64,000 bases of DNA from Synechococcus sp. CBW1108. Its GTDB lineage: Bacteria > Cyanobacteriota > Cyanobacteriia > PCC-6307 > Cyanobiaceae. How positions within the stretch are numbered: position 1 is the first letter of the stretch; every line of letters begins with the position of its first letter. The DNA lies in assembly GCF_015840335.1 (NCBI RefSeq), contig NZ_CP060395.1, forward strand, positions 3,137,277 to 3,201,276, given 5' to 3'. The notes under the pieces were generated by a model, which did not search any database, had not been told where the DNA came from, and worked only from the letters and a program-made list of their open reading frames with translations. Shown here one piece after another: positions 1 through 64,000 of the stretch. A program made the position numbers and the translations under genes.

Positions 1-399
1 CAGGTGCTCAGAGTGGCAGCAGCTGTGCACTTCATCCGAGTGGCGACCGGCCAGGAAGATTTAGTTGAACGCGGACTCGTGAACAAGGCCACGGTGGTCT
101 GCAGCCGATCGCTCCAGCTGGCTGCCAATTTGGTGATGGCTGGTAAGACAAGGGCGGTTGAACTACATGAACGGGCCGCCAACCCAATGCTGGACAGGGC
201 TGATCGGATGATGGAGATCGCGAGAAAACTTCAAGGGAAGGCTGGAGGGAAAGGGGTTACGCTCTCGAGTCTCCGAAAGGGGTGGCCATCCCGCAGCCGT
301 CCGACATTGGAGGAGCTGAAGCAGATTGCAACGATGCTGCAAAGCCGCGGGTTGGTTCAACTGCTCGATGGCGGCAAGGAACTCAGGGTGGTGCGGTGA
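1..399 (+). CDS. C-terminus of plasmid/phage-type replication helicase protein (DUF3987-like), partial
   Basis: The reading frame is open from the first base of the window, so this is the 3' end of a longer gene that begins off the left edge. The visible 132 residues are mostly helical, with a charged stretch around GKTRAVELHERAANP and a C-terminal winged-helix-like segment (LEELKQIATMLQSRGLVQ) ending in LRVVR. This layout resembles the C-terminal tail of DUF3987/D5-like helicase-primase proteins of plasmids, prophages and integrative elements; the assignment rests on general resemblance, not on a catalytic motif, which would lie upstream. A primase-like gene of a mobile element starts at the right edge, so both window edges may lie in replication genes of integrated elements. 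Confidence 0.45.
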   Translation, partial: QVLRVAAAVHFIRVATGQEDLVERGLVNKATVVCSRSLQLAANLVMAGKTRAVELHERAANPMLDRADRMMEIARKLQGKAGGKGVTLSSLRKGWPSRSRPTLEELKQIATMLQSRGLVQLLDGGKELRVVR

Positions 400-910
400 C
401 GCTGTCCCCCCCTTGTCCACTCTCGGACCACCCGGTTGTCCACCTCATAATCCCCCCTTACATACCTGTGAGGGACTGGATTCTTAGGTACAGAGGTGGT
501 CAAAGAGACACCCCCCCCTCTGCTCTCCTTCTTCCATCGACCTGGAGCGATCAAGCAGGCTGGCACGCGCACCACACTGCTATACACCGATTGGTCCACC
601 TGATTCGCTTAGATGCACTGGAGTGACAAAGATGTTGGGTGGTCACCAGGCGGGAGATGTTGGTGGACAAAGGGTGGAAACCGGCAGCGAGTCCCAGGCC
701 GACGCACTGGAGAGGATTGGCCACAGCCAGAAGACCGCACCTCAACACATACCGGACATCTCTTACCTGGTGCGTTGGCGATCCCACCAGCCTCGCCCCA
801 CGTCGAGACGTGATCGGGGCAAAACCCACGCACCAGAATGGATCTGGCGATTAGAGGTGCATTCTCGTGATCGCCTGAATTAGGCCCCTACCCCTGAAAA
901 GGTGGCCGAC
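400..910. other. Gene-poor stretch
   Basis: No convincing coding region was found between the helicase fragment and the ligase gene. The frames that are open here overlap each other, lack a clear ribosome binding site and have no recognisable product. Short C-runs occur near 405 and 509. Confidence 0.5.
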
Positions 911-1702
911 TCAGCGCTTCATAGCCAGGGCGTAGCGCGGCGCCACCGTGGTGACACCCAATCGACGGCGCTGCTGGCCGTCATCCAGCTGCACTACCAG
1001 CCCATCGGTGGGCAATTCGCTCCACAATTGGCCCTGCAGCCATGAGCGGTGGTGGTGGGCCAGCTGTGGGGCGCCACAAAGCAGGTATGGGGGGATGGGC
1101 AGACCCCAGCGCTCCAGCGCCAACAGCTGGGTGGCGTGATCGGCCGCACTCTGCATCACCTCAAATGCAGCAAACACCAGGCCCTCACCGCTGGGCACCT
1201 TGCGGCGCAGGGAGGCAGCGGGTGTGCTCTGGCGTCCATCGAGGCCGTACAGCTCACCACGGATCTGCACACTTATCGGTGCGTTGAGCGTGGGCGGCAC
1301 GGTGTCAACCAGGGGCAACAGGTGCATGGCATCCGCGCCGCTGCGTGTCCACGCGGCCGTGAGCAGGCCAAGGCGGTACTCCAGCGCAATGGCGCACCCG
1401 TCGAGCTTGGGGGTCACCGAGAAGCGGCCAGCAGCGGCCGTACCAAGACCCGCCAGCCACTCGCTCAATTCCTGTTTGTCCAGGCTCAGCATCTTGCTAC
1501 CACCGCCGGGAGTAAGCAGCTCAGGTGCACTGGGGTCGAGCTGCTGCAGCTCTGCCACCAGCCCGTCAAATTCAACGTCGCTGAGGTACGCCTGGCCCGC
1601 CCGGTAGGCGGCATCGGCAGCGCGTAGGGCGGTGCGGAGGCGGAGGGACCCCTGGGCCCTGGAGCGGCCGAGAACTTCAGCCTGCATTGCCCAACTCCTC
1701 AA
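911..1702 (-). CDS. Short NAD-dependent DNA ligase-like protein (adenylation domain only)
   Basis: The 263-residue product resembles the N-terminal half of bacterial LigA. It has a domain-Ia-like segment (YLSDVEFDGLVAELQQLDP), the adenylation-site motif KLDG inside VTPKLDGCAIALEYR, an arginine-bearing strand (IRGELYGL), and it ends in PRYALAMKR, which matches the end of the nucleotidyltransferase core. The OB-fold, zinc finger, helix-hairpin-helix and BRCT domains of full LigA (about 670 residues) are absent. It would adenylate itself with NAD, but sealing of nicks without an OB domain is doubtful. The start overlaps the upstream HTH gene by 26 bp, so the two are probably co-transcribed. It is probably mobile-element cargo; LigB-type or phage ligases are alternatives. 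Confidence 0.7.
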   Translation of the reverse strand: MRSWAMQAEVLGRSRAQGSLRLRTALRAADAAYRAGQAYLSDVEFDGLVAELQQLDPSAPELLTPGGGSKMLSLDKQELSEWLAGLGTAAAGRFSVTPKLDGCAIALEYRLGLLTAAWTRSGADAMHLLPLVDTVPPTLNAPISVQIRGELYGLDGRQSTPAASLRRKVPSGEGLVFAAFEVMQSAADHATQLLALERWGLPIPPYLLCGAPQLAHHHRSWLQGQLWSELPTDGLVVQLDDGQQRRRLGVTTVAPRYALAMKR

Positions 1703-2039
1703 TAGCCATTTGGGCTACCCCCACCAGCACTGACCACTGCAGAGGGCTCCATGGCGGTGGGCCCCAGCAGTCAACATCGAGGTAGCGGTTACAGCTAGAC
1801 GCCACATCACCCCACCAGTCCATAGCAGGAGCCGCGCTGGGCATCGGGGTAGCGCTATTGACCTGCCTCCTCAGCAATCGTCTCACCGTGTCCGCCAGTC
1901 CGTCGAGTTCAAGGCAGCGTGCACCGGATGGGCTGGGGCGCTCAAAAGCACTCAACGATCCATTCTTGAGCAGCCTGTAGAGCGTGCTGCGGCTCCGAAA
2001 GCCAAGCGCTATCGATGCTTCTGTGATGCTCACTTCCAT
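1677..2039 (-). CDS. Small HTH DNA-binding protein upstream of the ligase
   Basis: The 120-residue protein begins with an excisionase/MerR-like helix-turn-helix (EVSITEASIALGFRSRSTLYRLLKNG), followed by a short basic linker and a tryptophan-rich C-terminal half (MDWWGDVASSCNRYLDVDCWG). The first part suggests sequence-specific DNA binding; the second part matches no family I recognise. It ends inside the ligase gene, which points to one transcript and translational coupling. Upstream lies a 470-bp stretch without genes that could hold its promoter. Confidence 0.55.
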   Translation of the reverse strand: MEVSITEASIALGFRSRSTLYRLLKNGSLSAFERPSPSGARCLELDGLADTVRRLLRRQVNSATPMPSAAPAMDWWGDVASSCNRYLDVDCWGPPPWSPLQWSVLVGVAQMAIEELGNAG

Positions 2040-2509
2040 TGGGTACTCCTGATAAGAAATGAGGGGGGCTCCTGGCGCAGGGGAGGCGGGTAGGACTTTC
2101 TATACCCATACTAGCCGATTTGAGTGGACATCCCAAAACATCTACCCTGTACCTGGCCTGCAGGTGCGGTTCTAATTACCTCGCATGCTATACACCCAGG
2201 AAGGACCCATTAAGCAAATGAACCATAATTTGGCGGCTAAATTGAGGGGGAATTAGTTAGGTCGACTGCTATAAGTGCAGCCTGTTTCGACTCAGTACTA
2301 AGGGCCTATTGCAGTGGTGCGTCCTCTGTTAATTGGCAGGTGCGAAATGGTCGGCGTGTTTCCGATAAGAGCCAGCCTGAGGTGACCGGCCCAGTCGCCC
2401 CGCAAGGCCACCCATCAAGGGCACCCATCAAGGGGTGGCGGCCAGAGCAGAGCCCCTGGCGCCAAGTTCCATACCGTGCTAGTACAGGAGTACGCATGAA
2501 ACAGTCGCC
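2040..2509. other. Intergenic region
   Basis: No gene is supported here. The segment is less GC-rich in its middle (2160-2300) than its surroundings and separates the minus-strand ligase operon from the plus-strand small genes. It may hold the promoter of the HTH-ligase pair near 2060-2160. Confidence 0.4.
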
Positions 2510-2788
2510 ATGGTGCCGCTCCTCCTCTCCCGCTTAGAGCCCTCCCGCAAGGAGGAGATCGAAGACTGGCCCTGGCTTGATAAGGCGGTGCTCCGCCCCA
2601 GCCGCAGCCGCCAGGTCTGCATGACCTGCCACTTCTTCCGCCACCACCCAGGGCCCGAGTACATACCGCTGCTCACCTGCCACCTGCATCACGGCCTGAT
2701 CACCCACGGCGAGCACCTCACCAACCGTTGCCAGGGCTGGACCGAGGACATGGTGAGGCAACGGGGTTGGGCGCCAGAGGTGGCCTAA
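2510..2788 (+). CDS. Small cysteine-rich cyanobacterial protein
   Basis: The 92-residue protein has a CxxC pair (VCMTCHFFR) followed by two further cysteines (LLTCHLHHG and LTNRCQGW) and several histidines, a spacing that suggests a small zinc- or iron-binding fold. Short proteins with this C-x2-C...C...C pattern are common hypothetical proteins in picocyanobacteria. It is followed 11 bp later by a DUF1651 gene on the same strand, so the two may share a transcript. No precise function can be given. Confidence 0.6.
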   Translation: MVPLLLSRLEPSRKEEIEDWPWLDKAVLRPSRSRQVCMTCHFFRHHPGPEYIPLLTCHLHHGLITHGEHLTNRCQGWTEDMVRQRGWAPEVA

Positions 2789-2799
2789 GCCGGGCACCC

Positions 2800-3084
2800 A
2801 TGCACTTAGGTAACCGGCATCGCCCGCCGCTCTCACCCCAGGAGGCCTGGCTGAGCGATGGCCGACAGGTGCTGCACTTCCGGCCGACCCGCTGGGACCG
2901 TTGGTGTCAGCAATTGGAGGTCACGGTCGGTGAGCTGTTGCCGGATCAACCGGTGCCGCTGCTCAAGCGGCGGCTGGAGCTCAGCCGCGAGGAGGCCCTC
3001 AAGCTCTGGAGCGAAAGGCGCAAAGAGGGTTGGCAGCCCACAAAGGCACAGTGGCGACCGCCCCAGGCACCAGCTAAGGAGTGA
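2800..3084 (+). CDS. DUF1651 family protein
   Basis: The 94-residue product has the pattern of the cyanobacterial DUF1651 family: WLSDGRQVLHFRPTRWDRW, then EVTVGELLPDQPVPLLKRR and a helix with EALKLWSERRKEGW. The start was placed at the ATG at 2800, just after the upstream Cys-rich gene, instead of at an earlier ATG inside that gene. Function is unknown. A decayed copy of the same family lies near 5349-5474. The gene ends in a TGA overlapping a GTG that opens the following cupin remnant. Confidence 0.65.
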   Translation: MHLGNRHRPPLSPQEAWLSDGRQVLHFRPTRWDRWCQQLEVTVGELLPDQPVPLLKRRLELSREEALKLWSERRKEGWQPTKAQWRPPQAPAKE

Positions 3085-3404
3085 GCACACTCACCGCCGC
3101 CCTTGGCCGCCGCATTAGGCGCCACGGCCATCCGGGCGGCGAGGAAATCCTGGTGCCCGAAGGGGTGTTACACGACGAGGTTGGCAGCTATCGAGCCGGC
3201 AGCTGGCTGTGCAACCCGCCCGACAGCGTGCACCGGCCACCTGCCGGCAACACAAGGGGCAAATGGATCGGCTGCTTAAGCAACAATCAGGTTAGGGATG
3301 CAAGGCAGTTTCTGAATTGCTTATCGCCGCAATGGCGTAAAACACTCATTGTCGCATCGCTAATGACATCGGGCCAACACGCTGCCACGAACACCAACGT
3401 TTAG
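3081..3404 (+). pseudogene. Remnant of a ChrR-like cupin protein
   Basis: Residues from about 11 to 57 match a ChrR-type cupin (metal-binding HGHPGGEEILVPEGV, then GSYRAGSWLCNPPDSVHRP). In intact proteins this fold is about 100 residues or more and often acts as an anti-sigma or oxidative-stress cupin. Here the N-terminal strands are missing and, after the second cupin motif, the frame runs into unrelated sequence up to 3404. The GTG at 3081 overlaps the stop of the preceding gene, but this looks like chance apposition of a fragment. Confidence 0.6.
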
Positions 3405-3512
3405 GGTTGGATTGGTTGAATCTCGTGTGATCGTTCCGTGATCAGCCCCGCTTCTGGTTACAGTGTGCCAGCTTATTCGCCCTCCTCATGGCTCACGATT
3501 GTTGGTGCTAAA

Positions 3513-3821
3513 CTATTTGTTAGCAAACACCCATGCCTTGGCAATCGCCACAACAGCATCAGCATCCGCTGCTGCCTTGACCTGCTCCTGAAGACCCTCA
3601 TTAGCATTGAGAGCTTCCACAAAGGCATTGACATCCTTTGCAGCATCAGCATCCGCTGCTGCCTTGATCTGCTTCATACAACCCTCATCAGTCATGACAT
3701 ATATCACATAGTCTCTGATTTGCTCTAAAAAATCAGGATCCGCTGCTGCCTTGATCTGCTCCTGAAGACCCTCATCAGCCTTGAGAGCTTCCACCAAGGC
3801 TTTGAATTTCTCTTCTGACAT
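3513..3821 (-). CDS. Nif11-domain protein with tandem repeats
   Basis: The 102-residue acidic protein starts with MSEEKFKALVEALKADEGLQ, a typical Nif11 helix. It carries three related units rich in AAADPD/AAADADA (around residues 23-30, 54-61 and 84-91), showing internal duplication. Nif11 domains occur as leader peptides of ribosomally made natural products or as stand-alone proteins of unknown role in cyanobacteria. No double-glycine cleavage site or modification enzyme is visible nearby, so a stand-alone role is more likely. It stands alone on the minus strand. Confidence 0.8.
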   Translation of the reverse strand: MSEEKFKALVEALKADEGLQEQIKAAADPDFLEQIRDYVIYVMTDEGCMKQIKAAADADAAKDVNAFVEALNANEGLQEQVKAAADADAVVAIAKAWVFANK

Positions 3822-3836
3822 CGCCTGAGTTGTGAA

Positions 3837-4110
3837 GTGTGGATGCCCCCATTATCGCCCATTAACCAGCGCCTCTCACAACTTCCTCGCCAAGCCACTC
3901 CCATAGCCACCAAGCTCCAGCACCTCTCCCAATCCTCCTTCGCCCGACCCGCCGAGCAGGTCACCCCAGGGCTCATCGGCTGCCTGCTGGTGAAGCACCA
4001 ACCCGATGGCGAGCCACTGCGGCTGGCGTGATCGTGGAAACTGCCCGGTGTCAACTACGTAGGCGTCCGCCTACCTAATTGTCGCCGCGCAGTGGAAACG
4101 GCGTATTCCC
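3837..4110 (+). pseudogene. 3-methyladenine DNA glycosylase (Mpg/AAG) N-terminal remnant
   Basis: The frame at 3837-4031 encodes the N-terminal signature of the Mpg family (SFARPAEQVTPGLIGCLLVK), which excises alkylated purines. A one-base shift near 4027 is needed to continue into VIVETA. The coding sequence is then interrupted by a 50-bp palindromic element and resumes as VETAYSQE before homology ends. Substrate-pocket and catalytic regions are therefore missing. The gene was probably broken by the element and then eroded. Confidence 0.65.
4034..4099. mobile_element. 50-bp palindromic MITE-like element, copy 1, with 8-bp target duplication
   Basis: Positions 4042-4091 form an imperfect inverted repeat: the left arm starts TGCCCGGTGTCAAC and the right arm, read on the other strand, starts TGCGCGGCGACAAT, with about 24 bp per arm. 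The element is flanked by GTGGAAAC at 4034-4041 and 4092-4099. The element with its direct repeats lies inside the glycosylase remnant. Related 50-bp copies occur at 45241-45290 and, split by an insertion sequence, at 37086-37121 plus 38886-38899. Confidence 0.75.
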
Positions 4111-4512
4111 AGGAGGGCCGCCACACGCGGCTACCTCTACTGCTATGCGCTTGTGGACCCTGCCGGGCTAGATCATGGCCACCCCGCTAAAGGGGAGATC
4201 AAATGGGTAAATACTTGGCAAAGCCGCCCTACGCACCCCCGCCACGAGAGCCTGACTTTCCACCACCAGCTCGGCCACCACGGCCAGACAGCCGAGGCAC
4301 GGCTAGCGCCTATTGCGCCGCGAATCCAGTGGATGTGAGCAGCTTGCGTCAAGATTGACCAGCACAACACTTGTTACGGCGAGGTGCCAGGTGTTGGATC
4401 AGGCGCCGGCTGAGGTAGAGATAGCGCTGGTGCCTTGATGGAGCTTGATGCGCTTCCTTAGCTTGCGGCTGAAGCCGAAGGCAGCAGCAAGGCCAAGGAT
4501 GGGGAGAGGGCC
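4111..4512. other. Intergenic/remnant stretch before the psbA fragment
   Basis: No reading frame here has a recognisable product. The stretch lies between the broken glycosylase gene and the psbA 3' fragment and is probably rearranged debris. Confidence 0.4.
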
Positions 4513-4730
4513 TGGGCGTGAGCACGATGGCCTTCAACCTGAACGGTTTCAACTTCAACCAGTCGATCCTCGACGGCCAAGGCCGTGTGGTGAACACCTG
4601 GGCAGACGTGCTGAACCGCGCTGGTCTGGGTATGGAAGTGATGCACGAGCGCAATGCTCACAACTTCCCGCTTGACCTGGCTGCTGCTACTGCCACCCCC
4701 GTGGCGCTGAGCGCCCCGGCAATCGGCTAA
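4513..4730 (+). pseudogene. psbA: psbA (photosystem II D1) 3' fragment
   Basis: The frame from about 4513 encodes the last ~70 residues of D1: [18 protein letters not shown], then [33 protein letters not shown] and a C-terminal extension ending in APAIG. The ligands near the C-terminus (H and E in [10 protein letters not shown]) and the processing site after DLA are intact, so it was a functional gene end. Full D1 has about 360 residues; everything upstream of GVSTMAF is unrelated sequence. It is a displaced gene end, perhaps left by recombination at a psbA locus or brought in by a phage. A strong terminator follows directly. Confidence 0.9.
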
Positions 4731-4779
4731 GGCCAACAACCTCGGCTGAGCTTGACGCCTTAACGGAATCCCCCCAAGC

Positions 4780-4802
4780 CCCCTCTTGCGAGGGGTTTTT
4801 TT
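4780..4802 (+). terminator. Intrinsic terminator after the psbA fragment
   Basis: CCCCTC and GAGGGG form a 6-bp stem around a TTGC loop, followed by seven T residues. It belongs to the psbA gene end and was carried with it. Its T-run overlaps the stop of the minus-strand gene at 4801. Confidence 0.85.
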
Positions 4803-5010
4803 ATGGGTTGATGGTTAACGGCGCACGACTCCGGCGGGGGCTTCCCGCAAGGAAGTTATGCGCCTGCCGGATGCAGTCGGCGCTCTTCTGAGCCAACCTC
4901 AATCGCAGCAGCCAACCCGGCAGCTGATCGCGCCACTGCTCCAGTGCCAGCACTGCCAGCAGCAGCACCAGCAGGGGAATGGCAATAGCCAGTACGAGTT
5001 CGCAGAGCAT
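4801..5010 (-). CDS. Small single-span membrane protein
   Basis: The 69-residue product starts with a hydrophobic helix (residues 3-23, ELVLAIAIPLLVLLLAVLAL) followed by a basic cytoplasmic tail (RLRLAQKSADC and SPRRSRAP). The ATG at 5010 was chosen because a strong Shine-Dalgarno, AGGAGGGA, lies just upstream; earlier in-frame starts lack one. No family was recognised. Confidence 0.5.
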   Translation of the reverse strand: MLCELVLAIAIPLLVLLLAVLALEQWRDQLPGWLLRLRLAQKSADCIRQAHNFLAGSPRRSRAPLTINP

Positions 5011-5261
5011 CGGTCTCCCTCCTTTGCTTGAACCGTATCCAGCCCCCAGGACCGCGACAGCCATCACCTTGAGACCGTCCATGTGTACGCATTAGGAGTG
5101 GTTCATGGGCGTCCCCCTTCCTCGGCCAGCGGCCCTGGTCACCCGGCTTGAGATCCCAGTTGAAGAGTGGTCGGTCCTATCTCGATGAGGACGTACTGTC
5201 CACTTGGCATTTGGCTTCAATGAAGTTGGCCGGCGACACCAAAACTGAGCCACCCCACCTC

Positions 5262-5474
5262 CAGAAGCCCTATTCGCACTGGAGTGGCGTGATCGGAAAG
5301 GAAGCGCCCACCCCTCTCGCCTCGGGAGGGCTGGCAGCGACGGCAGCTAGGTGCTGCACATCCAGCCGCAGCACTACGACTGCTGGAGCCAGGCGCTGGA
5401 GGTGACGCTGGGGGAGCTGATCCCTGGGGAACAGGCCATCAAGCTCTGGAGCCAGATGCGGCAGCATGGTTGAC
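5262..5474 (+). pseudogene. Decayed DUF1651 gene
   Basis: A frame near 5349-5474 encodes VLHIQPQHYDCWSQALEVTL, then GELIPGEQAIKLWSQMRQHG and a stop. This matches the DUF1651 pattern of the gene at 2800-3084, but the LLKRR and EEAL segments in the middle are deleted and the 5' part is out of frame. It is a remnant without an intact start. Confidence 0.55.
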
Positions 5475-5889
5475 AGGCTGTCCATCTCAGTAGACCCGAC
5501 CACGGCCCCCCCCCCCCCCCCCCGGGCTTAAGTGAATCCGCCGTTACCGGATCGGCCCGCCAGCATGGGAATACTCGTGTTCACCCCTTGCTTCTGAATC
5601 CCTTCTGACCATGCAGCACTCCAAAGGTTTTGGCCTTGAGGGGCAACTGTGCTGCTTCCGTTCACCCTGCTGATCAAGGCCAGGGTACAGATAGAGGTCG
5701 GTTCGGCCTTGGGGATTTTCCACTTGCTGCTCCCGGCATTGGTGTTGCTCGCCGTCAGCGGCAGCGTGAGGTATCGATCGCTGTTGCGCGGGATTGCTGC
5801 AGTAGGGGTTCTGCGTGTGGCCAATCCAGCAGGCGAGAGCGGATCAAGCTGATCGCTCAGCTCCCTCATTAAGCAATCTGAAGCGGTAA
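5475..5889. other. Intergenic region with an 18-base C tract
   Basis: Positions 5506-5523 are an uninterrupted run of 18 C. The rest has open frames on both strands (for example 5528-5869 minus and 5649-5852 plus) but none with a recognisable product or clear ribosome binding site. It lies just downstream of the CARF operon, whose last stop is at 5890. Confidence 0.5.
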
Positions 5890-7200
5890 CTAGGGCAGAA
5901 GTTCGGCAATTGAAGAAGGCAGCTGCGCTAGTGGTGAAAACTTTGTCTGCTGGATTGTGTCGTCAATCGCTTGTTGCAGAAATGGCACCAGGGTGCCTGC
6001 AAGAATCCTCCAATCACTATAGCTGATTGGGCTAAAACCATGGGCAAAAAGGCTATGGTTTCGAGTCTTGAGACTGTCCTGAATGCGGGAGCGTTGTTGC
6101 CGCCAGTGCAAGCCGACGGGATGTTGCAGATCAGCGAGAAGATCGTAGGCATTGCTCAGCGCCAGCTTGAGTTTATCGCTATCTGCACTGGCCTGTTTCT
6201 TGCTCCGGTAGACCTCTTGAATGTGCTCGGGAAGCTTCTTAATATCCACATCTGCCGTGTCAATATCTGCTGTTTTCTTGAGCAGAATTTGTGCTGTTAG
6301 CTCCATGGCCCGATATAAGCGACCAACCGCGTCGTCGTAGCGATCCTGGGCGGCACGGCGTTCGGCATTGCGCAACAGGTCTTCCACAGCTTCTAGGTTG
6401 TGACCTGGCATGTAAGACCACTTTTCAATCTCGGCAACCGTGTCAAGTATTCGCCTGGAGCCGACCACGCGCTTGAGTGGAAATAACAGGCGTTGATCCA
6501 GGCTGCGATCACCCATTCGCTCAAGCACCTCCAAGGCCCTGCGATGGTCAAAACGGTCCCAGGCATCGGCCACCACCAGGAGGTCTTCTAGCCGTCGTAG
6601 CTGGAGACTTGATTCCATGTCCTGGGAGGGCAGCTGTAAAATCCGACGAACAGCCTGGCGGGCTGCTTCGTAATCAAAACGCTTGAGCAAAGATGGAAGA
6701 TCCTGCTCGAATAGCCGGCGAGATTGGATCACAGCTGTGCTGACCAGGACTGGTACGCTGTAGCCCGATTCATGTGCCATCTGGCTTGAACGGTCTGTGA
6801 TGGTCACACTCAGCTGAGCAATACCATCATCGATTGCTGCCATTGCCAGTCCAGTGGTCATGGTTTTGGTGCCTCCGGTGTAATCGACAGTGATGTTGCA
6901 GCCAGGGTGCTGAATGCGCACCGCGGAAATTAATTCGCAAGCACGGATGTAGACACGGTCCAATTTGTCGAGTTCATTGATGACATCATCGCTCTGCTTG
7001 CGGTGAAGCCTCTGCTGCAAGACGACAACATCCGCTGCTTCCTGGTAATCAGGTAGTGGAACCCTGTCAAGTACTGCTGAAACGTTTTCCCTGCTCAATT
7101 CTGAGCAAAAGAAGATTACTCGATCTGGGCGCAGGCTATTGATGCAGTTCACTATCGGCTCCGGACTGTTGCCTAAGCTGACGATCAGAATGTGGGTCAT
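5890..7200 (-). CDS. CARF-domain protein with HEPN-like C-terminus (TIGR02710-like), pair A second gene
   Basis: The 436-residue product opens with a CARF fold (MTHILIVSLGNSPEPIV) and has the ligand-loop motif DYTGGTKTM at residues 106-114, typical of sensors of cyclic oligoadenylate made by type III Cas10. The C-terminal half is helical, with DDAVGRLYRAMELTAQILL and an Arg-x6-His motif RNHSLFAH at residues 380-387, which resembles the HEPN ribonuclease signature. It would be a cytoplasmic RNase activated by the second messenger. The ATG overlaps the stop of the upstream CARF gene (ATGA), indicating translational coupling and possibly a heteromeric complex. A related pair lies at 21004-23540. 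The HEPN assignment is inference. Confidence 0.8.
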   Translation of the reverse strand: MTHILIVSLGNSPEPIVNCINSLRPDRVIFFCSELSRENVSAVLDRVPLPDYQEAADVVVLQQRLHRKQSDDVINELDKLDRVYIRACELISAVRIQHPGCNITVDYTGGTKTMTTGLAMAAIDDGIAQLSVTITDRSSQMAHESGYSVPVLVSTAVIQSRRLFEQDLPSLLKRFDYEAARQAVRRILQLPSQDMESSLQLRRLEDLLVVADAWDRFDHRRALEVLERMGDRSLDQRLLFPLKRVVGSRRILDTVAEIEKWSYMPGHNLEAVEDLLRNAERRAAQDRYDDAVGRLYRAMELTAQILLKKTADIDTADVDIKKLPEHIQEVYRSKKQASADSDKLKLALSNAYDLLADLQHPVGLHWRQQRSRIQDSLKTRNHSLFAHGFSPISYSDWRILAGTLVPFLQQAIDDTIQQTKFSPLAQLPSSIAELLP

Positions 7201-8525
7201 CGTGAGACAGAGAGAAAGTGCTGAGCAGCAGGCAACTCCAGCAGGGTGATGCCCGGAAGCTGTTGAGGAAGGGGGCCCTGCTGGCAGCCCGCCTCATGGA
7301 GGGTGATTGTCACCAAATTGTTGACACGCTCCTGCAGGCTTTGCCACTCGGACTGTTGCACCGGCCGCAAGCCGTGGCCCAGGAGGGATTGATTGCGCGC
7401 ATTCAGCAGCTCTCGCAGTTCATACCACTGCTTTCCAGCTGACCCCCCCAGTCCCTGATCGCCTTCCGTTTGTCTGAGCCACCAATAGAGCCCTCCCACA
7501 CCTCTACGAATCGACCAGTTACGGCAATCCCGACGAATCTGGTCATCATCCCAGAAGCTGCGGTGATCAAACTCCTTCTCCAGCTGGATATAGGTCTGAG
7601 CTAATAACTCCAGAGCTCGATAGAGGCGTGCAACGGCATCATCACACCAACCACGACTGCCGCGTCGTGCGGCGTTGAGGAGGAGATCCTGAATCAGCTC
7701 ATAGCCCGTCACTCCTTGCTGAGGTTTGCCATCCTCTAGCCATTGGCGAGCCTTCGCTACCCGCTGCCACCAGGCGATCAACTCCGGGCAGTGGCTGCTG
7801 AGCTGGCAGTGAGCAGAACGATCAAGCGCCGTTTGCCAACGGAATTGATCCCACAGCATCAACACCTCCAGGCAGGATTCCAGCTCTGTGATCGCCTCCA
7901 GATCGGTGTCATCAAAACTGTCTTGGTGGAGGACGCGCAACTCGCGCAGCACCAATCCGGCACGGTCGTAAAAGTGACCCTGAAGCAGGTGGGGCAGTTG
8001 ATCCTTCAGCAGGCGGTTGAGGCGCAGCACCCCAGCAGGCATGGTGCGGGTGCCTGCACTGCGCTCGATGCGCACCAGGTTTGAGCGCTCTCCCTGCACC
8101 AGGCTCAAGGCTGCCCCTTGATCCACAAGGGCCATCGCCAGCGCAGCACTCATCGATTTGGTACCCCCGCTGTAATCACCGATCAGCTCCAGATTGCTGA
8201 AGCGGGCCACAAGGCTGCGGCAGAAGGTCTGGAGCTGTTGATATATCGCAGTCAGGTCATCCGGGTCTGGCAGGACAACGATCTGCAGGTCGGGCCGGAA
8301 ACCCTGCAGGCCAAGCTGTACCACCAGATTGGGTCTGCTTTCCTGTAGGTCATCGACGCCTTGATGGAGGCAGGGGCTGCCTATCCCGATCACCTGCTCC
8401 AGGCCGGGCGCCTGGCAGGGTGGGCCGCTGCAGATGAAGATCAGTTCGTCCGGTTGGTGGGCGCGATAAGCCTGAAGAATCGGCTCGGGGCTGCCGCCCA
8501 CTGTGACCAGGAGCACGCGGGTCAT
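7197..8525 (-). CDS. CARF-domain protein with HEPN-like C-terminus (TIGR02710-like), pair A first gene
   Basis: The 442-residue protein starts MTRVLLVTVGGSPEPIL and carries the CARF loop DYSGGTKSM at residues 117-125. The C-terminal helical part has DDAVARLYRALELLAQ and RNQSLLGH at residues 377-384, an Arg-x6-His motif like that of HEPN RNases. It begins 7 bp after the RAMP gene and its stop overlaps the start of the next CARF gene, so it belongs to the same operon as the effector complex. It is closest to the 445-residue protein at 21004 and less similar to its own partner, so the pair was probably duplicated as a unit. Confidence 0.82.
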   Translation of the reverse strand: MTRVLLVTVGGSPEPILQAYRAHQPDELIFICSGPPCQAPGLEQVIGIGSPCLHQGVDDLQESRPNLVVQLGLQGFRPDLQIVVLPDPDDLTAIYQQLQTFCRSLVARFSNLELIGDYSGGTKSMSAALAMALVDQGAALSLVQGERSNLVRIERSAGTRTMPAGVLRLNRLLKDQLPHLLQGHFYDRAGLVLRELRVLHQDSFDDTDLEAITELESCLEVLMLWDQFRWQTALDRSAHCQLSSHCPELIAWWQRVAKARQWLEDGKPQQGVTGYELIQDLLLNAARRGSRGWCDDAVARLYRALELLAQTYIQLEKEFDHRSFWDDDQIRRDCRNWSIRRGVGGLYWWLRQTEGDQGLGGSAGKQWYELRELLNARNQSLLGHGLRPVQQSEWQSLQERVNNLVTITLHEAGCQQGPLPQQLPGITLLELPAAQHFLSVSR

Positions 8526-8532
8526 GCTTGGC

Positions 8533-10650
8533 TCAGAAGGTCACCGGCCGGAAGCCGGCTTCCGCGCCGTTGCCTTCCTCCATCTGCTTGATGAAGGCAG
8601 CTGATTCACGCTGCTCAGGGAACAGCACAAGCGATTCAAGGAAGGGCCCGGGATGTACGGCAATCGACACAGCTCCCTGCGGAACTGGCGGCAGTTGCCT
8701 GGATGCCCCTGGGCGGGCCATCGCTGTCGGCCGGGCCATTGCGGAGGGACGTGTGAATGGATTGGCCGCTGGCCTGGCCATGGGTGATGCCTGGTGAGCA
8801 TTAGCTGGTGCAGAGCCTGAGCCCTGTCCATCCAGCAGGGGCAGGAGGCGGTTCCAGAGGCGCCCAACCTGGTTCACCTTGCCACCCAGGGCAGTGCCTT
8901 TGAGATCCCTGTGAAACCAGAGAATGGCTTCAGCGTTATCTGGGTCACTGGCCCGACGGGCCCAGATCCGCATGGTCTGGGGATGAAGCACTTCCCGCCA
9001 GCGGGCCGGACCGCCAGAGCGAACACCGGTGGCCTCCAGCCATCGGCGTGACAGATCACGGGCATGCTGCAGCAGTTGCGTCAGATCAGCGGAGGACTGC
9101 ACATGAACCCAAGTGGGCAGTTGTTCAGGAGCTGACCATTGCCAGTGGCAACCGATTGGCGTTTTGCCGTATGAGCTGTAGAAGATGCTGTGATCTGGCC
9201 GCCTCCAGCCTTTCCCAAATCCACCCAGGCTCATGGTGAGGCCGTGCAGGGCTGCAAGCAGATCCGTCAGCAGCGTTTCGCTTTCGTTATTACGAAAGCG
9301 TCGCATCAGGCGCCACTGCAGGCGCCCAGTGGTGGCGTAGGTCGGCTGCTGCCAGCTCCCCCTTCCGTAGGAGCCAAGTTCAGTGTTGGCATCGGTGTAG
9401 GCGGTAGCGAGCAGGCCCACGTTCTGCCCTTCCTCCCGGCTGAGTGAGCCGAACAGGCGCCCCACCACCTGACGTGCGGTGACGTCATCGCAGAGCCCAC
9501 CAAAGAGACGCAGGGCCATGCCACGGATGGCCGCACGAAACATTGTGGGGCGAAATTCGGCGGTGCCATCGAGCAACTTGGCGGCAGGCCCCTGGCCAGC
9601 CAGCTCGCATTGAAAAAGCAGATCACCGCTGATTGTGCCGCTGCTGCCGTAGCCCACACAAGTGCGCCCGCCGATGCCCTGCTGTAGGGCTGTGCGCAGC
9701 GTGGCTACAATGTCCTGCCATTCGGCTTCTGAAATAGCGGGATCAGTGCAGCTGATTGTGCCGCTGCTGCCGTAGCCCACACAAGTGCGCCCGCCGATGC
9801 CCTGCTGTAGGGCTGTGCGCAGCGTGGCTACAATGTCCTGCCATTCGGCTTCTGAAATAGCGGGATCAGTGCAGCTGAGCGCGATCTGAAGCTTGGGTCT
9901 GTGGAGACTGACCACGCCAAAGGCTGAATGGCTTTCGTGGCCGTTGTTGAAGCCCAGCTGCCAATTCTGTTGCGGGTGAGCCACATCGAGCAGGCCACCC
10001 ATCCAGCCTGCGTCGACAGGCCAGGCGCCATGAAAGCGCAGGATTCCTGGACTCAGCTCCCCCGGGGCACATGGGCTGCCGCACCAGCGCTCAAGTTGCG
10101 CTGAAGGGCAGGCGCGGCGGAACAACCCCTTGATTCCGCTGCCAGGAATAAGAGGCCAGCCACCGGCCCCAATCACAGGGCGGATCACTCCTTCATCAAC
10201 ACCGCTGTTACTGATCAGTCTCCAGTCGATCTGGGCTTCTGTGATGTGAAGGCCTGCAGTTGTGAAGGGCGACGTTCGATCAACGCGCTCCACCCACTGA
10301 TCAATCCACTCCTGAATCGGGGCACGCCAGCCAGGTGGTGCGTCCTTGGGTTTGTTGATGTACTGCCGCTGGCAGCGCCCCGGCAACTGGGCCCGGTACT
10401 CCATCGGTACACGAGCAGCATCGCCCGCAGCCACCGGCTGAATCACTGCAACCTGATCAGCCTTGGAAATGGAATCCAGCAACGGTGTTGCCGGGCGGCC
10501 CCCCGATAGGGGGGGCGAGGTTACAGGGCCTGCAACAGCTGCTGCAGCACGAGAACTAGGGGGTGGCTGCACCTGGCTTGGCGGCTTAGGTTTTTGGTTC
10601 GGGCCACCCGCACCGCCTGGAAATCTGGGTCTCTTGCCTTTCCTGCCCAT
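8533..10650 (-). CDS. Large RAMP-superfamily CRISPR protein (TIGR03986-type), type III-B backbone
   Basis: The 705-residue product starts with a low-complexity, Pro/Gln-rich basic tail (residues 1-60) and then shows RAMP features: VIGAGGWPLIPGSGIKGLFR, a glycine-rich loop GIGGRTCVGYGSSG, and a second RAMP-like region (AEFRPTMFRAAIRGMALRLFGG). Two RAMP units suggest that it covers the roles of Cmr6 and Cmr1 in one chain, which fits the absence of separate genes. A perfect in-frame duplication of 41 residues doubles the glycine-rich loop. The start overlaps the stop of the cmr5-like gene. It should bind the 3' part of the crRNA-target duplex in the effector complex. Confidence 0.78.
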   Translation of the reverse strand: MGRKGKRPRFPGGAGGPNQKPKPPSQVQPPPSSRAAAAVAGPVTSPPLSGGRPATPLLDSISKADQVAVIQPVAAGDAARVPMEYRAQLPGRCQRQYINKPKDAPPGWRAPIQEWIDQWVERVDRTSPFTTAGLHITEAQIDWRLISNSGVDEGVIRPVIGAGGWPLIPGSGIKGLFRRACPSAQLERWCGSPCAPGELSPGILRFHGAWPVDAGWMGGLLDVAHPQQNWQLGFNNGHESHSAFGVVSLHRPKLQIALSCTDPAISEAEWQDIVATLRTALQQGIGGRTCVGYGSSGTISCTDPAISEAEWQDIVATLRTALQQGIGGRTCVGYGSSGTISGDLLFQCELAGQGPAAKLLDGTAEFRPTMFRAAIRGMALRLFGGLCDDVTARQVVGRLFGSLSREEGQNVGLLATAYTDANTELGSYGRGSWQQPTYATTGRLQWRLMRRFRNNESETLLTDLLAALHGLTMSLGGFGKGWRRPDHSIFYSSYGKTPIGCHWQWSAPEQLPTWVHVQSSADLTQLLQHARDLSRRWLEATGVRSGGPARWREVLHPQTMRIWARRASDPDNAEAILWFHRDLKGTALGGKVNQVGRLWNRLLPLLDGQGSGSAPANAHQASPMARPAANPFTRPSAMARPTAMARPGASRQLPPVPQGAVSIAVHPGPFLESLVLFPEQRESAAFIKQMEEGNGAEAGFRPVTF
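9628..9873 (-). repeat. Perfect 123-bp tandem duplication inside the RAMP gene
   Basis: Positions 9628-9750 and 9751-9873 read as identical. The unit is 41 codons, so the frame is kept, and it doubles a segment that ends in the glycine-rich loop GGRTCVGYGSSGTI. The lack of any difference between copies indicates a very recent event. Confidence 0.95.
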
Positions 10651-11066
10651 CAGTTGTCTCCGGTTACACCGGCCTTAAGCCGCTGGGTCCACCACACAAC
10701 GGCATCACACAAGGCTCTGAGTACCGCCAGAGCCACCTGCTGCTCCTGAGGTTTGAGGCTCCAGATCTGTGCAGCCACGCCCTGAATCGTCGCTTCCGCG
10801 TCTGAGCTGGACAGCAGCGTGGCCGGTAGTGTCACGCCTCCCTGCTTGAGGGTGCCCACGAGCGCCTTCCAGACATCGCCCACAAATGCAGCCTTCTCGG
10901 GTTCTTTATCTTTGAGCCGCAGATGTTCACCCCAGAAGCGCTCTAGGCCATAGGCACAACTGGCGCGCATCTTGTGCGACTGATTGAGGCTGCCGGGATC
11001 GCGATGACGCGCCTTGAGCACGATTTCCTGGGCCAGGTGATCCAGGTTGTAGGGATGCCAACCCAT
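10650..11066 (-). CDS. cmr5: Small alpha-helical subunit of type III-B complex (Cmr5-like)
   Basis: The 138-residue protein is almost entirely helical and lies between the cmr4-like and RAMP genes, with one-base or ATGA-type overlaps on both sides (starts at 11066, ends at 10650). Helices such as HLAQEIVLKARHRDPG and SSDAEATIQGVAAQIWSLKP, the size and the position fit the Cmr5/Cas11 small subunit, which lines the target RNA along the Cmr4 filament. Sequence similarity in this family is low, so the name rests on size, fold and context. Confidence 0.65.
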   Translation of the reverse strand: MGWHPYNLDHLAQEIVLKARHRDPGSLNQSHKMRASCAYGLERFWGEHLRLKDKEPEKAAFVGDVWKALVGTLKQGGVTLPATLLSSSDAEATIQGVAAQIWSLKPQEQQVALAVLRALCDAVVWWTQRLKAGVTGDN

Positions 11067-11896
11067 CAGCCCGCCTCTTGGGTAGAGGGGGAGGCGAGGG
11101 TGACGTCACAACGTCCGAAACCCACACTCTCCAGGCCGCCGAAATAGAGCTCTTGACTGTCGGTGCTGCCGAATGGCTTCCAGTCAGCAGCACCTTCAGG
11201 TTTAATCGCCAAGGGGAACACCAGCACACTGCCCTCTGGCAATGCCTCCACGTTGAAGAAGGCACCGCCATCGACCTTCTTCTCGGTGTCGGCAAGTTTC
11301 ACCCGGCTTTGCCGATACAGGGCCATGTCGTGAATCAGGCCGATGTCAGCGTCATCCACCACTACCAGCCGATCCGCTGGGATTTCGTCCTCCAAGGTGG
11401 CCGGGATCAGTTCAGCGAGCCCATCCACGGGAGTTACTTCCATGAAGCCGAGATTGAAGAACAGGGTTATCCCCTTGTCCCCCTGTCGGCCGCGAAGATT
11501 GGGGCTGCAGCTGTAAGGCGTGGGGATCCGGCGGGTGAGGGTGGCATCCACGATTGACGCGTAACGACGCAGCAAGCGGGGGCAGCTCACCCACACCACC
11601 GGCTGGCCGGGGCAGAACACCGGCAGCCACACCAGCGAGGCGTATTCGAATTTCACCCTGGCTTCGCTGATCTCGCTGCTGCCAGCGGCACTGCCATACC
11701 AGTCCTCACAGGAGCTGTTGTCCTGGCGGCGCATCTCTGCTCGAAACCGCCCACGGATCGAGCTGCCTGGGATGATCCCGGTGCGGCTGAAGGCGTCGCG
11801 GAAAATCAGGTTGAGGTTGCCTGCCTCTTCGCCAGCGGAGGCGCCGACATGCAGGGGGGCGAGGGTGCGGATCAAGCCGTATCGGCGTTTGTACAT
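11066..11896 (-). CDS. cmr4: Cmr4-like (Cas7-group) RAMP backbone protein
   Basis: The 276-residue protein has the Cas7 pattern of Cmr4: an early LAPLHVGAS strand, IIPGSSIRGRFRAEMRR around residues 42-58, and a C-terminal glycine-rich loop YFGGLESVGFGR. Cmr4/Csm3 subunits form the filament that holds the crRNA and cleave target RNA with a conserved aspartate; the catalytic residue cannot be fixed here without an alignment. Its stop overlaps the start of the cmr5-like gene. The 63-bp gap to the upstream cmr3-like gene is the largest within this operon. Confidence 0.78.
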   Translation of the reverse strand: MYKRRYGLIRTLAPLHVGASAGEEAGNLNLIFRDAFSRTGIIPGSSIRGRFRAEMRRQDNSSCEDWYGSAAGSSEISEARVKFEYASLVWLPVFCPGQPVVWVSCPRLLRRYASIVDATLTRRIPTPYSCSPNLRGRQGDKGITLFFNLGFMEVTPVDGLAELIPATLEDEIPADRLVVVDDADIGLIHDMALYRQSRVKLADTEKKVDGGAFFNVEALPEGSVLVFPLAIKPEGAADWKPFGSTDSQELYFGGLESVGFGRCDVTLASPSTQEAG

Positions 11897-11959
11897 CGTG
11901 GAAGCAGGAGCGGAAGATCGGCGGGTGGTGGCAGGCCTGGGAGAACTGCTTGGTGACGC

Positions 11960-13039
11960 TCAGCCGGGGGGTGGAGCCTTGAGCGGCAGGGCCAGGGCGG
12001 TGCCCAGCTGGCGGAAGCTGAAGCCCTCCCTCGGGAACCAGCTTTCGGGCCAGACCGCCCATGGCGGCAGCGGCTCTCCGGTTACCAAGTAGCAGGTGCC
12101 AGCGGGCACGGCCCAGCGGCCACGCGAGAGGCGCCGGCGGCCCGGCTGCGTGCCATCAGCCCGGGTCGTGCCAGCACCGAGGCGATGGCGCCAGGGCCTT
12201 GGCTTGTCGGTGAGAATCCCCGGGGGCTGGCCGTTCCGGTGCCAGGGATGCACGCCCTGCCTTGAGGTGGTGTCGAGCGGTTCGCGCAGCGACAGCTTCG
12301 GCCCGCCCCACAGGCCAGGGGTGATCAGCGCGAAGGGAGGCGTGAGCGGCAGTTGCAGCAAGCGAAGTAGCTCCGACGGCAGGGGGCTGCTTCGCAGCTC
12401 CACGAGGTGGCCTTCTCCTCCGAAGCGGTAGAGGCCATCGGGCACCTGGTGGCTGCTCAGGTAAGCGAGGCAGGCCCCAGCCTTCAGGGCGATCCCGTAT
12501 TCCAGAAACAGGGCCCCATCGCCGTCGCTGACGCGTTCGTCGTCGCGTAGACGCGGATGCAGGTGCGGTAGCGCTTGCCAGGGGTTCTCGTGGATCGGCA
12601 CCGCCACGTCTTCTATCAACCGGGGCCAGTGAGCCAGGGCAACCCAGCCACCGGTGGGGGCCTTGCGCGGAGGATCCTCACCATCACGGGGGGACCAGCC
12701 CGCCGGGCTCAACGCACCATCACCCTCCCGCCAGGCCAGGCGCCGGCGGCTCTGGCGCTTCTGCTCGGCATCCCGCTCCTGCAAAAGGGTTAACGGCGCA
12801 GGCAACATCAGCTGATCGCTTGTAGAATCGAACCAGAACGGCCCAGCGGTGAAAAGTTCGCGCAGACTGCCGGACTCCAGCTGGCCGGCGAGCAGGCCAG
12901 CGAGCGCCGGTGAATCGGGTGGGAAGTGTTCGGCGGCACGGCCGGTGAGGGCCTGGGGCGAAAGCATCCGGCCGCTTGAGCCGTAGAGCAGGCCGAGGGG
13001 CTCCAGCAAGATCAGATGCTGGAAGGGAATGGCTGTCAT
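11960..13039 (-). CDS. cmr3: Cmr3-like (Cas5-group) RAMP protein
   Basis: The 359-residue product, counted from the ATG at 13039, begins MTAIPFQHLILLEPLGLLYG and contains FPPDSPALAGLLAG and SELLRLLQLPLTPPFALITPGLWGG, features of Cmr3, which caps the 5' tag of the crRNA next to Cas10. The start was moved downstream from an earlier in-frame ATG because this one overlaps the cas10 stop as ATGA. A proline-rich C-terminus (PLKAPPPG) ends the protein. Position right after cas10 supports the assignment. Confidence 0.75.
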   Translation of the reverse strand: MTAIPFQHLILLEPLGLLYGSSGRMLSPQALTGRAAEHFPPDSPALAGLLAGQLESGSLRELFTAGPFWFDSTSDQLMLPAPLTLLQERDAEQKRQSRRRLAWREGDGALSPAGWSPRDGEDPPRKAPTGGWVALAHWPRLIEDVAVPIHENPWQALPHLHPRLRDDERVSDGDGALFLEYGIALKAGACLAYLSSHQVPDGLYRFGGEGHLVELRSSPLPSELLRLLQLPLTPPFALITPGLWGGPKLSLREPLDTTSRQGVHPWHRNGQPPGILTDKPRPWRHRLGAGTTRADGTQPGRRRLSRGRWAVPAGTCYLVTGEPLPPWAVWPESWFPREGFSFRQLGTALALPLKAPPPG

Positions 13040-14628
13040 GCGCTGACCTCCTGAAGCTTGCCGCCCTTGCTTTTCTCCAGGCCGGCCATCACCCGGCCAA
13101 GATCCAGGAGCCATTGGTCGAGGGAGCGCTCGGGCTCAGGAGGCGCCGGCAGCTTCCAATCGGGGAAGTAGGCAAGCAGCAGCGTCTCAGCGATGGCAGT
13201 GGCTCCGGTGCTGCCGTCACCGATTGCGCGACGACCGCGCAGCCAGGCCAAATCGTCGGCCAGATGGCGCCAGCTTGGTGGCTTGCCATCTCGAGAGGTC
13301 TGCAACGTGCGGCCCTCCCGATCGCGGTAGTGTTCAAGGATCGGAGTGAGCCACTCCCACGGGCAGGTCCACTCCAGGTGGTTGCCACTGGCATAGAGAA
13401 GGCGCAGCGCAAAGCGGTTCTTGCCGCGGAACTTGGCGCTGGCTTCCGCATCGCGGGCATGTTGCAGTGCCTCCCGCTGGGGTACGGAGGAATCCGCCCA
13501 CACCAGCCCCATCGACACCGTGAGAGCAGGCTGGCCGCAGCCTTGCCAGAGCTCCGGAAATATCCTCAGCCATTGCCACAGATCCGCTCGCACCAGATCT
13601 CCCATACCGGGACTGCTTTCGTGCAGGGCGCCGAACACATCGTCCCCACCTGCATAGACCACCATCGCCTTGTTATTCAGGAGTCGTGGCACCTTCTGGT
13701 AAAGACCGGCGGCCCATTGGCGCATCTGCCGGCTGAACGACTGCAGGGCCTGCTCTTCTCCCAGCCGTGTTCCGAGGCTCTGGAGATGGTCGCCGATGCC
13801 ATCTCCGTCGGCCATGAACCAGATGATTGATTCAGGCTTGTCTTCCTCTGACCCGCGGGTACTGAGGAGAGCGAAACGCTCCGGGATCAGTTCGGTGACG
13901 TTCGGGGTGGGGTCGGCAGCGGTGGCGAAAGCACGAGTGGCCACATCGGCATAGGTGACCAACCGCTTCACCAGCTCGCTGAGCGACAGCTCCTCGTTCT
14001 CGCCAGCGAAGGCCTCGCCGAGCTTGTCTCGCAGAACCACGAGAAAGGCGCGGGTCTCTTCGCGGGCTGCGCCTGGATCGAGCTCGCGGGGGTCGAGCAC
14101 CAGGCCCATTCCCGGGCGCACCACCGCTTCTGCCGAGGAGAGGGTGGAGCTCTCTCCGGTCCAGTTGGGAGCGCTCCAGTCGCGCTGCAGCTTGTTCACC
14201 GCCAGAGCGCGGCGGGCGTCCTGGATCGTGGCGCCCTCCCCATGGAACACCTCCCAACTGTGCTGACCGCAGGCCTTCCAGCTCGTTCCCCAGCTGCGTT
14301 CCCAATCGAGCGGCTCCAGGGCGGTACCCGCCAGGTTGCACTCCAGCCAGCTGCGGCATTCCTGGAGCAGCTGCTTCCAGGTGGCCAGCAAAGTGTCACG
14401 AGCATGGCCCTTGCGGTAGTCGCCCTTGATCACCAGCACGTTGGGCACGCCGCGGGAACTGCTCACCTCGGCTGGACTGATCACAGTGAGGCCGCGGCCC
14501 TGGGCGTCGTCCGCCAGGGCACGGGCGAGGTGAGAGAGGAGCAGGGAGCTGCCGTAGAGATCCCGCAATTTCCGCGACGCCTGGATGAACGATTGCACCG
14601 GCGCGAAGGTGACGGCTGTGTAGGTCAT
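13036..14628 (-). CDS. cas10: Compact Cas10 (Cmr2-type) without HD domain
   Basis: The 530-residue protein starts directly with the cyclase-type N-terminal segment FAPVQSFIQASRKLRDLYG. There is no HD nuclease domain in front, where Cmr2/Csm1 proteins often have one, and the protein is shorter than the usual 700-1000 residues. Two palm motifs are visible: FMADGDGIGDHL (residues 271-282) and YAGGDDVFG with GGDD at residues 327-330, the catalytic signature for making cyclic oligoadenylates from ATP. It should therefore signal to the CARF proteins but not cleave DNA itself. It is first in the minus-strand operon and its stop overlaps the cmr3-like start. Confidence 0.9.
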   Translation of the reverse strand: MTYTAVTFAPVQSFIQASRKLRDLYGSSLLLSHLARALADDAQGRGLTVISPAEVSSSRGVPNVLVIKGDYRKGHARDTLLATWKQLLQECRSWLECNLAGTALEPLDWERSWGTSWKACGQHSWEVFHGEGATIQDARRALAVNKLQRDWSAPNWTGESSTLSSAEAVVRPGMGLVLDPRELDPGAAREETRAFLVVLRDKLGEAFAGENEELSLSELVKRLVTYADVATRAFATAADPTPNVTELIPERFALLSTRGSEEDKPESIIWFMADGDGIGDHLQSLGTRLGEEQALQSFSRQMRQWAAGLYQKVPRLLNNKAMVVYAGGDDVFGALHESSPGMGDLVRADLWQWLRIFPELWQGCGQPALTVSMGLVWADSSVPQREALQHARDAEASAKFRGKNRFALRLLYASGNHLEWTCPWEWLTPILEHYRDREGRTLQTSRDGKPPSWRHLADDLAWLRGRRAIGDGSTGATAIAETLLLAYFPDWKLPAPPEPERSLDQWLLDLGRVMAGLEKSKGGKLQEVSA

Positions 14629-15101
14629 CTCCTATTGGTAGCGGCAAGAAGGCTTTTCTGGCCGCCGCTGACACGCTTCAAGAAATACTGGTGAACGTTG
14701 AAGCCCAGGCCTATGCAGGAACTGCATCGTTTCATGATGCATTGCTTTGGGGCGGACAAGCACGATCAGCTAGTGGGTTACGGAGTCACTGTGGGCGCTA
14801 TGGCCCCTGCTGTCATCCTTTTCATGCGATTCACGGAAACGCACCAGAGTCATCGCGATGAGCGGCATCTGGGATCCCTGGTGGGCTGAGCACCATCAGG
14901 TCGCACCTGCTGTGAGCACTCGAATTGATGCGAGCCTGGGGCGACAGCGACCCACTTTTTGCAAAACAAGGCCAAAGTCCTGTTGTTCGCACAAGGCAAC
15001 TGCTGTTGGACGGGCGATCCGCCCAAGATGCATAGGTTCCGCGCATGGAGCTCTGCCATAACACCGCGGAAAGAGTGTGATTCAGTGATCAGGAGGCACC
15101 C
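14629..15101. other. Divergent intergenic region between cas10 and the broken cas1
   Basis: This 470-bp region should hold the promoter of the cas10 operon (leftward) and of the old cas1 gene (rightward). A good ribosome binding site, AGGAGG, precedes the cas1 ATG at 15102. An open frame at 14698-14889 was not accepted as a gene. Confidence 0.45.
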
Positions 15102-16094
15102 ATGAGAAGTTTGTACCTGCTGCGCAGCCATGGCCAGGTGGGCCTTGAGGGCGAACAGGTTGTGGTTCGCGAAGGCGAAGAAGAGCTGGAGAGGGTTCCG
15201 TTACCTCAGCTCGATCAGATTCTGGTGCATGGCAACCTGCAGCTCACCACCCCCTTGATCCGCGCTTGCCTTGAGCGGCAGGTGAGCATTGCCTATTTCA
15301 GTTCGTCTGGCTGGTGCCAGGGGCGTCTTCTGCCGATCGACAAGGGCTATCGCCATCGGATGCGCCATCAGCAGATGCTCAGCACGCAGGAGCGTCAGAC
15401 GGCGGCGGTGAGCCTGATCCGCGGCAAGATTGCCAATGGGCGGGTGCTTTTGCTGCGGCTAACTCGCCGCCAGCGCCGCCAGGAAATCAATGCCTCGCTG
15501 GAGAGGCTCAGTTGGCTGTTGAACAAGCTGAGCAACAGTGACCCGCCCGAGCGGATCCAGGGGCTGGAGGGCAATGCGGCGCTGGAATAACAGCAGGCCC
15601 TGGGCCTGCTGTTAGCAGAAAGCGGGTTTCCAGTGATGGGGCGACAATTCCGGCCGCCAACGAGTCCGTTCGATGCGCTCAGCAGTTATGGCTATGGCGT
15701 GCTGGCGAGCTCGATGCAAACGCGGCTGGAGCTGCATGGCCTCGACCCCTACGAGGGTGTGCTGCATGTGGGATCCGCACGCCACCCCGCACTGGTTTCA
15801 GACCTGATTGAGCCTTTCCGAACGCTGCTGGTGGACCCGTTCAATGTGTGGATGATCCGCACCGGCCGCATCAACGCGGAGGCGGGATTTGAACGGCGCA
15901 AAGGAGGTGTCTTTCTCAACGCGGTCACGCGCCGCCAATGGATGGGGGCATGGGCGGTGCATATGGCGGAGGAGGTGCAACTGGCGAACGATCGCTGCGG
16001 ACCACGCTGGGAATTGCTCGATGCGCTGGTGCGCTCCTATGTGCGCTTTGTGTACGACCCCGCCAGCGGTCTCACGGTGCCACAGCGACGCTGA
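15102..16094 (+). pseudogene. cas1: Second, divergent cas1 interrupted by one in-frame TAA
   Basis: Two segments in the same frame (15102-15590 and from 15591) make up a whole Cas1, the integrase that inserts spacers. The N-terminal part matches the intact Cas1 in this window (MRSLYLLRSHGQVGLEGEQV, LDQILVHGNLQLTTPLIRAC) and the C-terminal part carries LDPYEGVLHVGSARHPALVSDLIEPFR and the Cas1 metal-site region. They are separated only by a TAA at 15588-15590; the surrounding sequence (GLEGNAALE, stop, QQALGLLLAE) is well conserved, so one point mutation, probably in a tyrosine codon, silenced it. The protein is a clear paralogue of the intact Cas1 genes, not a recent copy. Confidence 0.88.
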
Positions 16095-16107
16095 GGAGGG
16101 TGGAGTG

Positions 16108-16239
16108 ATGCGGTGGGTGGTGGCTTACGACACCCCTTGCAGTAAGCGACCCCGAAAGCTGGCGGTGCTTCTCAAGAACCTGACATTCAACTTCCTGCGA
16201 TATCTTCTAAGAGCGGATCGTGGGCTTGCACTCGCATGA
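16108..16239 (+). pseudogene. cas2: cas2 5' fragment
   Basis: The first 27 residues, MRWVVAYDTPCSKRPRKLAV, match the Cas2 N-terminus (compare WVIAYDSPSNKRRRKLAKLL in the intact copies). After LLKN the sequence changes to unrelated residues and stops at 16239. The gene follows the broken cas1 by 13 bp, as in a normal cas1-cas2 operon. Together with the cas1 nonsense codon it shows that this adaptation module is dead. Confidence 0.8.
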
Positions 16240-16308
16240 GTAATAATTAGTACGTAGCCGCCTGAGTCAATTCAGTCATTTTGATGTACAATTTATTAGA
16301 CCATTTGG

Positions 16309-16327
16309 CGCCGCAAGGCGTTTTTTT
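16309..16327 (+). terminator. Short intrinsic terminator-like hairpin
   Basis: CGCC, loop GCAA and GGCG form a short stem followed by seven T residues. It lies after the truncated cas2 and before the CRISPR array, and would end transcription coming from the old cas1-cas2 genes. Confidence 0.55.
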
Positions 16328-16401
16328 GTAAGCTTCTGTAGGTGTATGATTCTTGGTTTTTCGAGGTTCCCTTAAGTGCTTATGAATCCCTTGTGAGCCC
16401 A

Positions 16402-16658
16402 GTTTCCAATCAATAGGTGTCACCAACGAGTGGTGACCGGGGGCCCATGGTGGCTACGGTTTCGAAGGAGGCTAGTTTCCAATCAATAGGTGTCACCAAC
16501 GAGTGGTGACCGGAAGATGAAAAATAGTCTTCTCCTCATGATGGGGGCGTTTCCAATCAATAGGTGTCACCAACGAGTGGTGACCGGAAGATGAAAAATA
16601 GTCTTCTCCTCATGATGGCGGCGTTTCCAATCAATAGGTGTCACCAACGAGTGGTGAC
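16402..16658 (-). CRISPR. CRISPR array 1: four 36-bp repeats, three spacers
   Basis: Repeats lie at 16402-16437, 16475-16510, 16549-16584 and 16623-16658. On the plus strand each starts GTTTCCAATC and ends GGTGAC, and holds a 7-bp palindrome (GTCACCA/TGGTGAC). The four are identical. Spacers are 37, 38 and 38 bp. Spacers 2 and 3 are almost the same, differing at one base near their right end. The leader lies on the right next to cas2, so transcription should run leftward and the right end should be youngest. The array reads toward the dead cas1/cas2 genes. Confidence 0.97.
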
Positions 16659-16940
16659 AGCGGCCCCCGAGAGGGCCTGCGCGGCAGGCGATCCGGAGAC
16701 CGTTTGCGCACCTCCCTACTTTGGCCGCGGCTGGCCGTGGCGTCAAGCCTGTGGAAAACGCTGAGATCCCCTGCGCCGCAGGGCAGCGCGCAGGAGGACA
16801 CAAACACTGGGGTTTCGGCCGATCGCCGGGGGGTGCGCGGCGGATCGAAAGGGACCAAGCCTCTGAAGCCAGTCGTTCTGCACTGAAGGTCCTACGCGCA
16901 CCCCCAGAGCGACACCGCGAGACAACGCTCGGGAACCTGG
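16659..16940 (-). promoter_or_regulatory. CRISPR leader, array 1
   Basis: This 282-bp non-coding segment lies between the cas2 stop and the nearest repeat and is duplicated exactly next to array 2, where it also abuts the first repeat. Position and conservation identify it as the leader, holding the array promoter and the Cas1-Cas2 integration signals. Confidence 0.75.
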
Positions 16941-17222
16941 TCAGATCACCTTGTCCTGCCAGACCGTCACCTCCACATCCCGGCCCATCTGCTCAGCTGC
17001 CACAGCCCGCTGCGGCAGCGACCAGAGCCTGATGCTGTCGGCCGGCTCGGCGATGCGCTCCAGGCCATGCCTGAGGCGCTGCATCTGGTGGGGCCGCAGC
17101 CGGCACTCGAACACGCTCCACTGCATGCGCACCCCATAGCCCTCCAGCAACTTGGCCAGCTTGCGGCGTCGCTTGTTGCTGGGGCTGTCGTAGGCGATCA
17201 CCCAGAGTTGCTCCTGGTTCAT
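16941..17222 (-). CDS. cas2: Cas2, copy 1
   Basis: The 93-residue protein starts MNQEQLWVIAYDSPSNKRRR, with the ferredoxin-like Cas2 core and the conserved aspartate in AYDSP, and continues LEGYGVRMQWSVFECRL. Cas2 dimerises and bridges two Cas1 dimers during spacer integration. The start at 17222 overlaps the cas1 stop as ATGA; a longer in-frame start would lie deep inside cas1. The gene lies directly upstream of the leader, and an identical copy is at 52278-52559. Confidence 0.92.
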   Translation of the reverse strand: MNQEQLWVIAYDSPSNKRRRKLAKLLEGYGVRMQWSVFECRLRPHQMQRLRHGLERIAEPADSIRLWSLPQRAVAAEQMGRDVEVTVWQDKVI

Positions 17223-18211
17223 CGCCTCAGGGGCACCAGCAGGGGTTGCTCGGGATCGTCCACGAAACGGGCGAAGCTCTGTACCAGCTGATCGAGCACT
17301 TCCCAACGCGGCCCGGTGTTGCCATCACAGAGGATGATCGGCTCGGCCATGAAGGCCGACCAGGCCTGCAGCCACAGGCGCCGGCCGGTCTCGGAGAGGT
17401 ACACACCGCCAGCGTTGGGCTCGAAGTGCTCCTCGGCCCGCAACTGACCGCTGCGAATCAGTTGTCCGTGGAAGGGATCAACCAGGTAGGTCCGCAGCGG
17501 TTCGATCAAATCCGACACCAACGCTGCATGGCGAGCCGAGCCCACATGCAGCACACCGACATAAGGATCAAGCCCACGCAGCTCCACTCGCAGCAGCAGC
17601 GCATTCCACAGCACCCCATAGCCGAAACCGCAGAGGGCATCGAATGGGGTGCCTGGCGGCCGCCGGCTGCGTACCGCGAAGCCGAAACCATCTCCTTCCA
17701 GCAGGTTGCCGAAGCTGCGGAAGTAGAGAGCTGCTGCAGCTCCCTCCAGCCCCCGCAGATGGTTGGAGCAGGGTGCCTTCGCCGTGAGCGCCTGCAGCTG
17801 AGCCAGCCGCCGCAACGCGGATTCCACAGCAGGCCGGCCGCCTCGGCGCGTGAACCGCTGCAGCACCACCCGGCTATTGGCGATCTTGCCAGCCACCAAC
17901 CTGCGGGCCACCGCCAGCCTCTGGGCCGCGGACAGCTCCGCCTGACGGCGGGACCGGTGCCGGTAGCCGCTCTCCAAGGGCTGCAGGCGTCCCAGGCACT
18001 GGCCACCGCTGGTTAGGTAGGCGATCGGAATGCCGCGCCGCAGGCAGGCGCGGATCAGTTGGGTGGTGAGCTGTAAGTGGCCCAGCACCAGGATCTGGTC
18101 GAGCAGGGGCAGGGACATGCGGTCGAGCTCCTGCTCGCCGCTGCTCACCACCAGCTGCTCGCCCTCGATGCCGGCGGTGCCGTGGGGGCGCAGGAGATAA
18201 AGGGAGCGCAT
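17219..18211 (-). CDS. cas1: Cas1, copy 1
   Basis: The 330-residue protein has the Cas1 layout: an N-terminal beta domain (MRSLYLLRPHGTAGIEGEQL, LDQILVLGHLQLTTQLIRAC) and a helical catalytic domain with GLEGAAAALYFRSFG (metal-site Glu), LDPYVGVLHVGSARHAALVSDLIEPLR (His and Glu/Asp ligands) and the terminal VQSFARFVDDPEQPLLVPLRR. It is full length for the family. It integrates new spacers at the leader end of the array. The kinase-like gene is divergent from a shared 282-bp upstream region. The protein is identical to the copy at 51289-52281. Confidence 0.95.
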   Translation of the reverse strand: MRSLYLLRPHGTAGIEGEQLVVSSGEQELDRMSLPLLDQILVLGHLQLTTQLIRACLRRGIPIAYLTSGGQCLGRLQPLESGYRHRSRRQAELSAAQRLAVARRLVAGKIANSRVVLQRFTRRGGRPAVESALRRLAQLQALTAKAPCSNHLRGLEGAAAALYFRSFGNLLEGDGFGFAVRSRRPPGTPFDALCGFGYGVLWNALLLRVELRGLDPYVGVLHVGSARHAALVSDLIEPLRTYLVDPFHGQLIRSGQLRAEEHFEPNAGGVYLSETGRRLWLQAWSAFMAEPIILCDGNTGPRWEVLDQLVQSFARFVDDPEQPLLVPLRR

Positions 18212-18493
18212 GGGGCATTGGTGAGGTCGACATCAGGATTGCCACGTTCATGGCCATGGCCAACGCCCTACGGGCAGCCAGCCCTGATGTGTTGCTCAAT
18301 CCCACGAGAAACCAGTGCGTGTTGCAGGAAATCAATACGCTGAATCCAGTTCAGATTTGGAGAATTAAAAAATGGGCTGCTAATCAACGATCAGATCTCC
18401 AGCCCAAGCGCTGCTTGACTCTGGGTGGACGCGCTTAAACGTTGGATTGATTGATCCTAACGTTACAATGCCTACATCACTCCCCTGAGTTCA
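18212..18493. promoter_or_regulatory. Divergent promoter region between cas1 and the kinase-like gene, copy 1
   Basis: This 282-bp non-coding segment separates two divergent genes and is identical in both copies of the module. An AT-rich part (18350-18370) and the repeat-like text GTTGGATTGATTGATCCTAA near 18441 could form promoter or operator elements. Sharing it implies co-regulation of spacer acquisition and the kinase-like protein. Confidence 0.45.
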
Positions 18494-19195
18494 TTGCCCG
18501 TCACGCTGGAGATCTATCAACAAGTAAGCCAGGCTGGTAGCTTTGCCAGCCGAGCCGGCCGGGGCACCATGGCGGTGGTGCGGGAGCTTGACGACGGCGT
18601 GGTGGAGAAATCCGACCGCCGCGACGAGCTACCGCTGGTGGCCAGGGAGTTCATCATCACCGAACATCTGCGCAGCACCGGTATGGTGCCGCTGATCAAC
18701 GTGGATGAGGGGCTCTACGGCTACCCCTTGAGCTTCCAGATGGAGAAAATCAACAACGGCGGCACCCTACAGGATTGGCTTGAGTTTCACAGCCGCACCC
18801 CAATCTCCAGGGATGTGTGGGCAGAGATCTTCCAAGGCGTCAGCAAAGGCATACGGGCCGTGTGGGCGGCTGGAGTGTTGCAGGGAGACCTGCACGTCCG
18901 CAATGTGGTGGTCGGCACTGATTCGAGTGGCTGCCAACTCAAGCCCCACATCATCGACTTCGGTGTGGCCGTCATGGACGAGGAACCGTTCGAGGCCTTG
19001 GCCCATGGCCTCGGGCTACCCGATGTTGTGGCCGAATCACAGCAGTGGTTTGAGCGCCAGATCCAGCCCCGCTACGACGACCCGACGGATGAAAAGGCCT
19101 TCCTGATCAGCGATATCCAGGAGTGGATCAACACCCTCAATATCCAGGATCTCGATGGCCTGCTGGATGATTTTCGTCGCGGGCTGCGCACATGA
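18494..19195 (+). CDS. Small protein-kinase-fold protein beside cas1, copy 1
   Basis: The 233-residue product has a compact kinase-like fold. A possible ATP-binding lysine sits in DDGVVEKSDR (residue 39) and a conserved Glu may lie in REFIITEHL. The catalytic loop is QGDLHVRNVV (residues 130-139, an HGDLHxxN-type loop with the His replaced by Gln) and the metal-binding motif is IIDFGVA (153-159). Such loops occur in RIO, aminoglycoside-phosphotransferase-like and ABC1 kinases. The start is a TTG at 18494; an ATG at 18569 is an alternative but would remove part of the N-lobe. It is divergent from cas1 in both copies of the module. A role in CRISPR adaptation is inference from context only. Confidence 0.65.
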   Translation: MPVTLEIYQQVSQAGSFASRAGRGTMAVVRELDDGVVEKSDRRDELPLVAREFIITEHLRSTGMVPLINVDEGLYGYPLSFQMEKINNGGTLQDWLEFHSRTPISRDVWAEIFQGVSKGIRAVWAAGVLQGDLHVRNVVVGTDSSGCQLKPHIIDFGVAVMDEEPFEALAHGLGLPDVVAESQQWFERQIQPRYDDPTDEKAFLISDIQEWINTLNIQDLDGLLDDFRRGLRT

Positions 19196-19356
19196 GGGGA
19201 ATGCCGGCACTGGCCATTCGTGCTGGGCCCAGCACTCGCGTCTAGCCAGGCATGATGTTATGGGGGGGGGGCGGCTGTTAGTGACACCTCCTCAAGTAGT
19301 TTGATCGATTGATGCGTACCCAGTGCCGCCGTCCGAATAGCGGGAGCACTTGCCGC
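19196..19356. other. Convergent intergenic region with G10 tract
   Basis: The region lies between the converging ends of the kinase-like gene and the next minus-strand gene. Positions 19262-19271 are ten G residues in a row. Nothing else is recognised. Confidence 0.5.
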
Positions 19357-19992
19357 TCACCAAGAGATCCGTGGCCTGGGGTTGATGGCATTGTTTTCGA
19401 TCTCCATCATCAACCAGTAATCCGTTTCACGGGACAGCCACTTTGCGCAGCTACTGGCTGCCAGGATGCTCAGCAAGGTATCTGGATCAAACATCACAGG
19501 ACTTGGCATGAGGTTCATCAGAAAGTCCTCAGTGATGGGCTCTGGAGGCTTCTGATCGTTGATGAGATTGCGTGGATACACCCACCACCTTCCGAAGCGC
19601 TTGTCGGTGACATAATGATGCGGCGGTATTGCGGGGTCCAGGAGGATTTCCACACTGAAGTCATCCATCTGAACGATCATCTCCGGATCATCCAGGGGTT
19701 GATTGAAGCGGCCTCCGATCAGCCAGGCGGTGAAGGGAAAACTGCGATAGAGGTAAAGCTCCTTCTCTTTGGCTATTTCTGGGCTGATTCTCTGACCCAT
19801 GCGATCTAGATTCTCAACGATACCCAGTACCCGATAGTACTTGAAGTACACATTTAGTTCTTCCACGTCGTGCTCGGAGCTCTCAGGCCTGTCGGCCTGG
19901 TAATAAAGCTGACTCCACAAGTCCAGTAGCATCTGTGACTTCGTGGCTGCTGAAAAGCAGGATTGGCGCACATCATTTAGTTGCATACTCAT
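19357..19992 (-). CDS. Hypothetical protein, 211 residues
   Basis: The protein is soluble, without signal peptide or membrane span, and rich in aromatic residues (LYYQADRP, YFKYYRVLG, RFGRWWVYPRN). A GGAG ribosome binding site lies just upstream, better spaced for the ATG at 19986 than for that at 19992. I do not recognise the family. It lies between the first adaptation module and the second CARF pair, so a role linked to type III immunity is possible but unsupported. Confidence 0.6.
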   Translation of the reverse strand: MSMQLNDVRQSCFSAATKSQMLLDLWSQLYYQADRPESSEHDVEELNVYFKYYRVLGIVENLDRMGQRISPEIAKEKELYLYRSFPFTAWLIGGRFNQPLDDPEMIVQMDDFSVEILLDPAIPPHHYVTDKRFGRWWVYPRNLINDQKPPEPITEDFLMNLMPSPVMFDPDTLLSILAASSCAKWLSRETDYWLMMEIENNAINPRPRISW

Positions 19993-20040
19993 CTCCAGGA
20001 GCGTGGGAAGGTTTGTGGGGAGTGGTGTGCGAGCGCCATC

Positions 20041-20310
20041 AGCGAAACACGATCACCTGATCGCCTCCGTTATGGTCATACCTCGCGGAACGACCCAGGT
20101 AGCGGTTGTTCACCATTTCGCCCGCGTAGGGCGCTGTTGGGTTGATCAAATAGTCCCAGCCGATCGACACCAGCACACCGGTGCTGAAGCGCACCTCCAC
20201 CGTGTCTTTTCACTGGGCCGACCCGCTGATCAAAGGTCGACGGGTGAGCCACCAGAGGTCGCCCGTTCCGGGCTGATGGGTAGGCGTAGGGCGCCATTGA
20301 CGACCTTATG
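20041..20310 (-). pseudogene. Decayed gene fragment
   Basis: On the minus strand one frame reads TVEVRFSTGVLVSIGWDYL, then NPTAPYAGEMVNNRYLGRS and RYDHNGGDQVIVFR before a stop at 20041. Upstream, GTGDLWWLTRRPLISG continues in the same frame but is cut by a TGA. The periodic, hydrophilic pattern looks like a genuine protein end. No family was recognised. Confidence 0.4.
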
Positions 20311-20335
20311 TTGAATTATACCAGGGGTTGAAGCG

Positions 20336-20653
20336 TTAATAACCCCCACCGATGTCCGCCAAGCCATCGGTCACGGTTCGGCGCTGGCCGTCCACCAAAT
20401 AGATGGTACGTCAGTTCCGGAGATATACGAAGCCCTCGCTGCCGCCCGTGGTGATCGCCTCTCCCCAGGGTGTGAGTGAGCTCCAGCCTGAGGGCGCCTG
20501 CCGCAGATAGCTCACCGCGAAGCCCCGATCTGACGGCACGATGCCGGGCACCCGGGTCGGATCCAGCTGTGCGGCCAACGGCCGCACAGGGCTAGCCGCC
20601 ACCAATCCGCCAAGCAGAAAGCCGACAGCAAACCGGGGTGGTGCAACGCGCAT
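20336..20653 (-). pseudogene. Exported small protein with premature TGA
   Basis: The frame starts MRVAPPRFAVGFLLGGLVAA, a signal peptide with a likely cleavage after PLAA, and continues DRGFAVSYLRQAPSGW and GSEGFVYLRN before a TGA at 20411-20413. The same frame then continues RTIYLVDGQRRTVTDGLADI up to a TAA at 20336, which looks like the natural C-terminus. It is either a pseudogene by one nonsense mutation or a protein shortened by 24 residues. Confidence 0.5.
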
Positions 20654-21003
20654 GGATGCGGGTGATTGATATTGATGCGAGCGGCGTCTAGGTATTTTTT
20701 GCAATAATTTGCATTTTTGTAGCTGTTCCGGCAGTTTTTGCGCAAGTTGGTCTGGACGTAAAAGCGCCTCTAGCCTCACCCTAGGTGTGTTACACTAAAT
20801 GTAAGGTTCTGCTCCTATGATGCAGCTACTCGCCTGTGAACAGCCACTTGCAGCACTCGATTCTATTATCGACTGGCGTGAGTGTTCTCTGGAATCGGTT
20901 GATTTTTTGGCTGCTCCGCGCACCATTGCCTCGGCCTCACTTTGCTGCGACAGCTGATTGAGGGCGTCTGGGCCGATTTCCACCGCATCCCATTCACCAA
21001 TCC
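20654..21003. other. Intergenic region upstream of CARF pair B
   Basis: No gene is supported. AT-rich stretches around 20695-20720 and 20785-20812 are the best candidates for the promoter of the plus-strand CARF operon, and for that of the minus-strand exported protein. Confidence 0.4.
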
Positions 21004-22341
21004 ATGAGCAAGATGCTGCTGGTAACTGTGGGAGGGAGTCCTGAACCGGTTCTTCACACGGTTCGCAATCACAACCCCGACGAGGTAATCTTCATCCCCA
21101 GCGTGAAGCCCACCCTGAGGCCGAGCCTGGATCAGGTGATAGGAGAAGGCATACCCTGCAGGCATGAACTCCCCAATGGTGTGGTGGAGATCCGGAAGAA
21201 TCTGGTTGTGCAGCTGGGTTTGCAGGAGCGTTTTGATCCGGACCGACATCTGATCGGTATCCCTGATCCGGACAACCTGGGTGATTGCTATAGGCGAATC
21301 CGCAGCGCCTGCCGGAACCTTCAGGAATCTGGCGGCCGGCATCACCTGATAGGCGACTACACCGGAGGCACCAAAACAATGAGCACGGCACTGGTGATGG
21401 CCTGCGTGGAGCTTGATGCGGAGCTAAGCCTAGTGACGGGACCACGGGACAATCTTTCCAAGGTCACCAATCAAAGTGAAGGCACGCGAGCGATCGACAT
21501 CGGCCCCCTTCGCGCAGTCCGAGTGCTTCAGGAGCGATTGCCTGAACTGCTGGCCGTCCATGCCTACGATCAGGCAGCACTCTCGATAGGTATTCTGCGC
21601 ACGAGTCTCGGTGAATCCTTGCCTCCATGGGCGGCGGATGCTGCAGATCAGTTGCTGGAGAGCCTGAACATCATGGATACCTGGGAGCGATTTCGTTGGA
21701 ACGATGCTCTTGTGCGTGCCAAGCGAACCACACTGGCCACCTGCTTTCCTGAGCTGATCGAGTGGTGGGAGCGGGTGTGGGTATCCCGCTCGTGGCTCAA
21801 GACATCATCCATTGATATTGGGGTCGCAACGGGCTATGAGCTGGTACAGGATCTTCTTCTCAATGCAGACAGAAAAGGAAGCCGAGGTTTGTATGACGAT
21901 GCAGTGGCCAGAATCTATCGAGCTCTTGAGCTTCTTGGGCAAAGTTACGTGCAATTTGAATTGGGAATAACGGAAAATAGTACCTGGAATCGAGGACAAT
22001 GTTTCCTAAAGACGGGTGAGCAGGTGCCAACTGGGAGCCTGAAGGAGCTGTACGACTGGTTAGAGCGGAACGACACCAAAAATATACTTGCTCCGCAGTA
22101 TCTGCGCCAGCGAGATCGGCTCTCCCAGCTGCGGCACGCGCGCAATCAGTCCTTGATGGCACATGGCCTCATTCCTGTGAGGAGGGCTCAATGGCTCTCG
22201 TTTCAAGATGGGGTGGAACAACTGGTTGATGCAGTGCTCCACTCACCTGGCTTCTCCCAGGGACCACCTCCCCAGCAGCTTCCCGGCACCGCCCTCCTGC
22301 AGCTCCCTGAGTCCCAAGTGCTGCTGGGCATGGCGGGATGA
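21004..22341 (+). CDS. CARF-domain protein with HEPN-like C-terminus (TIGR02710-like), pair B first gene
   Basis: The 445-residue protein is a clear paralogue of the 442-residue CARF protein at 7197-8525. It starts MSKMLLVTVGGSPEPVLHTV, has the CARF loop DYTGGTKTM at 118-126, DDAVARIYRALELLGQ in the helical half and RNQSLMAH at 380-387 (Arg-x6-His, HEPN-like). All expected motifs are present, so it should be an active cyclic-oligoadenylate sensor. Its stop overlaps the start of the next CARF gene as ATGA. This pair is far from cas10 but leads a plus-strand series of ancillary genes that includes a ring nuclease. Confidence 0.82.
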   Translation: MSKMLLVTVGGSPEPVLHTVRNHNPDEVIFIPSVKPTLRPSLDQVIGEGIPCRHELPNGVVEIRKNLVVQLGLQERFDPDRHLIGIPDPDNLGDCYRRIRSACRNLQESGGRHHLIGDYTGGTKTMSTALVMACVELDAELSLVTGPRDNLSKVTNQSEGTRAIDIGPLRAVRVLQERLPELLAVHAYDQAALSIGILRTSLGESLPPWAADAADQLLESLNIMDTWERFRWNDALVRAKRTTLATCFPELIEWWERVWVSRSWLKTSSIDIGVATGYELVQDLLLNADRKGSRGLYDDAVARIYRALELLGQSYVQFELGITENSTWNRGQCFLKTGEQVPTGSLKELYDWLERNDTKNILAPQYLRQRDRLSQLRHARNQSLMAHGLIPVRRAQWLSFQDGVEQLVDAVLHSPGFSQGPPPQQLPGTALLQLPESQVLLGMAG

Positions 22342-23540
22342 TTCACATTCTTGTGCTGTCTATCGGCAAGCAACCAGACGGCCCGATCCAGACCATCCGT
22401 GGCGTGCGGCCCGACCGGGTGGTGTTTATCTGCAGCCAGGAAAGCCAAGACCTGATCCGGTCCATTCAGGCCCGGGTGCCCGTGCCCGATTTCGATGCGG
22501 ACCGTGATGTCATGGTGTTGCAGCACCGACGCCCTGGCAGTAGCCCTGAGGCATCCAATGAGCTCGATCGTCTCGATTCTGTCTATGTTCAGGCCAGTGC
22601 GTTGTTGGAACGCTTAGGCCAGGAACACCCTGGCTGCAGGCTCACCGTGGACTACACCGGTGGCACCAAATCCATGGGTGCGGGCCTGGCGATGGCGGCC
22701 ATCGATGATCCGGTGGCGAACCTGCAGCTCACCACCCTTGAGCAGCGTGTGCCTGGATCGACCGTGATCACAGGCCACAGCTTCCCGGTCCCCGTGCCTA
22801 CAGAGGCGATCCATGCCCACCGGCTGTTGTCGTTGGAGCTCCCCACCCTGTTGCAACGCTTTGACTACGCGGCTGCTGAAGGCGCCATTGGCCGTGTGCG
22901 GCGTGGTCTGCAGCCCGAAAGCGAGGCGTTCCGAACGCTTACGCGGCTTGAAACGCTGATGGTGGCCCTCGACGCCTGGGATCGTTTTGACCACAGGACA
23001 GCTGTGCAGCTCCTCAATGGAAGGGGGCGTGAACCGGCGATTCTGGCCCTTCTGCTACCGCTCAAGCGGGTGGTGTCCTCCCGCAAATTGGTGGATGCCA
23101 GGGCCCGTGGGGAGGATTGGCCCTCGATGCCCGGCCATGGGCTGGAGCTGGCGGAAGATCTCCTGCGCAACGCCGAACGCCGTGCTGCTCAGCATCGCTA
23201 TGACGATGCGGTGGGGCGTCTCTACCGAGCGGTGGAGCTCACGGCACAGCTGTTGTTGCGTACGGGAGTTGCGGGTTATGTAGGCGAGGAAGGAATTGAT
23301 ACAAGCGATGTGGCCACTGAGCGGCTGCCCGAGATCCTGCAACCTACCTACCGATCCCTTCATGAGCGCAAGGGAGTTGATCAACCATTGAAACTTGGCT
23401 TGGTGGAGAGTTACGAACTGCTCGCTGCACTTCTCCATCCTGTTGGCCTGCGTTGGAAGCAACGGGATGAAAATCTGAGACGGGCCCTCAAGCTCCGCAA
23501 TGCCAGCCAGTTTGCCCATGGCTTTGAGGCGATCGGCTAA
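22338..23540 (+). CDS. CARF-domain protein with HEPN-like motif, pair B second gene, truncated by a nonsense codon
   Basis: The 400-residue product matches the 436-residue protein at 5890-7200 (MIHILVLSIGKQPDGPI; CARF loop DYTGGTKSM at 105-113). It keeps the Arg-x6-His motif RNASQFAH at 387-394 but stops seven residues later at a TAA (23538-23540). The same frame then continues IGWQTLWSTCGLFVQEAIAE and LPKLPSSLAA, clearly the homologous C-terminus, to a TGA at 23682-23684. One mutation, probably in a tyrosine codon, removed the last 47 or so residues. Whether the short form still works is unknown. It is coupled to the upstream gene by an ATGA overlap. Confidence 0.82.
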   Translation: MIHILVLSIGKQPDGPIQTIRGVRPDRVVFICSQESQDLIRSIQARVPVPDFDADRDVMVLQHRRPGSSPEASNELDRLDSVYVQASALLERLGQEHPGCRLTVDYTGGTKSMGAGLAMAAIDDPVANLQLTTLEQRVPGSTVITGHSFPVPVPTEAIHAHRLLSLELPTLLQRFDYAAAEGAIGRVRRGLQPESEAFRTLTRLETLMVALDAWDRFDHRTAVQLLNGRGREPAILALLLPLKRVVSSRKLVDARARGEDWPSMPGHGLELAEDLLRNAERRAAQHRYDDAVGRLYRAVELTAQLLLRTGVAGYVGEEGIDTSDVATERLPEILQPTYRSLHERKGVDQPLKLGLVESYELLAALLHPVGLRWKQRDENLRRALKLRNASQFAHGFEAIG

Positions 23541-23701
23541 ATCGGTTGGCAGACGCTGTGGTCCACTTGCGGGTTGTTCGTACAGGAAGCCATTGCTGAA
23601 ATTCGCGATCAGAAAGGCCTCGATCCACTGCCGAAGTTGCCCTCCAGCCTTGCTGCCACTCGAGCCGAACCCCTCGCTCGCTGATAGGAACCGCAAGCGC
23701 C

Positions 23702-23836
23702 GGTTGAACGCATGAAATCGAGGATCGGTGCTTCGCATGAAATACCCGCACATCAATGCTCCCCTTGTTGACACTGGCTTGGTCACTCAACCAGGTCCAC
23801 CCCATGACTGCTTCCAACAACATCAACCTCGGCAAC
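23702..23836 (+). promoter_or_regulatory. Conserved 5' region of membrane protein 1 (shared with membrane protein 2)
   Basis: From GGTTGAACGCATGAAATC at 23702 through the first codons of the membrane-protein gene, the sequence is almost the same as 29911-30045. A TTGACA box lies at 23768-23773. The non-coding part is conserved as strongly as the coding part, so it was duplicated with the gene and probably contains the promoter or an operator. Confidence 0.6.
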
Positions 23837-25573
23837 CTCAACGGGCGCTCGCAGCAAGCCAGCCGTCAGGCAGAAAGCCTGTTAAAGAGTCTGGATGGTC
23901 AGAAGGCCGGCTCGGGTTTGGGCAAGGCCCCAACCACCACCAGGCAGACACCTTCAGGATTGGGAGGTGGTGTCAACGGCAATGGCCAGCCCCCGCAGGC
24001 GGCGAGCCCCGGTCCTGGGGATCGGAAAGAAGACAACCTCGCATCAGAGAACGCTCTGGCATTGGTGCAGTTCCTGGAATCCCATGGCCCCAGCGAGGAT
24101 CTGGTAATGCAGGCCAGTCAGCACTACTTCCGCCAGCCCACCACGGTGCAGAAGCAGGAAAAGCCGTGGAAAAAGGTGTACGGCCTGGTCGGCGTACTGC
24201 CGGAGGATGTGCGTGGTAAGCATGCGGTCAGTGAGTCCCTGCGGGGTAGCTCCAGGATTACGGCTGTCCTGCTGACCCTGAGCTCCTGGATCGATCTGAC
24301 CTCGTCGGTCGGGTTGTTTTCCTTCGTGTTCCGACTGGCCCCAGGTGGTGCCTTGCTGTGGGGTCCGTTCACTGCCGGCATCTTGCTGCTCATGAGCAAC
24401 AAGTCCGGCCGGGCCATGGTCGATCGCCACAACAACAAGAAGATGGCCAATGTCGCGACGGTGGTATTTGCGTCGGTGGCGGCGTTCCAGACGGGCCTGT
24501 CCGGGGTGGGGGTGTTCCTATTCAGTGGCCAAGACCAGGTGGTGAACCACAAGGCGGAGCAGGTGATCAATGGCGATCTGGACCGGCGGCGGCGTCTGAT
24601 CGAAGGACTGCAGAATCCGACGAATCCGGCTTTCCATGCCGATGCCAAGGCCTGTGAAGCCAACACGGCTCGTCTTTCGGCTATGGGGTCGCGCAACCCT
24701 GCCTACCAGCAACTGTCGGTGGAGACGTTCGGCCGCTGGGACGATCGCCGGGTGGCGCCCACCAACAAGCCGCGTTGGGTGCTGCAGCAGACGCCCCTGG
24801 ATCGCTGGCCGATCTGTTCCCGTGCCGCCGCCAAGGAGGGTGCCATTCAGGCCCAGCTGAGCACCGAGGTGAGAGAGCTGGCGAGCCTCGAGAAGAAGCT
24901 GCAAAACACCCCCAACAAGGTGGCGTTCCTGCGCCAGGAGCAGCCCAAGGTGTTCGAACAGCACTTCGTGATGGAACCCAATGGCTCTGTGGCCATGAGA
25001 AGCGCGACCGAGGCCTTCGGGGCAGCGGTGGTCTATTTCATCTGGCCGCCGGAGGGAGCACGCAACAACCTGCTGCTCAGCTACGTGATCATGGGCCTGT
25101 CCATCCTCACCAGCAGCGCCGCCTTTTTCTCTCTGCTGACCCAGGCGCGGTCGGATAAGACCAAGATGTCCTTTGAGGCAGCCTGTGGGCAACAACGCAG
25201 TCTCCTGCTGTCCAGGATCCGCGAACGCTTGCCGGAGGACGCCGATGTCTGGTTCCAGCGCCAGCGTTCTGTTCAGCGCCGGCGTGGTGCCGCTCAGAAG
25301 GAGGGCTATACCGCTGCACAGGTCAGCAACCTCAACCCGGAGTTTCAGACGCTGGCCAGTCTCCTCAAAACCGGGAATGAGGAGGTGAGGTGCGAAGCGC
25401 AGGAGCAGTACTGGGAGCATCTGATTGACTTGTACATCATGCGCAGCAGCGAAACTGGCGACATCGACTACGGCTACCTCTCCAACCGTTTGGAGCGTTT
25501 CTGGCACGACTTCAAGGCGACCAAGAACAGCCGGGTGGCCTCGAGTGGCTGGATGGGTCCAGAGGCCTCGTGA
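23804..25573 (+). CDS. Polytopic membrane protein 1 of the ancillary cluster
   Basis: The 589-residue protein starts MTASNNINLGNLNGRSQQAS with a hydrophilic Gly/Pro/Gln-rich N-terminal part of about 120 residues, followed by at least four hydrophobic spans (ITAVLLTLSSWIDL; GGALLWGPFTAGILLLM; NVATVVFASVAAFQTGLSG; NNLLLSYVIMGLSILTSSAA). A soluble domain of about 170 residues with many Arg, Gln and Glu (RRRRLIEGLQNPTNP, ELASLEKKLQ) separates spans 3 and 4. An in-frame ATG at 23756 is an alternative start. A near-copy lies at 30013-31698. It sits directly after a CARF pair and before a ring nuclease; a membrane effector of type III signalling is a hypothesis. The family is not recognised. Confidence 0.8.
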   Translation: MTASNNINLGNLNGRSQQASRQAESLLKSLDGQKAGSGLGKAPTTTRQTPSGLGGGVNGNGQPPQAASPGPGDRKEDNLASENALALVQFLESHGPSEDLVMQASQHYFRQPTTVQKQEKPWKKVYGLVGVLPEDVRGKHAVSESLRGSSRITAVLLTLSSWIDLTSSVGLFSFVFRLAPGGALLWGPFTAGILLLMSNKSGRAMVDRHNNKKMANVATVVFASVAAFQTGLSGVGVFLFSGQDQVVNHKAEQVINGDLDRRRRLIEGLQNPTNPAFHADAKACEANTARLSAMGSRNPAYQQLSVETFGRWDDRRVAPTNKPRWVLQQTPLDRWPICSRAAAKEGAIQAQLSTEVRELASLEKKLQNTPNKVAFLRQEQPKVFEQHFVMEPNGSVAMRSATEAFGAAVVYFIWPPEGARNNLLLSYVIMGLSILTSSAAFFSLLTQARSDKTKMSFEAACGQQRSLLLSRIRERLPEDADVWFQRQRSVQRRRGAAQKEGYTAAQVSNLNPEFQTLASLLKTGNEEVRCEAQEQYWEHLIDLYIMRSSETGDIDYGYLSNRLERFWHDFKATKNSRVASSGWMGPEAS

Positions 25574-25966
25574 CGACAACCACAGATCGGCGACCCCCGA
25601 GCAACCCGCAGAGGCCCGAGGATCTGTATGCGTTCAGGGGTCGGGACGCCCGGCCGCACGAATGCAAGCCTGATCGCTCACCGCTGAGCGATCAGAGACT
25701 CTTCCTTGCTCGTTGTTCTTCCCTCAGGGATCGCTCAGCAGTGACGGCATCACCCCACCGCGGTGATGGGCGATCCAGGCCTGCTCGAGGAACTCCCAGA
25801 CATCCCGCCCCTGTTGCCGCAGGGTAGTGGTGACCGTGAGCAGGCGGCTGCGGCAGATCGCACCTTGGCGGGATTGGACTCCTTGACTGATCTTGCGCTG
25901 AATCACCGACTGCCGCAGGGCACGCTCTGCGGCGTTGTTGGTGGGCTCGATTCCCTCGATTTCTAG

Positions 25967-27332
25967 GAGTTTGCGGAAAAACTGCCTGAAAGGCCGCGTT
26001 TTTCCCTCCAGAGAGCTGATTGTGCTCCGTTCGGGCTGAAATGATGCGTTTCAGCGGTTCAGAACGCCCGATTTCAGGCGTTTTGCCCCGTTGGGGCTTC
26101 CTGGAGGCCGCCTCATTGGCACACCTCTGGGCAACCACCTGTTCATGCCGCCGCCATCGCCGGTTTGAGCAGGTTGCCCAGCCGGATCAGGTTGTAGGCG
26201 ATCACGTGCAGGCCAAACACCGCACTCAGCTTGTCGGTGCCGCGCAGCTTGAACTGGCGCAGACCGCCCCACTGCTTGATCCAGCCAAACACCTTCTCGA
26301 TGCCGCGGCGGGCATTGATCGACTTGGCGTAGCCCTCGTGGCGGGTGGTGCGGCCATCGATGGCGGAGCCACCAGAGCGGGCGGTGTTCTGAGCGACGTG
26401 CGGCGTCACGGCGATGCGACGCATCTCGGCGACAAAGCCCTTGGTGTCGTAGTTCTTGTCGGCACCGATGGTTTTTTGGTGGGCACCGGGGATGTCAGCC
26501 GCCATCGCTTTGGCGGCATCCCGCTCCCCGGTACCCACTGCTTGGGTGACGCGGCAGTCCACGATCAGCGCATGGCGGTTGTCCATCAGCACATGGCCCC
26601 GATAGCTCGGTTGGGCCGGGTGGGCGTTGGACTTGCGGGCCAGCAACGCATCCGGATCACTGCCGGAGCGATGGGTCTTGTTGCTGAGCTTGACGCCGCG
26701 GAAATCACCCTTGGCCCGCTTCCTGCCGGGCTTTGGAGCGCCAAACCCCTCGCCAGGACCGGATGGCGGCGGTGGCGGATCGTCCTGCCCATCAATCCGC
26801 TCCAGTGAGGCATGGGAGGCCCAGGCCTGCAGCAGGGTGCCATCCACTGAGAAGTGTTCGTCGCTGAGCAGCGGCTTGACCTCCGGAGCACCCATCAGCT
26901 TCTCCAGGAAGCGCCCCATGACCTGCTCGTTCAGCAACCGCTCCCGATTTTTGGTGAATGTGGTGGGGTGCCAGATCGGATCATCCGGGCTCAGGCCCAC
27001 AAACCAGCGGTACAGCAGGTTGTAGTGCAGCTGCTCCAGCAAAAGCCGCTCCGAGCGAATCCCGTAGAACGCCTGCAGCAACGAGGCCAGCAGCAGCTGT
27101 TCTGGCGGCACCGAGGGCCGGCCTTCTGCGGCGTAGAGCGCGCAAAAGGTGGGATTGAGCCGATCGAGGGCCTGATCCGCCAGTTTCCGGATCCGCCGCA
27201 GCGGATGACTGGCCGGGATCCGCTCCTCAATCGACACGTAGGAGAACAGGGAGCCGCTGCGCTCCCGGTGACCTCGCATCTGGACTGGGCAGCTGGTCCA
27301 TTTTCGCGCAGGCTTGGTTTTTCAGCAAACTC
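25967..27332 (-). mobile_element. IS5-family element nested in IS66
   Basis: The 1,366-bp element has terminal inverted repeats starting GAGTTTGCGGAAAAA at the left and GAGTTTGCTGAAAAA on the other strand at the right. It is flanked by CTAG at 25963-25966 and 27333-27336; this 4-bp duplication fits the YTAR target of the IS5 group. Precise removal would restore the IS66 transposase. Confidence 0.93.
26143..27279 (-). CDS. IS5-family DDE transposase
   Basis: The 378-residue protein has the N-terminal DUF772-type segment (ASHPLRRIRKLADQALDRL; FYGIRSERLLLEQLHYNLLY) and a DDE_Tnp_1 core (DEHFSVDGTLLQAWAS with the first Asp; IGADKNYDTKGFV with the second; INARRGIEKVFGWIKQW with the final Glu). 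It is full length, so the element is probably active or recently active. Confidence 0.92.
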   Translation of the reverse strand: MRGHRERSGSLFSYVSIEERIPASHPLRRIRKLADQALDRLNPTFCALYAAEGRPSVPPEQLLLASLLQAFYGIRSERLLLEQLHYNLLYRWFVGLSPDDPIWHPTTFTKNRERLLNEQVMGRFLEKLMGAPEVKPLLSDEHFSVDGTLLQAWASHASLERIDGQDDPPPPPSGPGEGFGAPKPGRKRAKGDFRGVKLSNKTHRSGSDPDALLARKSNAHPAQPSYRGHVLMDNRHALIVDCRVTQAVGTGERDAAKAMAADIPGAHQKTIGADKNYDTKGFVAEMRRIAVTPHVAQNTARSGGSAIDGRTTRHEGYAKSINARRGIEKVFGWIKQWGGLRQFKLRGTDKLSAVFGLHVIAYNLIRLGNLLKPAMAAA

Positions 27333-28798
27333 CTAGGAAGGTCCACAACCCACCTGCCACCTTCTGGAGCTGCTGGCAGGTGCGCACCGTGCTGGCCCAC
27401 GGCGTTCGCTCGCCGCGCTGGTAGCCCAGCTCCACTACCCGCTGCAGCGTGGTCTCGAATGCCTGGCGAATCGGCAGGCAGCTTTGCTGCAAGGCGGGCC
27501 AGTCAATCTTTCCCTGCTTGTAGTTGTGCCAGTGGTCAAACAGCTGCTGCTGCAGGCCCAGCAGCTTTGCTCCAAATTCAGTGCTGGCGCCCGGGCGTTC
27601 GGCGATGGCCGTTAAATCGCGGATCAGGTGCGCCCAACACAGCTGCCTTTGCATCACCGGCAGGTGGTTGTAGGCCGAGAAGCGATCGCTCACGACAATC
27701 CCGCCAAAGGCACTGCCGAGCAGCTCAATCGCAGCGGCCGTAGAACGGCTCAGCCCCTGCAGAAACACCGTCACCAGCGGTGTGACCATGACCCACTGCC
27801 AGCCCCGCTTTCCAGTGGGATTGTTGCCGTCGGCATTGCCGGTGGGAGCGCCAGTTTCGTCGACGTAGGCCACCGGCTGCAGACGGGCCGCCGCCAGCGC
27901 CTGGTCCATCGGTTCCGACAATGCTGCACTCAGGCGCTGGCGGACCCGTGCAATCGCGCCGCGGCTCATCTCCACTCCTACCAGCTGCTGGAGCAGGGCC
28001 TGGGTCTTGCTGAAACTCAACGGAAAGGCACTGCCCAGCAAGCCCACCAGGGCACTGAGCCTTGGGCCGTAGTGACTGGCCTCCACATCCGCCGGCAACG
28101 AGGCGCAGGTGCTGGTGGAACCGCAGGGGCAGACCAGGCGATGCAGCCGATGCTCGATCACCAGCGGGGTGATCGGCGGGATCTCGATCACCTGATGGCA
28201 CAAGGGATCTGGATCCTCCCCCACTCCCTGCAGCAACGTGCCACAGCGGCGGCAGGCATCGGGGTGGTGTTCCACCACCTCATCCACCCGCTCGATCGGC
28301 AGCAGCTCCGGCCCCGATCCGGGATGGCCCGGCTGGCCGCCCCGCTTGCGGCCACTGCCCTTGCGCCGCTCTGGCGGCTTAAAACCCAGACCATCACTGG
28401 AGGGAGGTTTGGAGGAGTTGCGGGAGCTGCGACCAATCCGCTCCCGCAGGCTGGCCAGCTCGCTCGCCAGGGCGGTGAGTTGGCTGCGGAGCAGCTCAAT
28501 CTCCTCATGCTGGGAAAGGATCAGCTCTCTTGCACCAGCCGGCCAGGTCTCCCAGTCAGCTTCTGAAATTCCGGCCGGAGGTGTGCTCATCACAAGCAGT
28601 CTCTGCCCGAGATGCAACCGGGAATAAAGCTGCCGTCAAGGGTTCAGCAGAGACAATGTTCGCACTGAGCAGTCCCGACCCCTGAACGGTTACGAGGATC
28701 TGCCCTGTTGCTGGTTACAACAGAAGCCCATGCCGGCAGAATCTCTCAGACTGTTAGTTGATTGACGGAATGGCTCAACCCAAAAGAGGACAACTCCA

Positions 28799-29125
28799 AT
28801 GACGCTCTACATCATGTCTACCACCATCATCCCCAGCGGCAGTTGGGGAACCTGGTCCATGGCTCCCGCCACCATCGAAGAAGTGGCGACTGCCATCGCC
28901 GACGGTGCCATCTCGGCAGTGGGCCATAGTGATACTGCAAAGATAATCAACACTCTCACCAACCAATCCATCACCGCGAATCGCATCACGGTCAGGCCCA
29001 AGGTGGGTGATACTTTCTTTTGCTTCTCCTTGAAACAGCGGCCTCCAGAAGGAGCCATTCTTTCCTGTGCGCAGTTGGAGGCGATCGGCTACCAGTGGGC
29101 TCGCATGGATTTCAGAGGGCCGTAG
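28799..29125 (+). CDS. crn2: DUF1874 / Crn2-type ring nuclease (AcrIII-1 homologue)
   Basis: The 108-residue protein matches DUF1874. It starts MTLYIMSTTIIPSGSW and has AISAVGHSDTAKIINTL with the conserved His at residue 43, which corresponds to the catalytic histidine in the IGH motif of SIRV1 gp29. This is followed by KQRPPEGAIL (79-88), the conserved R..EG region, and EAIGYQWARMDF near the end. In the family the dimer degrades cyclic tetra-adenylate quickly; viral forms are anti-CRISPRs, cellular forms (Crn2) sit in type III loci. Here it is in a host-type CRISPR cluster after a CARF pair and a membrane protein, which points to Crn2. A ribosome binding site (AGAGGA) precedes the ATG. Family membership is from motif comparison by eye. 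Confidence 0.85.
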   Translation: MTLYIMSTTIIPSGSWGTWSMAPATIEEVATAIADGAISAVGHSDTAKIINTLTNQSITANRITVRPKVGDTFFCFSLKQRPPEGAILSCAQLEAIGYQWARMDFRGP

Positions 29126-29342
29126 GTCGTAGCCAACGCTGCCACAACGAGACGCACAGGTGCAGAGATGGATGCTGAATCTAGCTGGCCGCGGTCAGTG
29201 AGCAAGCTGACCAGGTCCCTCTACCCCCCCCCATAGCAGCAGGTGGCAACCATGAATAGGGCTCCTAATACATACTGTTGAATCACCTCCTGGCCGAGCC
29301 GCGGAGGCTGCAGGCAAGGCCACATCACAACCCCTCTTCGCC
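29126..29342. other. Intergenic region between crn2 and the HAD gene
   Basis: It contains nine C residues in a row at 29224-29232 and no gene. The AT-rich part around 29255-29285 (CCTAATACATACTGTTG) may be a promoter for the HAD gene. Confidence 0.4.
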
Positions 29343-29795
29343 ATGGCAAAGACGCTCTACATCGATCTCGACAACGTGCTTGTTGATTTCCCATCCGCTT
29401 TCCAATTCATCGAAGCAAAACAGCTGAGGGAGTTTGAGGGACATCTCTATGACATTCCGGGAATCTTCAGCCTTATGAAGCCTGTGGAGACTGCGGTTGA
29501 GGCCTTTGAAGAACTGGCCATAATTTTCGACACCTACATCCTTTCCACATCACCATGGGACAACCCATCAGCATGGTCTGATAAGTTGCTTTGGGTGAAA
29601 ATGCACCTGGGAAAGCCGGCATACAAACGCCTGATTCTTAGCCATCACAAACACCTCAATGTTGGTCATTATCTTGTCGACGACCGAACCAAGAATGGTG
29701 CCGATAGATTCACTGGTGAACACATCCTATTCGGGTCAGAGCGCTTTCCCGACTGGACGGCAGTGACGGCCTACTTGCGCATCAATGCGGCCTAA
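29343..29795 (+). CDS. 5'-nucleotidase-like HAD-superfamily protein (NT5C type)
   Basis: The 150-residue protein has the HAD motif I LYIDLDNVLVDFPSAF, with two aspartates (the nucleophile and the acid/base residue), motif II in YILSTSPWDNPSAWSDKLLWV and motif IV in LVDDRTKNGADRF. This is the pattern of small 5'(3')-deoxyribonucleotidases of bacteria and phages (PF06941). The expected reaction is dephosphorylation of a (deoxy)nucleoside monophosphate. Located after a ring nuclease gene, it could act on mono- or dinucleotide products of cyclic oligoadenylate breakdown, which is speculation; phage nucleotide metabolism is the alternative origin. Confidence 0.78.
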   Translation: MAKTLYIDLDNVLVDFPSAFQFIEAKQLREFEGHLYDIPGIFSLMKPVETAVEAFEELAIIFDTYILSTSPWDNPSAWSDKLLWVKMHLGKPAYKRLILSHHKHLNVGHYLVDDRTKNGADRFTGEHILFGSERFPDWTAVTAYLRINAA

Positions 29796-29910
29796 CGGCC
29801 AAGCATGGATCCTTGATCCCACTCCTCTTCTGATCCATCAGAGCTGCCTGTTCACAGCCTCGTTGTCCGGCTTGTGACAGGGCTTGCCAAGGGATGTTGT
29901 TTTCATCCTC

Positions 29911-30045
29911 GGTTGAACGCATGAAATTGAGGATCGGTGCTTCGCATGAAATGCCCGCACATCAATGCTCCCCGTGTTGACACTGGCTTGGTCACTCAAC
30001 CAGGTCCACCCCATGACTGCTTCCAACCACATCAACCTCGGCACC
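29911..30045 (+). promoter_or_regulatory. Conserved 5' region of membrane protein 2
   Basis: This is the counterpart of 23702-23836: GGTTGAACGCATGAAATT, the TTGACA box at 29977-29982 and the first codons are nearly identical in both. The region upstream of 29911 is unrelated to the first locus, which marks the duplication boundary. Confidence 0.6.
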
Positions 30046-31698
30046 AACAATGCTCGCTCGGATCAGGCGGCTCACCAGGCCGAAGTCCTTGCGGAGCGTT
30101 TTACCGGCCTACAGGCCGGCAGTGGCTCGATTGAGCAGAAATACACTATTTATGGGCAAGGCAACGGCAGCCTGGAGAATGATCTCGCCTCCGAGAGCGC
30201 CCTAGCTTTGGTTCAGTATCTGGAGTCCCATGGATCCAGCCAGGACCTTGTGTCGCAGGCCAGTGAACACCACTTCCTTCAGCCCACCACGGTACAGAAG
30301 CAGGAGAAGCCGTGGAAAAAGGTGTACGGCCTGGTCGGCGTACTGCCGGAGGATGTGCGTGGTAAGCATGCGGTCAGTGAGTCCCTGCGGGGTAGCTCCA
30401 GGATTACGGCTGTCCTGCTGACCTTGAGCTCCTGGATTGATTGCACAGCCTCAATGGGGTTGTTTTTCTTCCTGTTCCGACTGGCCCCAGGTGGTGCCTT
30501 GCTGTGGGGTCCGTTCACTGCTGGCATCTTGCTGCTCATGAGCAACAAGTCCGGCCGGGCCATGGTCGATCGCCACAACAACAAGAAGATGGCCAATGTC
30601 GCGACGGTGGTGTTTGCGTCGGTGGCGGCGTTCCAGATGGGCCTGTCCGGGGTGGGGGTGTTTCTATTCAGTGGCCAGGACCAGGTGGTGAACCACAAGG
30701 CGGAGCAGGTGATCAATGGCGATCTGGATCGGCGGCGGCGTCTGATCGAAGGACTGCAGAATCCGACGAATCCGGCTTTCCATGCCGATGCCAAGGCCTG
30801 TGAAGCCAACACGGCTCGTCTTTCGGCTATGGGGTCGCGCAACCCTGCCTACCAGCAACTGTCGGTGGAGACGTTCGGCCGCTGGGACGATCGCCGGGTG
30901 ACGCCCACCAACAAGCCGCGTTGGGTGCTGCAGCAGACGCCCCTGGATCGCTGGCCGATCTGTTCCCGTGCCGCCGCCAAGGAGGGTGCCATTCAGGCCC
31001 AGCTGAGCACCGAGGTGAGAGAGCTGGAGAGCCTCGAGAAGAAGCTGCAAAACACCCCCAACAAGGTGGCGTTCCTGCGCCAGGAGCAGCCCAAGGTGTT
31101 CGAACAGCACTTCGTGATGGAACCCAATGGCTCCGTGGCCATGAGAAGCGCGACCGAGGCCTTCGGGGCAGCGGTGGAGTACTTCTCCTCGCCGCCACCG
31201 GGAGCGCGCAACAACCTGCTGCTCAGCTACGTGATCATGGGTCTTTCCATCCTCACCAGCAGCGCCGCCTTCCTCTCGCTGCTGGCCCTCGCACGATCGG
31301 ACAAGACGAAGATGTCATTCTCCGGCGCCTGCGGCCAGCATCGCAGCGGGGTGCTGGCCATCATTCGCGAGCGCCTGCCGGAAGACGCCGATGCCTGGTT
31401 CCGCCACCTGAGATCGGCCCAACCGCACCTTGGCGCTGAAGCGGAAGAGGGCATCGCCGCCGCTCAGATTTCCCAGCTGAAGCCCGATTTCCAGACGTTA
31501 GCTCACCTGATGAAAACCGGGGATGGCGAGGTGAGGCGAAAGGCGCAGGAGCAGTACTGGGAGCATCTGATTGATCTTTACATCATCCGCAGCAACGCAA
31601 CGGGCGACATCGATTACGCCTACGTCGCCAACCAGGTGGAACGCCACTGGCTTGGGATCAAGGCCAGCGAGAACAACCGGGCGGCCACCAAAGGCTGA
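30013..31698 (+). CDS. Polytopic membrane protein 2 of the ancillary cluster
   Basis: The 561-residue paralogue of the protein at 23804-25573 starts MTASNHINLGTNNARSDQAA. The first 110 residues and the last ~150 differ clearly, while the middle (spans 1-3 and the soluble domain, from VQKQEKPWKKVYGLVGVLPE to the AMRSATEAFGAAV region) is almost unchanged. The same hydrophobic spans are present. Such a conserved core with divergent ends suggests gene conversion or strong selection on the core. It lies between the HAD gene and the beta-barrel/coiled-coil gene, all on one strand. Function is unknown. Confidence 0.8.
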   Translation: MTASNHINLGTNNARSDQAAHQAEVLAERFTGLQAGSGSIEQKYTIYGQGNGSLENDLASESALALVQYLESHGSSQDLVSQASEHHFLQPTTVQKQEKPWKKVYGLVGVLPEDVRGKHAVSESLRGSSRITAVLLTLSSWIDCTASMGLFFFLFRLAPGGALLWGPFTAGILLLMSNKSGRAMVDRHNNKKMANVATVVFASVAAFQMGLSGVGVFLFSGQDQVVNHKAEQVINGDLDRRRRLIEGLQNPTNPAFHADAKACEANTARLSAMGSRNPAYQQLSVETFGRWDDRRVTPTNKPRWVLQQTPLDRWPICSRAAAKEGAIQAQLSTEVRELESLEKKLQNTPNKVAFLRQEQPKVFEQHFVMEPNGSVAMRSATEAFGAAVEYFSSPPPGARNNLLLSYVIMGLSILTSSAAFLSLLALARSDKTKMSFSGACGQHRSGVLAIIRERLPEDADAWFRHLRSAQPHLGAEAEEGIAAAQISQLKPDFQTLAHLMKTGDGEVRRKAQEQYWEHLIDLYIIRSNATGDIDYAYVANQVERHWLGIKASENNRAATKG

Positions 31699-31939
31699 AT
31701 GGCTCCGTATGCATCGCGATGGATTCGATGCATCGGCGCCCATCTGCCAACACGACAATCAACCCACTGGCCTCGCCGCTTGTTCAGGCAGGTTGGTGGG
31801 TGTAGTGGTGTGTCTTAGCTGCCAACCCAAAAAGCGCCCGGTGGAGCGCATGAAATCCCCGGCAGGTCCATCGCACCAGATTGCGGATCTTTTGGACGGA
31901 AACCGAGATGGTGTGCGGGTACCCAATGCCGGAGCCACC

Positions 31940-33076
31940 ATGACGGACTTCAACCGCAACAACCAGCCCCAAACCAGCCAGCCCCGCGCCGCTGCAGCCA
32001 AGCAGCCGATTAGCCGGTCCGCACGGCCTAAACATCCGCTCATCCGGCACCGTCTGGCGGAAGCAGCAACACCAACACCACTGGCCACACCACAACCAAC
32101 GTCAACCCCTTGGCCCGCAGAACCTCGGTCCGCACCGACGGCGATGCCTCTGCCTCAACAACGCCGGCACAAAGAGGAGCCCGGCAGCAGGCGCTCCCGC
32201 AACAAAGCGGCGGTGCTTCCATCAAAGGAAGCTTTGGAGCTGTCCAGTATCCATGGCCAGGTGCACCAGTTCCGTGGGTTCGTGGATCGCTTCGGCGGCA
32301 AGCAAGGTCAAAGCGGGATCATGCCGACGCTCTGCATACGCTCGCTGTGCCATGCCGCCACTGGCCGAGCGGTGGACCCTGACCACTGGTGGTTCCGCCT
32401 CAGCCAGGAGTGGAGTGAGCTTGGCTTACAACCCGGCGACGAGGTTCTGTTCACGGCAAAAGTGCACCACCGCACCAAGGGTTTCGTTGATCAGGTGCTC
32501 AGCAAAAAGTACGAGGGTCGCGTGCGGCAAAAGGTGACCGGCTTTGGCGGCAACCTGCGCAGCGTCGCGCTGATCCGTCGCGCCCAACGCCCACTGGATC
32601 GAGAACTGGAGCTACGCCACAAACTCAAGGAGCGGGAGCTCCAAATGAGCAAGGAACTCAAGGAGCGGGAGCAACAGCTGAGTCAGCAACTCAGCAAGCG
32701 TGAACTGGAGTTTATCCGGGGCCTGAATGTGCAGGAGAGGCAAATGACTCAGGAACTCAAGAGGCGGGAGCTGCAGATGAACCAGGACCTCCAAGAGCAG
32801 GAGCAGTGGATCTGTGAAGTAGAGCGGATGTACCGTAGCCTGGAGCGGCGAATAGGCCATATGGCCCATGATCTCAGCCGCCAGAAACGGAGGGCTTTGG
32901 TTGCAATGGCCTGTGCACTGGGAATTGGTTTCACCGGTGGCGGCGTGCTCAGCTGGCGATTAGCTGGAAGTGGCAGTGTCGGCGCGGCGCCGGGCGGCTC
33001 ACCCGCGGCCGAAGAGGTATTAGGGCCCAACCGCAACGACAGGTCCGGCAATCCGTCGTTGGCCCAGGGACAGTAG
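31940..33076 (+). CDS. Beta-barrel (OB-like) / coiled-coil / membrane-anchored protein, copy 1
   Basis: The 378-residue product, counted from MTDFNRNNQ, has a basic, low-complexity N-terminal part of about 100 residues and then a domain with VHQFRGFVDRFGGKQGQ, DHWWFRLSQEWSELGL and GDEVLFTAKVHHRTKGF. The alternation of beta strands suggests an OB-like barrel. A long coiled coil of near-repeats follows (KERELQMSKELKEREQQLSQ) and then one hydrophobic span (ALVAMACALGIGFTGGGVLS). It should be a tail-anchored protein with a large cytoplasmic part. Two further members of the family lie at 54540-55133 and 55144-55875, again near a Crn2 homologue. The earlier ATG at 31850 is a possible start. The family is not recognised. 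Confidence 0.7.
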   Translation: MTDFNRNNQPQTSQPRAAAAKQPISRSARPKHPLIRHRLAEAATPTPLATPQPTSTPWPAEPRSAPTAMPLPQQRRHKEEPGSRRSRNKAAVLPSKEALELSSIHGQVHQFRGFVDRFGGKQGQSGIMPTLCIRSLCHAATGRAVDPDHWWFRLSQEWSELGLQPGDEVLFTAKVHHRTKGFVDQVLSKKYEGRVRQKVTGFGGNLRSVALIRRAQRPLDRELELRHKLKERELQMSKELKEREQQLSQQLSKRELEFIRGLNVQERQMTQELKRRELQMNQDLQEQEQWICEVERMYRSLERRIGHMAHDLSRQKRRALVAMACALGIGFTGGGVLSWRLAGSGSVGAAPGGSPAAEEVLGPNRNDRSGNPSLAQGQ

Positions 33077-33730
33077 CCTTGCGTCCATATCAGCTCAGCT
33101 CATGGCAAATGCGGCTGCCCCACTCCAAAGGGGTAGCCGCTGGCAGCCCTAAGCCGTAGAGCGAAATCAATCGCACAACCCTCGCTTGAGGAATTGGCTA
33201 CCTGGATAGTCCCATCCGCCGTGGCATGCACGTCTTCGCAGAACTAGGAATTAACGATCATCTTAGCCTTCTCATGCACTGAAGGGAGGCTGGCAGCCAC
33301 ATTGGCAACCCCCATCAAAACGGCTGGGGCGAGCAGAAAGCCTGGCTGGCTTAGAATAGGTGCGCACCTACTCGAGGCAGCGGCGGCGAAGGTGATGCTG
33401 TCGAGATGCTGATCATCCAGGAAGAACCATCGATGCCGAACGCCGAAGTATGTAAGCGCAATGCGAACATGGAGCTCCTCATCTTGGTACCTTCCCCAGG
33501 GCGGAGGGTTAGGGAGCTAGTCCTCAATGACAAGGGTTCAAGATCGTGATCCAAGCAGATCAGGAATTTGTAATCGTAGCAGACATTCGGTGCAACGCAT
33601 GAACGACCTGAAAATTCAGAGCCATGACGCCACAATTGAGTTTCTGTTCGATGGTGGTTTAAAACCAACCATCTCCGCAACAGGGATTTCCCAACCTCTC
33701 CCATAGCAATCCTAGCCGAACACGATATCC
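33077..33730. other. Intergenic region with possible remnants
   Basis: No intact gene is supported. A short frame ending at 33603 reads IVIQADQEFVIVADIRCNA and another begins at 33600 (MNDLKIQSHDATIEFLFDGG); they look like genuine protein pieces but have no recognisable parent. The region precedes the P-loop kinase-WYL gene and may hold its promoter. Confidence 0.35.
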
Positions 33731-35998
33731 ATGACAAAGACAAGCACCAATGCTCCACTTCGCTGTCACTTGTTGATGGGGCCGCCCGGCAGTGGAAAGA
33801 GTCGTTTGGCCAATGAACTTGCTGCCCTGATCAGCACCCCTAATAAGCCAGCTCCCTTAGTCATATCAACCGAAACCTCTCGCCGCGAGCTTAGGGAGCC
33901 AGAGACACCTACTGACGTCGACTTGCCGACGAGTGAAGCCCAATTGAATGATCTTCTAAGGCAAGCGGTAGCAAGCGGCCAGCCGGTGATCGTGGATGGC
34001 ACTCACGTGCGAAGATCCTCGCGTCTGGCACTGATCCAAGCGCTCGATCTGCCCGCACCGGTGGAGTGGATCGGCTGGAAGCTCACCACACCACTGAAAA
34101 CATGCCTCAGCTGGAATCAGAAGCGCGGCAAGCTGGCCATATCCGCAGATGTGCTGAGCACTCATCACCAGGCTTTCAACAGCCCTAAGGAGTTTCCGCC
34201 CAGCCGATATGAGGGGTTCACCGTTCTGGTTCTGATCGATCCCTCCGAATACGAAGAAGAGGAGTTAGGCCAGGTAGTTGCGGCCAAGCTGAATGGTCTT
34301 GATCTGTCGATTTCACAATCCAGAAAAAACCCAAATTGGCCTAGAGCAGAGGATCTCCACGGCTACTCCAGACTGCTTGACTTTGAGCGGTTGATGCACC
34401 TTCTCCAGTTGCTTAGCGAGGGCCGCGGTCCAGCTGTTGATGAAGCCGCTCAGATACTGGAGGAACGACATGGTCGCTGTTACGGCGACCAGCGATCGAT
34501 CAAATCTGATCTGATCTGGTTGGAAGCTAATGGTTTTTGCAGTGCGATGCCGGTATACACGCCGATCATGCTGCCCGACTGCAGAGTAGCCGAACTACAC
34601 AGAGGAGCTTGGTGTGCCTATGGAAAAAAAGAAAGCTTCCTCAAACTCATCACTTTTATCCGCTATCTCCTCCACCATCCATTCGAGTATCCTTCGGAGG
34701 ACAGTGGAGTTGCGCAGACCACATTCAAGCCTGCAGAGCCCAATCAAAAAATTAATCAAAAGACCAGACCAAAATCAGATCAAATAACCAAAGATAAGCC
34801 AAAAATACTTTATGAACATCTAGCGAATCAACTAGCCTTGCAATATCCAAAGCTATTTAGCTTGCGTGGAGTGGCCGATCAGCTGCACAATGCTGTCACC
34901 GACGTGATTAGCCCCTACAACCTGTCCATAGGCCATGCCCGCAAGGGGTTTACAATTGGAACGGCTATCTTGACAGGCCCTGAGGTGATCGAGATGCACA
35001 AAATCGTTTTAGATGCCATAACACGAAAGAATGATCCCTCGCCAGCTGGCATAGGACTGTATAAAAAACTGCGAGACTACCTGCCTCGTGCCGGATTTGC
35101 TATTGATGAACAGCTCGCCGTGCGAGCCGTCGCCAATCGATCCATCGTTGATCCGGAACTGGTCGCTGACACCTCACTCACAAAGCATGCCAAAAAACTA
35201 GAGCAGGCGATTGTTAATCGTGAGCAGATTACGATCGCCAAGCTGATTCATGCAGGCAGGTTTGAAGACATCCATCCTAATCAAGGAACCACTGAAGATC
35301 GAGGGCCTTGGAAGGTGTGGCCATTGCAGTTGATGTTCCACAACATTGCCTGGTATCTCGCCTATGAAAAGGAACCCGAACCGGGTCAGAAACTTGGCCT
35401 AATCAAGGTGGATCGCCTCGATTGGTTGGAATGGCGCAAAACCCCAGGAGCTCTGAAATCTCACCGAGACTTCAAAACCCAGAAAATCAGCGTGATGCGG
35501 TTGGAGAGGCTGATCGAACGTAGCGGTGGCATCCACTTTGGTAGAGATGCCAAGCTGCAGGGCGTGATTGGAGGATCGAGTGCGCAAGCGGCACTTAAGA
35601 AGATGGAGACCCTTCGGTTTCATTGTAATGCTCAGGTGTTTCCCTTCTTCACTGCGGGCTCCGCGAGGTTTCCGGCGGGCCAGATGAGACTATCGAAACG
35701 TCGTAGCGATGATCCATGGCGCCATCGCGCTAATGCCAGAAGGTTGCATCAGCTTGCGCCGAATGGCTACGACAACGACCATCCCTATCCCGTTGTAATC
35801 AAACTTCCTCCGTGGACTTTAAAAGAAGACTACGATTTCCGGCGGTGGCTTTTCGGTTTTGGCAATGCCATTTACATTGAAGAGCCAGAAGAGCTGCGGT
35901 TGATGCAAATCAACCTGGCCAATGGACTAATTCAGATGACCAGAAAGAAGGCCGAAGCTGAAAACAACGCGAAGTTGAAGGTCTGGGAGGGCAAGTGA
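33731..35998 (+). CDS. P-loop kinase - winged helix - WYL fusion protein, copy 1
   Basis: The 755-residue protein has three parts. Residues 1-200 form a polynucleotide/zeta-type kinase-like P-loop domain: Walker A GPPGSGKS (17-24), DGTHVRRSSRLALIQ and PVEWIGWKLTTPLKTCLSWN. The middle carries a winged helix of the WYL-regulator type (YSRLLDFERLMHLLQLLSEG; RSIKSDLIWLEANGF). The C-terminal part has a WYL domain (VWPLQLMFHNIAWYLAYEKE). WYL domains are thought to bind nucleotide ligands and occur in CRISPR-linked regulators. A DNA-binding sensor with a kinase domain is therefore plausible, perhaps responding to RNA ends or second messengers. A paralogue lies at 41825-44062. Confidence 0.75.
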   Translation: MTKTSTNAPLRCHLLMGPPGSGKSRLANELAALISTPNKPAPLVISTETSRRELREPETPTDVDLPTSEAQLNDLLRQAVASGQPVIVDGTHVRRSSRLALIQALDLPAPVEWIGWKLTTPLKTCLSWNQKRGKLAISADVLSTHHQAFNSPKEFPPSRYEGFTVLVLIDPSEYEEEELGQVVAAKLNGLDLSISQSRKNPNWPRAEDLHGYSRLLDFERLMHLLQLLSEGRGPAVDEAAQILEERHGRCYGDQRSIKSDLIWLEANGFCSAMPVYTPIMLPDCRVAELHRGAWCAYGKKESFLKLITFIRYLLHHPFEYPSEDSGVAQTTFKPAEPNQKINQKTRPKSDQITKDKPKILYEHLANQLALQYPKLFSLRGVADQLHNAVTDVISPYNLSIGHARKGFTIGTAILTGPEVIEMHKIVLDAITRKNDPSPAGIGLYKKLRDYLPRAGFAIDEQLAVRAVANRSIVDPELVADTSLTKHAKKLEQAIVNREQITIAKLIHAGRFEDIHPNQGTTEDRGPWKVWPLQLMFHNIAWYLAYEKEPEPGQKLGLIKVDRLDWLEWRKTPGALKSHRDFKTQKISVMRLERLIERSGGIHFGRDAKLQGVIGGSSAQAALKKMETLRFHCNAQVFPFFTAGSARFPAGQMRLSKRRSDDPWRHRANARRLHQLAPNGYDNDHPYPVVIKLPPWTLKEDYDFRRWLFGFGNAIYIEEPEELRLMQINLANGLIQMTRKKAEAENNAKLKVWEGK

Positions 35999-36402
35999 GC
36001 TCGATGACGTTCCTAACCAGGCAAAGAGAAGGCACTATGCCGATGATGGCGAAGGTCGTCACACCATTAAGCAGTAAATCTTATTAGATCCACGCATGAA
36101 TATTGAGTCGACAATTGCACGCGCTCTGTTGAACGGATGTCTAGTGCTTGAACGGTAAAAATCGACTGCCCTGGCCCTCTTTTACCTTGGCACCCTGCAG
36201 TCACAGAGCGCTTCTAGCTTTCACGCATATCCGCGTCTTGTTCATTCAAAAACAGAACTGCCAGCTTGATGGGCTGTCTGTTCCTGCTGGTAATCGAACT
36301 GGAACGAGAGCTTTTTTGGATGGAAAACCGCTTTCGGAGACATGCTTGACCTGAAAAACTTGCGAGGGGGCCCTTCGGCCCCCATTCCAAATGTCACTGC
36401 GA
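35999..36402. other. Intergenic region
   Basis: No gene is seen. GGGGGCC and GGCCCCC at about 36366-36385 form a hairpin with a T-rich tail on the minus strand, a likely terminator for the exported protein at 36403. Confidence 0.45.
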
Positions 36403-36786
36403 TCAGGGCAGCATGCACCAGATCACAGGGCCGTCATAACGGCTGAGAGCGCGAGAGTTATTGTTCTGCTCGCGGCAGGCTTTGTTGGCCCACACCTCCC
36501 AGAATTCAATCCGTTCAACGGGCATCACTCCCTTGATCCGCGTCTGGAACTGCACCTGGCAGCCATGCAGACCGTCGCGGTAGATGTGGCGGCCATCCCG
36601 CACGAACAGACGGCCGTCAGCCAACTTGCCGGACCTGAAAGTATCGCGACAGTAGCGATTCACATCCAGGTGTACCTGACGGTATGCCAGGGCAGGCTGG
36701 GGGCTGCTGATCACAGTCGAGAGAAGGAGAAAAGGCATTGCCCAGAGTGCCGAAGGGCGGCTGGAACAGTGAAGAAAAGAGCGCAT
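36403..36786 (-). CDS. Exported small protein
   Basis: The 127-residue protein has a signal peptide (ALWAMPFLLLSTVISSPQPA, likely cleaved after PALA) followed by a soluble region of about 95 residues with three cysteines (RYCRDTF, HGCQVQF, NKACREQ) and a fourth in VIWCML, a number compatible with two disulfides. It is predicted to be periplasmic or secreted. The start could also be the internal methionine at MPFLLL. It stands alone next to the IS cluster. No family was recognised. Confidence 0.6.
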   Translation of the reverse strand: MRSFLHCSSRPSALWAMPFLLLSTVISSPQPALAYRQVHLDVNRYCRDTFRSGKLADGRLFVRDGRHIYRDGLHGCQVQFQTRIKGVMPVERIEFWEVWANKACREQNNNSRALSRYDGPVIWCMLP

Positions 36787-36927
36787 GGCGATAGCCGAAG
36801 CGGGACAGAAACACCATGGCTTACTTTCATCGATGCACGACTCCCTGCCGTGGGAACGAGGAAAAGTGGGGTTGCCACGGTTTCGTGGACAGGTCGATAG
36901 GAGTCACCCCGTGACCCTCAGACTGTC

Positions 36928-37122
36928 CATCAAAGGAACAACCCGACCAAGACAAGGCGCCGGTTCACGGTGCAGCAAAAGCAGGAGGCCGTAGCGCTTT
37001 GCCTTAGTGAGGGGCTCAGCTGCACGGCTGTAGCCCAGCGAATTGGCATCCCCGTCAGCAGCCTGGCCAAGTGGGTGAGCCAGGCTGCGCGGCGACAATT
37101 AGCTAAGCGCCCGCCTAAGTAG
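36928..37122 (+). pseudogene. IS3 orfA remnant
   Basis: The frame reads TRRRFTVQQKQEAVALCLSE and TAVAQRIGIPVSSLAKWVSQ, the helix-turn-helix of IS3 OrfA, and then ends at a TAG formed inside the palindromic element. The leucine zipper part is lost. No ATG is visible at the start, so the first codon is uncertain. Confidence 0.7.
37086..37121 (-). mobile_element. 50-bp palindromic element, copy 3, left part (split)
   Basis: With 38886-38899 this rebuilds the same 50-bp palindrome seen at 4042 and 45241, in the opposite orientation. The insertion sequence at 37122-38879 divides it and duplicates TAAGTA. It marks the deletion joint of the IS3 remnant, and no target duplication is seen around this copy. 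Confidence 0.7.
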
Positions 37123-38879
37123 GGCTTGCTGAATTTCATTCGCGGGTTTTTCGTCCGCGTCAAGGGCCGCGATCTCAGCCTGCAGCGCCAAGCGCTGGTG
37201 ACCTCAATTTTACTCCTAGAAGCTGACTAAGCAGCCCACAGAAGCGCTGGACGGCGCCAGGAGGCGAGCAAATAGAGCATCAGGATGTACACAGAGACAA
37301 GAATAGAGAATAAGAGGCGCAGTAGCCTGAGAACCTTCTCGGCATTCATCACAAAGAACGCCATCGTGATCACCGTTCTTGATGTTTCAATCAGCTTGGT
37401 CATGATCCGATCCAGTCCATATTTCCGTTTGCTCGTTCCGATTCTTCCTTCGATCACGGAACGCTTTCTCAAGTCTGATTTAAAAAGCTCTTGTTGCTCT
37501 GCTGTCTGCACCTCGGCCTCTACCTGCTTCTTGCGTGGACGGCCACTGAGCCTGATGTTATTTTCTGCGCAGAACTTCTTGTTGCCTAATGTCATATAGA
37601 TTGAATCGGCACAGATTCGTGCTGGATAGTACCCTCGCTCTTCCTTGTATTGCTTGGCACGTGTGATCAGGTCGTTGGCTTCATTGTAGTTGTCCCAGCT
37701 GATTCGATCCACATCTACAAAACCATTATCATCTGATATTGAGATCTTCGCACCGAACTCTGTTCGCCTTCCTGCCTTGCCCCTCACGATCGGCCGCACG
37801 TGTGGTTTTGACAAATTGACAATCCGATCGTCGATGCGCCGGCTATCAGCGTCATACATCTCCTGCTGCTGCTGGTACAGTTCACTGGTGATCAGCAGCT
37901 TGCGGTAGAGCTGGGTTCCAAGCTCCAAAAGCATGGCACCGCAATGGATCATCTGATCAATTGCTCTGAGGTTTCTCCGGATCTCGTTGAGCTGAAAGCG
38001 CTTGACCTCCCGGATCTCTGCGCATTTGGGCCTTTTCTTCTTGATGATGGCCAGAAACCGATTCCGAGCTTTATCCCGGTTGCAGCGGGGTTTACGATTG
38101 ATCTTTCCCTGCAACTGCTTGAACAGTTCGTCGATGATCTTCTCAGTCGCCTCTCTCGCTTCGTTCAGCAACCTCAGATCTACTGGGTAGGGAATGTCAT
38201 CAGGCACGCAGGTTGCATCGAGAATCAGAGTACCCCAGTTACATTCAGGATCCAACGTTGCAGGCTTCACCCCTAGCGCTTCGTCGATGGCAGCAAGCTG
38301 TTGCTCCTCTTCTTGTTCGCTATCATCCTCCTCCGCCGAAACCAGCATCTCTTTAATCATCGCAATGCCATTGGCCTTGGTCATGTCATTGCAGATCTTG
38401 AACAGATCAGGGCCAATGCGCTTACGAAAATGCACCATCATCGATGGATCAAACGGTGGCATTGCCTGGTACGCACTCAAGCCAATGAAAAATTGTAGAT
38501 ACGGTGATTCCGTGATCAGCTGAACCGTTTCGCGGTCTGTCACTCCCAGGCGTTGCTGGATGTACAGCGCACCGAACGCCATCTGAAACGGCTTGGCCGG
38601 TGCTCCTGTCTTGGCACTGAATTGGGGTGCATACTGGCCTTCCAGCGGCATCCATGGAATCAGGTTACGAAGCAGAACCCAGCGATTATTGGCATCCAGC
38701 TTGCCGCCGAAGGGCGTGTAAAACTCCTCGATCGATAGCTGACCTGCGTGCTGAAAAACGTACATTGGCGTGTCAGCAGATTATTCTAAGCCAGGAATGG
38801 CTACATTTGGCTCATTTTAACGTGAGACCATCCCTGGAATCAACTGCAGCGCAATGGATATTGGTTCCTCAGCAAGCCC
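37122..38879 (-). mobile_element. IS5/IS1182-like insertion sequence
   Basis: The inverted ends read GGGCTTGCTGA on both sides. The flanks share TAAGTA (37116-37121 and 38880-38885); the exact split between end and duplication is ambiguous by one or two bases because the flanking bases are symmetric. It contains one transposase gene. Confidence 0.85.
37227..38765 (-). CDS. IS5/IS1182-like DDE transposase, about 510 residues
   Basis: The 512-residue protein has the N-terminal transposase segment (GGKLDANNRWVLLRNLIPW; FQMAFGALYIQQRLGVTDRE) and the catalytic region starting LILDATCVPDDIPYPVDL, with the first Asp in LILDAT. The C-terminal part has KRSVIEGRIGTSKRKYGLDR, which carries the last Glu. 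It is full length and apparently intact. Confidence 0.88.
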   Translation of the reverse strand: MYVFQHAGQLSIEEFYTPFGGKLDANNRWVLLRNLIPWMPLEGQYAPQFSAKTGAPAKPFQMAFGALYIQQRLGVTDRETVQLITESPYLQFFIGLSAYQAMPPFDPSMMVHFRKRIGPDLFKICNDMTKANGIAMIKEMLVSAEEDDSEQEEEQQLAAIDEALGVKPATLDPECNWGTLILDATCVPDDIPYPVDLRLLNEAREATEKIIDELFKQLQGKINRKPRCNRDKARNRFLAIIKKKRPKCAEIREVKRFQLNEIRRNLRAIDQMIHCGAMLLELGTQLYRKLLITSELYQQQQEMYDADSRRIDDRIVNLSKPHVRPIVRGKAGRRTEFGAKISISDDNGFVDVDRISWDNYNEANDLITRAKQYKEERGYYPARICADSIYMTLGNKKFCAENNIRLSGRPRKKQVEAEVQTAEQQELFKSDLRKRSVIEGRIGTSKRKYGLDRIMTKLIETSRTVITMAFFVMNAEKVLRLLRLLFSILVSVYILMLYLLASWRRPALLWAA

Positions 38880-38929
38880 TAAGTAGTTGACACCGGGCAC
38901 GGGCCAGTGGTGTAGCCGAGAACCTGCTG

Positions 38930-39478
38930 CAGCAGGAGTTCAGCCCAGCAGCACCCAACCGCTGCTGGGCCGGTGACATCACCTACATCCGCACCACAGC
39001 GGGCTGGCGGTACCTGGCGGTCTTGATCGACCTGTACAGCCGCCGCGTGGTCGGCTGGGCCATGGGCGCCACCATGGAGACCACATTGGTGCTGGAAGCC
39101 CTCAACCGGGCTCTGGGACACCGCCAGATCGCACCCGATCAGCTCCTGATCCACACCGATCAGGGCAGCCAGTACCGGGCAACGGCCTACCAGCAGCTGC
39201 TCGAAGGCCGCAAGATCAACTGCATCATGTCGGCCAAAGGCTGCTGCTGGGACAACGCCGTGGTGGAGAGCTTCTTCTCCACCCTCAAACACGAGATGGT
39301 TCTCGATGAAGATGCCGAGATACTGAACAGCCCCCAGCAACTGATCAGGCAAATGACCTTCTGGATCGAAGGTTACTACAACCGCGAGCGTCGTCACTCA
39401 ACGATTGGCTACCTCAGCCCGAGCGACTACGAGCAGCAGACCATCAACACCCGTACACTTTCACCCGCGGAGCCTTGA
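38930..39478 (+). pseudogene. IS3 orfB C-terminal part
   Basis: The frame encodes the rve integrase core: AENLLQQEFSPAAPNRCWAG, DITYIRTTAGWRYLAVLIDL, then HTDQGSQYRATAYQQLL and CWDNAVVESFFSTLKHEM with the DDE residues, ending in YYNRERRHSTIGYLSP. The N-terminal ~100 residues are missing because of the internal deletion, and a 2-base shift occurs near 38910. It is no longer expressed as a complete transposase. Confidence 0.85.
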
Positions 39479-39506
39479 AACCTGACCACCGAATCGGGGT
39501 AACTCC

Positions 39507-39613
39507 AGAGTGCTACCGAAGCTCAGGGTAAAACCAACCTGACGCTGTGCGATGTTCAGCTAAATACCTAGGCAGGCAACCAAGTCTAATTCCCAACCCT
39601 TGATTATACCTAG
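39507..39613. other. Short spacer between insertion sequences
   Basis: This is non-coding sequence between the IS3 remnant and the IS1182 element; its last four bases, CTAG (39610-39613), form one target duplication. Confidence 0.5.
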
Positions 39614-41386
39614 GAGCCTGTCGCGCATTTCCGCAGGCAGAGCCTCCCCTTCCCCCGTTGCTTGGGGGTGAGATTGGAGAGCTGCTCTCGACCCCGGGCC
39701 TGAGCGGCCCTGAGGAGTGGCCCCCCTCAGGCAGCTGCCAGGGCCGCCCGATGCAGCTTGCCGATGTTGTGGGTGATGGCCATCAGGGTCCATTCACCGT
39801 CGACCTTCTCCAGCCCCCGTAATAGGAAGCGATCCAGGCCCCGTGCCCCTTTGATCTGACCAAAGACCGGTTCGGCGATGATCTTGCGCAGGGCGTAGAT
39901 CGCCTGGCCGGCCTTGGATCTGAGTTTGCGATCCATCCGGCCCCGTGCATCCAGATCTCTTGGAGCTGGCCCGCGCGCGGGCCGGGGCCGCTTGCCGTGC
40001 TCCTGGCGGCTGGTGGAGAGGTAGGCATCCAACCCGCGCTGCTCGCTCGCCTGGATGTTGCTTGTGCTGCAGTAGCCCGCGTCGGCGATCATGTTCGCGG
40101 GCAGCTGGCCGGTGTTGGCCACGATCCGCTCCAGCATCGGAACGAAGTGGTGCTGGTCCGAGGCCTGGTTGCTTACCCCTACCGCCACGATGATCTGGTG
40201 GTCACCATCGACCGCCGCCTGGCAGTTGTAGCCCTGAATCCAGCCGTCCCCACCTTTGAGGATGTGGCTGTCTGGATCGGTGAAATTGCGTTGGGCGTTG
40301 CCTTTTGGATCACCGGCGGCAGTGGTGGGCAGGTTGCGGCTGGGCATCGCCAGAGGATCCACGCTGATCAGTGGATCCGGGGTTGAGAGGTCTGCGGCCT
40401 GGGCCTTGTCGATCGCCAGTTTGCTGGCCAGCTCCGCCCGCCTTCGGGCACTGCGGGCCCTGCGCTCCGCCTGCTGAGCCTCTTTGGCAAGGGCCCGAGC
40501 AGCGACCTCGCTCTCGGTATCAGCGGCAGCCTGGGCAGCAGCCTCAGCAGCCTGCTCCTCTGCAGCGCGAGCATGCTGCTCGCGGCGGCGGGCGTGGTCG
40601 GCGGCGGCCTCCGCCTCCAGCTCCGCTTTGGCCTTGCGCAGGGCGTCGAGTCGATCCTGACGGCGCTGCAGTTCCTTGGGTAGTTCATCACCACGCTCGC
40701 CCTTGCCATAGCGCGCGTCCTCCTGGGCATCGATCAGCTCGGCCTTACGCAGCAGTGCTGCAATCTCCGCTTCCAGCTGGGCCTCGGATTTGAGCATCCG
40801 CTCATGGCTCATGGCCTTGTGTTTGGAGGCATTGGCTTTGACCTTGGTGCCGTCAAGGGCGACGTTGCCCAGGCTCACCAGGCCCGCCTTCTGGCACAGC
40901 CGCAGCACCTGCACAAAAAGGCCCGCCAATGCATCGAGATGGACGAGGCGGAAATCACTGATCCGGCTGTGGTCGGGCTGCTGGTTGCCGGTGAGCACCC
41001 GGAAGGCAGCATCCTCCCAGCAGGCCCTCTCGATCCGGCGCGAGGAGGGGATGCCGACGCAGTAGGCGTACAAGAGCAGCACCACCATCATCCGCGGCTC
41101 ATAGGCCTTGACCCCGCGAGGATCTCTGGCCTCGTAGACCGCATAGATGGCCGAGAGATCCAGCTCGGCGGCCATGTCCAGCAGGAAGAACACCAGGTGG
41201 TGCTCAGGCAGCCAATCCACAGGCGAGGGCGGCAGCAGCAGCGTCTGCTCCGGGTTCCAGGGGCGGAAGGTTTTGGCTTTTCTCATGCCCCATGATATCG
41301 CCCAGATCCATTGCTGTCACTGCGATCTGGGCAGATTTCAGGGCGTCTGTGGAGAAGCGGGTGGTGTGGTTATGTGCGACACGCTC
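39614..41386 (-). mobile_element. IS1182-family element
   Basis: Inverted ends read GAGCCTGTCGCGCATTTCC at the left and GAGCGTGTCGCACATAACC on the other strand at the right. The 4-bp palindromic target CTAG is duplicated at 39610-39613 and 41387-41390, as expected for the family. It carries one intact transposase gene. Confidence 0.9.
39727..41286 (-). CDS. IS1182-family transposase
   Basis: The 519-residue protein begins KTFRPWNPEQTLLLPPSPVD and has the DUF772 region (AYEPRMMVVLLLYAYCVGIP), the first catalytic Asp in GNVALDGTKVKANASKHKA, a long Ala/Glu/Arg-rich coiled insertion (residues 170-290), a second Asp in NMIADAGYCSTSNI and the last Glu in RKIIAEPVFGQIKGARGLDR. The coiled insertion is typical for the family. 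Confidence 0.93.
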   Translation of the reverse strand: MRKAKTFRPWNPEQTLLLPPSPVDWLPEHHLVFFLLDMAAELDLSAIYAVYEARDPRGVKAYEPRMMVVLLLYAYCVGIPSSRRIERACWEDAAFRVLTGNQQPDHSRISDFRLVHLDALAGLFVQVLRLCQKAGLVSLGNVALDGTKVKANASKHKAMSHERMLKSEAQLEAEIAALLRKAELIDAQEDARYGKGERGDELPKELQRRQDRLDALRKAKAELEAEAAADHARRREQHARAAEEQAAEAAAQAAADTESEVAARALAKEAQQAERRARSARRRAELASKLAIDKAQAADLSTPDPLISVDPLAMPSRNLPTTAAGDPKGNAQRNFTDPDSHILKGGDGWIQGYNCQAAVDGDHQIIVAVGVSNQASDQHHFVPMLERIVANTGQLPANMIADAGYCSTSNIQASEQRGLDAYLSTSRQEHGKRPRPARGPAPRDLDARGRMDRKLRSKAGQAIYALRKIIAEPVFGQIKGARGLDRFLLRGLEKVDGEWTLMAITHNIGKLHRAALAAA

Positions 41387-41475
41387 CTAGCGCAAGCATC
41401 GTGTCTACCGCATAGTGGAACGGATTGGATTATTGCCTGCCTGCTCCAGCCTCAAGGAGAGCAAGATCCTGTAAA

Positions 41476-41766
41476 TCACGTCCATTGCGCTGGGAAATTT
41501 GACAACGCGCACCACCAGCAAATCCTCCCAGCTCCCCACTGCCAGAATTCAAACTTCAGTCGATTGGGCGGTTGGGCGCAGACGGGGCTTACAGATGTCT
41601 CCATATCCCGACGTTGCTCAACCAACATACCCTGGAGCTGCTGCGTCATTAGGCGCCCTAATCCTTCTGTTACCAATGCAATGGCATTGGGGAAAACCTC
41701 AACCGCAGCTGAAAGTGTCAACAATTCACCTGATTCTGTTCCTGGTGCGACTGGACACTGGCTCAT
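41476..41766 (-). CDS. Possible small hypothetical protein
   Basis: The 96-residue frame, counted from MSQCPVAPGTE, reads like protein (LLTLSAAVEVFPNAIALVTE, LGRLMTQQLQGMLVEQ) and lies 58 bp after the kinase-WYL gene on the same strand. There is no clear ribosome binding site and no family match, so the call is weak. Confidence 0.35.
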   Translation of the reverse strand: MSQCPVAPGTESGELLTLSAAVEVFPNAIALVTEGLGRLMTQQLQGMLVEQRRDMETSVSPVCAQPPNRLKFEFWQWGAGRICWWCALSNFPAQWT

Positions 41767-41824
41767 CAGCACCTACCTCCTTTTCCCGCCAGGTCGCCTA
41801 AGCCCGAGGCTCCAACTCCTGAGC

Positions 41825-44062
41825 TCAGTGGTAGGCTCCATGAACTCTGAGTACCTCTTGAGCTGACCGAAGACGGCGCTCCAGAAATGCCCTTGGTTCC
41901 TCAATCACGATACCGTCATCGAAACCGAACAACCATCGCTTGAGGTCCACATCCCCATCCTTTAAGCCAGTGCCAATCGTCCATCCAGGTAAATCAAACT
42001 CCACTGGATAGGGATGGCTATCACCTTCAATAGGCTCCAGTGTGGCATTAATCATTTTGCGGTGTGTCCAAGTGTCTGATGGCAGGGGCTTGGAAAAGCG
42101 GGTGCATTCCAGAGGAAAACGATCCACTCCTTCCCTGAGAAACTTGAATACCCAGCCCTCACAACGGAAACGAAGTTTGACCAGCTGACTTCGGCGAGTA
42201 TCTTCGTCGTCACTGCATAAAGTGAGCTGCGCATCTCGGTCACGACCAAAAAAGATGCCACCACAATAATCGAGCAACCTCTCAAGCCGTTTCCACGACT
42301 GTTGGCGATGCTCCTTGCCAAGAGGAGCCACTTGAGTGACCACTTTTCGCAAATGCAACCGATCAAGCCGTTGTGTAGTAATAAGGCCTGGTTTATCATC
42401 CGGCCAATACTCTTCATACGCCAGGTACCAGCCAATATTATGAAACAGCAGCTGTAGAGGCCATGCGGTGATGGTATTGATTGCTTGAGACTGGCCTTCA
42501 AAGAGTGCGGCATCCTCATACTGCTGCAACTCCACCCGATACCCTTTCAAGATTGCTTCTTCCAGTCGTTCCGCGTGCTGTGCAACTCCCAGCGAACCTG
42601 GCGGTGCATAGTCACGTCCAACGATCGAACGGTTAGCATAGGCACGAACCGGTGGAGTTTCATCGTCAATCTCGTAGCCTGCCCACTGCAGGCGCGTGGT
42701 GAAATCCTTCAGCAGATCTTGAGCCGAAGGATCTGCCAGCCGATCCGCCACCTGTTTAACGAGTGCATGCAGTTCCAACAGTCGTGGCATGGTGAGTAGA
42801 GCTGTTCCAAGCGCGTAGCCATTGCGGGCTGGCCGGACTGGGAAAAGGCCATAAGGCTTTAGCTTTGCAAGATCTTTAAGCAATGTCTGGCTCTCCCCAG
42901 ACGCCCATCTTCTATCTTTTCCGCGCAGAATACGCCCTGCCTCATAGCTACCTTTGACATCCTTCAATTGCTGTACAAGATGCACGTTGAGTGGCATTCT
43001 GGTGCCCCGCTCGCCAATCTGCTTGCCACCTATATAAATCTGCTCTACATGAGCAGCATCTCGATCATGGTCTAGTGGGTTTTGAAGAACATGACGAATT
43101 AAAGTCATAATCCTTACGAAGACCTTGCTATTTGCTGATGGTGGCCTGCATCCAAGACATGCTTTGACTTTTTCATCTGCTTCCGGAGGAATCACCTCTG
43201 AACGTATAGATATACTCTCCATGAAGCCTTGCTGCTGCAGCCATGCCAGATCCTCGCGTAGGTGCTCCACGTCCGCGTAGCAGACCCCGTGATGGCGCAG
43301 TAGACCGGCAGCTCGCTCGGCAGGATCTTCACTGAGGGGAAAAGTGCCGTAGAGCTCGCGCAACTCCTGAGCTGATTGATCATCTGTAGCCTTCAGCCCT
43401 GGGAATCGGCTCAACAAACGAATCAGATAGAACAGTCGCTCCAGATCCAGCAGGCGTGAGTAGCGGTGCAGCTTGTATTTCGACGTATGATTTCGGTCGC
43501 CACTTATCCTTTTCGGAAGGCCGCTTAATATCTCGGAAATCTCATGCATCAATGAGTCTGATGAAAAAGAACTGGGGTCGAGCTCTATAAGTGTGGCGAA
43601 GCCTTCGTGATCCGATGGCCCAAAATCCCCAGCTTTCAAGTCATCGTAATATTGTTTAAGTTGATCATCAGATACCTGGAGTGCTCGATCATTGTTCTTG
43701 TTCCACTTCTGGCAGATCTCTAGCGGGGTCCTCAGCCACCAGCCCACCCATTCCACCGGCCTGGGAAGTTCAAGCTGCTGAGTGATCCCCAGTCGCCAAG
43801 GACGACGAGCATGGGTGGCATCGATGATAGCCGGCATATCGCTCTCTACAGCGCGCTTAAGTCGATCAAACAAAACAACGCCAATCTCATTCCAGGAGCC
43901 TTGTGCGGCAGGATTACCGTACAACTCTTTGCGGATTGCATCGGTAGAGAGCACAACTGGCTGCGAGCCAGACCCGCTCAGCAATTCCTGGAGGGTCATA
44001 GCCAGAGTGCTTTTGCCGCTTGCAGGTGGGCCGATCAGCAGGTGACAGCGGAGTGGTGACAT
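41825..44062 (-). CDS. P-loop kinase - winged helix - WYL fusion protein, copy 2
   Basis: The 745-residue paralogue of the protein at 33731 has Walker A GPPASGKS (11-18), DATHARRPWRLGITQQ, PVEWVGWWLRTPLEICQKWN, a winged-helix region (YSRLLDLERLFYLIRLLSRF; EHLREDLAWLQQQGFM) and the WYL segment AWPLQLLFHNIGWYLAYEEY. All motifs are intact. The two copies face each other across the IS cluster and differ throughout, so the duplication is old. A 13-bp inverted repeat 73 bp upstream of the start may be its operator. Confidence 0.75.
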   Translation of the reverse strand: MSPLRCHLLIGPPASGKSTLAMTLQELLSGSGSQPVVLSTDAIRKELYGNPAAQGSWNEIGVVLFDRLKRAVESDMPAIIDATHARRPWRLGITQQLELPRPVEWVGWWLRTPLEICQKWNKNNDRALQVSDDQLKQYYDDLKAGDFGPSDHEGFATLIELDPSSFSSDSLMHEISEILSGLPKRISGDRNHTSKYKLHRYSRLLDLERLFYLIRLLSRFPGLKATDDQSAQELRELYGTFPLSEDPAERAAGLLRHHGVCYADVEHLREDLAWLQQQGFMESISIRSEVIPPEADEKVKACLGCRPPSANSKVFVRIMTLIRHVLQNPLDHDRDAAHVEQIYIGGKQIGERGTRMPLNVHLVQQLKDVKGSYEAGRILRGKDRRWASGESQTLLKDLAKLKPYGLFPVRPARNGYALGTALLTMPRLLELHALVKQVADRLADPSAQDLLKDFTTRLQWAGYEIDDETPPVRAYANRSIVGRDYAPPGSLGVAQHAERLEEAILKGYRVELQQYEDAALFEGQSQAINTITAWPLQLLFHNIGWYLAYEEYWPDDKPGLITTQRLDRLHLRKVVTQVAPLGKEHRQQSWKRLERLLDYCGGIFFGRDRDAQLTLCSDDEDTRRSQLVKLRFRCEGWVFKFLREGVDRFPLECTRFSKPLPSDTWTHRKMINATLEPIEGDSHPYPVEFDLPGWTIGTGLKDGDVDLKRWLFGFDDGIVIEEPRAFLERRLRSAQEVLRVHGAYH

Positions 44063-44134
44063 GAGTTTTTCTACCTAAACGATGCGATAAAGGCTGGAGG
44101 TTCTGGATCTGGTTTCACCCCGGCTTACTGCCGG

Positions 44135-44184
44135 GAATTCGCGCAGGCAATCCTGCTCCGACGACGACATTCCTGCGCGAATTC
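44135..44184. promoter_or_regulatory. Perfect 13-bp inverted repeat upstream of the kinase-WYL gene
   Basis: GAATTCGCGCAGG at 44135-44147 and CCTGCGCGAATTC at 44172-44184 are exact inverted repeats with a 24-base gap. Position between the promoter region and the ATG at 44062 suggests an operator, perhaps for the WYL protein itself, or a hairpin in the 5' leader. Confidence 0.5.
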
Positions 44185-44863
44185 ACTGGCAAGGAACACC
44201 CCATGCCAGCAGCAGTGCATTTGCACTAAGAAAGGCAGGCTTCTGAATACCATGGCAATCCAAAAAAAGCAGTCGTAGCACCAGAGCGAAAGTCTCGTTG
44301 GTTGACAGAAGGGAATACATGGTCCGCTTGCTGAAGATCCATCACCATGGCCGGACTAAGCTTCCGCGATCGATTCACCCGTAGGCCCGACCAAAGTGTA
44401 TCCACTTGATCATCTAGGTTGTGGGGTGCAGCCGGTGCCCTCCGATTCAGCTACTCCCGCCATGACCCACATCAACACCATTGCTTGCGATTAGTTCGGC
44501 GGGGATCACAGCGATCGATCCAGCACTCGCCTTCTTTTGATAACCTTATACCCAATAGTCCTGGTTTCGGCCATCGTTTTATCATTGTCATCTCTCTTCT
44601 TGTGATGAGGAACTAGTTCATCCACTTCAAGGGACCGGACGTTTCTACCCACCCAATACCCTTGCAGCACCAGGCTTTCTCTCTACAACTTATCCTGGAA
44701 TAACGACCTAATTGCGTGATCCAATTAAGTGCCGAGGCGCCTGATTCCTGCTTTTTAATGGCAGCACATTTCCGATAGGTTTCCTGGGCTTTAGTGGGGA
44801 ATGCATTGCGTGCACACACTTTGCATGCTGGTAATCAATACACCCTCACAATTGCTCGGATCG
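44185..44863. other. Gene-poor region
   Basis: No coding region is supported. The stretch is less GC-rich around 44515-44600 and has no recognisable RNA gene. Confidence 0.45.
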
Positions 44864-45154
44864 CTACCTGTCCATCCACGTCAACGCCGCTCCACCCAGC
44901 AGCGCCAGCAGCAGGTTGAGGGTCGAATAAAAGCCACCCTGCAGTTGCTCCAGCGTGCCGGGACAGATCTGGCCAGCCTGCGAGCCCGCCAGTGCCCGCT
45001 GGCCGCCGCCGCAGACCCCAGCGGCGAGGGAATAGATCAGCAGCTGGGTGCCGATCACCATCGACAGGGTTTTATGGACAAACCGCTCGAGGTCAAACGC
45101 CGCTTTGGGCTGCTGCTTTGGCTCTGGAGCTTCAGCCGGTGGTCGTGGATCCAC
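44864..45154 (-). CDS. Small membrane protein with two spans
   Basis: The 96-residue protein starts MDPRPPAEAPEPKQQPKAA, a proline-rich cytoplasmic tail, followed by a helix (VHKTLSMVIGTQLLIYSLAA), a polar loop with two cysteines (GVCGGGQ; GQICPGTLE) and a second hydrophobic span (FYSTLNLLLALLGGAALTW). The pattern looks coding, but no family was recognised. Confidence 0.5.
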   Translation of the reverse strand: MDPRPPAEAPEPKQQPKAAFDLERFVHKTLSMVIGTQLLIYSLAAGVCGGGQRALAGSQAGQICPGTLEQLQGGFYSTLNLLLALLGGAALTWMDR

Positions 45155-45233
45155 AGCCCTTCTTCATTCCCCCCCCTTCTGCGACAGCACCAGCGCGCCG
45201 CCCTATAGCAACCCCCAGACCCACCGCGCCACC

Positions 45234-45297
45234 CCCTGGCTGCCCGGTGTCAACTACGTAGGCGGGCGCCTAGCTAATTGTTGCCGTGCACCCTGGC
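45234..45297. mobile_element. 50-bp palindromic MITE-like element, copy 2
   Basis: The element 45241-45290 begins TGCCCGGTGTCAACTACGTA and its opposite strand begins TGCACGGCAACAATTAGCTA. It is flanked by CCCTGGC at 45234-45240 and 45291-45297, a 7-bp direct repeat. Its left arm is the same as that of copy 1 over at least 20 bases. Confidence 0.72.
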
Positions 45298-45517
45298 GCC
45301 GCTCGATGCTCGGTGTGTGTCAAGCGACACTGAAAACTGAGCCACTTCCGACATCGAAAACTGAGCCACCCCTGACGCCTGAGGTGCGGCTGTTCTCGGA
45401 GTCGTTCCGCCTTGGCTTGGCCGGCGGATGGATCGGTGCTTGCCCATGGTTTTCGTGATCGGTCGGGTTGGTTGTTGTCTGTCGTTGCTGGGGCTGTGCC
45501 TCTTCTGGCTATTCCCC

Positions 45518-46411
45518 TCAGGCCTCCTTGGTTGGCGTCGGTGGCCCCGCGCCGCCGATGCCAGCCGAGGAGGAACCGCCCGCAGGCGGGCGGAACAGCC
45601 CGGATCTGCGCTTCTCCCTCAGCCGGTAGCTGTCGCCGCGGATCGTCACCACATGGCTGTGGTGCAGCAGCCGATCGAGGATCGCCGCCGCCACCACCTG
45701 GTCGCCGAACACCTCGTCCCACTCCTCCACGGGGCGGTTGGAGCTGATCAGGACGCTGCCCTGTTCGTAGCGGCGGGAGATCAGCTGGAAGAACAGGTGC
45801 CCCGCCTGGGGTTCGAGCGGCAGGTAGCCCAGCTCATCGATGATCAGCAGTTTCGGCTTGCTGTACTGCGCCAGCCGCACCTCCAGCGTCCCCTGCTGCT
45901 GGCCTTTCACCAGTGAGCCGAGCAGCTCCATCGCCGTGGTGAACTGCACGGTGTAGCCACGGGCGACCGCCTCACGGCCCAGCGCCACCTCCAGGTGCGT
46001 TTTGCCTACACCGGGCGGGCCCAGCAGCACGACGTTGTCGCCGTTGGCGACCCAACGACAGGTGGCCAGATCACGGATCTTCCCCGGGTCGATCGAGGGC
46101 TGCGCCTCGAACTCGAATCCCTCCAGCGTGCGCACGAACGGGAAGTGGGCGATGGTCATCGCCATCGACAGCCGCCGCTGCTCCTTGCTCTCCACCTCCG
46201 CGGCGCAGAGCCAGGCCAGGGCCTCGCGCAGATTCAGCTGTCGTCTGGCCGCCTCTTCCAGCAGAGCGTCGAGCTGCTCGCGGATCGCCCCCAGCCGCAG
46301 GCGGGTGAGCATGGCGTCGAGATCCTCCACCAGCTGCGCGATGTCGACAGTCTCAGCGGCGGGAAAAGTGGTGCCTGCGGTCGCTGTTGCCGGTTGCTTC
46401 TGGCGTGCCAT
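45518..46411 (-). CDS. istB: IS21 transposition helper IstB
   Basis: The 297-residue AAA+ ATPase has Walker A LLGPPGVGKTHLEVALG around residues 128-144, Walker B KLLIIDELGYLPL and sensor region SVLISSNRPVEEWDEVFGD. It loads onto DNA and directs IstA to the target. Its start overlaps the istA stop (TGATG), so it is translationally coupled. A Gly/Pro/Ser-rich C-terminal tail ends the protein. Confidence 0.93.
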   Translation of the reverse strand: MARQKQPATATAGTTFPAAETVDIAQLVEDLDAMLTRLRLGAIREQLDALLEEAARRQLNLREALAWLCAAEVESKEQRRLSMAMTIAHFPFVRTLEGFEFEAQPSIDPGKIRDLATCRWVANGDNVVLLGPPGVGKTHLEVALGREAVARGYTVQFTTAMELLGSLVKGQQQGTLEVRLAQYSKPKLLIIDELGYLPLEPQAGHLFFQLISRRYEQGSVLISSNRPVEEWDEVFGDQVVAAAILDRLLHHSHVVTIRGDSYRLREKRRSGLFRPPAGGSSSAGIGGAGPPTPTKEA

Positions 46412-47679
46412 CAGCCCACCTCCGCCACCACGGCCGCGTAGTCACTCAGCGGCCGGGCCAGTGAGGAGCGCCGTACCGACTCCAGCTCCACCACCGCAGC
46501 ACCAGGGCCGTTGCCTGCTTGGGCGGCCTCGATCGCCCGCTGCGGTACCAACCCAGCCCAGTGGCCTGCGATCACCTGGCGGCTGCGCTGATTTGCCGCC
46601 TGGCGGGTATGGCGCGCTACGATCCGGCCGCCCTGGCGGATCAGCACCTGTTGGTCACGGATCTGAACCGTGACGTTCTGGCGCACCATCGCCGCCGGGA
46701 CGCTGCACCAGTTGCCCTCCACCTGCACGCAGCAGTCCTTGGCGACACGGCGACTGAACTCCTGCTCCGCCAGGTACGACGGCCTGTCGTTCAACGCCAT
46801 CAGCGCTCCTGCCTCCGCACGCTCGAACCGCTCCAGTGGTCGTTCGCCCGTGGTGCCGTGGATGCGCAGATCGGCGATCTCGCGGTTCCACCAATCCAGA
46901 TGGCTCTCCATCTGGCCCCAGGTGTCAAAAGCGTGGCCAGCAATGCCGCTGCGTTTCACGTAGCCCACGCCGCGCTCATCCTTCCCCTTGGTCTGGGGCC
47001 TGCTGGGCCAGCAGGCCTTGGCGGTGAATCCCCAGTGCCGGGCAAAGGCGGCGAACACGGGGTTGATCACCAGCTCCCCTGCCCGGGGGTTGTGGTGTGT
47101 GATCAGCGCCTTGGCGTTATCCACCAGCACCTGCTCAGGCACGCCGTCCCAGACGCGGAACGCCTCCTCCAGGGCCTGCAGCCAGTGGCGTTGCCGCTGG
47201 TGCCGGTACACCCGGATCAGCTGACGCCTCGAGTACCCAAGGGTCAGGACGCAGATGTGCACCTTGGTGCGCACCCCGCCGATCGGCACCCACAGCTCAC
47301 CGAAATCGGCCTGCAGCTGCTTGCCCGGTGGTGTCTCGTAGCGCACTGTCGCCTGGCGGCTTTGCCGCAGCGCCTCCCGCCAGGTCTGCACCGCACGCTC
47401 CACCGTCCGCAGACTCACTCGGATCCCCTTCTGTTTCAGCAGCTCCTGCCGCAGCACCTCGGCATTGCCGTGGTGCTGCTCGAACTGCTGCTGCAGCCAC
47501 TCCCGGTGCCCATCCAGCTGCCCGGAGCGATTGGCGCTGCAGTACGTCTGCCACTCACCCAGCCGCAGGTAGCGATCCAGCGTGTTGCGCGAGATCCCCA
47601 GCTCCGCCGCGATCCGCCGGCGGCTCCAGCCCCGCTCCAGCAGCTGGCGCATCACCAGCACCTCCTCCGGTGTCTGCAT
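46411..47679 (-). CDS. istA: IS21 transposase IstA
   Basis: The 422-residue product counted from MQTPEEVLVMRQLLERGWSR has an N-terminal HTH (RRIAAELGISRNTLDRYL), a second HTH (KGIRVSLRTVERAVQTWRE) and the rve core (LQADFGELWVPIGG, VFRVWDGVPEQVLVDNAKAL, KGKDERGVGYVKRS). A longer open frame extends past the element end, so this internal ATG, inside the IS, is the right start. Confidence 0.9.
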   Translation of the reverse strand: MQTPEEVLVMRQLLERGWSRRRIAAELGISRNTLDRYLRLGEWQTYCSANRSGQLDGHREWLQQQFEQHHGNAEVLRQELLKQKGIRVSLRTVERAVQTWREALRQSRQATVRYETPPGKQLQADFGELWVPIGGVRTKVHICVLTLGYSRRQLIRVYRHQRQRHWLQALEEAFRVWDGVPEQVLVDNAKALITHHNPRAGELVINPVFAAFARHWGFTAKACWPSRPQTKGKDERGVGYVKRSGIAGHAFDTWGQMESHLDWWNREIADLRIHGTTGERPLERFERAEAGALMALNDRPSYLAEQEFSRRVAKDCCVQVEGNWCSVPAAMVRQNVTVQIRDQQVLIRQGGRIVARHTRQAANQRSRQVIAGHWAGLVPQRAIEAAQAGNGPGAAVVELESVRRSSLARPLSDYAAVVAEVG

Positions 47680-48036
47680 CGCGCCCTCCAGCGCTGTCAG
47701 ACCCCGTGGTGCTCCAGATCGGCCGGTACGGCCCGCGCCAAAGCCGACGCCGGCTGTTGATCGTGTCGACGCAGCCGTCTCGGCCAGGACCAATAGCCCC
47801 TGGCTTGCGGTTGCTGCTCTCCCTTCCTCGAGCTCCAGGTGGCTCAGTTTTCGTGTCGCCTCTGGCTCAGCTTTCGATGTCGCCTGACAGTGTGCCGCGC
47901 CTGAAATAACCCTCGGCCGCTGCAGCCGACCGGTCCAGTAGGCAGCTGCCGCGGCTGGATCCATGCCAAGCGGCTGGTCTTCAAAGACGCGGGTCCAGCC
48001 GATCAGCGAGCCCTAAGCCGGGTCATGCAGACCGAC

Positions 48037-48341
48037 CTACTCATCGGCGAAGTACTGCTCCTGCCAGGGGTTGCTGTTGGGATCAATCCCCTCAGCGATC
48101 GCCTGCTCAAGGGTTGCCTAGTAGGCGGTCCGCCGCACGCCGGTGTACTGGATTGCCCCGCGGCCGGGGCCACTGCCTGCACCCCGATCACATCGAGGTT
48201 CTCGAGCTCTGGCTCTCCGGTCTCGACCACCATGCACGCGAGGAAACAGCAGGCCTCCTCGGAAGTCAGCGGCTTGATGGTGTCTGTATAGGCTTGGAGC
48301 AAACCACGCCTGGCAGCAGTGACTGGGGAGGAGGGCCTCAC
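48037..48341 (-). pseudogene. Decayed protein with a GRGxIQxTG motif
   Basis: The GTG at 48341 opens LLQAYTDTIKPLTSEEACCF and ETGEPELENLDVIGVQA. After one frameshift the text continues GPGRGAIQYTGVRRTAY, a TAG, then ATLEQAIAEGIDPNSNPWQE and FADE before a stop. The GRGAIQYTG part recalls the GRGxIQxTG motif of GH19-type lysozymes/chitinases. At least two lesions make it a pseudogene. The GTG overlaps the stop of the sigma-like remnant upstream. Confidence 0.5.
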
Positions 48342-48627
48342 CCCCCGCCCGCCAGCTGCTGCCGCAGAGCCTCAAGCGCTTTCGTTAGGGCCCGCTGTAC
48401 GCACATGGCGCTGATTTGCAGCTGCTCTGCCGCAGCCTCAGCGAGAGACCCTCGAGGACAGTGAGCCGCAGAGCCGCGGCTTGAGCTGCAGGCAGCTGAT
48501 CTACTAACTGCTCCAGCGCCAGATCATCAGCGGGCCCGTCTGCTTCTTGCTCTTGGCTGGCCAGCTGACCGAGCAGGCAAGGGTCGCCATTGGTGCTGGC
48601 ATCGAGGCTGCTGTGGCACAGGGGCAA
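48338..48627 (-). pseudogene. Sigma-70-like region 4 remnant with frameshift
   Basis: The frame reads LEQLVDQLPAAQAAALRLTV, then LEGLSL. After a frameshift it continues AEAAAEQLQISAMCVQRALTKALEAL, which together form a sigma-70 region 4 helix-turn-helix. Region 2 is missing. It is probably the end of a decayed small sigma factor gene. Confidence 0.55.
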
Positions 48628-48853
48628 TCACCTGCTTCGTGGACCTGCCTGGGCACTCGCACGAGGCGCACGCGATCCCTCAGGTGGTGCTGCAGGGCAC
48701 CGCTGTGACCCGCATGCTTTACCGCTCGTTACGCATGCCGAACGAACCGCCGCCGGGCTGCCATGCCCATGGCGGCGGCAACACTATTCCAGAAAGGCCC
48801 TGGCCGCCCTTGGATACGTTGGTGAATGACGCCTCTACACATGCCCTGTCGCC
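48628..48853. other. Upstream region of the APE2256-type CARF gene
   Basis: It probably holds the promoter of the CARF gene. An open frame (48639-48914) runs through it, but codon use and lack of a start signal do not support a gene. Confidence 0.35.
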
Positions 48854-50266
48854 ATGCCCCGCACCCTGCTTCTCACCGCCGGCACATCCATCGCTAACGG
48901 CACCGCTGCGCTGAGGAGCTATCAGGCACGGGCCACCGCCTGGGACGACGACACTGCAGAGCTGCAGCAACAGATCCGCGAGCGACTGCAGACATTCGAC
49001 CTCACCAGCGAATCTGGTCGAGTGCTCGCCAGTGCAGAGCTCAATATCATGCACAGGCTGCCCGTAAATGCAGATGATGAGGTGGTGCTTTTCACTACAG
49101 ACACCGCTGATGGGCGCTGTTGCGCCGAGGAACTCAGGCGTGTGATTGAGAGTGAACTGGGCGTTGTGAAGGTAAAGGTGGAGAGGGTTCAAGGGTTGCA
49201 GGTGCGTGACGCCACGATGCTCAGGAGCACCGGACTCACCAACCTCTCACGCCTGCTTATCAGCTATCTCGACGACCCGCAGCGCCAATACTCGGGAGGC
49301 TGTGTGCTGTGCCCGAACGGCGGATTCAAGGGCGTGGTGCCTTTCATGACCGTGCTGGGAATGATTTTCCGTGCGCCGGTGGTGTACGTCTTTGAATTCG
49401 CTGAGGCCGTGATTTCGCTGCCACCACTGCCGATCGGGTTCGCGGCTGATTTGTTTGACCGTGCCTTTCCGGCGATGGACTGGGCCAGCAAAGAGGAGGT
49501 GTTTGACGTCAATGAATTCTACCGCAAAATCCCTGGCTTCAATCCAAATGAAGCTCCATTGTTTGATAGCTTCCTTGAAATCACGCCAGATGCAGACGGA
49601 AGCAGGCTTGGATCATTGACACCATTGGCCGCCGTGCTTGCTGAACGTGAACATGGCGGCGCACAGCTCCGTCTCTCAGAGACTGCGCTTCGCGATTTAA
49701 CCAATCTCAGTCCAGCGGAGCGTCGGGAAGTCGAACCCTACCTGCCTAAGCTAAGAAGTGCTCTGTGGCGAAGCCAGCATCGTGGGACAACCAAGAAGAC
49801 GAGCAATCTAGAATTCTACCCAAAAGGTCATACTACGACTTGGCGTTTTGGTGGCTTCACTGACTCGGGAGTGTTTCATCTGTGCTGGTTTGCCCAGCAC
49901 AGCACCTATGACCGTCTGATTCCACAACGCGACCGGCAGAGAGGGGCCTTTCCCCTCGACGAATTCAAGGACTACACACCTGCGAACGATTCCAACAGCC
50001 AGTTAGATGTGGGTGATCCTTACCACAGCTTTAGCTGGTTTGACCTGCGCTCGGAAATCGAGGAACTCATCGCCCGGAATGAGCTGTTGCTGACCAAGGA
50101 AACAGTGGCTGTGCAAAATGCAAACCGTATGCGGAAACTGCTTCACGAAGCGAGGCGCACGATCGATGAACTCGCCAACGCTAAGCGCGCGCTTCAGGAT
50201 CGCCTGCAGCAACTGGAACAGCAACAGGAGTTAGACGACTCATCTGCTGCGCTGCCGATAGAGTGA
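48854..50266 (+). CDS. APE2256-type (TIGR02619-like) CARF protein with coiled-coil tail
   Basis: The 470-residue protein starts MPRTLLLTAGTSIANGTAAL, the first CARF strand and loop, and has LCPNGGFKGVVPFMTVLGMI around residues 152-171, equivalent to the xxTGGFK ligand loop of APE2256-like proteins, then VVYVFEFAEAVISLPPLPI. The central part (about 230-380) is not recognised and shows no clear nuclease motif. The C-terminus is a coiled coil (KLLHEARRTIDELANAKRAL; QDRLQQLEQQQ). It should bind cyclic oligoadenylate. It is convergent with the second kinase-like gene, with 38 bp between stops. It is the fifth CARF protein of the window and from a different family than the other four. Confidence 0.8.
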   Translation: MPRTLLLTAGTSIANGTAALRSYQARATAWDDDTAELQQQIRERLQTFDLTSESGRVLASAELNIMHRLPVNADDEVVLFTTDTADGRCCAEELRRVIESELGVVKVKVERVQGLQVRDATMLRSTGLTNLSRLLISYLDDPQRQYSGGCVLCPNGGFKGVVPFMTVLGMIFRAPVVYVFEFAEAVISLPPLPIGFAADLFDRAFPAMDWASKEEVFDVNEFYRKIPGFNPNEAPLFDSFLEITPDADGSRLGSLTPLAAVLAEREHGGAQLRLSETALRDLTNLSPAERREVEPYLPKLRSALWRSQHRGTTKKTSNLEFYPKGHTTTWRFGGFTDSGVFHLCWFAQHSTYDRLIPQRDRQRGAFPLDEFKDYTPANDSNSQLDVGDPYHSFSWFDLRSEIEELIARNELLLTKETVAVQNANRMRKLLHEARRTIDELANAKRALQDRLQQLEQQQELDDSSAALPIE

Positions 50267-50304
50267 TGGCAATGGGCAGGCAACTTGGCCTGCTCAAAGA
50301 AACC

Positions 50305-51006
50305 TCAGGTGCGCAGGCCGCGCCGAAAGTCCTCCAGCAGGCCATCGAGATCCTGGATATTGAGGGTGTTGATCCACTCCTGGATATCGCTGATCAGGAA
50401 GGCCTTTTCATCCGTCGGGTCGTCGTAGCGGGGCTGGATCTGGCGCTCAAACCACTGCTGTGATTCGGCCACAACATCGGGTAGCCCGAGGCCATGGGCC
50501 AAGGCCTCGAACGGTTCCTCGTCCATGACGGCCACACCGAAGTCGATGATGTGGGGCTTGAGTTGGCAGCCACTCGAATCAGTGCCGACCACCACATTGC
50601 GGACGTGCAGGTCTCCCTGCAACACTCCAGCCGCCCACACGGCCCGTATGCCTTTGCTGACGCCTTGGAAGATCTCTGCCCACACATCCCTGGAGATTGG
50701 GGTGCGGCTGTGAAACTCAAGCCAATCCTGTAGGGTGCCGCCGTTGTTGATTTTCTCCATCTGGAAGCTCAAGGGGTAGCCGTAGAGCCCCTCATCCACG
50801 TTGATCAGCGGCACCATACCGGTGCTGCGCAGATGTTCGGTGATGATGAACTCCCTGGCCACCAGCGGTAGCTCGTCGCGGCGGTCGGATTTCTCCACCA
50901 CGCCGTCGTCAAGCTCCCGCACCACCGCCATGGTGCCCCGGCCGGCTCGGCTGGCAAAGCTACCAGCCTGGCTTACTTGTTGATAGATCTCCAGCGTGAC
51001 GGGCAA
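50305..51006 (-). CDS. Small protein-kinase-fold protein beside cas1, copy 2
   Basis: The 233-residue product is the same as that at 18494-19195 except Glu for Asp near the C-terminus (LLEDFRRG). The catalytic-loop text GDLHVRNVV and IIDFGVA are retained. The last 30 or so bases and the sequence after the stop differ from copy 1, marking the end of the inverted duplication. The start is a TTG as in copy 1. Confidence 0.65.
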   Translation of the reverse strand: MPVTLEIYQQVSQAGSFASRAGRGTMAVVRELDDGVVEKSDRRDELPLVAREFIITEHLRSTGMVPLINVDEGLYGYPLSFQMEKINNGGTLQDWLEFHSRTPISRDVWAEIFQGVSKGIRAVWAAGVLQGDLHVRNVVVGTDSSGCQLKPHIIDFGVAVMDEEPFEALAHGLGLPDVVAESQQWFERQIQPRYDDPTDEKAFLISDIQEWINTLNIQDLDGLLEDFRRGLRT

Positions 51007-51288
51007 TGAACTCAGGGGAGTGATGTAGGCATTGTAACGTTAGGATCAATCAATCCAACGTTTAAGCGCGTCCACCCAGAGTCAAGCAGCGCTTGGGCTG
51101 GAGATCTGATCGTTGATTAGCAGCCCATTTTTTAATTCTCCAAATCTGAACTGGATTCAGCGTATTGATTTCCTGCAACACGCACTGGTTTCTCGTGGGA
51201 TTGAGCAACACATCAGGGCTGGCTGCCCGTAGGGCGTTGGCCATGGCCATGAACGTGGCAATCCTGATGTCGACCTCACCAATGCCCC
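51007..51288. promoter_or_regulatory. Divergent promoter region between kinase-like gene and cas1, copy 2
   Basis: It is identical to 18212-18493 in reverse. Nothing distinguishes the two copies, so regulation of both modules should be the same. Confidence 0.45.
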
Positions 51289-52281
51289 ATGCGCTCCCTT
51301 TATCTCCTGCGCCCCCACGGCACCGCCGGCATCGAGGGCGAGCAGCTGGTGGTGAGCAGCGGCGAGCAGGAGCTCGACCGCATGTCCCTGCCCCTGCTCG
51401 ACCAGATCCTGGTGCTGGGCCACTTACAGCTCACCACCCAACTGATCCGCGCCTGCCTGCGGCGCGGCATTCCGATCGCCTACCTAACCAGCGGTGGCCA
51501 GTGCCTGGGACGCCTGCAGCCCTTGGAGAGCGGCTACCGGCACCGGTCCCGCCGTCAGGCGGAGCTGTCCGCGGCCCAGAGGCTGGCGGTGGCCCGCAGG
51601 TTGGTGGCTGGCAAGATCGCCAATAGCCGGGTGGTGCTGCAGCGGTTCACGCGCCGAGGCGGCCGGCCTGCTGTGGAATCCGCGTTGCGGCGGCTGGCTC
51701 AGCTGCAGGCGCTCACGGCGAAGGCACCCTGCTCCAACCATCTGCGGGGGCTGGAGGGAGCTGCAGCAGCTCTCTACTTCCGCAGCTTCGGCAACCTGCT
51801 GGAAGGAGATGGTTTCGGCTTCGCGGTACGCAGCCGGCGGCCGCCAGGCACCCCATTCGATGCCCTCTGCGGTTTCGGCTATGGGGTGCTGTGGAATGCG
51901 CTGCTGCTGCGAGTGGAGCTGCGTGGGCTTGATCCTTATGTCGGTGTGCTGCATGTGGGCTCGGCTCGCCATGCAGCGTTGGTGTCGGATTTGATCGAAC
52001 CGCTGCGGACCTACCTGGTTGATCCCTTCCACGGACAACTGATTCGCAGCGGTCAGTTGCGGGCCGAGGAGCACTTCGAGCCCAACGCTGGCGGTGTGTA
52101 CCTCTCCGAGACCGGCCGGCGCCTGTGGCTGCAGGCCTGGTCGGCCTTCATGGCCGAGCCGATCATCCTCTGTGATGGCAACACCGGGCCGCGTTGGGAA
52201 GTGCTCGATCAGCTGGTACAGAGCTTCGCCCGTTTCGTGGACGATCCCGAGCAACCCCTGCTGGTGCCCCTGAGGCGATGA
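51289..52281 (+). CDS. cas1: Cas1, copy 2
   Basis: The 330-residue Cas1 is identical to the copy at 17219-18211 and has the same catalytic-domain motifs (GLEGAAAALYFRSFG; VGVLHVGSARHAALVSDLIE). It overlaps cas2 by ATGA and serves the larger array 2, so this may be the working copy for recent acquisitions. Confidence 0.95.
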   Translation: MRSLYLLRPHGTAGIEGEQLVVSSGEQELDRMSLPLLDQILVLGHLQLTTQLIRACLRRGIPIAYLTSGGQCLGRLQPLESGYRHRSRRQAELSAAQRLAVARRLVAGKIANSRVVLQRFTRRGGRPAVESALRRLAQLQALTAKAPCSNHLRGLEGAAAALYFRSFGNLLEGDGFGFAVRSRRPPGTPFDALCGFGYGVLWNALLLRVELRGLDPYVGVLHVGSARHAALVSDLIEPLRTYLVDPFHGQLIRSGQLRAEEHFEPNAGGVYLSETGRRLWLQAWSAFMAEPIILCDGNTGPRWEVLDQLVQSFARFVDDPEQPLLVPLRR

Positions 52282-52559
52282 ACCAGGAGCAACTCTGGGT
52301 GATCGCCTACGACAGCCCCAGCAACAAGCGACGCCGCAAGCTGGCCAAGTTGCTGGAGGGCTATGGGGTGCGCATGCAGTGGAGCGTGTTCGAGTGCCGG
52401 CTGCGGCCCCACCAGATGCAGCGCCTCAGGCATGGCCTGGAGCGCATCGCCGAGCCGGCCGACAGCATCAGGCTCTGGTCGCTGCCGCAGCGGGCTGTGG
52501 CAGCTGAGCAGATGGGCCGGGATGTGGAGGTGACGGTCTGGCAGGACAAGGTGATCTGA
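52278..52559 (+). CDS. cas2: Cas2, copy 2
   Basis: The 93-residue Cas2 is identical to copy 1 and ends GRDVEVTVWQDKVI. It is followed by the leader and array 2, the normal order for this type of locus. Confidence 0.92.
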   Translation: MNQEQLWVIAYDSPSNKRRRKLAKLLEGYGVRMQWSVFECRLRPHQMQRLRHGLERIAEPADSIRLWSLPQRAVAAEQMGRDVEVTVWQDKVI

Positions 52560-52841
52560 CCAGGTTCCCGAGCGTTGTCTCGCGGTGTCGCTCTGGGGGT
52601 GCGCGTAGGACCTTCAGTGCAGAACGACTGGCTTCAGAGGCTTGGTCCCTTTCGATCCGCCGCGCACCCCCCGGCGATCGGCCGAAACCCCAGTGTTTGT
52701 GTCCTCCTGCGCGCTGCCCTGCGGCGCAGGGGATCTCAGCGTTTTCCACAGGCTTGACGCCACGGCCAGCCGCGGCCAAAGTAGGGAGGTGCGCAAACGG
52801 TCTCCGGATCGCCTGCCGCGCAGGCCCTCTCGGGGGCCGCT
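52560..52841 (+). promoter_or_regulatory. CRISPR leader, array 2
   Basis: The 282-bp segment between cas2 and the first repeat is identical to the leader of array 1. Transcription of the array should start here and run rightward. Confidence 0.75.
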
Positions 52842-53464
52842 GTCACCACTCGTTGGTGACACCTATTGATTGGAAACTGATGGCTACCGCCATCATGAAA
52901 AGGAAAAGTTTAGTCACCACTCGTTGGTGACACCTATTGATTGGAAACCCTCCAGGGAAGGAGATGAGTTGGTTGGTGGTATTGCTGGGTCACCACTCGT
53001 TGGTGACACCTATTGATTGGAAACGTGGAGTTTCCTCCACCCTGGATGTGAACCCCACCAGTTGTCACCACTCGTTGGTGACACCTATTGATTGGAAACT
53101 GACCTGTCACTCCTGTGAAGGTTGACTGACAGTGGTCACCACTCGTCGGTGACACCTATTGATTGGAAACGACGGGAGCCGCGGCTCCGTTTGGACCCGG
53201 AGCACATGGTCATCACTCGTTGGTGACACCTATTGATTGGAAACGCCAATTGGGAGTTACCTATGGTGATTACCTGGTCGTCACCACTCGTTGGTGACAC
53301 CTATTAATTGGAAACCAAAGAGTCCAGTCCAAATCAGGACGAGTCCCGCAGAGTCACCACTCGTTGGCGACACCTATTAATTGGAAACCCATCCGGACAT
53401 GCCGTAATAACAAAGGGGTACGGTGCAGTCACCACTCGTTGGTGACACCTATTGATTGGAACAC

Positions 53465-53710
53465 ATGTCCGATATTCATGGTCGGGGGATGGATGAATTA
53501 ATCCAAATCCTGATCACAACAAAAATCACCTTGGATGAATTGACTGCTATTTTTACCAGTCAAAAAGAACCCATGACGAGAACTGAACTCGTCAGACGAG
53601 CTCTAGAGATAGACGTCGTCAGAGTTAATGTGAGAGTTGTGTATAAGGAACTAATCCATAAGTTCCCCGAAGAGTATTCCAAGCTACTCAACACACCTAT
53701 CCCTTCCTAA
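53465..53710 (+). CDS. Small gene inside CRISPR array 2
   Basis: The 81-residue frame starts MSDIHGRGMDELIQILITTK three bases after the damaged ninth repeat, and continues MTRTELVRRALEIDVVRVNV to LLNTPIPS. Regular helices and charge pattern look coding, and AT content is higher than in its surroundings. It may be a small DNA-binding or antitoxin-like protein; no family was recognised. It would be transcribed from the CRISPR leader unless it has its own promoter. Confidence 0.5.
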   Translation: MSDIHGRGMDELIQILITTKITLDELTAIFTSQKEPMTRTELVRRALEIDVVRVNVRVVYKELIHKFPEEYSKLLNTPIPS

Positions 53711-53715
53711 CCCTT

Positions 53716-53767
53716 ATGATGGAAAATCTAGAGGCAATTCAGCTTCAGCTGCAAGATTTATCTTGTC
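53716..53767 (+). pseudogene. 5' fragment of a paralogue of the 54109 gene, cut by a CRISPR repeat
   Basis: The frame MENLEAIQLQLQDLSC aligns with the N-terminus MTTLHEIQLELQDLSC of the gene at 54109-54465 and stops matching exactly where the repeat at 53768 begins. The rest of the gene is missing or scattered among the following repeats. Confidence 0.6.
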
Positions 53768-53946
53768 GTCACCACTCGCTAGTGACACCTATTGATTGGA
53801 AACTGAGAACGAACTCCATAAATTGATTCACGAAAACAAATATAGTCACCACTTGTTGGTGACACCTATTGAGTGGAAACATGATCATTCCCTTAAGGGC
53901 GATGTTTACAATAATGTCACCACTCGTTGGTGACACCTATTGATTT

Positions 53947-54108
53947 TACGATCAGCCGCCACCACAGCCATGCCGTGACCGAAATGGTTGTGGATGTCCC
54001 TGCTGCTGACATCGATTACCAAGAGCCGGTCATTTATTGGTTGTTGATGCTCGCATCATCTTTTTCTCCTTCCCTCTGTCGTAGCTCTACTCCACAGCTC
54101 TTGTTTCC
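53947..54108. other. Sequence between the array and the next gene
   Basis: It is a non-coding stretch after the last, truncated repeat. No clear gene is seen. A promoter for the 54109 gene may lie in its T-rich end. Confidence 0.4.
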
Positions 54109-54465
54109 ATGACTACTTTACATGAGATTCAACTGGAACTGCAAGATCTGTCCTGCAATTTGAAGTATGCCACTAAACAGGACAAGCACTTGTCGGCCGA
54201 TATGCAAAAAAAGATTGATGTGGCTCTCTTGGCTATCGAGCAGATCCTTGGCTTTTTGCCCACTTATTCACAGCTTGATCAAGACGCAATCAAGGACAAC
54301 TTGATTCAGGCCATGGCCAATGATGTTGCGAGGTCAAAGAAAATCACTGAAATCCTCGATCTACTGGATGGGCTGGAATTGCTGATGACCCAAATCTCCC
54401 TGATGCAGGCTGCCGAGCCTGCTTTTGCCTACAAGGAAACAATCCAGCCGTACAACCAGATCTGA
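54109..54465 (+). CDS. Small helical protein downstream of the array
   Basis: The 118-residue protein is helical throughout (LHEIQLELQDLSCNLKYATK; QKKIDVALLAIEQILGFLPT; SKKITEILDLLDGLELLMTQ). A second, truncated family member lies inside the array at 53716. The family is not recognised. Its link to CRISPR is only by position; its codon use is more AT-rich than that of its right-hand neighbours, which suggests separate origin. Confidence 0.55.
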   Translation: MTTLHEIQLELQDLSCNLKYATKQDKHLSADMQKKIDVALLAIEQILGFLPTYSQLDQDAIKDNLIQAMANDVARSKKITEILDLLDGLELLMTQISLMQAAEPAFAYKETIQPYNQI

Positions 54466-54539
54466 TTGCTCAGTCCCACGGGATTCAATCTGGCCATCGG
54501 CAACTGGGCACACCATGGGGCCTCGTCGTTTTTGTGGCC

Positions 54540-55133
54540 ATGTCACGCCCCACCCCGCTGATCGCACTCCAGCAGAAGGTACATCGGTTCACCGGTGTGA
54601 TCGATCGCTTCGGCAGCTTTGTGGTTAACGGCGACACAATCCACACCGTCTGCGTGCGCGACCTCTGCCAGGCCTCCTGCCGGCAGAGCCTCGAGCCGGG
54701 CCACTGGTGGTTTCCGCTGCGCGAGATCTGGCTTCAGGCCAGCATCCAGATCGGCGACACCGTGTTGTTCACCGCCAAGGTGCAGCGGGTCACCAAGGGT
54801 TGGCACGACCCCGATCAGTCGTTCGACGCCAACCCCCGCAGGCAGGTGATCGGCTTTGCGGCGGCACCACGCTCCGTGCTGGTGCTCAGGCGGCATGAGG
54901 GCAGCCGCCAGCAGTTCAATGCTCTGCAGCACGAGCTTGCCCAGTGCAGGTTGCACCTGGCCGAATCCAGCCGCGATCACGAGCAGCTGGGCTGTCAATA
55001 TGCCGCCCTGCTTGAGTGCCACCAGGCGCTGCAGCAGCAGCTCACGCTCATCTCCGCGCCAGCCTGCAGTTGGTCGTTCCCACGAGCTGATGCTTCCAGG
55101 CGCTCTCGTCACCAGACCATGAGGTCTCGTTAA
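54540..55133 (+). CDS. Beta-barrel (OB-like) / coiled-coil protein, copy 2, C-terminus lost
   Basis: The 197-residue product has the same first domain as the proteins at 31940 and 55144: VHRFTGVIDRFGSFVVNGDT, VCVRDLCQASCRQ, GHWWFPLREIWLQA and GDTVLFTAKVQRVTKGWHDP, then a helical region (FNALQHELAQCRLHLAESSR). After ALQQQLTLISAPAC the sequence turns into a basic tail (RADASRRSRHQTMRSR) and no membrane span follows, unlike its relatives. It was probably shortened by a deletion or frameshift. The next family member starts 10 bp later. Confidence 0.65.
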   Translation: MSRPTPLIALQQKVHRFTGVIDRFGSFVVNGDTIHTVCVRDLCQASCRQSLEPGHWWFPLREIWLQASIQIGDTVLFTAKVQRVTKGWHDPDQSFDANPRRQVIGFAAAPRSVLVLRRHEGSRQQFNALQHELAQCRLHLAESSRDHEQLGCQYAALLECHQALQQQLTLISAPACSWSFPRADASRRSRHQTMRSR

Positions 55134-55143
55134 GGAAACCGCC

Positions 55144-55875
55144 ATGATCATTCGTCCCACTCCCCTCGCCAGCCGGCACAACGAGGTGCATCGCTTCACC
55201 GGCGTGGTAGATCGTTTCGGCAGCCGCCCCACCAAGGTGGATTCGGCGCAGACCGTCTGCCTGCGCTACCTGCGCCTGGCCGACACCGGCTGGCCAGTGG
55301 AGCCTGATCACTGGTGGTTCCAGCTCCGTGAGGTCTGGACCCAGGCCGGAATCCGCGTCGGCGACACCGTGCTGTTCATCGCCAAGGTGCAGCAGGCCAC
55401 CAAGGGGTTCCGTGATCCACATCAGCACCACCTTGGCAATCCACGCCGCCAGGTGATCGGCTTCGCCAACACGCCCCGCTCGGTAGTGGTGCTGCGGCGG
55501 CGCCAGGGCTGTCGCCACCAGCTCGACAAACTGGAGCAAACCCTGGCCCAGCGGGACACTCACCTGCGCGAAGCGTTGCAGGAGAAGGAGCAGCTGTCCT
55601 TGCATTAGACCTCCCTGGTCGAGCGCCAGCAGGGGCTGGAACAGCAGCTGCGCCAGGGGCAGCTCGCGTGCAGCCAGCTCGAGCAGCAACTCGCTGACAA
55701 CCAGCGGCATCGCCTGCTCCAGCACAGCCAGCTGTGCCGCCGGCTGGTGGTCACCACTGCCCTCACCTTCAGCGTGGGTGGCATCGGCGGCGCCGTCCTG
55801 ATGGCCGCGCTGCAGCGCAGCGGCCCTAACGGTCCGCAGCAGGCGTCCTTGGTCTCCGAACAGCCTGGGCGATGA
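55144..55875 (+). pseudogene. Beta-barrel / coiled-coil / membrane-anchored protein, copy 3, with in-frame TAG
   Basis: The first 154 residues carry VHRFTGVVDRFGSRPTKVDS, DHWWFQLREVWTQAGIRVGD and TVLFIAKVQQATKGFRDP, then a coiled coil. A TAG at 55606-55608 follows LQEKEQLSLH, but the same frame continues TSLVERQQGLEQQLRQG, LEQQLADNQRHRLLQ and a membrane span (LVVTTALTFSVGGIGGAVLM) to a TGA at 55873-55875. The TAG probably replaced a CAG codon. Without readthrough the protein would lose its membrane anchor. Confidence 0.7.
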
Positions 55876-55879
55876 CTGC

Positions 55880-56294
55880 TCAGGCCTCGGGGGTGCTGAG
55901 CAGTTCCAACCGCATCCACTCGTAGCCGATCTGCTCGATCTGCTCTTCGTTGAGCAGCACCCCCTCAGGGAAACGCCCGCGCAGCTTGATGCACACAAAG
56001 CGATCCCCGGCCACCCGGCTCCACCACCATCCGGTTGGTGATCACTGGCTCGAATCCCCCGGCCATCCCCGGCAGCTCCTGGATCAACCGGTTGATCAGG
56101 TTGGTGGTGTCGGCATGGCCGATGGCGGAGATCATGGCGGCCCGCAAGCGCCGTGGCTCACCATCAACCGGCGGTTCGTAGAGGTCTTCGTTCACCACCT
56201 GCTCCAGCGCTCTGCGCTGGTCGCTGTCAACCAGCGTTACCTCCCACATCCCAGGACAGGGGACGATTGTGGTGTTCATCAGGTAAGTGGTCAT
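55880..56294 (-). pseudogene. Second Crn2/DUF1874-type ring nuclease, frameshifted
   Basis: The frame from 56294 starts MTTYLMNTTIVPCPGMWEVT and contains AAMISAIGHADTTNLINRLI with the conserved GH motif (His at residue 60). After VVEPGG the frame must shift near 56015-56025 to continue DRFVCIKLRGRFPEGVLLNE and EQIGYEWMRLELL, which matches KQRPPEGAIL and EAIGYQWARMDF of the intact protein at 28799. An insertion of about 17 residues lies before the GH motif. As it stands, the R..EG catalytic region is lost; a sequencing error is possible. It is the last gene of a minus-strand membrane-protein operon and is convergent with the barrel/coiled-coil gene, 4 bp apart. Confidence 0.75.
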
Positions 56295-56318
56295 CGCAGG
56301 GTTGGGCAGGGTCTGGAA

Positions 56319-56840
56319 TCAGGGGGTGCGGGGCTCGCCCACACGGAAGCTGTATCCGCTGGCGCCGGACAGCCGCTGGGCGAAGGCTGTTGCCTCCTCA
56401 AAGCTCGAGAAGCTAGCCACCTGGGCGTAGCCATACTCCGTCACGAAGGCATCACCGCAGAAGCGGCTGCGGATCGTGTCCACCGCTTCCGCCGGGCCGA
56501 GAACGGGCCACCAGCGGCTGCCACTCACAGGGGCTGAACCGCAGCTGGATTGCCAGCTCAGAGGGGTTGGCGTGGAAGATTGCTTTGTGACCAGAACGGA
56601 CACGATGGCAACCATGCCGGCCAGCAGCCCCACCGCCAGCAGGGCAGCGGGGGTGGACGGTTGGCCAGTGCTCCGAGGTGGGGGCTCCGGCAGCGGCTGA
56701 GGGCATACGGCTGGCGCCGGTTGGGCAACGCTGTATTCAGGCGGCGGCGACTCCTGTGGTGCCGGAGCCGGCTGGGGCGTCGCGGGCGAATAGCGACCGC
56801 GGAAATGTTGGCCCGAGCCAGTGTTGCCAGGGAACGTCAT
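56319..56840 (-). CDS. Single-span protein with SPOR-like C-terminal domain
   Basis: The 173-residue protein, counted from MTFPGNTGSGQHF, has a long Pro-rich N-terminal tail (residues 20-60), one membrane span (PAALLAVGLLAGMVAIVSVL) and a C-terminal part ending FVTEYGYAQVASFSSFEEAT and FAQRLSGASGYSFRVGEP. The last part resembles SPOR-type or related ligand-binding domains outside the membrane. The start overlaps the stop of the upstream gene (ATGA), and the Crn2 homologue follows after 24 bp, so they are one operon. Confidence 0.6.
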   Translation of the reverse strand: MTFPGNTGSGQHFRGRYSPATPQPAPAPQESPPPEYSVAQPAPAVCPQPLPEPPPRSTGQPSTPAALLAVGLLAGMVAIVSVLVTKQSSTPTPLSWQSSCGSAPVSGSRWWPVLGPAEAVDTIRSRFCGDAFVTEYGYAQVASFSSFEEATAFAQRLSGASGYSFRVGEPRTP

Positions 56841-57301
56841 GGCTGCTGAGGCAACTTCGCCAGAAACTCCAGCTTGGCGCGATCGATCGCCTGGAGCATG
56901 AAGTAGCACTCATCGAGGCTCAGTTCGCGCGCTGGCACCTGCATCAGAAAGCCCCCTGCAGATTCAACAACGATGGTGCGCCGTCGGGTAAGGAAGTAGA
57001 TCAACACCAGCACCACCGCAACGAACGTCAGAAAACCAGCAGCGGAGTTGCCCGTGCCGAAGGGCTGCTGGCCAGCCGCCAGAGCAAGCAGGAACAGCAC
57101 CCCCGAGCTGATCAGCAGCCACAGCCTGGAGATCGTGCGCAGCCCAGTGGAGGCGATGGCCTCCAGGGTGATACTGTCGTACTGGGGATCGGGATAGAAG
57201 ATGTAACGGTGGCAGACCCGGAAATTGGTGAGGGTCAGGGGCACTTTCGAGCTCTCGAGGTAGACCTCCTCGCCGGGCAGCAGGGTGAATGAGCCGGACA
57301 T
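56837..57301 (-). CDS. Two-span membrane protein with PH-like segments
   Basis: The 154-residue protein starts MSGSFTLLPGEEVYLESSKV and LTLTNFRVCHRYIFYPDP, a beta-rich start like bacterial PH (bPH/YdbT-type) domains. Two hydrophobic spans (LWLLISSGVLFLLALAAG; AAGFLTFVAVVLVLIYFL) are followed by another beta-rich and helical segment (TIVVESAGGFLMQVP; DECYFMLQAIDRAKLEFLAK). It is coupled to the next gene by an ATGA overlap. Its role is unknown. Confidence 0.65.
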   Translation of the reverse strand: MSGSFTLLPGEEVYLESSKVPLTLTNFRVCHRYIFYPDPQYDSITLEAIASTGLRTISRLWLLISSGVLFLLALAAGQQPFGTGNSAAGFLTFVAVVLVLIYFLTRRRTIVVESAGGFLMQVPARELSLDECYFMLQAIDRAKLEFLAKLPQQP

Positions 57302-57362
57302 CAGCTCTGCAGATCTATAGGAGGAAGCCTAGTCAGTCACTACTTGCTAGGCAGAGGCGGCG

Positions 57363-57986
57363 TCACCTGTCCGTCATTACCTGAGGGGTAGCTGGAGCGG
57401 TTCGCTCCACCAGCTCCTCCAGCTTCTGGTCCTGGCGCTGGAGCATTCCGAGAAAAATCCCAATGGTGAGTCCAAGTAGCCCCAACCAGATCAGCGAGGT
57501 CCAGGCCGCTACGCGCCATGTCTTATCCCCTGTCGCCGACAGCCAACCCTGCTGCGGATCTCCTTCCAGGATCCAACGCAGCAAGGCTTCCGGCGTTGCC
57601 GGCAACGCGGCTGGGGTGGATTCCGCTTCTCGGCTCAGATCCGCCAGTCGTTGCCGGCACTCCTGCAGCCCGCCACCCGCCCAGAACAGCCCCCATGCGC
57701 GCCGGTCGAGCTGCAGTGCCACCCAGCGATGCGGATTGGCGTCGTTGCGAATCAGGTGCGCCGCCCGGGTGAGCTTCCAGCTCCGGCCCGCGGCCATTGC
57801 CGGCTGTGCCGCCAGCCGCACCTGGCCGTGCCCATCACGGCCATGACCGCTGACCACCTGCAACGCAAAGACATCGATGATCTGAACGCGGGCGCTTGGC
57901 CGCCGCAAGTCCTCCTCCGGCGACCAGAAGACCAGAACCCCTTGATCTTCTTCGATGCAGGAGCCGATGTGCTTATGACTGGACAT
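57363..57986 (-). CDS. Single-span membrane protein of the Crn2-homologue operon
   Basis: The 207-residue product counted from MSSHKHIGSCIEEDQGVLVF has a soluble N-terminal domain of about 145 residues (VQIIDVFALQVVSGHGRDGH; RWVALQLDRRAWGLFWAGGG), a membrane span (VAAWTSLIWLGLLGLTIGIF) and a short C-terminal coil (MLQRQDQKLEELVERTAP). It is first in the minus-strand operon that ends with the ring nuclease homologue. A longer start at 58031 is open but lacks support. Confidence 0.6.
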   Translation of the reverse strand: MSSHKHIGSCIEEDQGVLVFWSPEEDLRRPSARVQIIDVFALQVVSGHGRDGHGQVRLAAQPAMAAGRSWKLTRAAHLIRNDANPHRWVALQLDRRAWGLFWAGGGLQECRQRLADLSREAESTPAALPATPEALLRWILEGDPQQGWLSATGDKTWRVAAWTSLIWLGLLGLTIGIFLGMLQRQDQKLEELVERTAPATPQVMTDR

Positions 57987-58069
57987 CCTGCAAAGCGTCT
58001 GACGCGATACTCCACTCTGGCGCCGTGGCACATGCCCTGGTCCTCTCCTACTGCTGATGCGCCGCGGCC

Positions 58070-58768
58070 ATGACCACTGAATCCCGCCTTATCACCCATA
58101 GCCAGAGCTATATCGATGCTCTTGGTTGGGCCGCTGATCTGCACCAGCGGCAGCAGCGCAAGGGCAAACCTGTGCCCTACATCTCCCACCTGATTGCCGT
58201 CAGCGCCCTGATCTGGGAAGACGGCGGCGACGAAGACCAGGCCATTGCCGGTCTGCTCCATGACGCGATCGAGGATGCCGGCATCACGGCCGAGGAGATC
58301 GCCGCCCGTTTTGGCAAGCGTGTTGCCCAGATCGTCGTCGACTGCACGGATACCAGCGGTGCGGTGGAGGCCGGTGGCGAGAAGGAACCCTGGCTGGTGC
58401 GCAAGACCCGCTACATCTACCATCTGCAGACCGCCCAGCTGGATTCACTGCTGGTGAGCGCGGCCGACAAGGCCCACAACGCCCGCGACATGGTGCTCGA
58501 TGCCCGCAGGGATCCCGCGATGTGGAGCAAGTTCAATGCGGGTCTGGAGGGCTCGACCTGGTACCTGCTGCGGTTGCAGCAGACCTTCTCTTCTCGCCTT
58601 GCCGGCAGTCGCTCGGTTGCGCTGCTGGGGGAGTCGGTTCAGGAGATCCTGAACAGCGCAGCGTATCTGCCCTGTGTACCCGAGGGCATTGCCCCGGCAG
58701 TGTGGGCTGCTGGCTATGCCGAACGCCGCCAGCTGAGCGAGTCGGACACGACCGGTGCAGCGGCTTGA
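58070..58768 (+). CDS. HD-domain hydrolase (small alarmone hydrolase-like)
   Basis: The 232-residue protein has the RelA/SpoT-type HD pattern: YIDALGWAADLHQRQQRKGK, PYISHLIAVSALIWEDGGDE (first His), AGLLHDAIEDAGITAEEIAA with HD, and LLVSAADKAHNARDMVLD with the last Asp. These are the metal-binding residues of ppGpp hydrolases and MESH1-like enzymes, and the length fits a stand-alone hydrolase. It is divergent from the membrane operon, with about 80 bp between starts. A substrate other than ppGpp, such as another nucleotide messenger, cannot be excluded. Confidence 0.8.
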   Translation: MTTESRLITHSQSYIDALGWAADLHQRQQRKGKPVPYISHLIAVSALIWEDGGDEDQAIAGLLHDAIEDAGITAEEIAARFGKRVAQIVVDCTDTSGAVEAGGEKEPWLVRKTRYIYHLQTAQLDSLLVSAADKAHNARDMVLDARRDPAMWSKFNAGLEGSTWYLLRLQQTFSSRLAGSRSVALLGESVQEILNSAAYLPCVPEGIAPAVWAAGYAERRQLSESDTTGAAA

Positions 58769-59265
58769 GCTGAATCACTCGCCTATGAAGGGACTTGCTC
58801 CGGTCCTCTCCATTTTGAGGCCCTCCTGACGTCGGACCTCCGCTGGGTTCGGTCCCGTCGCTGCGCCAGCAGCTGAACGGGGTGGAGTGTGGCCCTATCC
58901 ATCTATGCTGCCAGGGCAGTTCAGCGCAGCGGCCATGGCAGGCGGCGGATCGGCCGCACCTGCGGCTAGAGCTGCGGCGGGATCTGCAGTTGCTGGTCGA
59001 CCCAGTGGGGGGCTATTGCGGTCGCCGTGGATGCGGAGCATGGCGTTGGCTGAAAGTGCTGCCCGCCAGCCTGACCGGACCGGCCCGCTCCGCCAGCGCA
59101 GAAGGCGACAGGGCGGCGCAACCAATGGCACAACCGCGGCCATCGATAGCACCAGCGCAAGCTCCGGGAATGCATATCAGTCCGCGCTGCTTTCTAGCGG
59201 CTCGAGATCAGCACCATGTCGACCCGCACCAGCAGTAGAACAGCCGTACTGCTGCCGAAGCTTGG
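58769..59265. other. Gene-poor region
   Basis: Frames on both strands are open because of high GC, but no product is recognised. It could hold remnants of a small gene near 58900-59110. Confidence 0.4.
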
Positions 59266-59655
59266 ATGTTGGCCGACCTGCCCATTGGCGAACCTGTCCC
59301 CTACCGCCAGGACTCATTAGGTGAAGACCTAGATCTCCATGCTGCTCTGGTTCCCAACCCGGTCTGCACCTTTTACATGCGGGTCAGCGGCAATCGCCTG
59401 CGCCAGCACGGGATCAACGACGGCGACCTGATGGTGATCGACCGCAGTGTTGAACCCTGCTCCGGCCATGTCGTTGTCGTAGCCCATCAGGGCAGCTTCC
59501 TGCTGCGGCCGCTGCTGCGCCAGGGGGAGCAGTGGCTGCTTGAGCCGGTGCGGCCAGGAGAAGTAGCAATTCCTTTGGACCTGGAGGTCTTTGATCGCTC
59601 AGGGCTGTTTGGGGTAGTGGTCCATGCGGTGCATCACCTCAATAAGCCGCGTTAA
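59266..59655 (+). CDS. UmuD/LexA-like S24 protein without catalytic residues
   Basis: The 129-residue protein follows the UmuD fold: FYMRVSGNRLRQHGINDGDL, MVIDRSVEPCSGHVVVVAHQ, GSFLLRPLLRQGEQWLLEPV and LFGVVVHAVHHL. The catalytic Ser of the usual SGDSM motif is Arg here (VSGNRL, residue 44) and the catalytic Lys of the VKKL strand is replaced in FLLRPL. It is therefore unlikely to cleave itself. No umuC follows. It may act as a regulator or be a relic of the SOS polymerase V operon. Confidence 0.75.
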   Translation: MLADLPIGEPVPYRQDSLGEDLDLHAALVPNPVCTFYMRVSGNRLRQHGINDGDLMVIDRSVEPCSGHVVVVAHQGSFLLRPLLRQGEQWLLEPVRPGEVAIPLDLEVFDRSGLFGVVVHAVHHLNKPR

Positions 59656-59756
59656 AGAAAGATCTGACTTGGGGCCGATAGCCATGAGCTAGAAGTCGAG
59701 CTATGCAAACCCCCAGGCATTGCCTAGGGGGCAGAGATCAAGATTCCTCGAGAAGT

Positions 59757-59993
59757 TTAGAAGCAGAAGGGAAGAAACTGGGTGCGGCAGGCGGCATACC
59801 CATCCACCAATGCGCCGAGGCCGATCTGGTGGGCGATGCCAAAGCCGGTGAGGCCTTCCACCACGATGCCGATCACAATGCCGAGCATGGCGGCGCGGCC
59901 GTTAAACAGTTCAGCTCGCTTGAGCTGCTCCATGTGGATCAGTTGCTCAGCACGATGCTGGAACCACTTGTCGTTTGCAGGAGTGTTCGTCAT
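59757..59993 (-). CDS. hli: High-light-inducible protein (chlorophyll a/b-binding-like)
   Basis: The 78-residue protein has the single-helix Hli motif AELFNGRAAMLGIVIGIVVE, with the Glu, Asn, Arg and Met residues that bind chlorophyll in LHC-like proteins, followed by a second hydrophobic part. It protects photosystem II and chlorophyll intermediates in thylakoid membranes. It belongs to a group of four small minus-strand genes. Confidence 0.92.
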   Translation of the reverse strand: MTNTPANDKWFQHRAEQLIHMEQLKRAELFNGRAAMLGIVIGIVVEGLTGFGIAHQIGLGALVDGYAACRTQFLPFCF

Positions 59994-60047
59994 GGATTTG
60001 GGGCGATGAGCAATTCTTGAAACGCTTGATTGATAAGAAGGCCAGTG

Positions 60048-60125
60048 TCAATCAGCAAGATCGGGTTGGTTTAGAGACCCGATCAGCCAGGCTCCGATCA
60101 GGAAGAAGGTGAGGGCTGAAATCAT
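60048..60125 (-). CDS. 25-residue membrane peptide
   Basis: MISALTFFLIGAWLIGSLNQ is a single hydrophobic helix with a polar tail. Its ATG overlaps the stop of the upstream small gene (ATGA). Such short genes are easily missed; coupling to two Hli genes suggests a photosystem-linked role, but this is inference. Confidence 0.4.
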   Translation of the reverse strand: MISALTFFLIGAWLIGSLNQPDLAD

Positions 60126-60238
60126 CCAACCCTCTTAGCCAGGTCACTGGGGCGGCTCAGCACATAGACCGTCATTGCCGAAAGCACGGCAGTGATCAGG
60201 ACAACGGCCGTAACTGCGGCGGTGTAGTCGGTTTGCAT
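60122..60238 (-). CDS. 38-residue membrane protein in the Hli operon
   Basis: MQTDYTAAVTAVVLITAVLS begins a single membrane span followed by a short basic tail (SRPSDLAKRVG). It lies between two Hli genes on the same strand, 5 bp after the upstream one and overlapping the downstream gene, so it is probably translated with them. Confidence 0.5.
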   Translation of the reverse strand: MQTDYTAAVTAVVLITAVLSAMTVYVLSRPSDLAKRVG

Positions 60239-60243
60239 GGCGC

Positions 60244-60387
60244 TCAACCCAGCCCGATTTGGGAAAGGATGCCCTGGCCGGTAAGGAGCTCGGTGCCCAG
60301 GCCGATTACGAAGCCGAGCATGGCCAGACGGCCATTCCAGGTCTCGGCGAAGGCAACGAACCCGAAGCGGGGAGTGGACTCAGTCAT
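60244..60387 (-). CDS. hli: High-light-inducible protein, short
   Basis: The 47-residue protein reads AETWNGRLAMLGFVIGLGTE, the Hli chlorophyll-binding helix, then LLTGQGILSQIGLG. It is the first gene of the small operon and matches typical marine-type Hli proteins in size and motif. Confidence 0.93.
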   Translation of the reverse strand: MTESTPRFGFVAFAETWNGRLAMLGFVIGLGTELLTGQGILSQIGLG

Positions 60388-60603
60388 GTGCGTGACGAAG
60401 TGTTAAGGGCAATGTAACGGATTGTGAACGGATTTGGCAAGGCGGTGGCGCTGGGCCTACTGCCGCTCATTCCACGCCCAGTCGCTTCAGCACGAATTGC
60501 ATGGAGTTATCGAGGCCGCTGCATCCCTGGCCAAGCGCCAATCAAGCCGCTGCTGTCCAACCCCTGTCCAACCGGGGTGTTAGGCCATTCCCTAAAAAGT
60601 CAA

Positions 60604-60677
60604 TCGGGGCGACAGGATTCGAACCTGCGACCTAGTGCTCCCAAAGCACCCGCGCTACCAAGCTGCGCCACGCCCCG
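60604..60677 (-). tRNA. tRNA-Pro(UGG)
   Basis: On the minus strand the acceptor stem starts CGGGGCG and pairs with CGCCCCG at the 3' end. The anticodon loop TTTGGGA gives UGG, and the T-arm contains GGTTCGAATCC. No CCA is encoded directly. A tyrosine integrase lies 165 bp away on the 5' side of the tRNA. Confidence 0.97.
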
Positions 60678-60841
60678 TTCCTTCGTCATAGTAGTGGAGT
60701 GCAGGCCAGCACTGGATTCTTGCTGTGCCAACGGGTTTGGGGCTTGTAGCGGGTAGGGGCAAATGGCAGCATGTAGTGGCTGGATATCACTTGGATATCA
60801 CTAGCCCGTCACTTTTCTGTCACTAGCGCCGCAGGGGCCCC

Positions 60842-62053
60842 ATGACCCGTCGATCCGACGCCCCACCATGGGTGCAGGGCTTAAGGGCACAGCTGAAGAG
60901 CACCGTTGGCCCTGCGTACCGATTGGGGGAACAAAGCGGCAAGGCGAAGCTTGACGTCCGATACGCCGACGGCACCAGAGGAACAGCGGTTCTTCCCGTC
61001 TTGTGGGTGCCGGGCCAGGCTCGCCACATACAGGAGGTTGTGGAGCGCGTAGCCCAACAGCTTGCTATGGGCCTCACCCTGCGCCAGGCACTAGAGGTGA
61101 TCCGTGGCAAGGCCGTGCCCCCACCTGAACGTGGCATCGCCCCCGTAGGTATGGAGTTGTTGGCCGCGTGGGAAGCCTTCGGGGTCCACAAGGTCCATCG
61201 GACCGGCCAAATCAAAGCCAGCACATGGATTGTCGACTACGGCAAGTCGGCTAAACGTCTTCAGGTTGTCGCTGGCAAGGCAGTTGACGCCAAGTCACTG
61301 TTGACCCTGGCCGGAGAGGCTTGGCCGCCGGGGTCCCGCCGTCGCCAGGTGGTTTTGCAGCATCTCGCCGCAATGTGCCGCTGGGGAGTCGAAAACGACC
61401 TCTTGCAGGCTGATCGCTGGACCCCACCCCCCAGCCTGAAGAGCTACGTCGGTGAAAAACGAGCCGGGCGAGTGGATGGAATTCCCCTTAACGACGATCA
61501 GATCCTTGGCCTGCTCAATGGTCTGCCGCAGGACACGGCAGGGCAGAGGTGGAATTACGCCATTCAGCTGATGGCTGCCTACGGCCTACGGCCAGTCGAA
61601 TTGCTGCACCTGCGCATGGAACCGGCCGGAGGCCTGTGGTGCGACTACATAAAACGAAGTGGCGGGGGATCGACGAGGCCACGCCAGCTCCGGGCCCTGC
61701 ACCCTGAGTGGGAAGTCGAATGGAGGTTGCGCGAACGAATCGAGGCGGGTGAGCCGTTGCCACCGTTCGGAGGCGGGGTGGCTGATGCCGCTCGTCGTTA
61801 CCTAAGCCGGCAACAGGCATGGATGGATCTGGCCACCTCAGGAGCTACCTGCTACGGATTCCGGCACGGGTATGCCCTACGTGCGCACCAGACATACGGC
61901 CTAAGCCCGCGGGTGGCGGCAGCACTGATGGGGCATTCGGTCGAAACCCACTCTCGGCATTACGGCAGGTGGACCGATGAAGCGACCATCGACAGTGCGC
62001 TGGAAGCGGCCATGCAGTACCGCAAGTTGACGCAAGCGCAAGCTTCTGTATAG
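60842..62053 (+). CDS. int: Tyrosine recombinase (phage/island integrase)
   Basis: The 403-residue protein has the catalytic residues of the tyrosine recombinase family: Arg in AAYGLRPVELLHLRME, His-x2-Arg in CYGFRHGYALRAHQ, His in ALMGHSVETHSRHY and the Tyr in HYGRWTDE. The N-terminal 200 residues form the arm- and core-binding regions. It is next to tRNA-Pro and starts a plus-strand series of mobile-element genes. Confidence 0.9.
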   Translation: MTRRSDAPPWVQGLRAQLKSTVGPAYRLGEQSGKAKLDVRYADGTRGTAVLPVLWVPGQARHIQEVVERVAQQLAMGLTLRQALEVIRGKAVPPPERGIAPVGMELLAAWEAFGVHKVHRTGQIKASTWIVDYGKSAKRLQVVAGKAVDAKSLLTLAGEAWPPGSRRRQVVLQHLAAMCRWGVENDLLQADRWTPPPSLKSYVGEKRAGRVDGIPLNDDQILGLLNGLPQDTAGQRWNYAIQLMAAYGLRPVELLHLRMEPAGGLWCDYIKRSGGGSTRPRQLRALHPEWEVEWRLRERIEAGEPLPPFGGGVADAARRYLSRQQAWMDLATSGATCYGFRHGYALRAHQTYGLSPRVAAALMGHSVETHSRHYGRWTDEATIDSALEAAMQYRKLTQAQASV

Positions 62054-62189
62054 TTAAATTGCTGATGGCGTCCGCAGTCAGCACACCCGATATGGCCGGG
62101 GCCAATGCCACATGTCTGATCCTTTGATCAGGCGTGCACACATAGCAGGCATACGCAGCAGACCCTCGTTCTTTGGGAATGCACCTATG

Positions 62190-62453
62190 CCCCCTACTAA
62201 TTTTGAGTGGCTACAGCAGCAATGCCTTGCTGGAGGACCATGGCTTCGAACTGCTGATGCAGTCACGGAGCTAGGCATTAGCCGCGACACGCTGTTACGC
62301 CGTAGCCGTGATGGGTATCTCCGGGGTGGTGAACACTTCATCTCCGCAGGGCCACATCGCACCAGTCCACGCTTGTGGTCAATAGCTGCCGTGCGGGTCG
62401 CAATGGCTGGATGGACAGGAATCCATCCACCTGCAATTACTGTAAAACAGTAG
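62190..62453 (+). CDS. Small HTH (excisionase-like) protein
   Basis: The 87-residue protein, counted from MPPTNFEWLQQQ, has TADAVTELGISRDTLLRRSR, an excisionase/MerR-type helix-turn-helix. It follows the integrase on the same strand and probably controls excision or early gene expression. A longer start at 62112 is possible. Confidence 0.6.
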   Translation, partial: PPTNFEWLQQQCLAGGPWLRTADAVTELGISRDTLLRRSRDGYLRGGEHFISAGPHRTSPRLWSIAAVRVAMAGWTGIHPPAITVKQ

Positions 62454-62543
62454 AAAAACTTGCAGGCACCGCTTATCAAGCCATGCCTACAATTCCCTAC
62501 TTTTGCCTATACTATGTGTGACGCCACCAGAGACCGGAGTGCA

Positions 62544-62741
62544 ATGAACCTGCGCAATTTTGCCCAGATGGAATACCGAGGAGCGCCGTTAAACACGATG
62601 CTTCACGCCAGATTTCCGAAGACACTTGCTGTCTTCCTGAAGTCTGCGGCCATGGTCGAAGGCGTTACCGAGTCGACATTGATTCGGTACGCCTGCGAGG
62701 AGTGGGCAAGCACGCAGGGTTATTCACGCTCAGGCATCTGA
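62544..62741 (+). CDS. Small mobile-element protein, possibly ribbon-helix-helix
   Basis: The 65-residue protein has a beta-like start, then ARFPKTLAVFLKSAAMVEGV and TESTLIRYACEEWASTQG, a strand-helix-helix pattern similar to small ribbon-helix-helix regulators. It is followed by a terminator-like hairpin. Confidence 0.5.
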   Translation: MNLRNFAQMEYRGAPLNTMLHARFPKTLAVFLKSAAMVEGVTESTLIRYACEEWASTQGYSRSGI

Positions 62742-62750
62742 AAACAGGAA

Positions 62751-62780
62751 AGCCGCCCCGTGACAGGCGGCTCTCCAAAG
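62751..62780 (+). terminator. Terminator-like hairpin
   Basis: AGCCGCC and GGCGGCT form a 7-bp stem around an 8-base loop, just after the small regulator gene. The T-run is weak, so it may be only an attenuator. Confidence 0.45.
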
Positions 62781-62819
62781 GTTGCGGCACCACCAAGCAC
62801 CACCACTTAGGAGTTTACC

Positions 62820-63344
62820 GTGAAAAGGATTACTAGTCTCGCCACTGCGGACTTACTGGAAGATTGGGCAGAACCGATCGACTTTGACCTGGTTCTAGGT
62901 CCATTCAAGCTCGGAAACCTCAATCCACGCCTACCGGCAGATGGGGTGAATCTCCGAGACGTCATGCCGCCCGAGCCCATGCAGGGGCGTTGCGAATCGT
63001 GGGAGGAGATCCGCCAACGCGCTGAGAGCTACGCCCGCTCCGAATTTGGTTACCGCGACCAGCACCCCTACCGCTCGATCACTGCGGAATCGCGGCTGAT
63101 GGTGGGGACGTTGGCCCTGCCGGAGAAGCTCCTACAGGGGACTTTCAAGCGACTTTTTGGGGAGACGACTGAACACCCCACCACCTGGCAGGTCCGGGCC
63201 GTGGCGTTTGCGCTCTTCAATCCGCCGATGGCGTTTTGGGGAAGTGAGAGCTGGGCAGAGGTCTGCCATCGAGCCGATATGTACGCCAAGCGGCGGGAGC
63301 GGATCACCGCTCAGATCAAGAAACTGCTGGCGTTGGGGGAGTGA
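62820..63344 (+). CDS. Mobile-element protein, unknown function
   Basis: The 174-residue protein begins at a GTG preceded by a TAGGAG ribosome binding site. It is soluble with helical segments (WEEIRQRAESYARSEFGYRD; ESWAEVCHRADMYAKRRERI) and no recognised motif. Its stop overlaps the ATG of the next gene (TGATG). It lies directly upstream of the primase-like gene, suggesting a replication or regulatory role in the element. Confidence 0.6.
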   Translation: MKRITSLATADLLEDWAEPIDFDLVLGPFKLGNLNPRLPADGVNLRDVMPPEPMQGRCESWEEIRQRAESYARSEFGYRDQHPYRSITAESRLMVGTLALPEKLLQGTFKRLFGETTEHPTTWQVRAVAFALFNPPMAFWGSESWAEVCHRADMYAKRRERITAQIKKLLALGE

Positions 63345-64000
63345 TGCTGAGACTTGGAGAGGAGCTACAGGCGCTGGTGGAAGCTGCCGAGCAGCCTGTG
63401 TTGATCGACGTTGAGCAGGCCCAGCGCATGCTTGACGTCCTGGGATTGCCGCGTGATGAGCCAGTGATCCTCAGCCGTTGGTGGAAGGACGGCGACAGGC
63501 TAAACATGAACCACTACCCGCGAAAGAACGCAGGGGACGGGTACGACTGGGCGGCCCTGCAGGTCGAACGGTTCTATGAAGCTGTTGCCGCTGAATTTCG
63601 GCCAGGGATCGACAGCTTTGGGTTTGTGCCTGAGCGAGGAGGGATCGCTTATGACAAACGCAAAGAGATCACCGAAGTCCGGTTTCTGAAATACGAGATC
63701 GACGATGCGTCGATGAGCCTTGAGGAGCAGTTCGAGACGTGGCGTCGAGCAGGGCTGCCACCGCCGACGTTGGTGCTTTTCACCGGCGGCAAGTCGCTGC
63801 ACTTTTGGTGGCGGCTGAAGACACCGCTGCCATTGGATGAAGGGATCGTGGCGTTGAAGCGGTTACAGGAGGCAATTCGGCAGGCCACGCCGGGCGTCAA
63901 GCTCGATCCAAAGATGGAGAGCCCTGCGCAGCCGATGCGGTTGGCGGGTGGCATCCATCCCGGAACACGGCAGAGGAGCACCATCTACGCCGCCGATGGT
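63344..64000 (+). CDS. Primase-like replication protein of the mobile element, 5' part
   Basis: The visible 219 residues run off the right edge. The text LVLFTGGKSLHFWWRLKTPL resembles the core of archaeo-eukaryotic-type primase domains of plasmids and phages, and PAQPMRLAGGIHPGTRQRST is a typical following strand-turn. Upstream, YEIDDASMSLEEQFETWRRA fits the same group. Such proteins often carry a helicase domain further on, comparable to the fragment at the left edge of the window. Confidence 0.65.
   Translation, partial: MLRLGEELQALVEAAEQPVLIDVEQAQRMLDVLGLPRDEPVILSRWWKDGDRLNMNHYPRKNAGDGYDWAALQVERFYEAVAAEFRPGIDSFGFVPERGGIAYDKRKEITEVRFLKYEIDDASMSLEEQFETWRRAGLPPPTLVLFTGGKSLHFWWRLKTPLPLDEGIVALKRLQEAIRQATPGVKLDPKMESPAQPMRLAGGIHPGTRQRSTIYAADG

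Follow-up and report, generated by a model that had tools for sequence, protein, structure and literature searches.

The window analysed here is a 64-kb stretch of DNA at positions 3,137,277-3,201,276 of a cyanobacterial genome represented by a single contig (3,226,220 bases, 98.5% complete). It contains two inverted copies of a module which, from the array inwards, consists of a leader-adjacent CRISPR repeat, a leader, cas2, cas1, a 282-bp stretch to which no gene is assigned, and a kinase-like gene. Copy A (16623-19167, minus strand) was delimited by the maximal exact match and the codon phase, and extends from the repeat to the ninth codon before the stop of the kinase; copy B (50333-52877, plus strand) was delimited by the maximal exact match. 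In copy A the leader lies between the repeat and cas2 at 16659-16940, followed by cas2 at 16941-17222 (PADLOC Cas2, scanned as a longer frame, 16941-17306) and cas1 at 17219-18211 (330 aa; PF01867, E 2.9e-73), all on the minus strand. Copy B has on the plus strand an identical cas1 at 51289-52281 (PF01867 in this genome), an identical cas2 at 52278-52559 and, between cas2 and the repeat, an identical leader at 52560-52841. As cas1, cas2, leader and repeats occur together and cmr genes are present in the same island, this is a type III-B adaptation module. The type III-B genes cmr6-5-4-3-cas10, together with Csx1 pair A, are at 5890-14628 (minus strand) and adjoin array A.

The kinase-like gene is at 18494-19195 (plus strand) in copy A and its homologue at 50305-51006 (minus strand) in copy B. 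It encodes 233 aa, with an uncertain start codon, and has a weak Pkinase match below the curated cut-off. The best match to a solved structure is the kinase ULK1 (E 0.003), and its translation contains two recognisable motifs, a catalytic-loop-like GDLHVRN and a DFG. The gene is rare, being found in 5 of 300 genomes of the family, this one included, and in the same five among 399 of the order; one of the five, G002, has the tail only.

A base-by-base comparison showed that 16623-19167 equals the reverse complement of 50333-52877 over 2,545 bp with no mismatch, and the match cannot be extended by one base at either end. Identity over 2.5 kb cannot be due to chance. The first-pass annotation of this DNA had described an apparently exact inverted duplication of this extent with the copies 31 kb apart, ending on one side at a CRISPR repeat and on the other within the last kinase codons, and had placed CARF pair B and crn2 between the copies; the comparison bears out each of these points. 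CARF pair B is at 21004-23540 and crn2 at 28799-29125 (PF08960, which we take to be the Crn2 family). A search of the contig with the exact block gave two full-length matches. The 17 other matches were one remnant of the kinase tail (127 bp, at 1,185,630), two weak matches to a broken second cas1 and 14 array repeats. Each locus has retained its own outer and inner neighbours, as is characteristic of gene conversion.

The array-side border is the first base of the leader-adjacent repeat (16623-16658 in copy A, 52842-52877 in copy B). Array A (16402-16658, minus strand) has three spacers, two of them one base apart, and all four of its repeats are perfect, whereas in array B (52842-53951, plus strand) the first four of 12 repeats are perfect and the other eight have one to five changes, with a 304-bp non-spacer stretch inside. 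No spacer is common to the three of array A and the ten of normal length in array B. The longest word that they have in common is 12 bases, the 12-mer CCGCCATCATGA in spacers A1 and B1, which may indicate related targets; a search for phage targets of these two spacers gave chance-level matches only (best E 1-2). None of the 13 spacers matched the rest of the window with up to five substitutions. Distinct spacers at two identical leaders suggest, as far as sequence can tell, past acquisition activity. In CRISPR adaptation each new spacer is inserted behind the leader-adjacent repeat. Because insertion takes place exactly there, the identity must stop at this repeat whatever the length of the tract, and because insertion erases the breakpoint this border holds no breakpoint information.

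The informative border is the one in the kinase. The match ends at the second base of a codon, after which come the third base, eight sense codons and the stop. Past the stop two further bases are common to A and B, and the flanks are then unrelated. The two kinase genes differ at 5 of 702 bases, all within the last 28 (19168-19195), with none in the preceding 674; if five differences were placed at random, all would fall within this end with a probability of 7e-8. All five (19168, 19171, 19177, 19183 and 19192) are third codon positions (P 0.004, post hoc), and one of the five alters the protein, from D to E. Differences restricted to third positions are, judged from the two sequences, the pattern of two genes that have evolved as coding sequence. 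A block of high identity is thus bounded on this side by sequence that is homologous yet diverged (0/674 against 5/28 differences), as gene conversion would leave it, and such a homologous end beyond the border at A points to homologous copying, not to a fresh insertion. Simple duplication followed by mutation would not yield this pattern. Gene conversion at the kinase border is therefore well supported: a kinase end that had evolved separately as coding sequence stood at site A, and the rest was overwritten. In the tail A and B differ from one another at five positions; B differs from the tail of G091 at five and A at seven, both differ from that of G244 at seven, and the G002 remnant differs from A at eight and from B at six, in a comparison that comprises these tails because none was recovered from G221 or L003. 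So short a tail does not settle the direction of copying.

Exchange of this kind is not confined to the module. Two C3a124 genes (a PADLOC name) between the copies, paralogue 1 at 23756-25573 and paralogue 2 at 29965-31698, are direct and not inverted copies with a mean identity of 88% over 1,519 ungapped bases, but this identity is a mosaic of, in order, 79.0% over 119 bp, 100% over 117 bp, 73.5% over 49 bp, 98.7% over 705 bp and 74.3% over 529 bp. The conversion-like tract is at 24161-25031 in paralogue 1 and 30307-31177 in paralogue 2 (both plus strand), between the flanks of 79.0% and 74.3%. When the mismatches were shuffled, none of 2,000 shuffles matched the strength of the observed segment. 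Upstream of these genes, identity is 97% over 134 bp. This second tract indicates that conversion-like exchange was not a single event in the island. It had been proposed in the first-pass annotation that there were two older copies of the module, one of which was overwritten by gene conversion. The conversion is upheld by the kinase border and by the second conversion-like tract; two full older copies are not required. Site A need only have had a diverged kinase end and a CRISPR array, and the remains of cas1 and cas2 found there belong to another Cas1 lineage.

These remains are cas1x (15102-16094, plus strand), which has one in-frame TAA, and a remnant of cas2, cas2x (16107-16239, ends approximate, plus strand), with a match of about 50 bp to the cas2 of the window and its relatives and aligned with the cas2 of G114. 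In a cas1 tree cas1x and the cas1 of G114 are sisters (81% identical, support 100/100), while the intact cas1 of the window groups with the island cas1 genes of G244 (two), G221 and G091 and with G267, also at 100/100. No intact cas1 gene other than the two identical copies was found in the one-contig genome. Related modules are patchily distributed in the family, with a cas1 at E up to 1e-60 in 9 of 300 genomes including this one. In the phylum search, Cas1 at E up to 1e-20 was found in 130 of 386 genomes. Among the matches listed, 40 genomes are represented by at least two rows each (102 in all), and none of them had a pair of Cas1 with equal bit scores. The rows for this base rate were compiled by hand, so that a genome may be missing, and draft genomes can hide identical copies through collapse.

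The neighbourhoods of the two copies suggest different histories. In G221 the order is CARF-RelE, kinase, AAA_33, cas1, cas2, array and a homologue of o54109; in G091 fragments of CARF-RelE are followed by kinase, AAA_33, cas1, cas2 and array, with the kinase and cas1 broken. Copy B has the CARF-RelE gene (48854-50266, plus strand) beside the kinase on one side, as in relatives, and o54109 beyond the array on the other. These flanks mark B as the syntenic site, and suggest, on gene order, that copy B is in the ancestral neighbourhood. In G114 the order is the Csx1 pair, cmr6 to cas10, cas1, cas2 and then an array oriented as array A; the repeat there agrees with that of the window at 33 of 36 bases, and the leaders show little similarity. 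This comparison suggests that copy A occupies the place of a different cas1 lineage, repeat type and leader in G114. Not all relatives share this layout: in G221 the array on the cmr side is turned the opposite way. No kinase match was found in the 38 kb around the G114 array, a point against the takeover proposed below. In each of the three relatives that retain more than the tail of the kinase (G244, G221 and G091), an AAA_33 gene separates kinase from cas1. The window has none at either copy, and its gap between kinase and cas1 has no match in the islands of these three; the rest of the genome yielded no short AAA_33 gene, but only long AAA_33 proteins with 30-33% identity. The absence of AAA_33 from both copies indicates that both descend from one derived module.

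We therefore propose, with a probability of about 0.7, that a B-type donor module comprising kinase, cas1, cas2, leader and first repeat was copied over site A by homologous recombination between the CRISPR loci of the island. The donor would most likely be the module at site B, a direction that rests on synteny. Kinase homology would have provided one recombination arm and CRISPR repeats probably the other. The leader and repeat type of site A would formerly have been different ones, as they are in G114. After copying, the first repeat of A would be B-type and, as new repeats arise by copying of the first one, array A would have been rebuilt with B-type repeats. The cas1x-cas2x pair may have decayed since the imported leader and repeat no longer matched it, and each array would then have been refilled with its own spacers by one identical Cas1-Cas2. 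The kinase, we would guess, was carried along and not selected for. The duplication itself is confirmed and gene conversion is supported, while the takeover of the array by the module is in part inferred.

Two explanations other than copying from B over A are unlikely to a similar degree. One is assembly collapse, in which slightly different copies were written as one consensus at both places. A collapsed repeat is expected to look like this, perfectly identical up to borders at which the copies begin to differ again. However, the genome is one contig with both places in their own flanks, collapse is not expected for copies as diverged as the kinase ends (5/28 bases), and an assembler would not create a diverged homologous kinase end. 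As collapse requires copies that were already near-identical, recent homogenisation would stand in any case. The other is that the DNA came into one site from another cell and not from the intragenomic copy. The patchiness of related modules in the family fits with this, as does the distance between the kinase ends of A and B (5 differences), which is about that of either from other genera (5-7). Such a donor must, however, likewise have lacked AAA_33 and have matched the resident copy over 2,545 bp.

Still less probable is a new insertion of the module at A, by segmental duplication or in the manner of a mobile element, where no older homologue had stood. The copies are exact, as such an event would leave them, and none of the 15 other genomes of the genus has the module, G002 having the kinase-tail match and a weak 51-bp match. 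Against this, the kinase end past the border at A is homologous yet diverged, at third positions only. A mobile insertion or casposon was rejected, as no inverted repeat of at least 14 bp joins the module ends and neither copy is flanked by a duplication, that is, by a common word of 4-11 bases. In the same vein, the module had no match in a plasmid collection, the kinase no relatives in IMG/VR, and phage sequences gave two weak, partial matches (30% and 37% identity).

Inversion of the region between the copies, which the first-pass annotation had raised, is possible, and would be a reasonable expectation, by recombination of exact inverted repeats 31 kb apart; no evidence of it was found in the window or in the gene orders of relatives. 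The CARF-RelE/kinase neighbourhood at B matches that of relatives in the unflipped state, while rearrangements affect other inner genes. Relative to the kinase, o31571 and the AAA_33-WYL gene of G221 are oriented opposite to the window, a rearrangement of the inner region that would not be fully explained by either orientation of the 31 kb. A flip would exchange the kinase ends and reverse the inner region, so that we see no switch function. That the copies are kept as a switch flipping the CARF and other defence genes is very improbable: long inverted repeats do recombine, and excerpts of work on Salmonella report inversions in 5 of 59 recombinants with inverted cassettes and, for tuf, in up to a quarter (PMC8262849), but by position nothing except the last kinase codons spans the inner borders, so that a flip changes little, the B neighbourhood matches that of relatives unflipped, and the transposase genes lie in the inner region with none at the borders.

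Gene conversion between the tuf genes of Salmonella, for which Hughes (2000) is reportedly the reference, provides a parallel. According to the excerpts consulted, these are inverted paralogues on one chromosome that are homogenised by recombination, with occasional inversion (PMC8262849). The present case differs in that the tract comprises an entire adaptation module, leader included, and apparently replaces a locus of another lineage, and in that one border is the site where the module itself inserts new DNA. In Pyrobaculum, repeats of different types are present in one array, and the authors' suggestion, in the sections available, is homologous recombination or the copying of a leader-proximal repeat from another array (PMC3396285); this is a published parallel to the change of repeat type in array 3 of G244 described below. 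The evidence there, as excerpted, consists of repeats, whereas here a whole leader-cas2-cas1 unit is duplicated. Adaptation modules of the Sulfolobales switch partners, repeats, leaders and Cas1 coevolve, and spacer-repeat regions recombine between loci of one cell; an exact inverted copy of cas1-cas2 with leader is not described in the available text of that work (PMC4390879). No case of such a duplication was found described in what was accessible of the open-licence PMC literature on CRISPR conversion, duplication or inversion, or on tuf.

Two arrays with the same repeat in one genome are common. In a recent survey, as excerpted, a companion array with an identical consensus repeat exists in the genome for 25.0% of arrays, and some spacer overlap was seen in 11.9% of the arrays that have such a companion (PMC12814883). 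The origins named in those excerpts are duplication, transfer and splitting, and takeover of a leader by conversion is absent from them (PMC12814883). The locus described here offers a concrete alternative, in which leader and first repeat are overwritten and the array is refilled independently, with an apparent before-state seen in G114. Takeover would account for the use of the same machinery by separate CRISPR arrays, although duplication with loss of old spacers can also explain same-repeat arrays without spacer overlap. As a tentative generalisation, to which we would give somewhat less than even odds, conversion with the kinase and the leader-proximal repeat as its anchors may carry modules from one locus of a genome to another. 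As new repeats are copies of the first, one conversion of leader and first repeat may recruit a foreign array to another Cas1-Cas2, after which the array's own cas1-cas2 would decay, and this may be a general origin of same-repeat arrays without common spacers. The island also lends itself to mapping and measuring how defence paralogues recombine.

Leaders and repeats in related genomes give a mixed picture. Leader identity within genomes is 92-94% for three of four leaders in G244, two of three in G221 and both in L029, while between genomes these leaders and that of the window are 75-84% identical. Homogenisation and recent duplication would fit this equally well. Leaders G244_3, G221_3 and G091_1/2 are unlike their genome-mates (81.6% for the G091 pair), that is, not homogenised, and G244 has two island cas1 genes that share 91% and 81% identity with that of the window and agree with one another at 39-57 of 60 bases per block. 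Homogenisation of paralogues is on these comparisons incomplete, with the G244 cas1 genes and several leaders staying diverged. In array 3 of G244 the newer repeats lack three linked changes that the three oldest of the nine repeats have in common, a switch of repeat type as would follow if the first repeat had been replaced.

The two C3a124 paralogues (PADLOC name) that lie between the copies of the duplicated module, at 23756-25573 and 29965-31698, are mosaics in which near-identical stretches alternate with stretches of 73-79% identity. From its sequence pattern, this mosaic suggests a second event of the conversion-like kind, in addition to the copying of the module. The cmr6 gene contains a perfect 128-bp direct repeat with a period of 123, or 41 codons (9628-9878), which may be either an in-frame duplication or a feature of the assembly.

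Beside array A are a broken cas1x and a cas2x remnant (15102-16239) from another Cas1 lineage, and the sister of this cas1x lineage is found in the relative G114. Within array A (16475-16622) two of the adjacent spacers differ by one base, and spacers A1 and B1 of arrays A and B have a 12-mer in common. Array B is broken by a 304-bp non-spacer stretch (53464-53767) with a small open frame.

Kinase-tail remnants are present elsewhere in this genome (G000:C1:1185607-1185756, L003) and in a second genome of the genus (G002:C42:16261-16387, L010), in both cases flanked by the same pair of neighbour genes. By inspection, one of these neighbours resembles the end of an alanyl-tRNA synthetase and the other is ATPase-like. 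In relatives the kinase is adjoined by short AAA_33 genes related to the long AAA_33 proteins of the window (33731-35998 and 41825-44062), the C-terminal part of which is WYL-like. Other matches are a partial RelA/SpoT-like one, well under the curated cut-off (58070-58768), and, close to the window edge, one to an NAD-dependent DNA ligase adenylation domain (911-1702).
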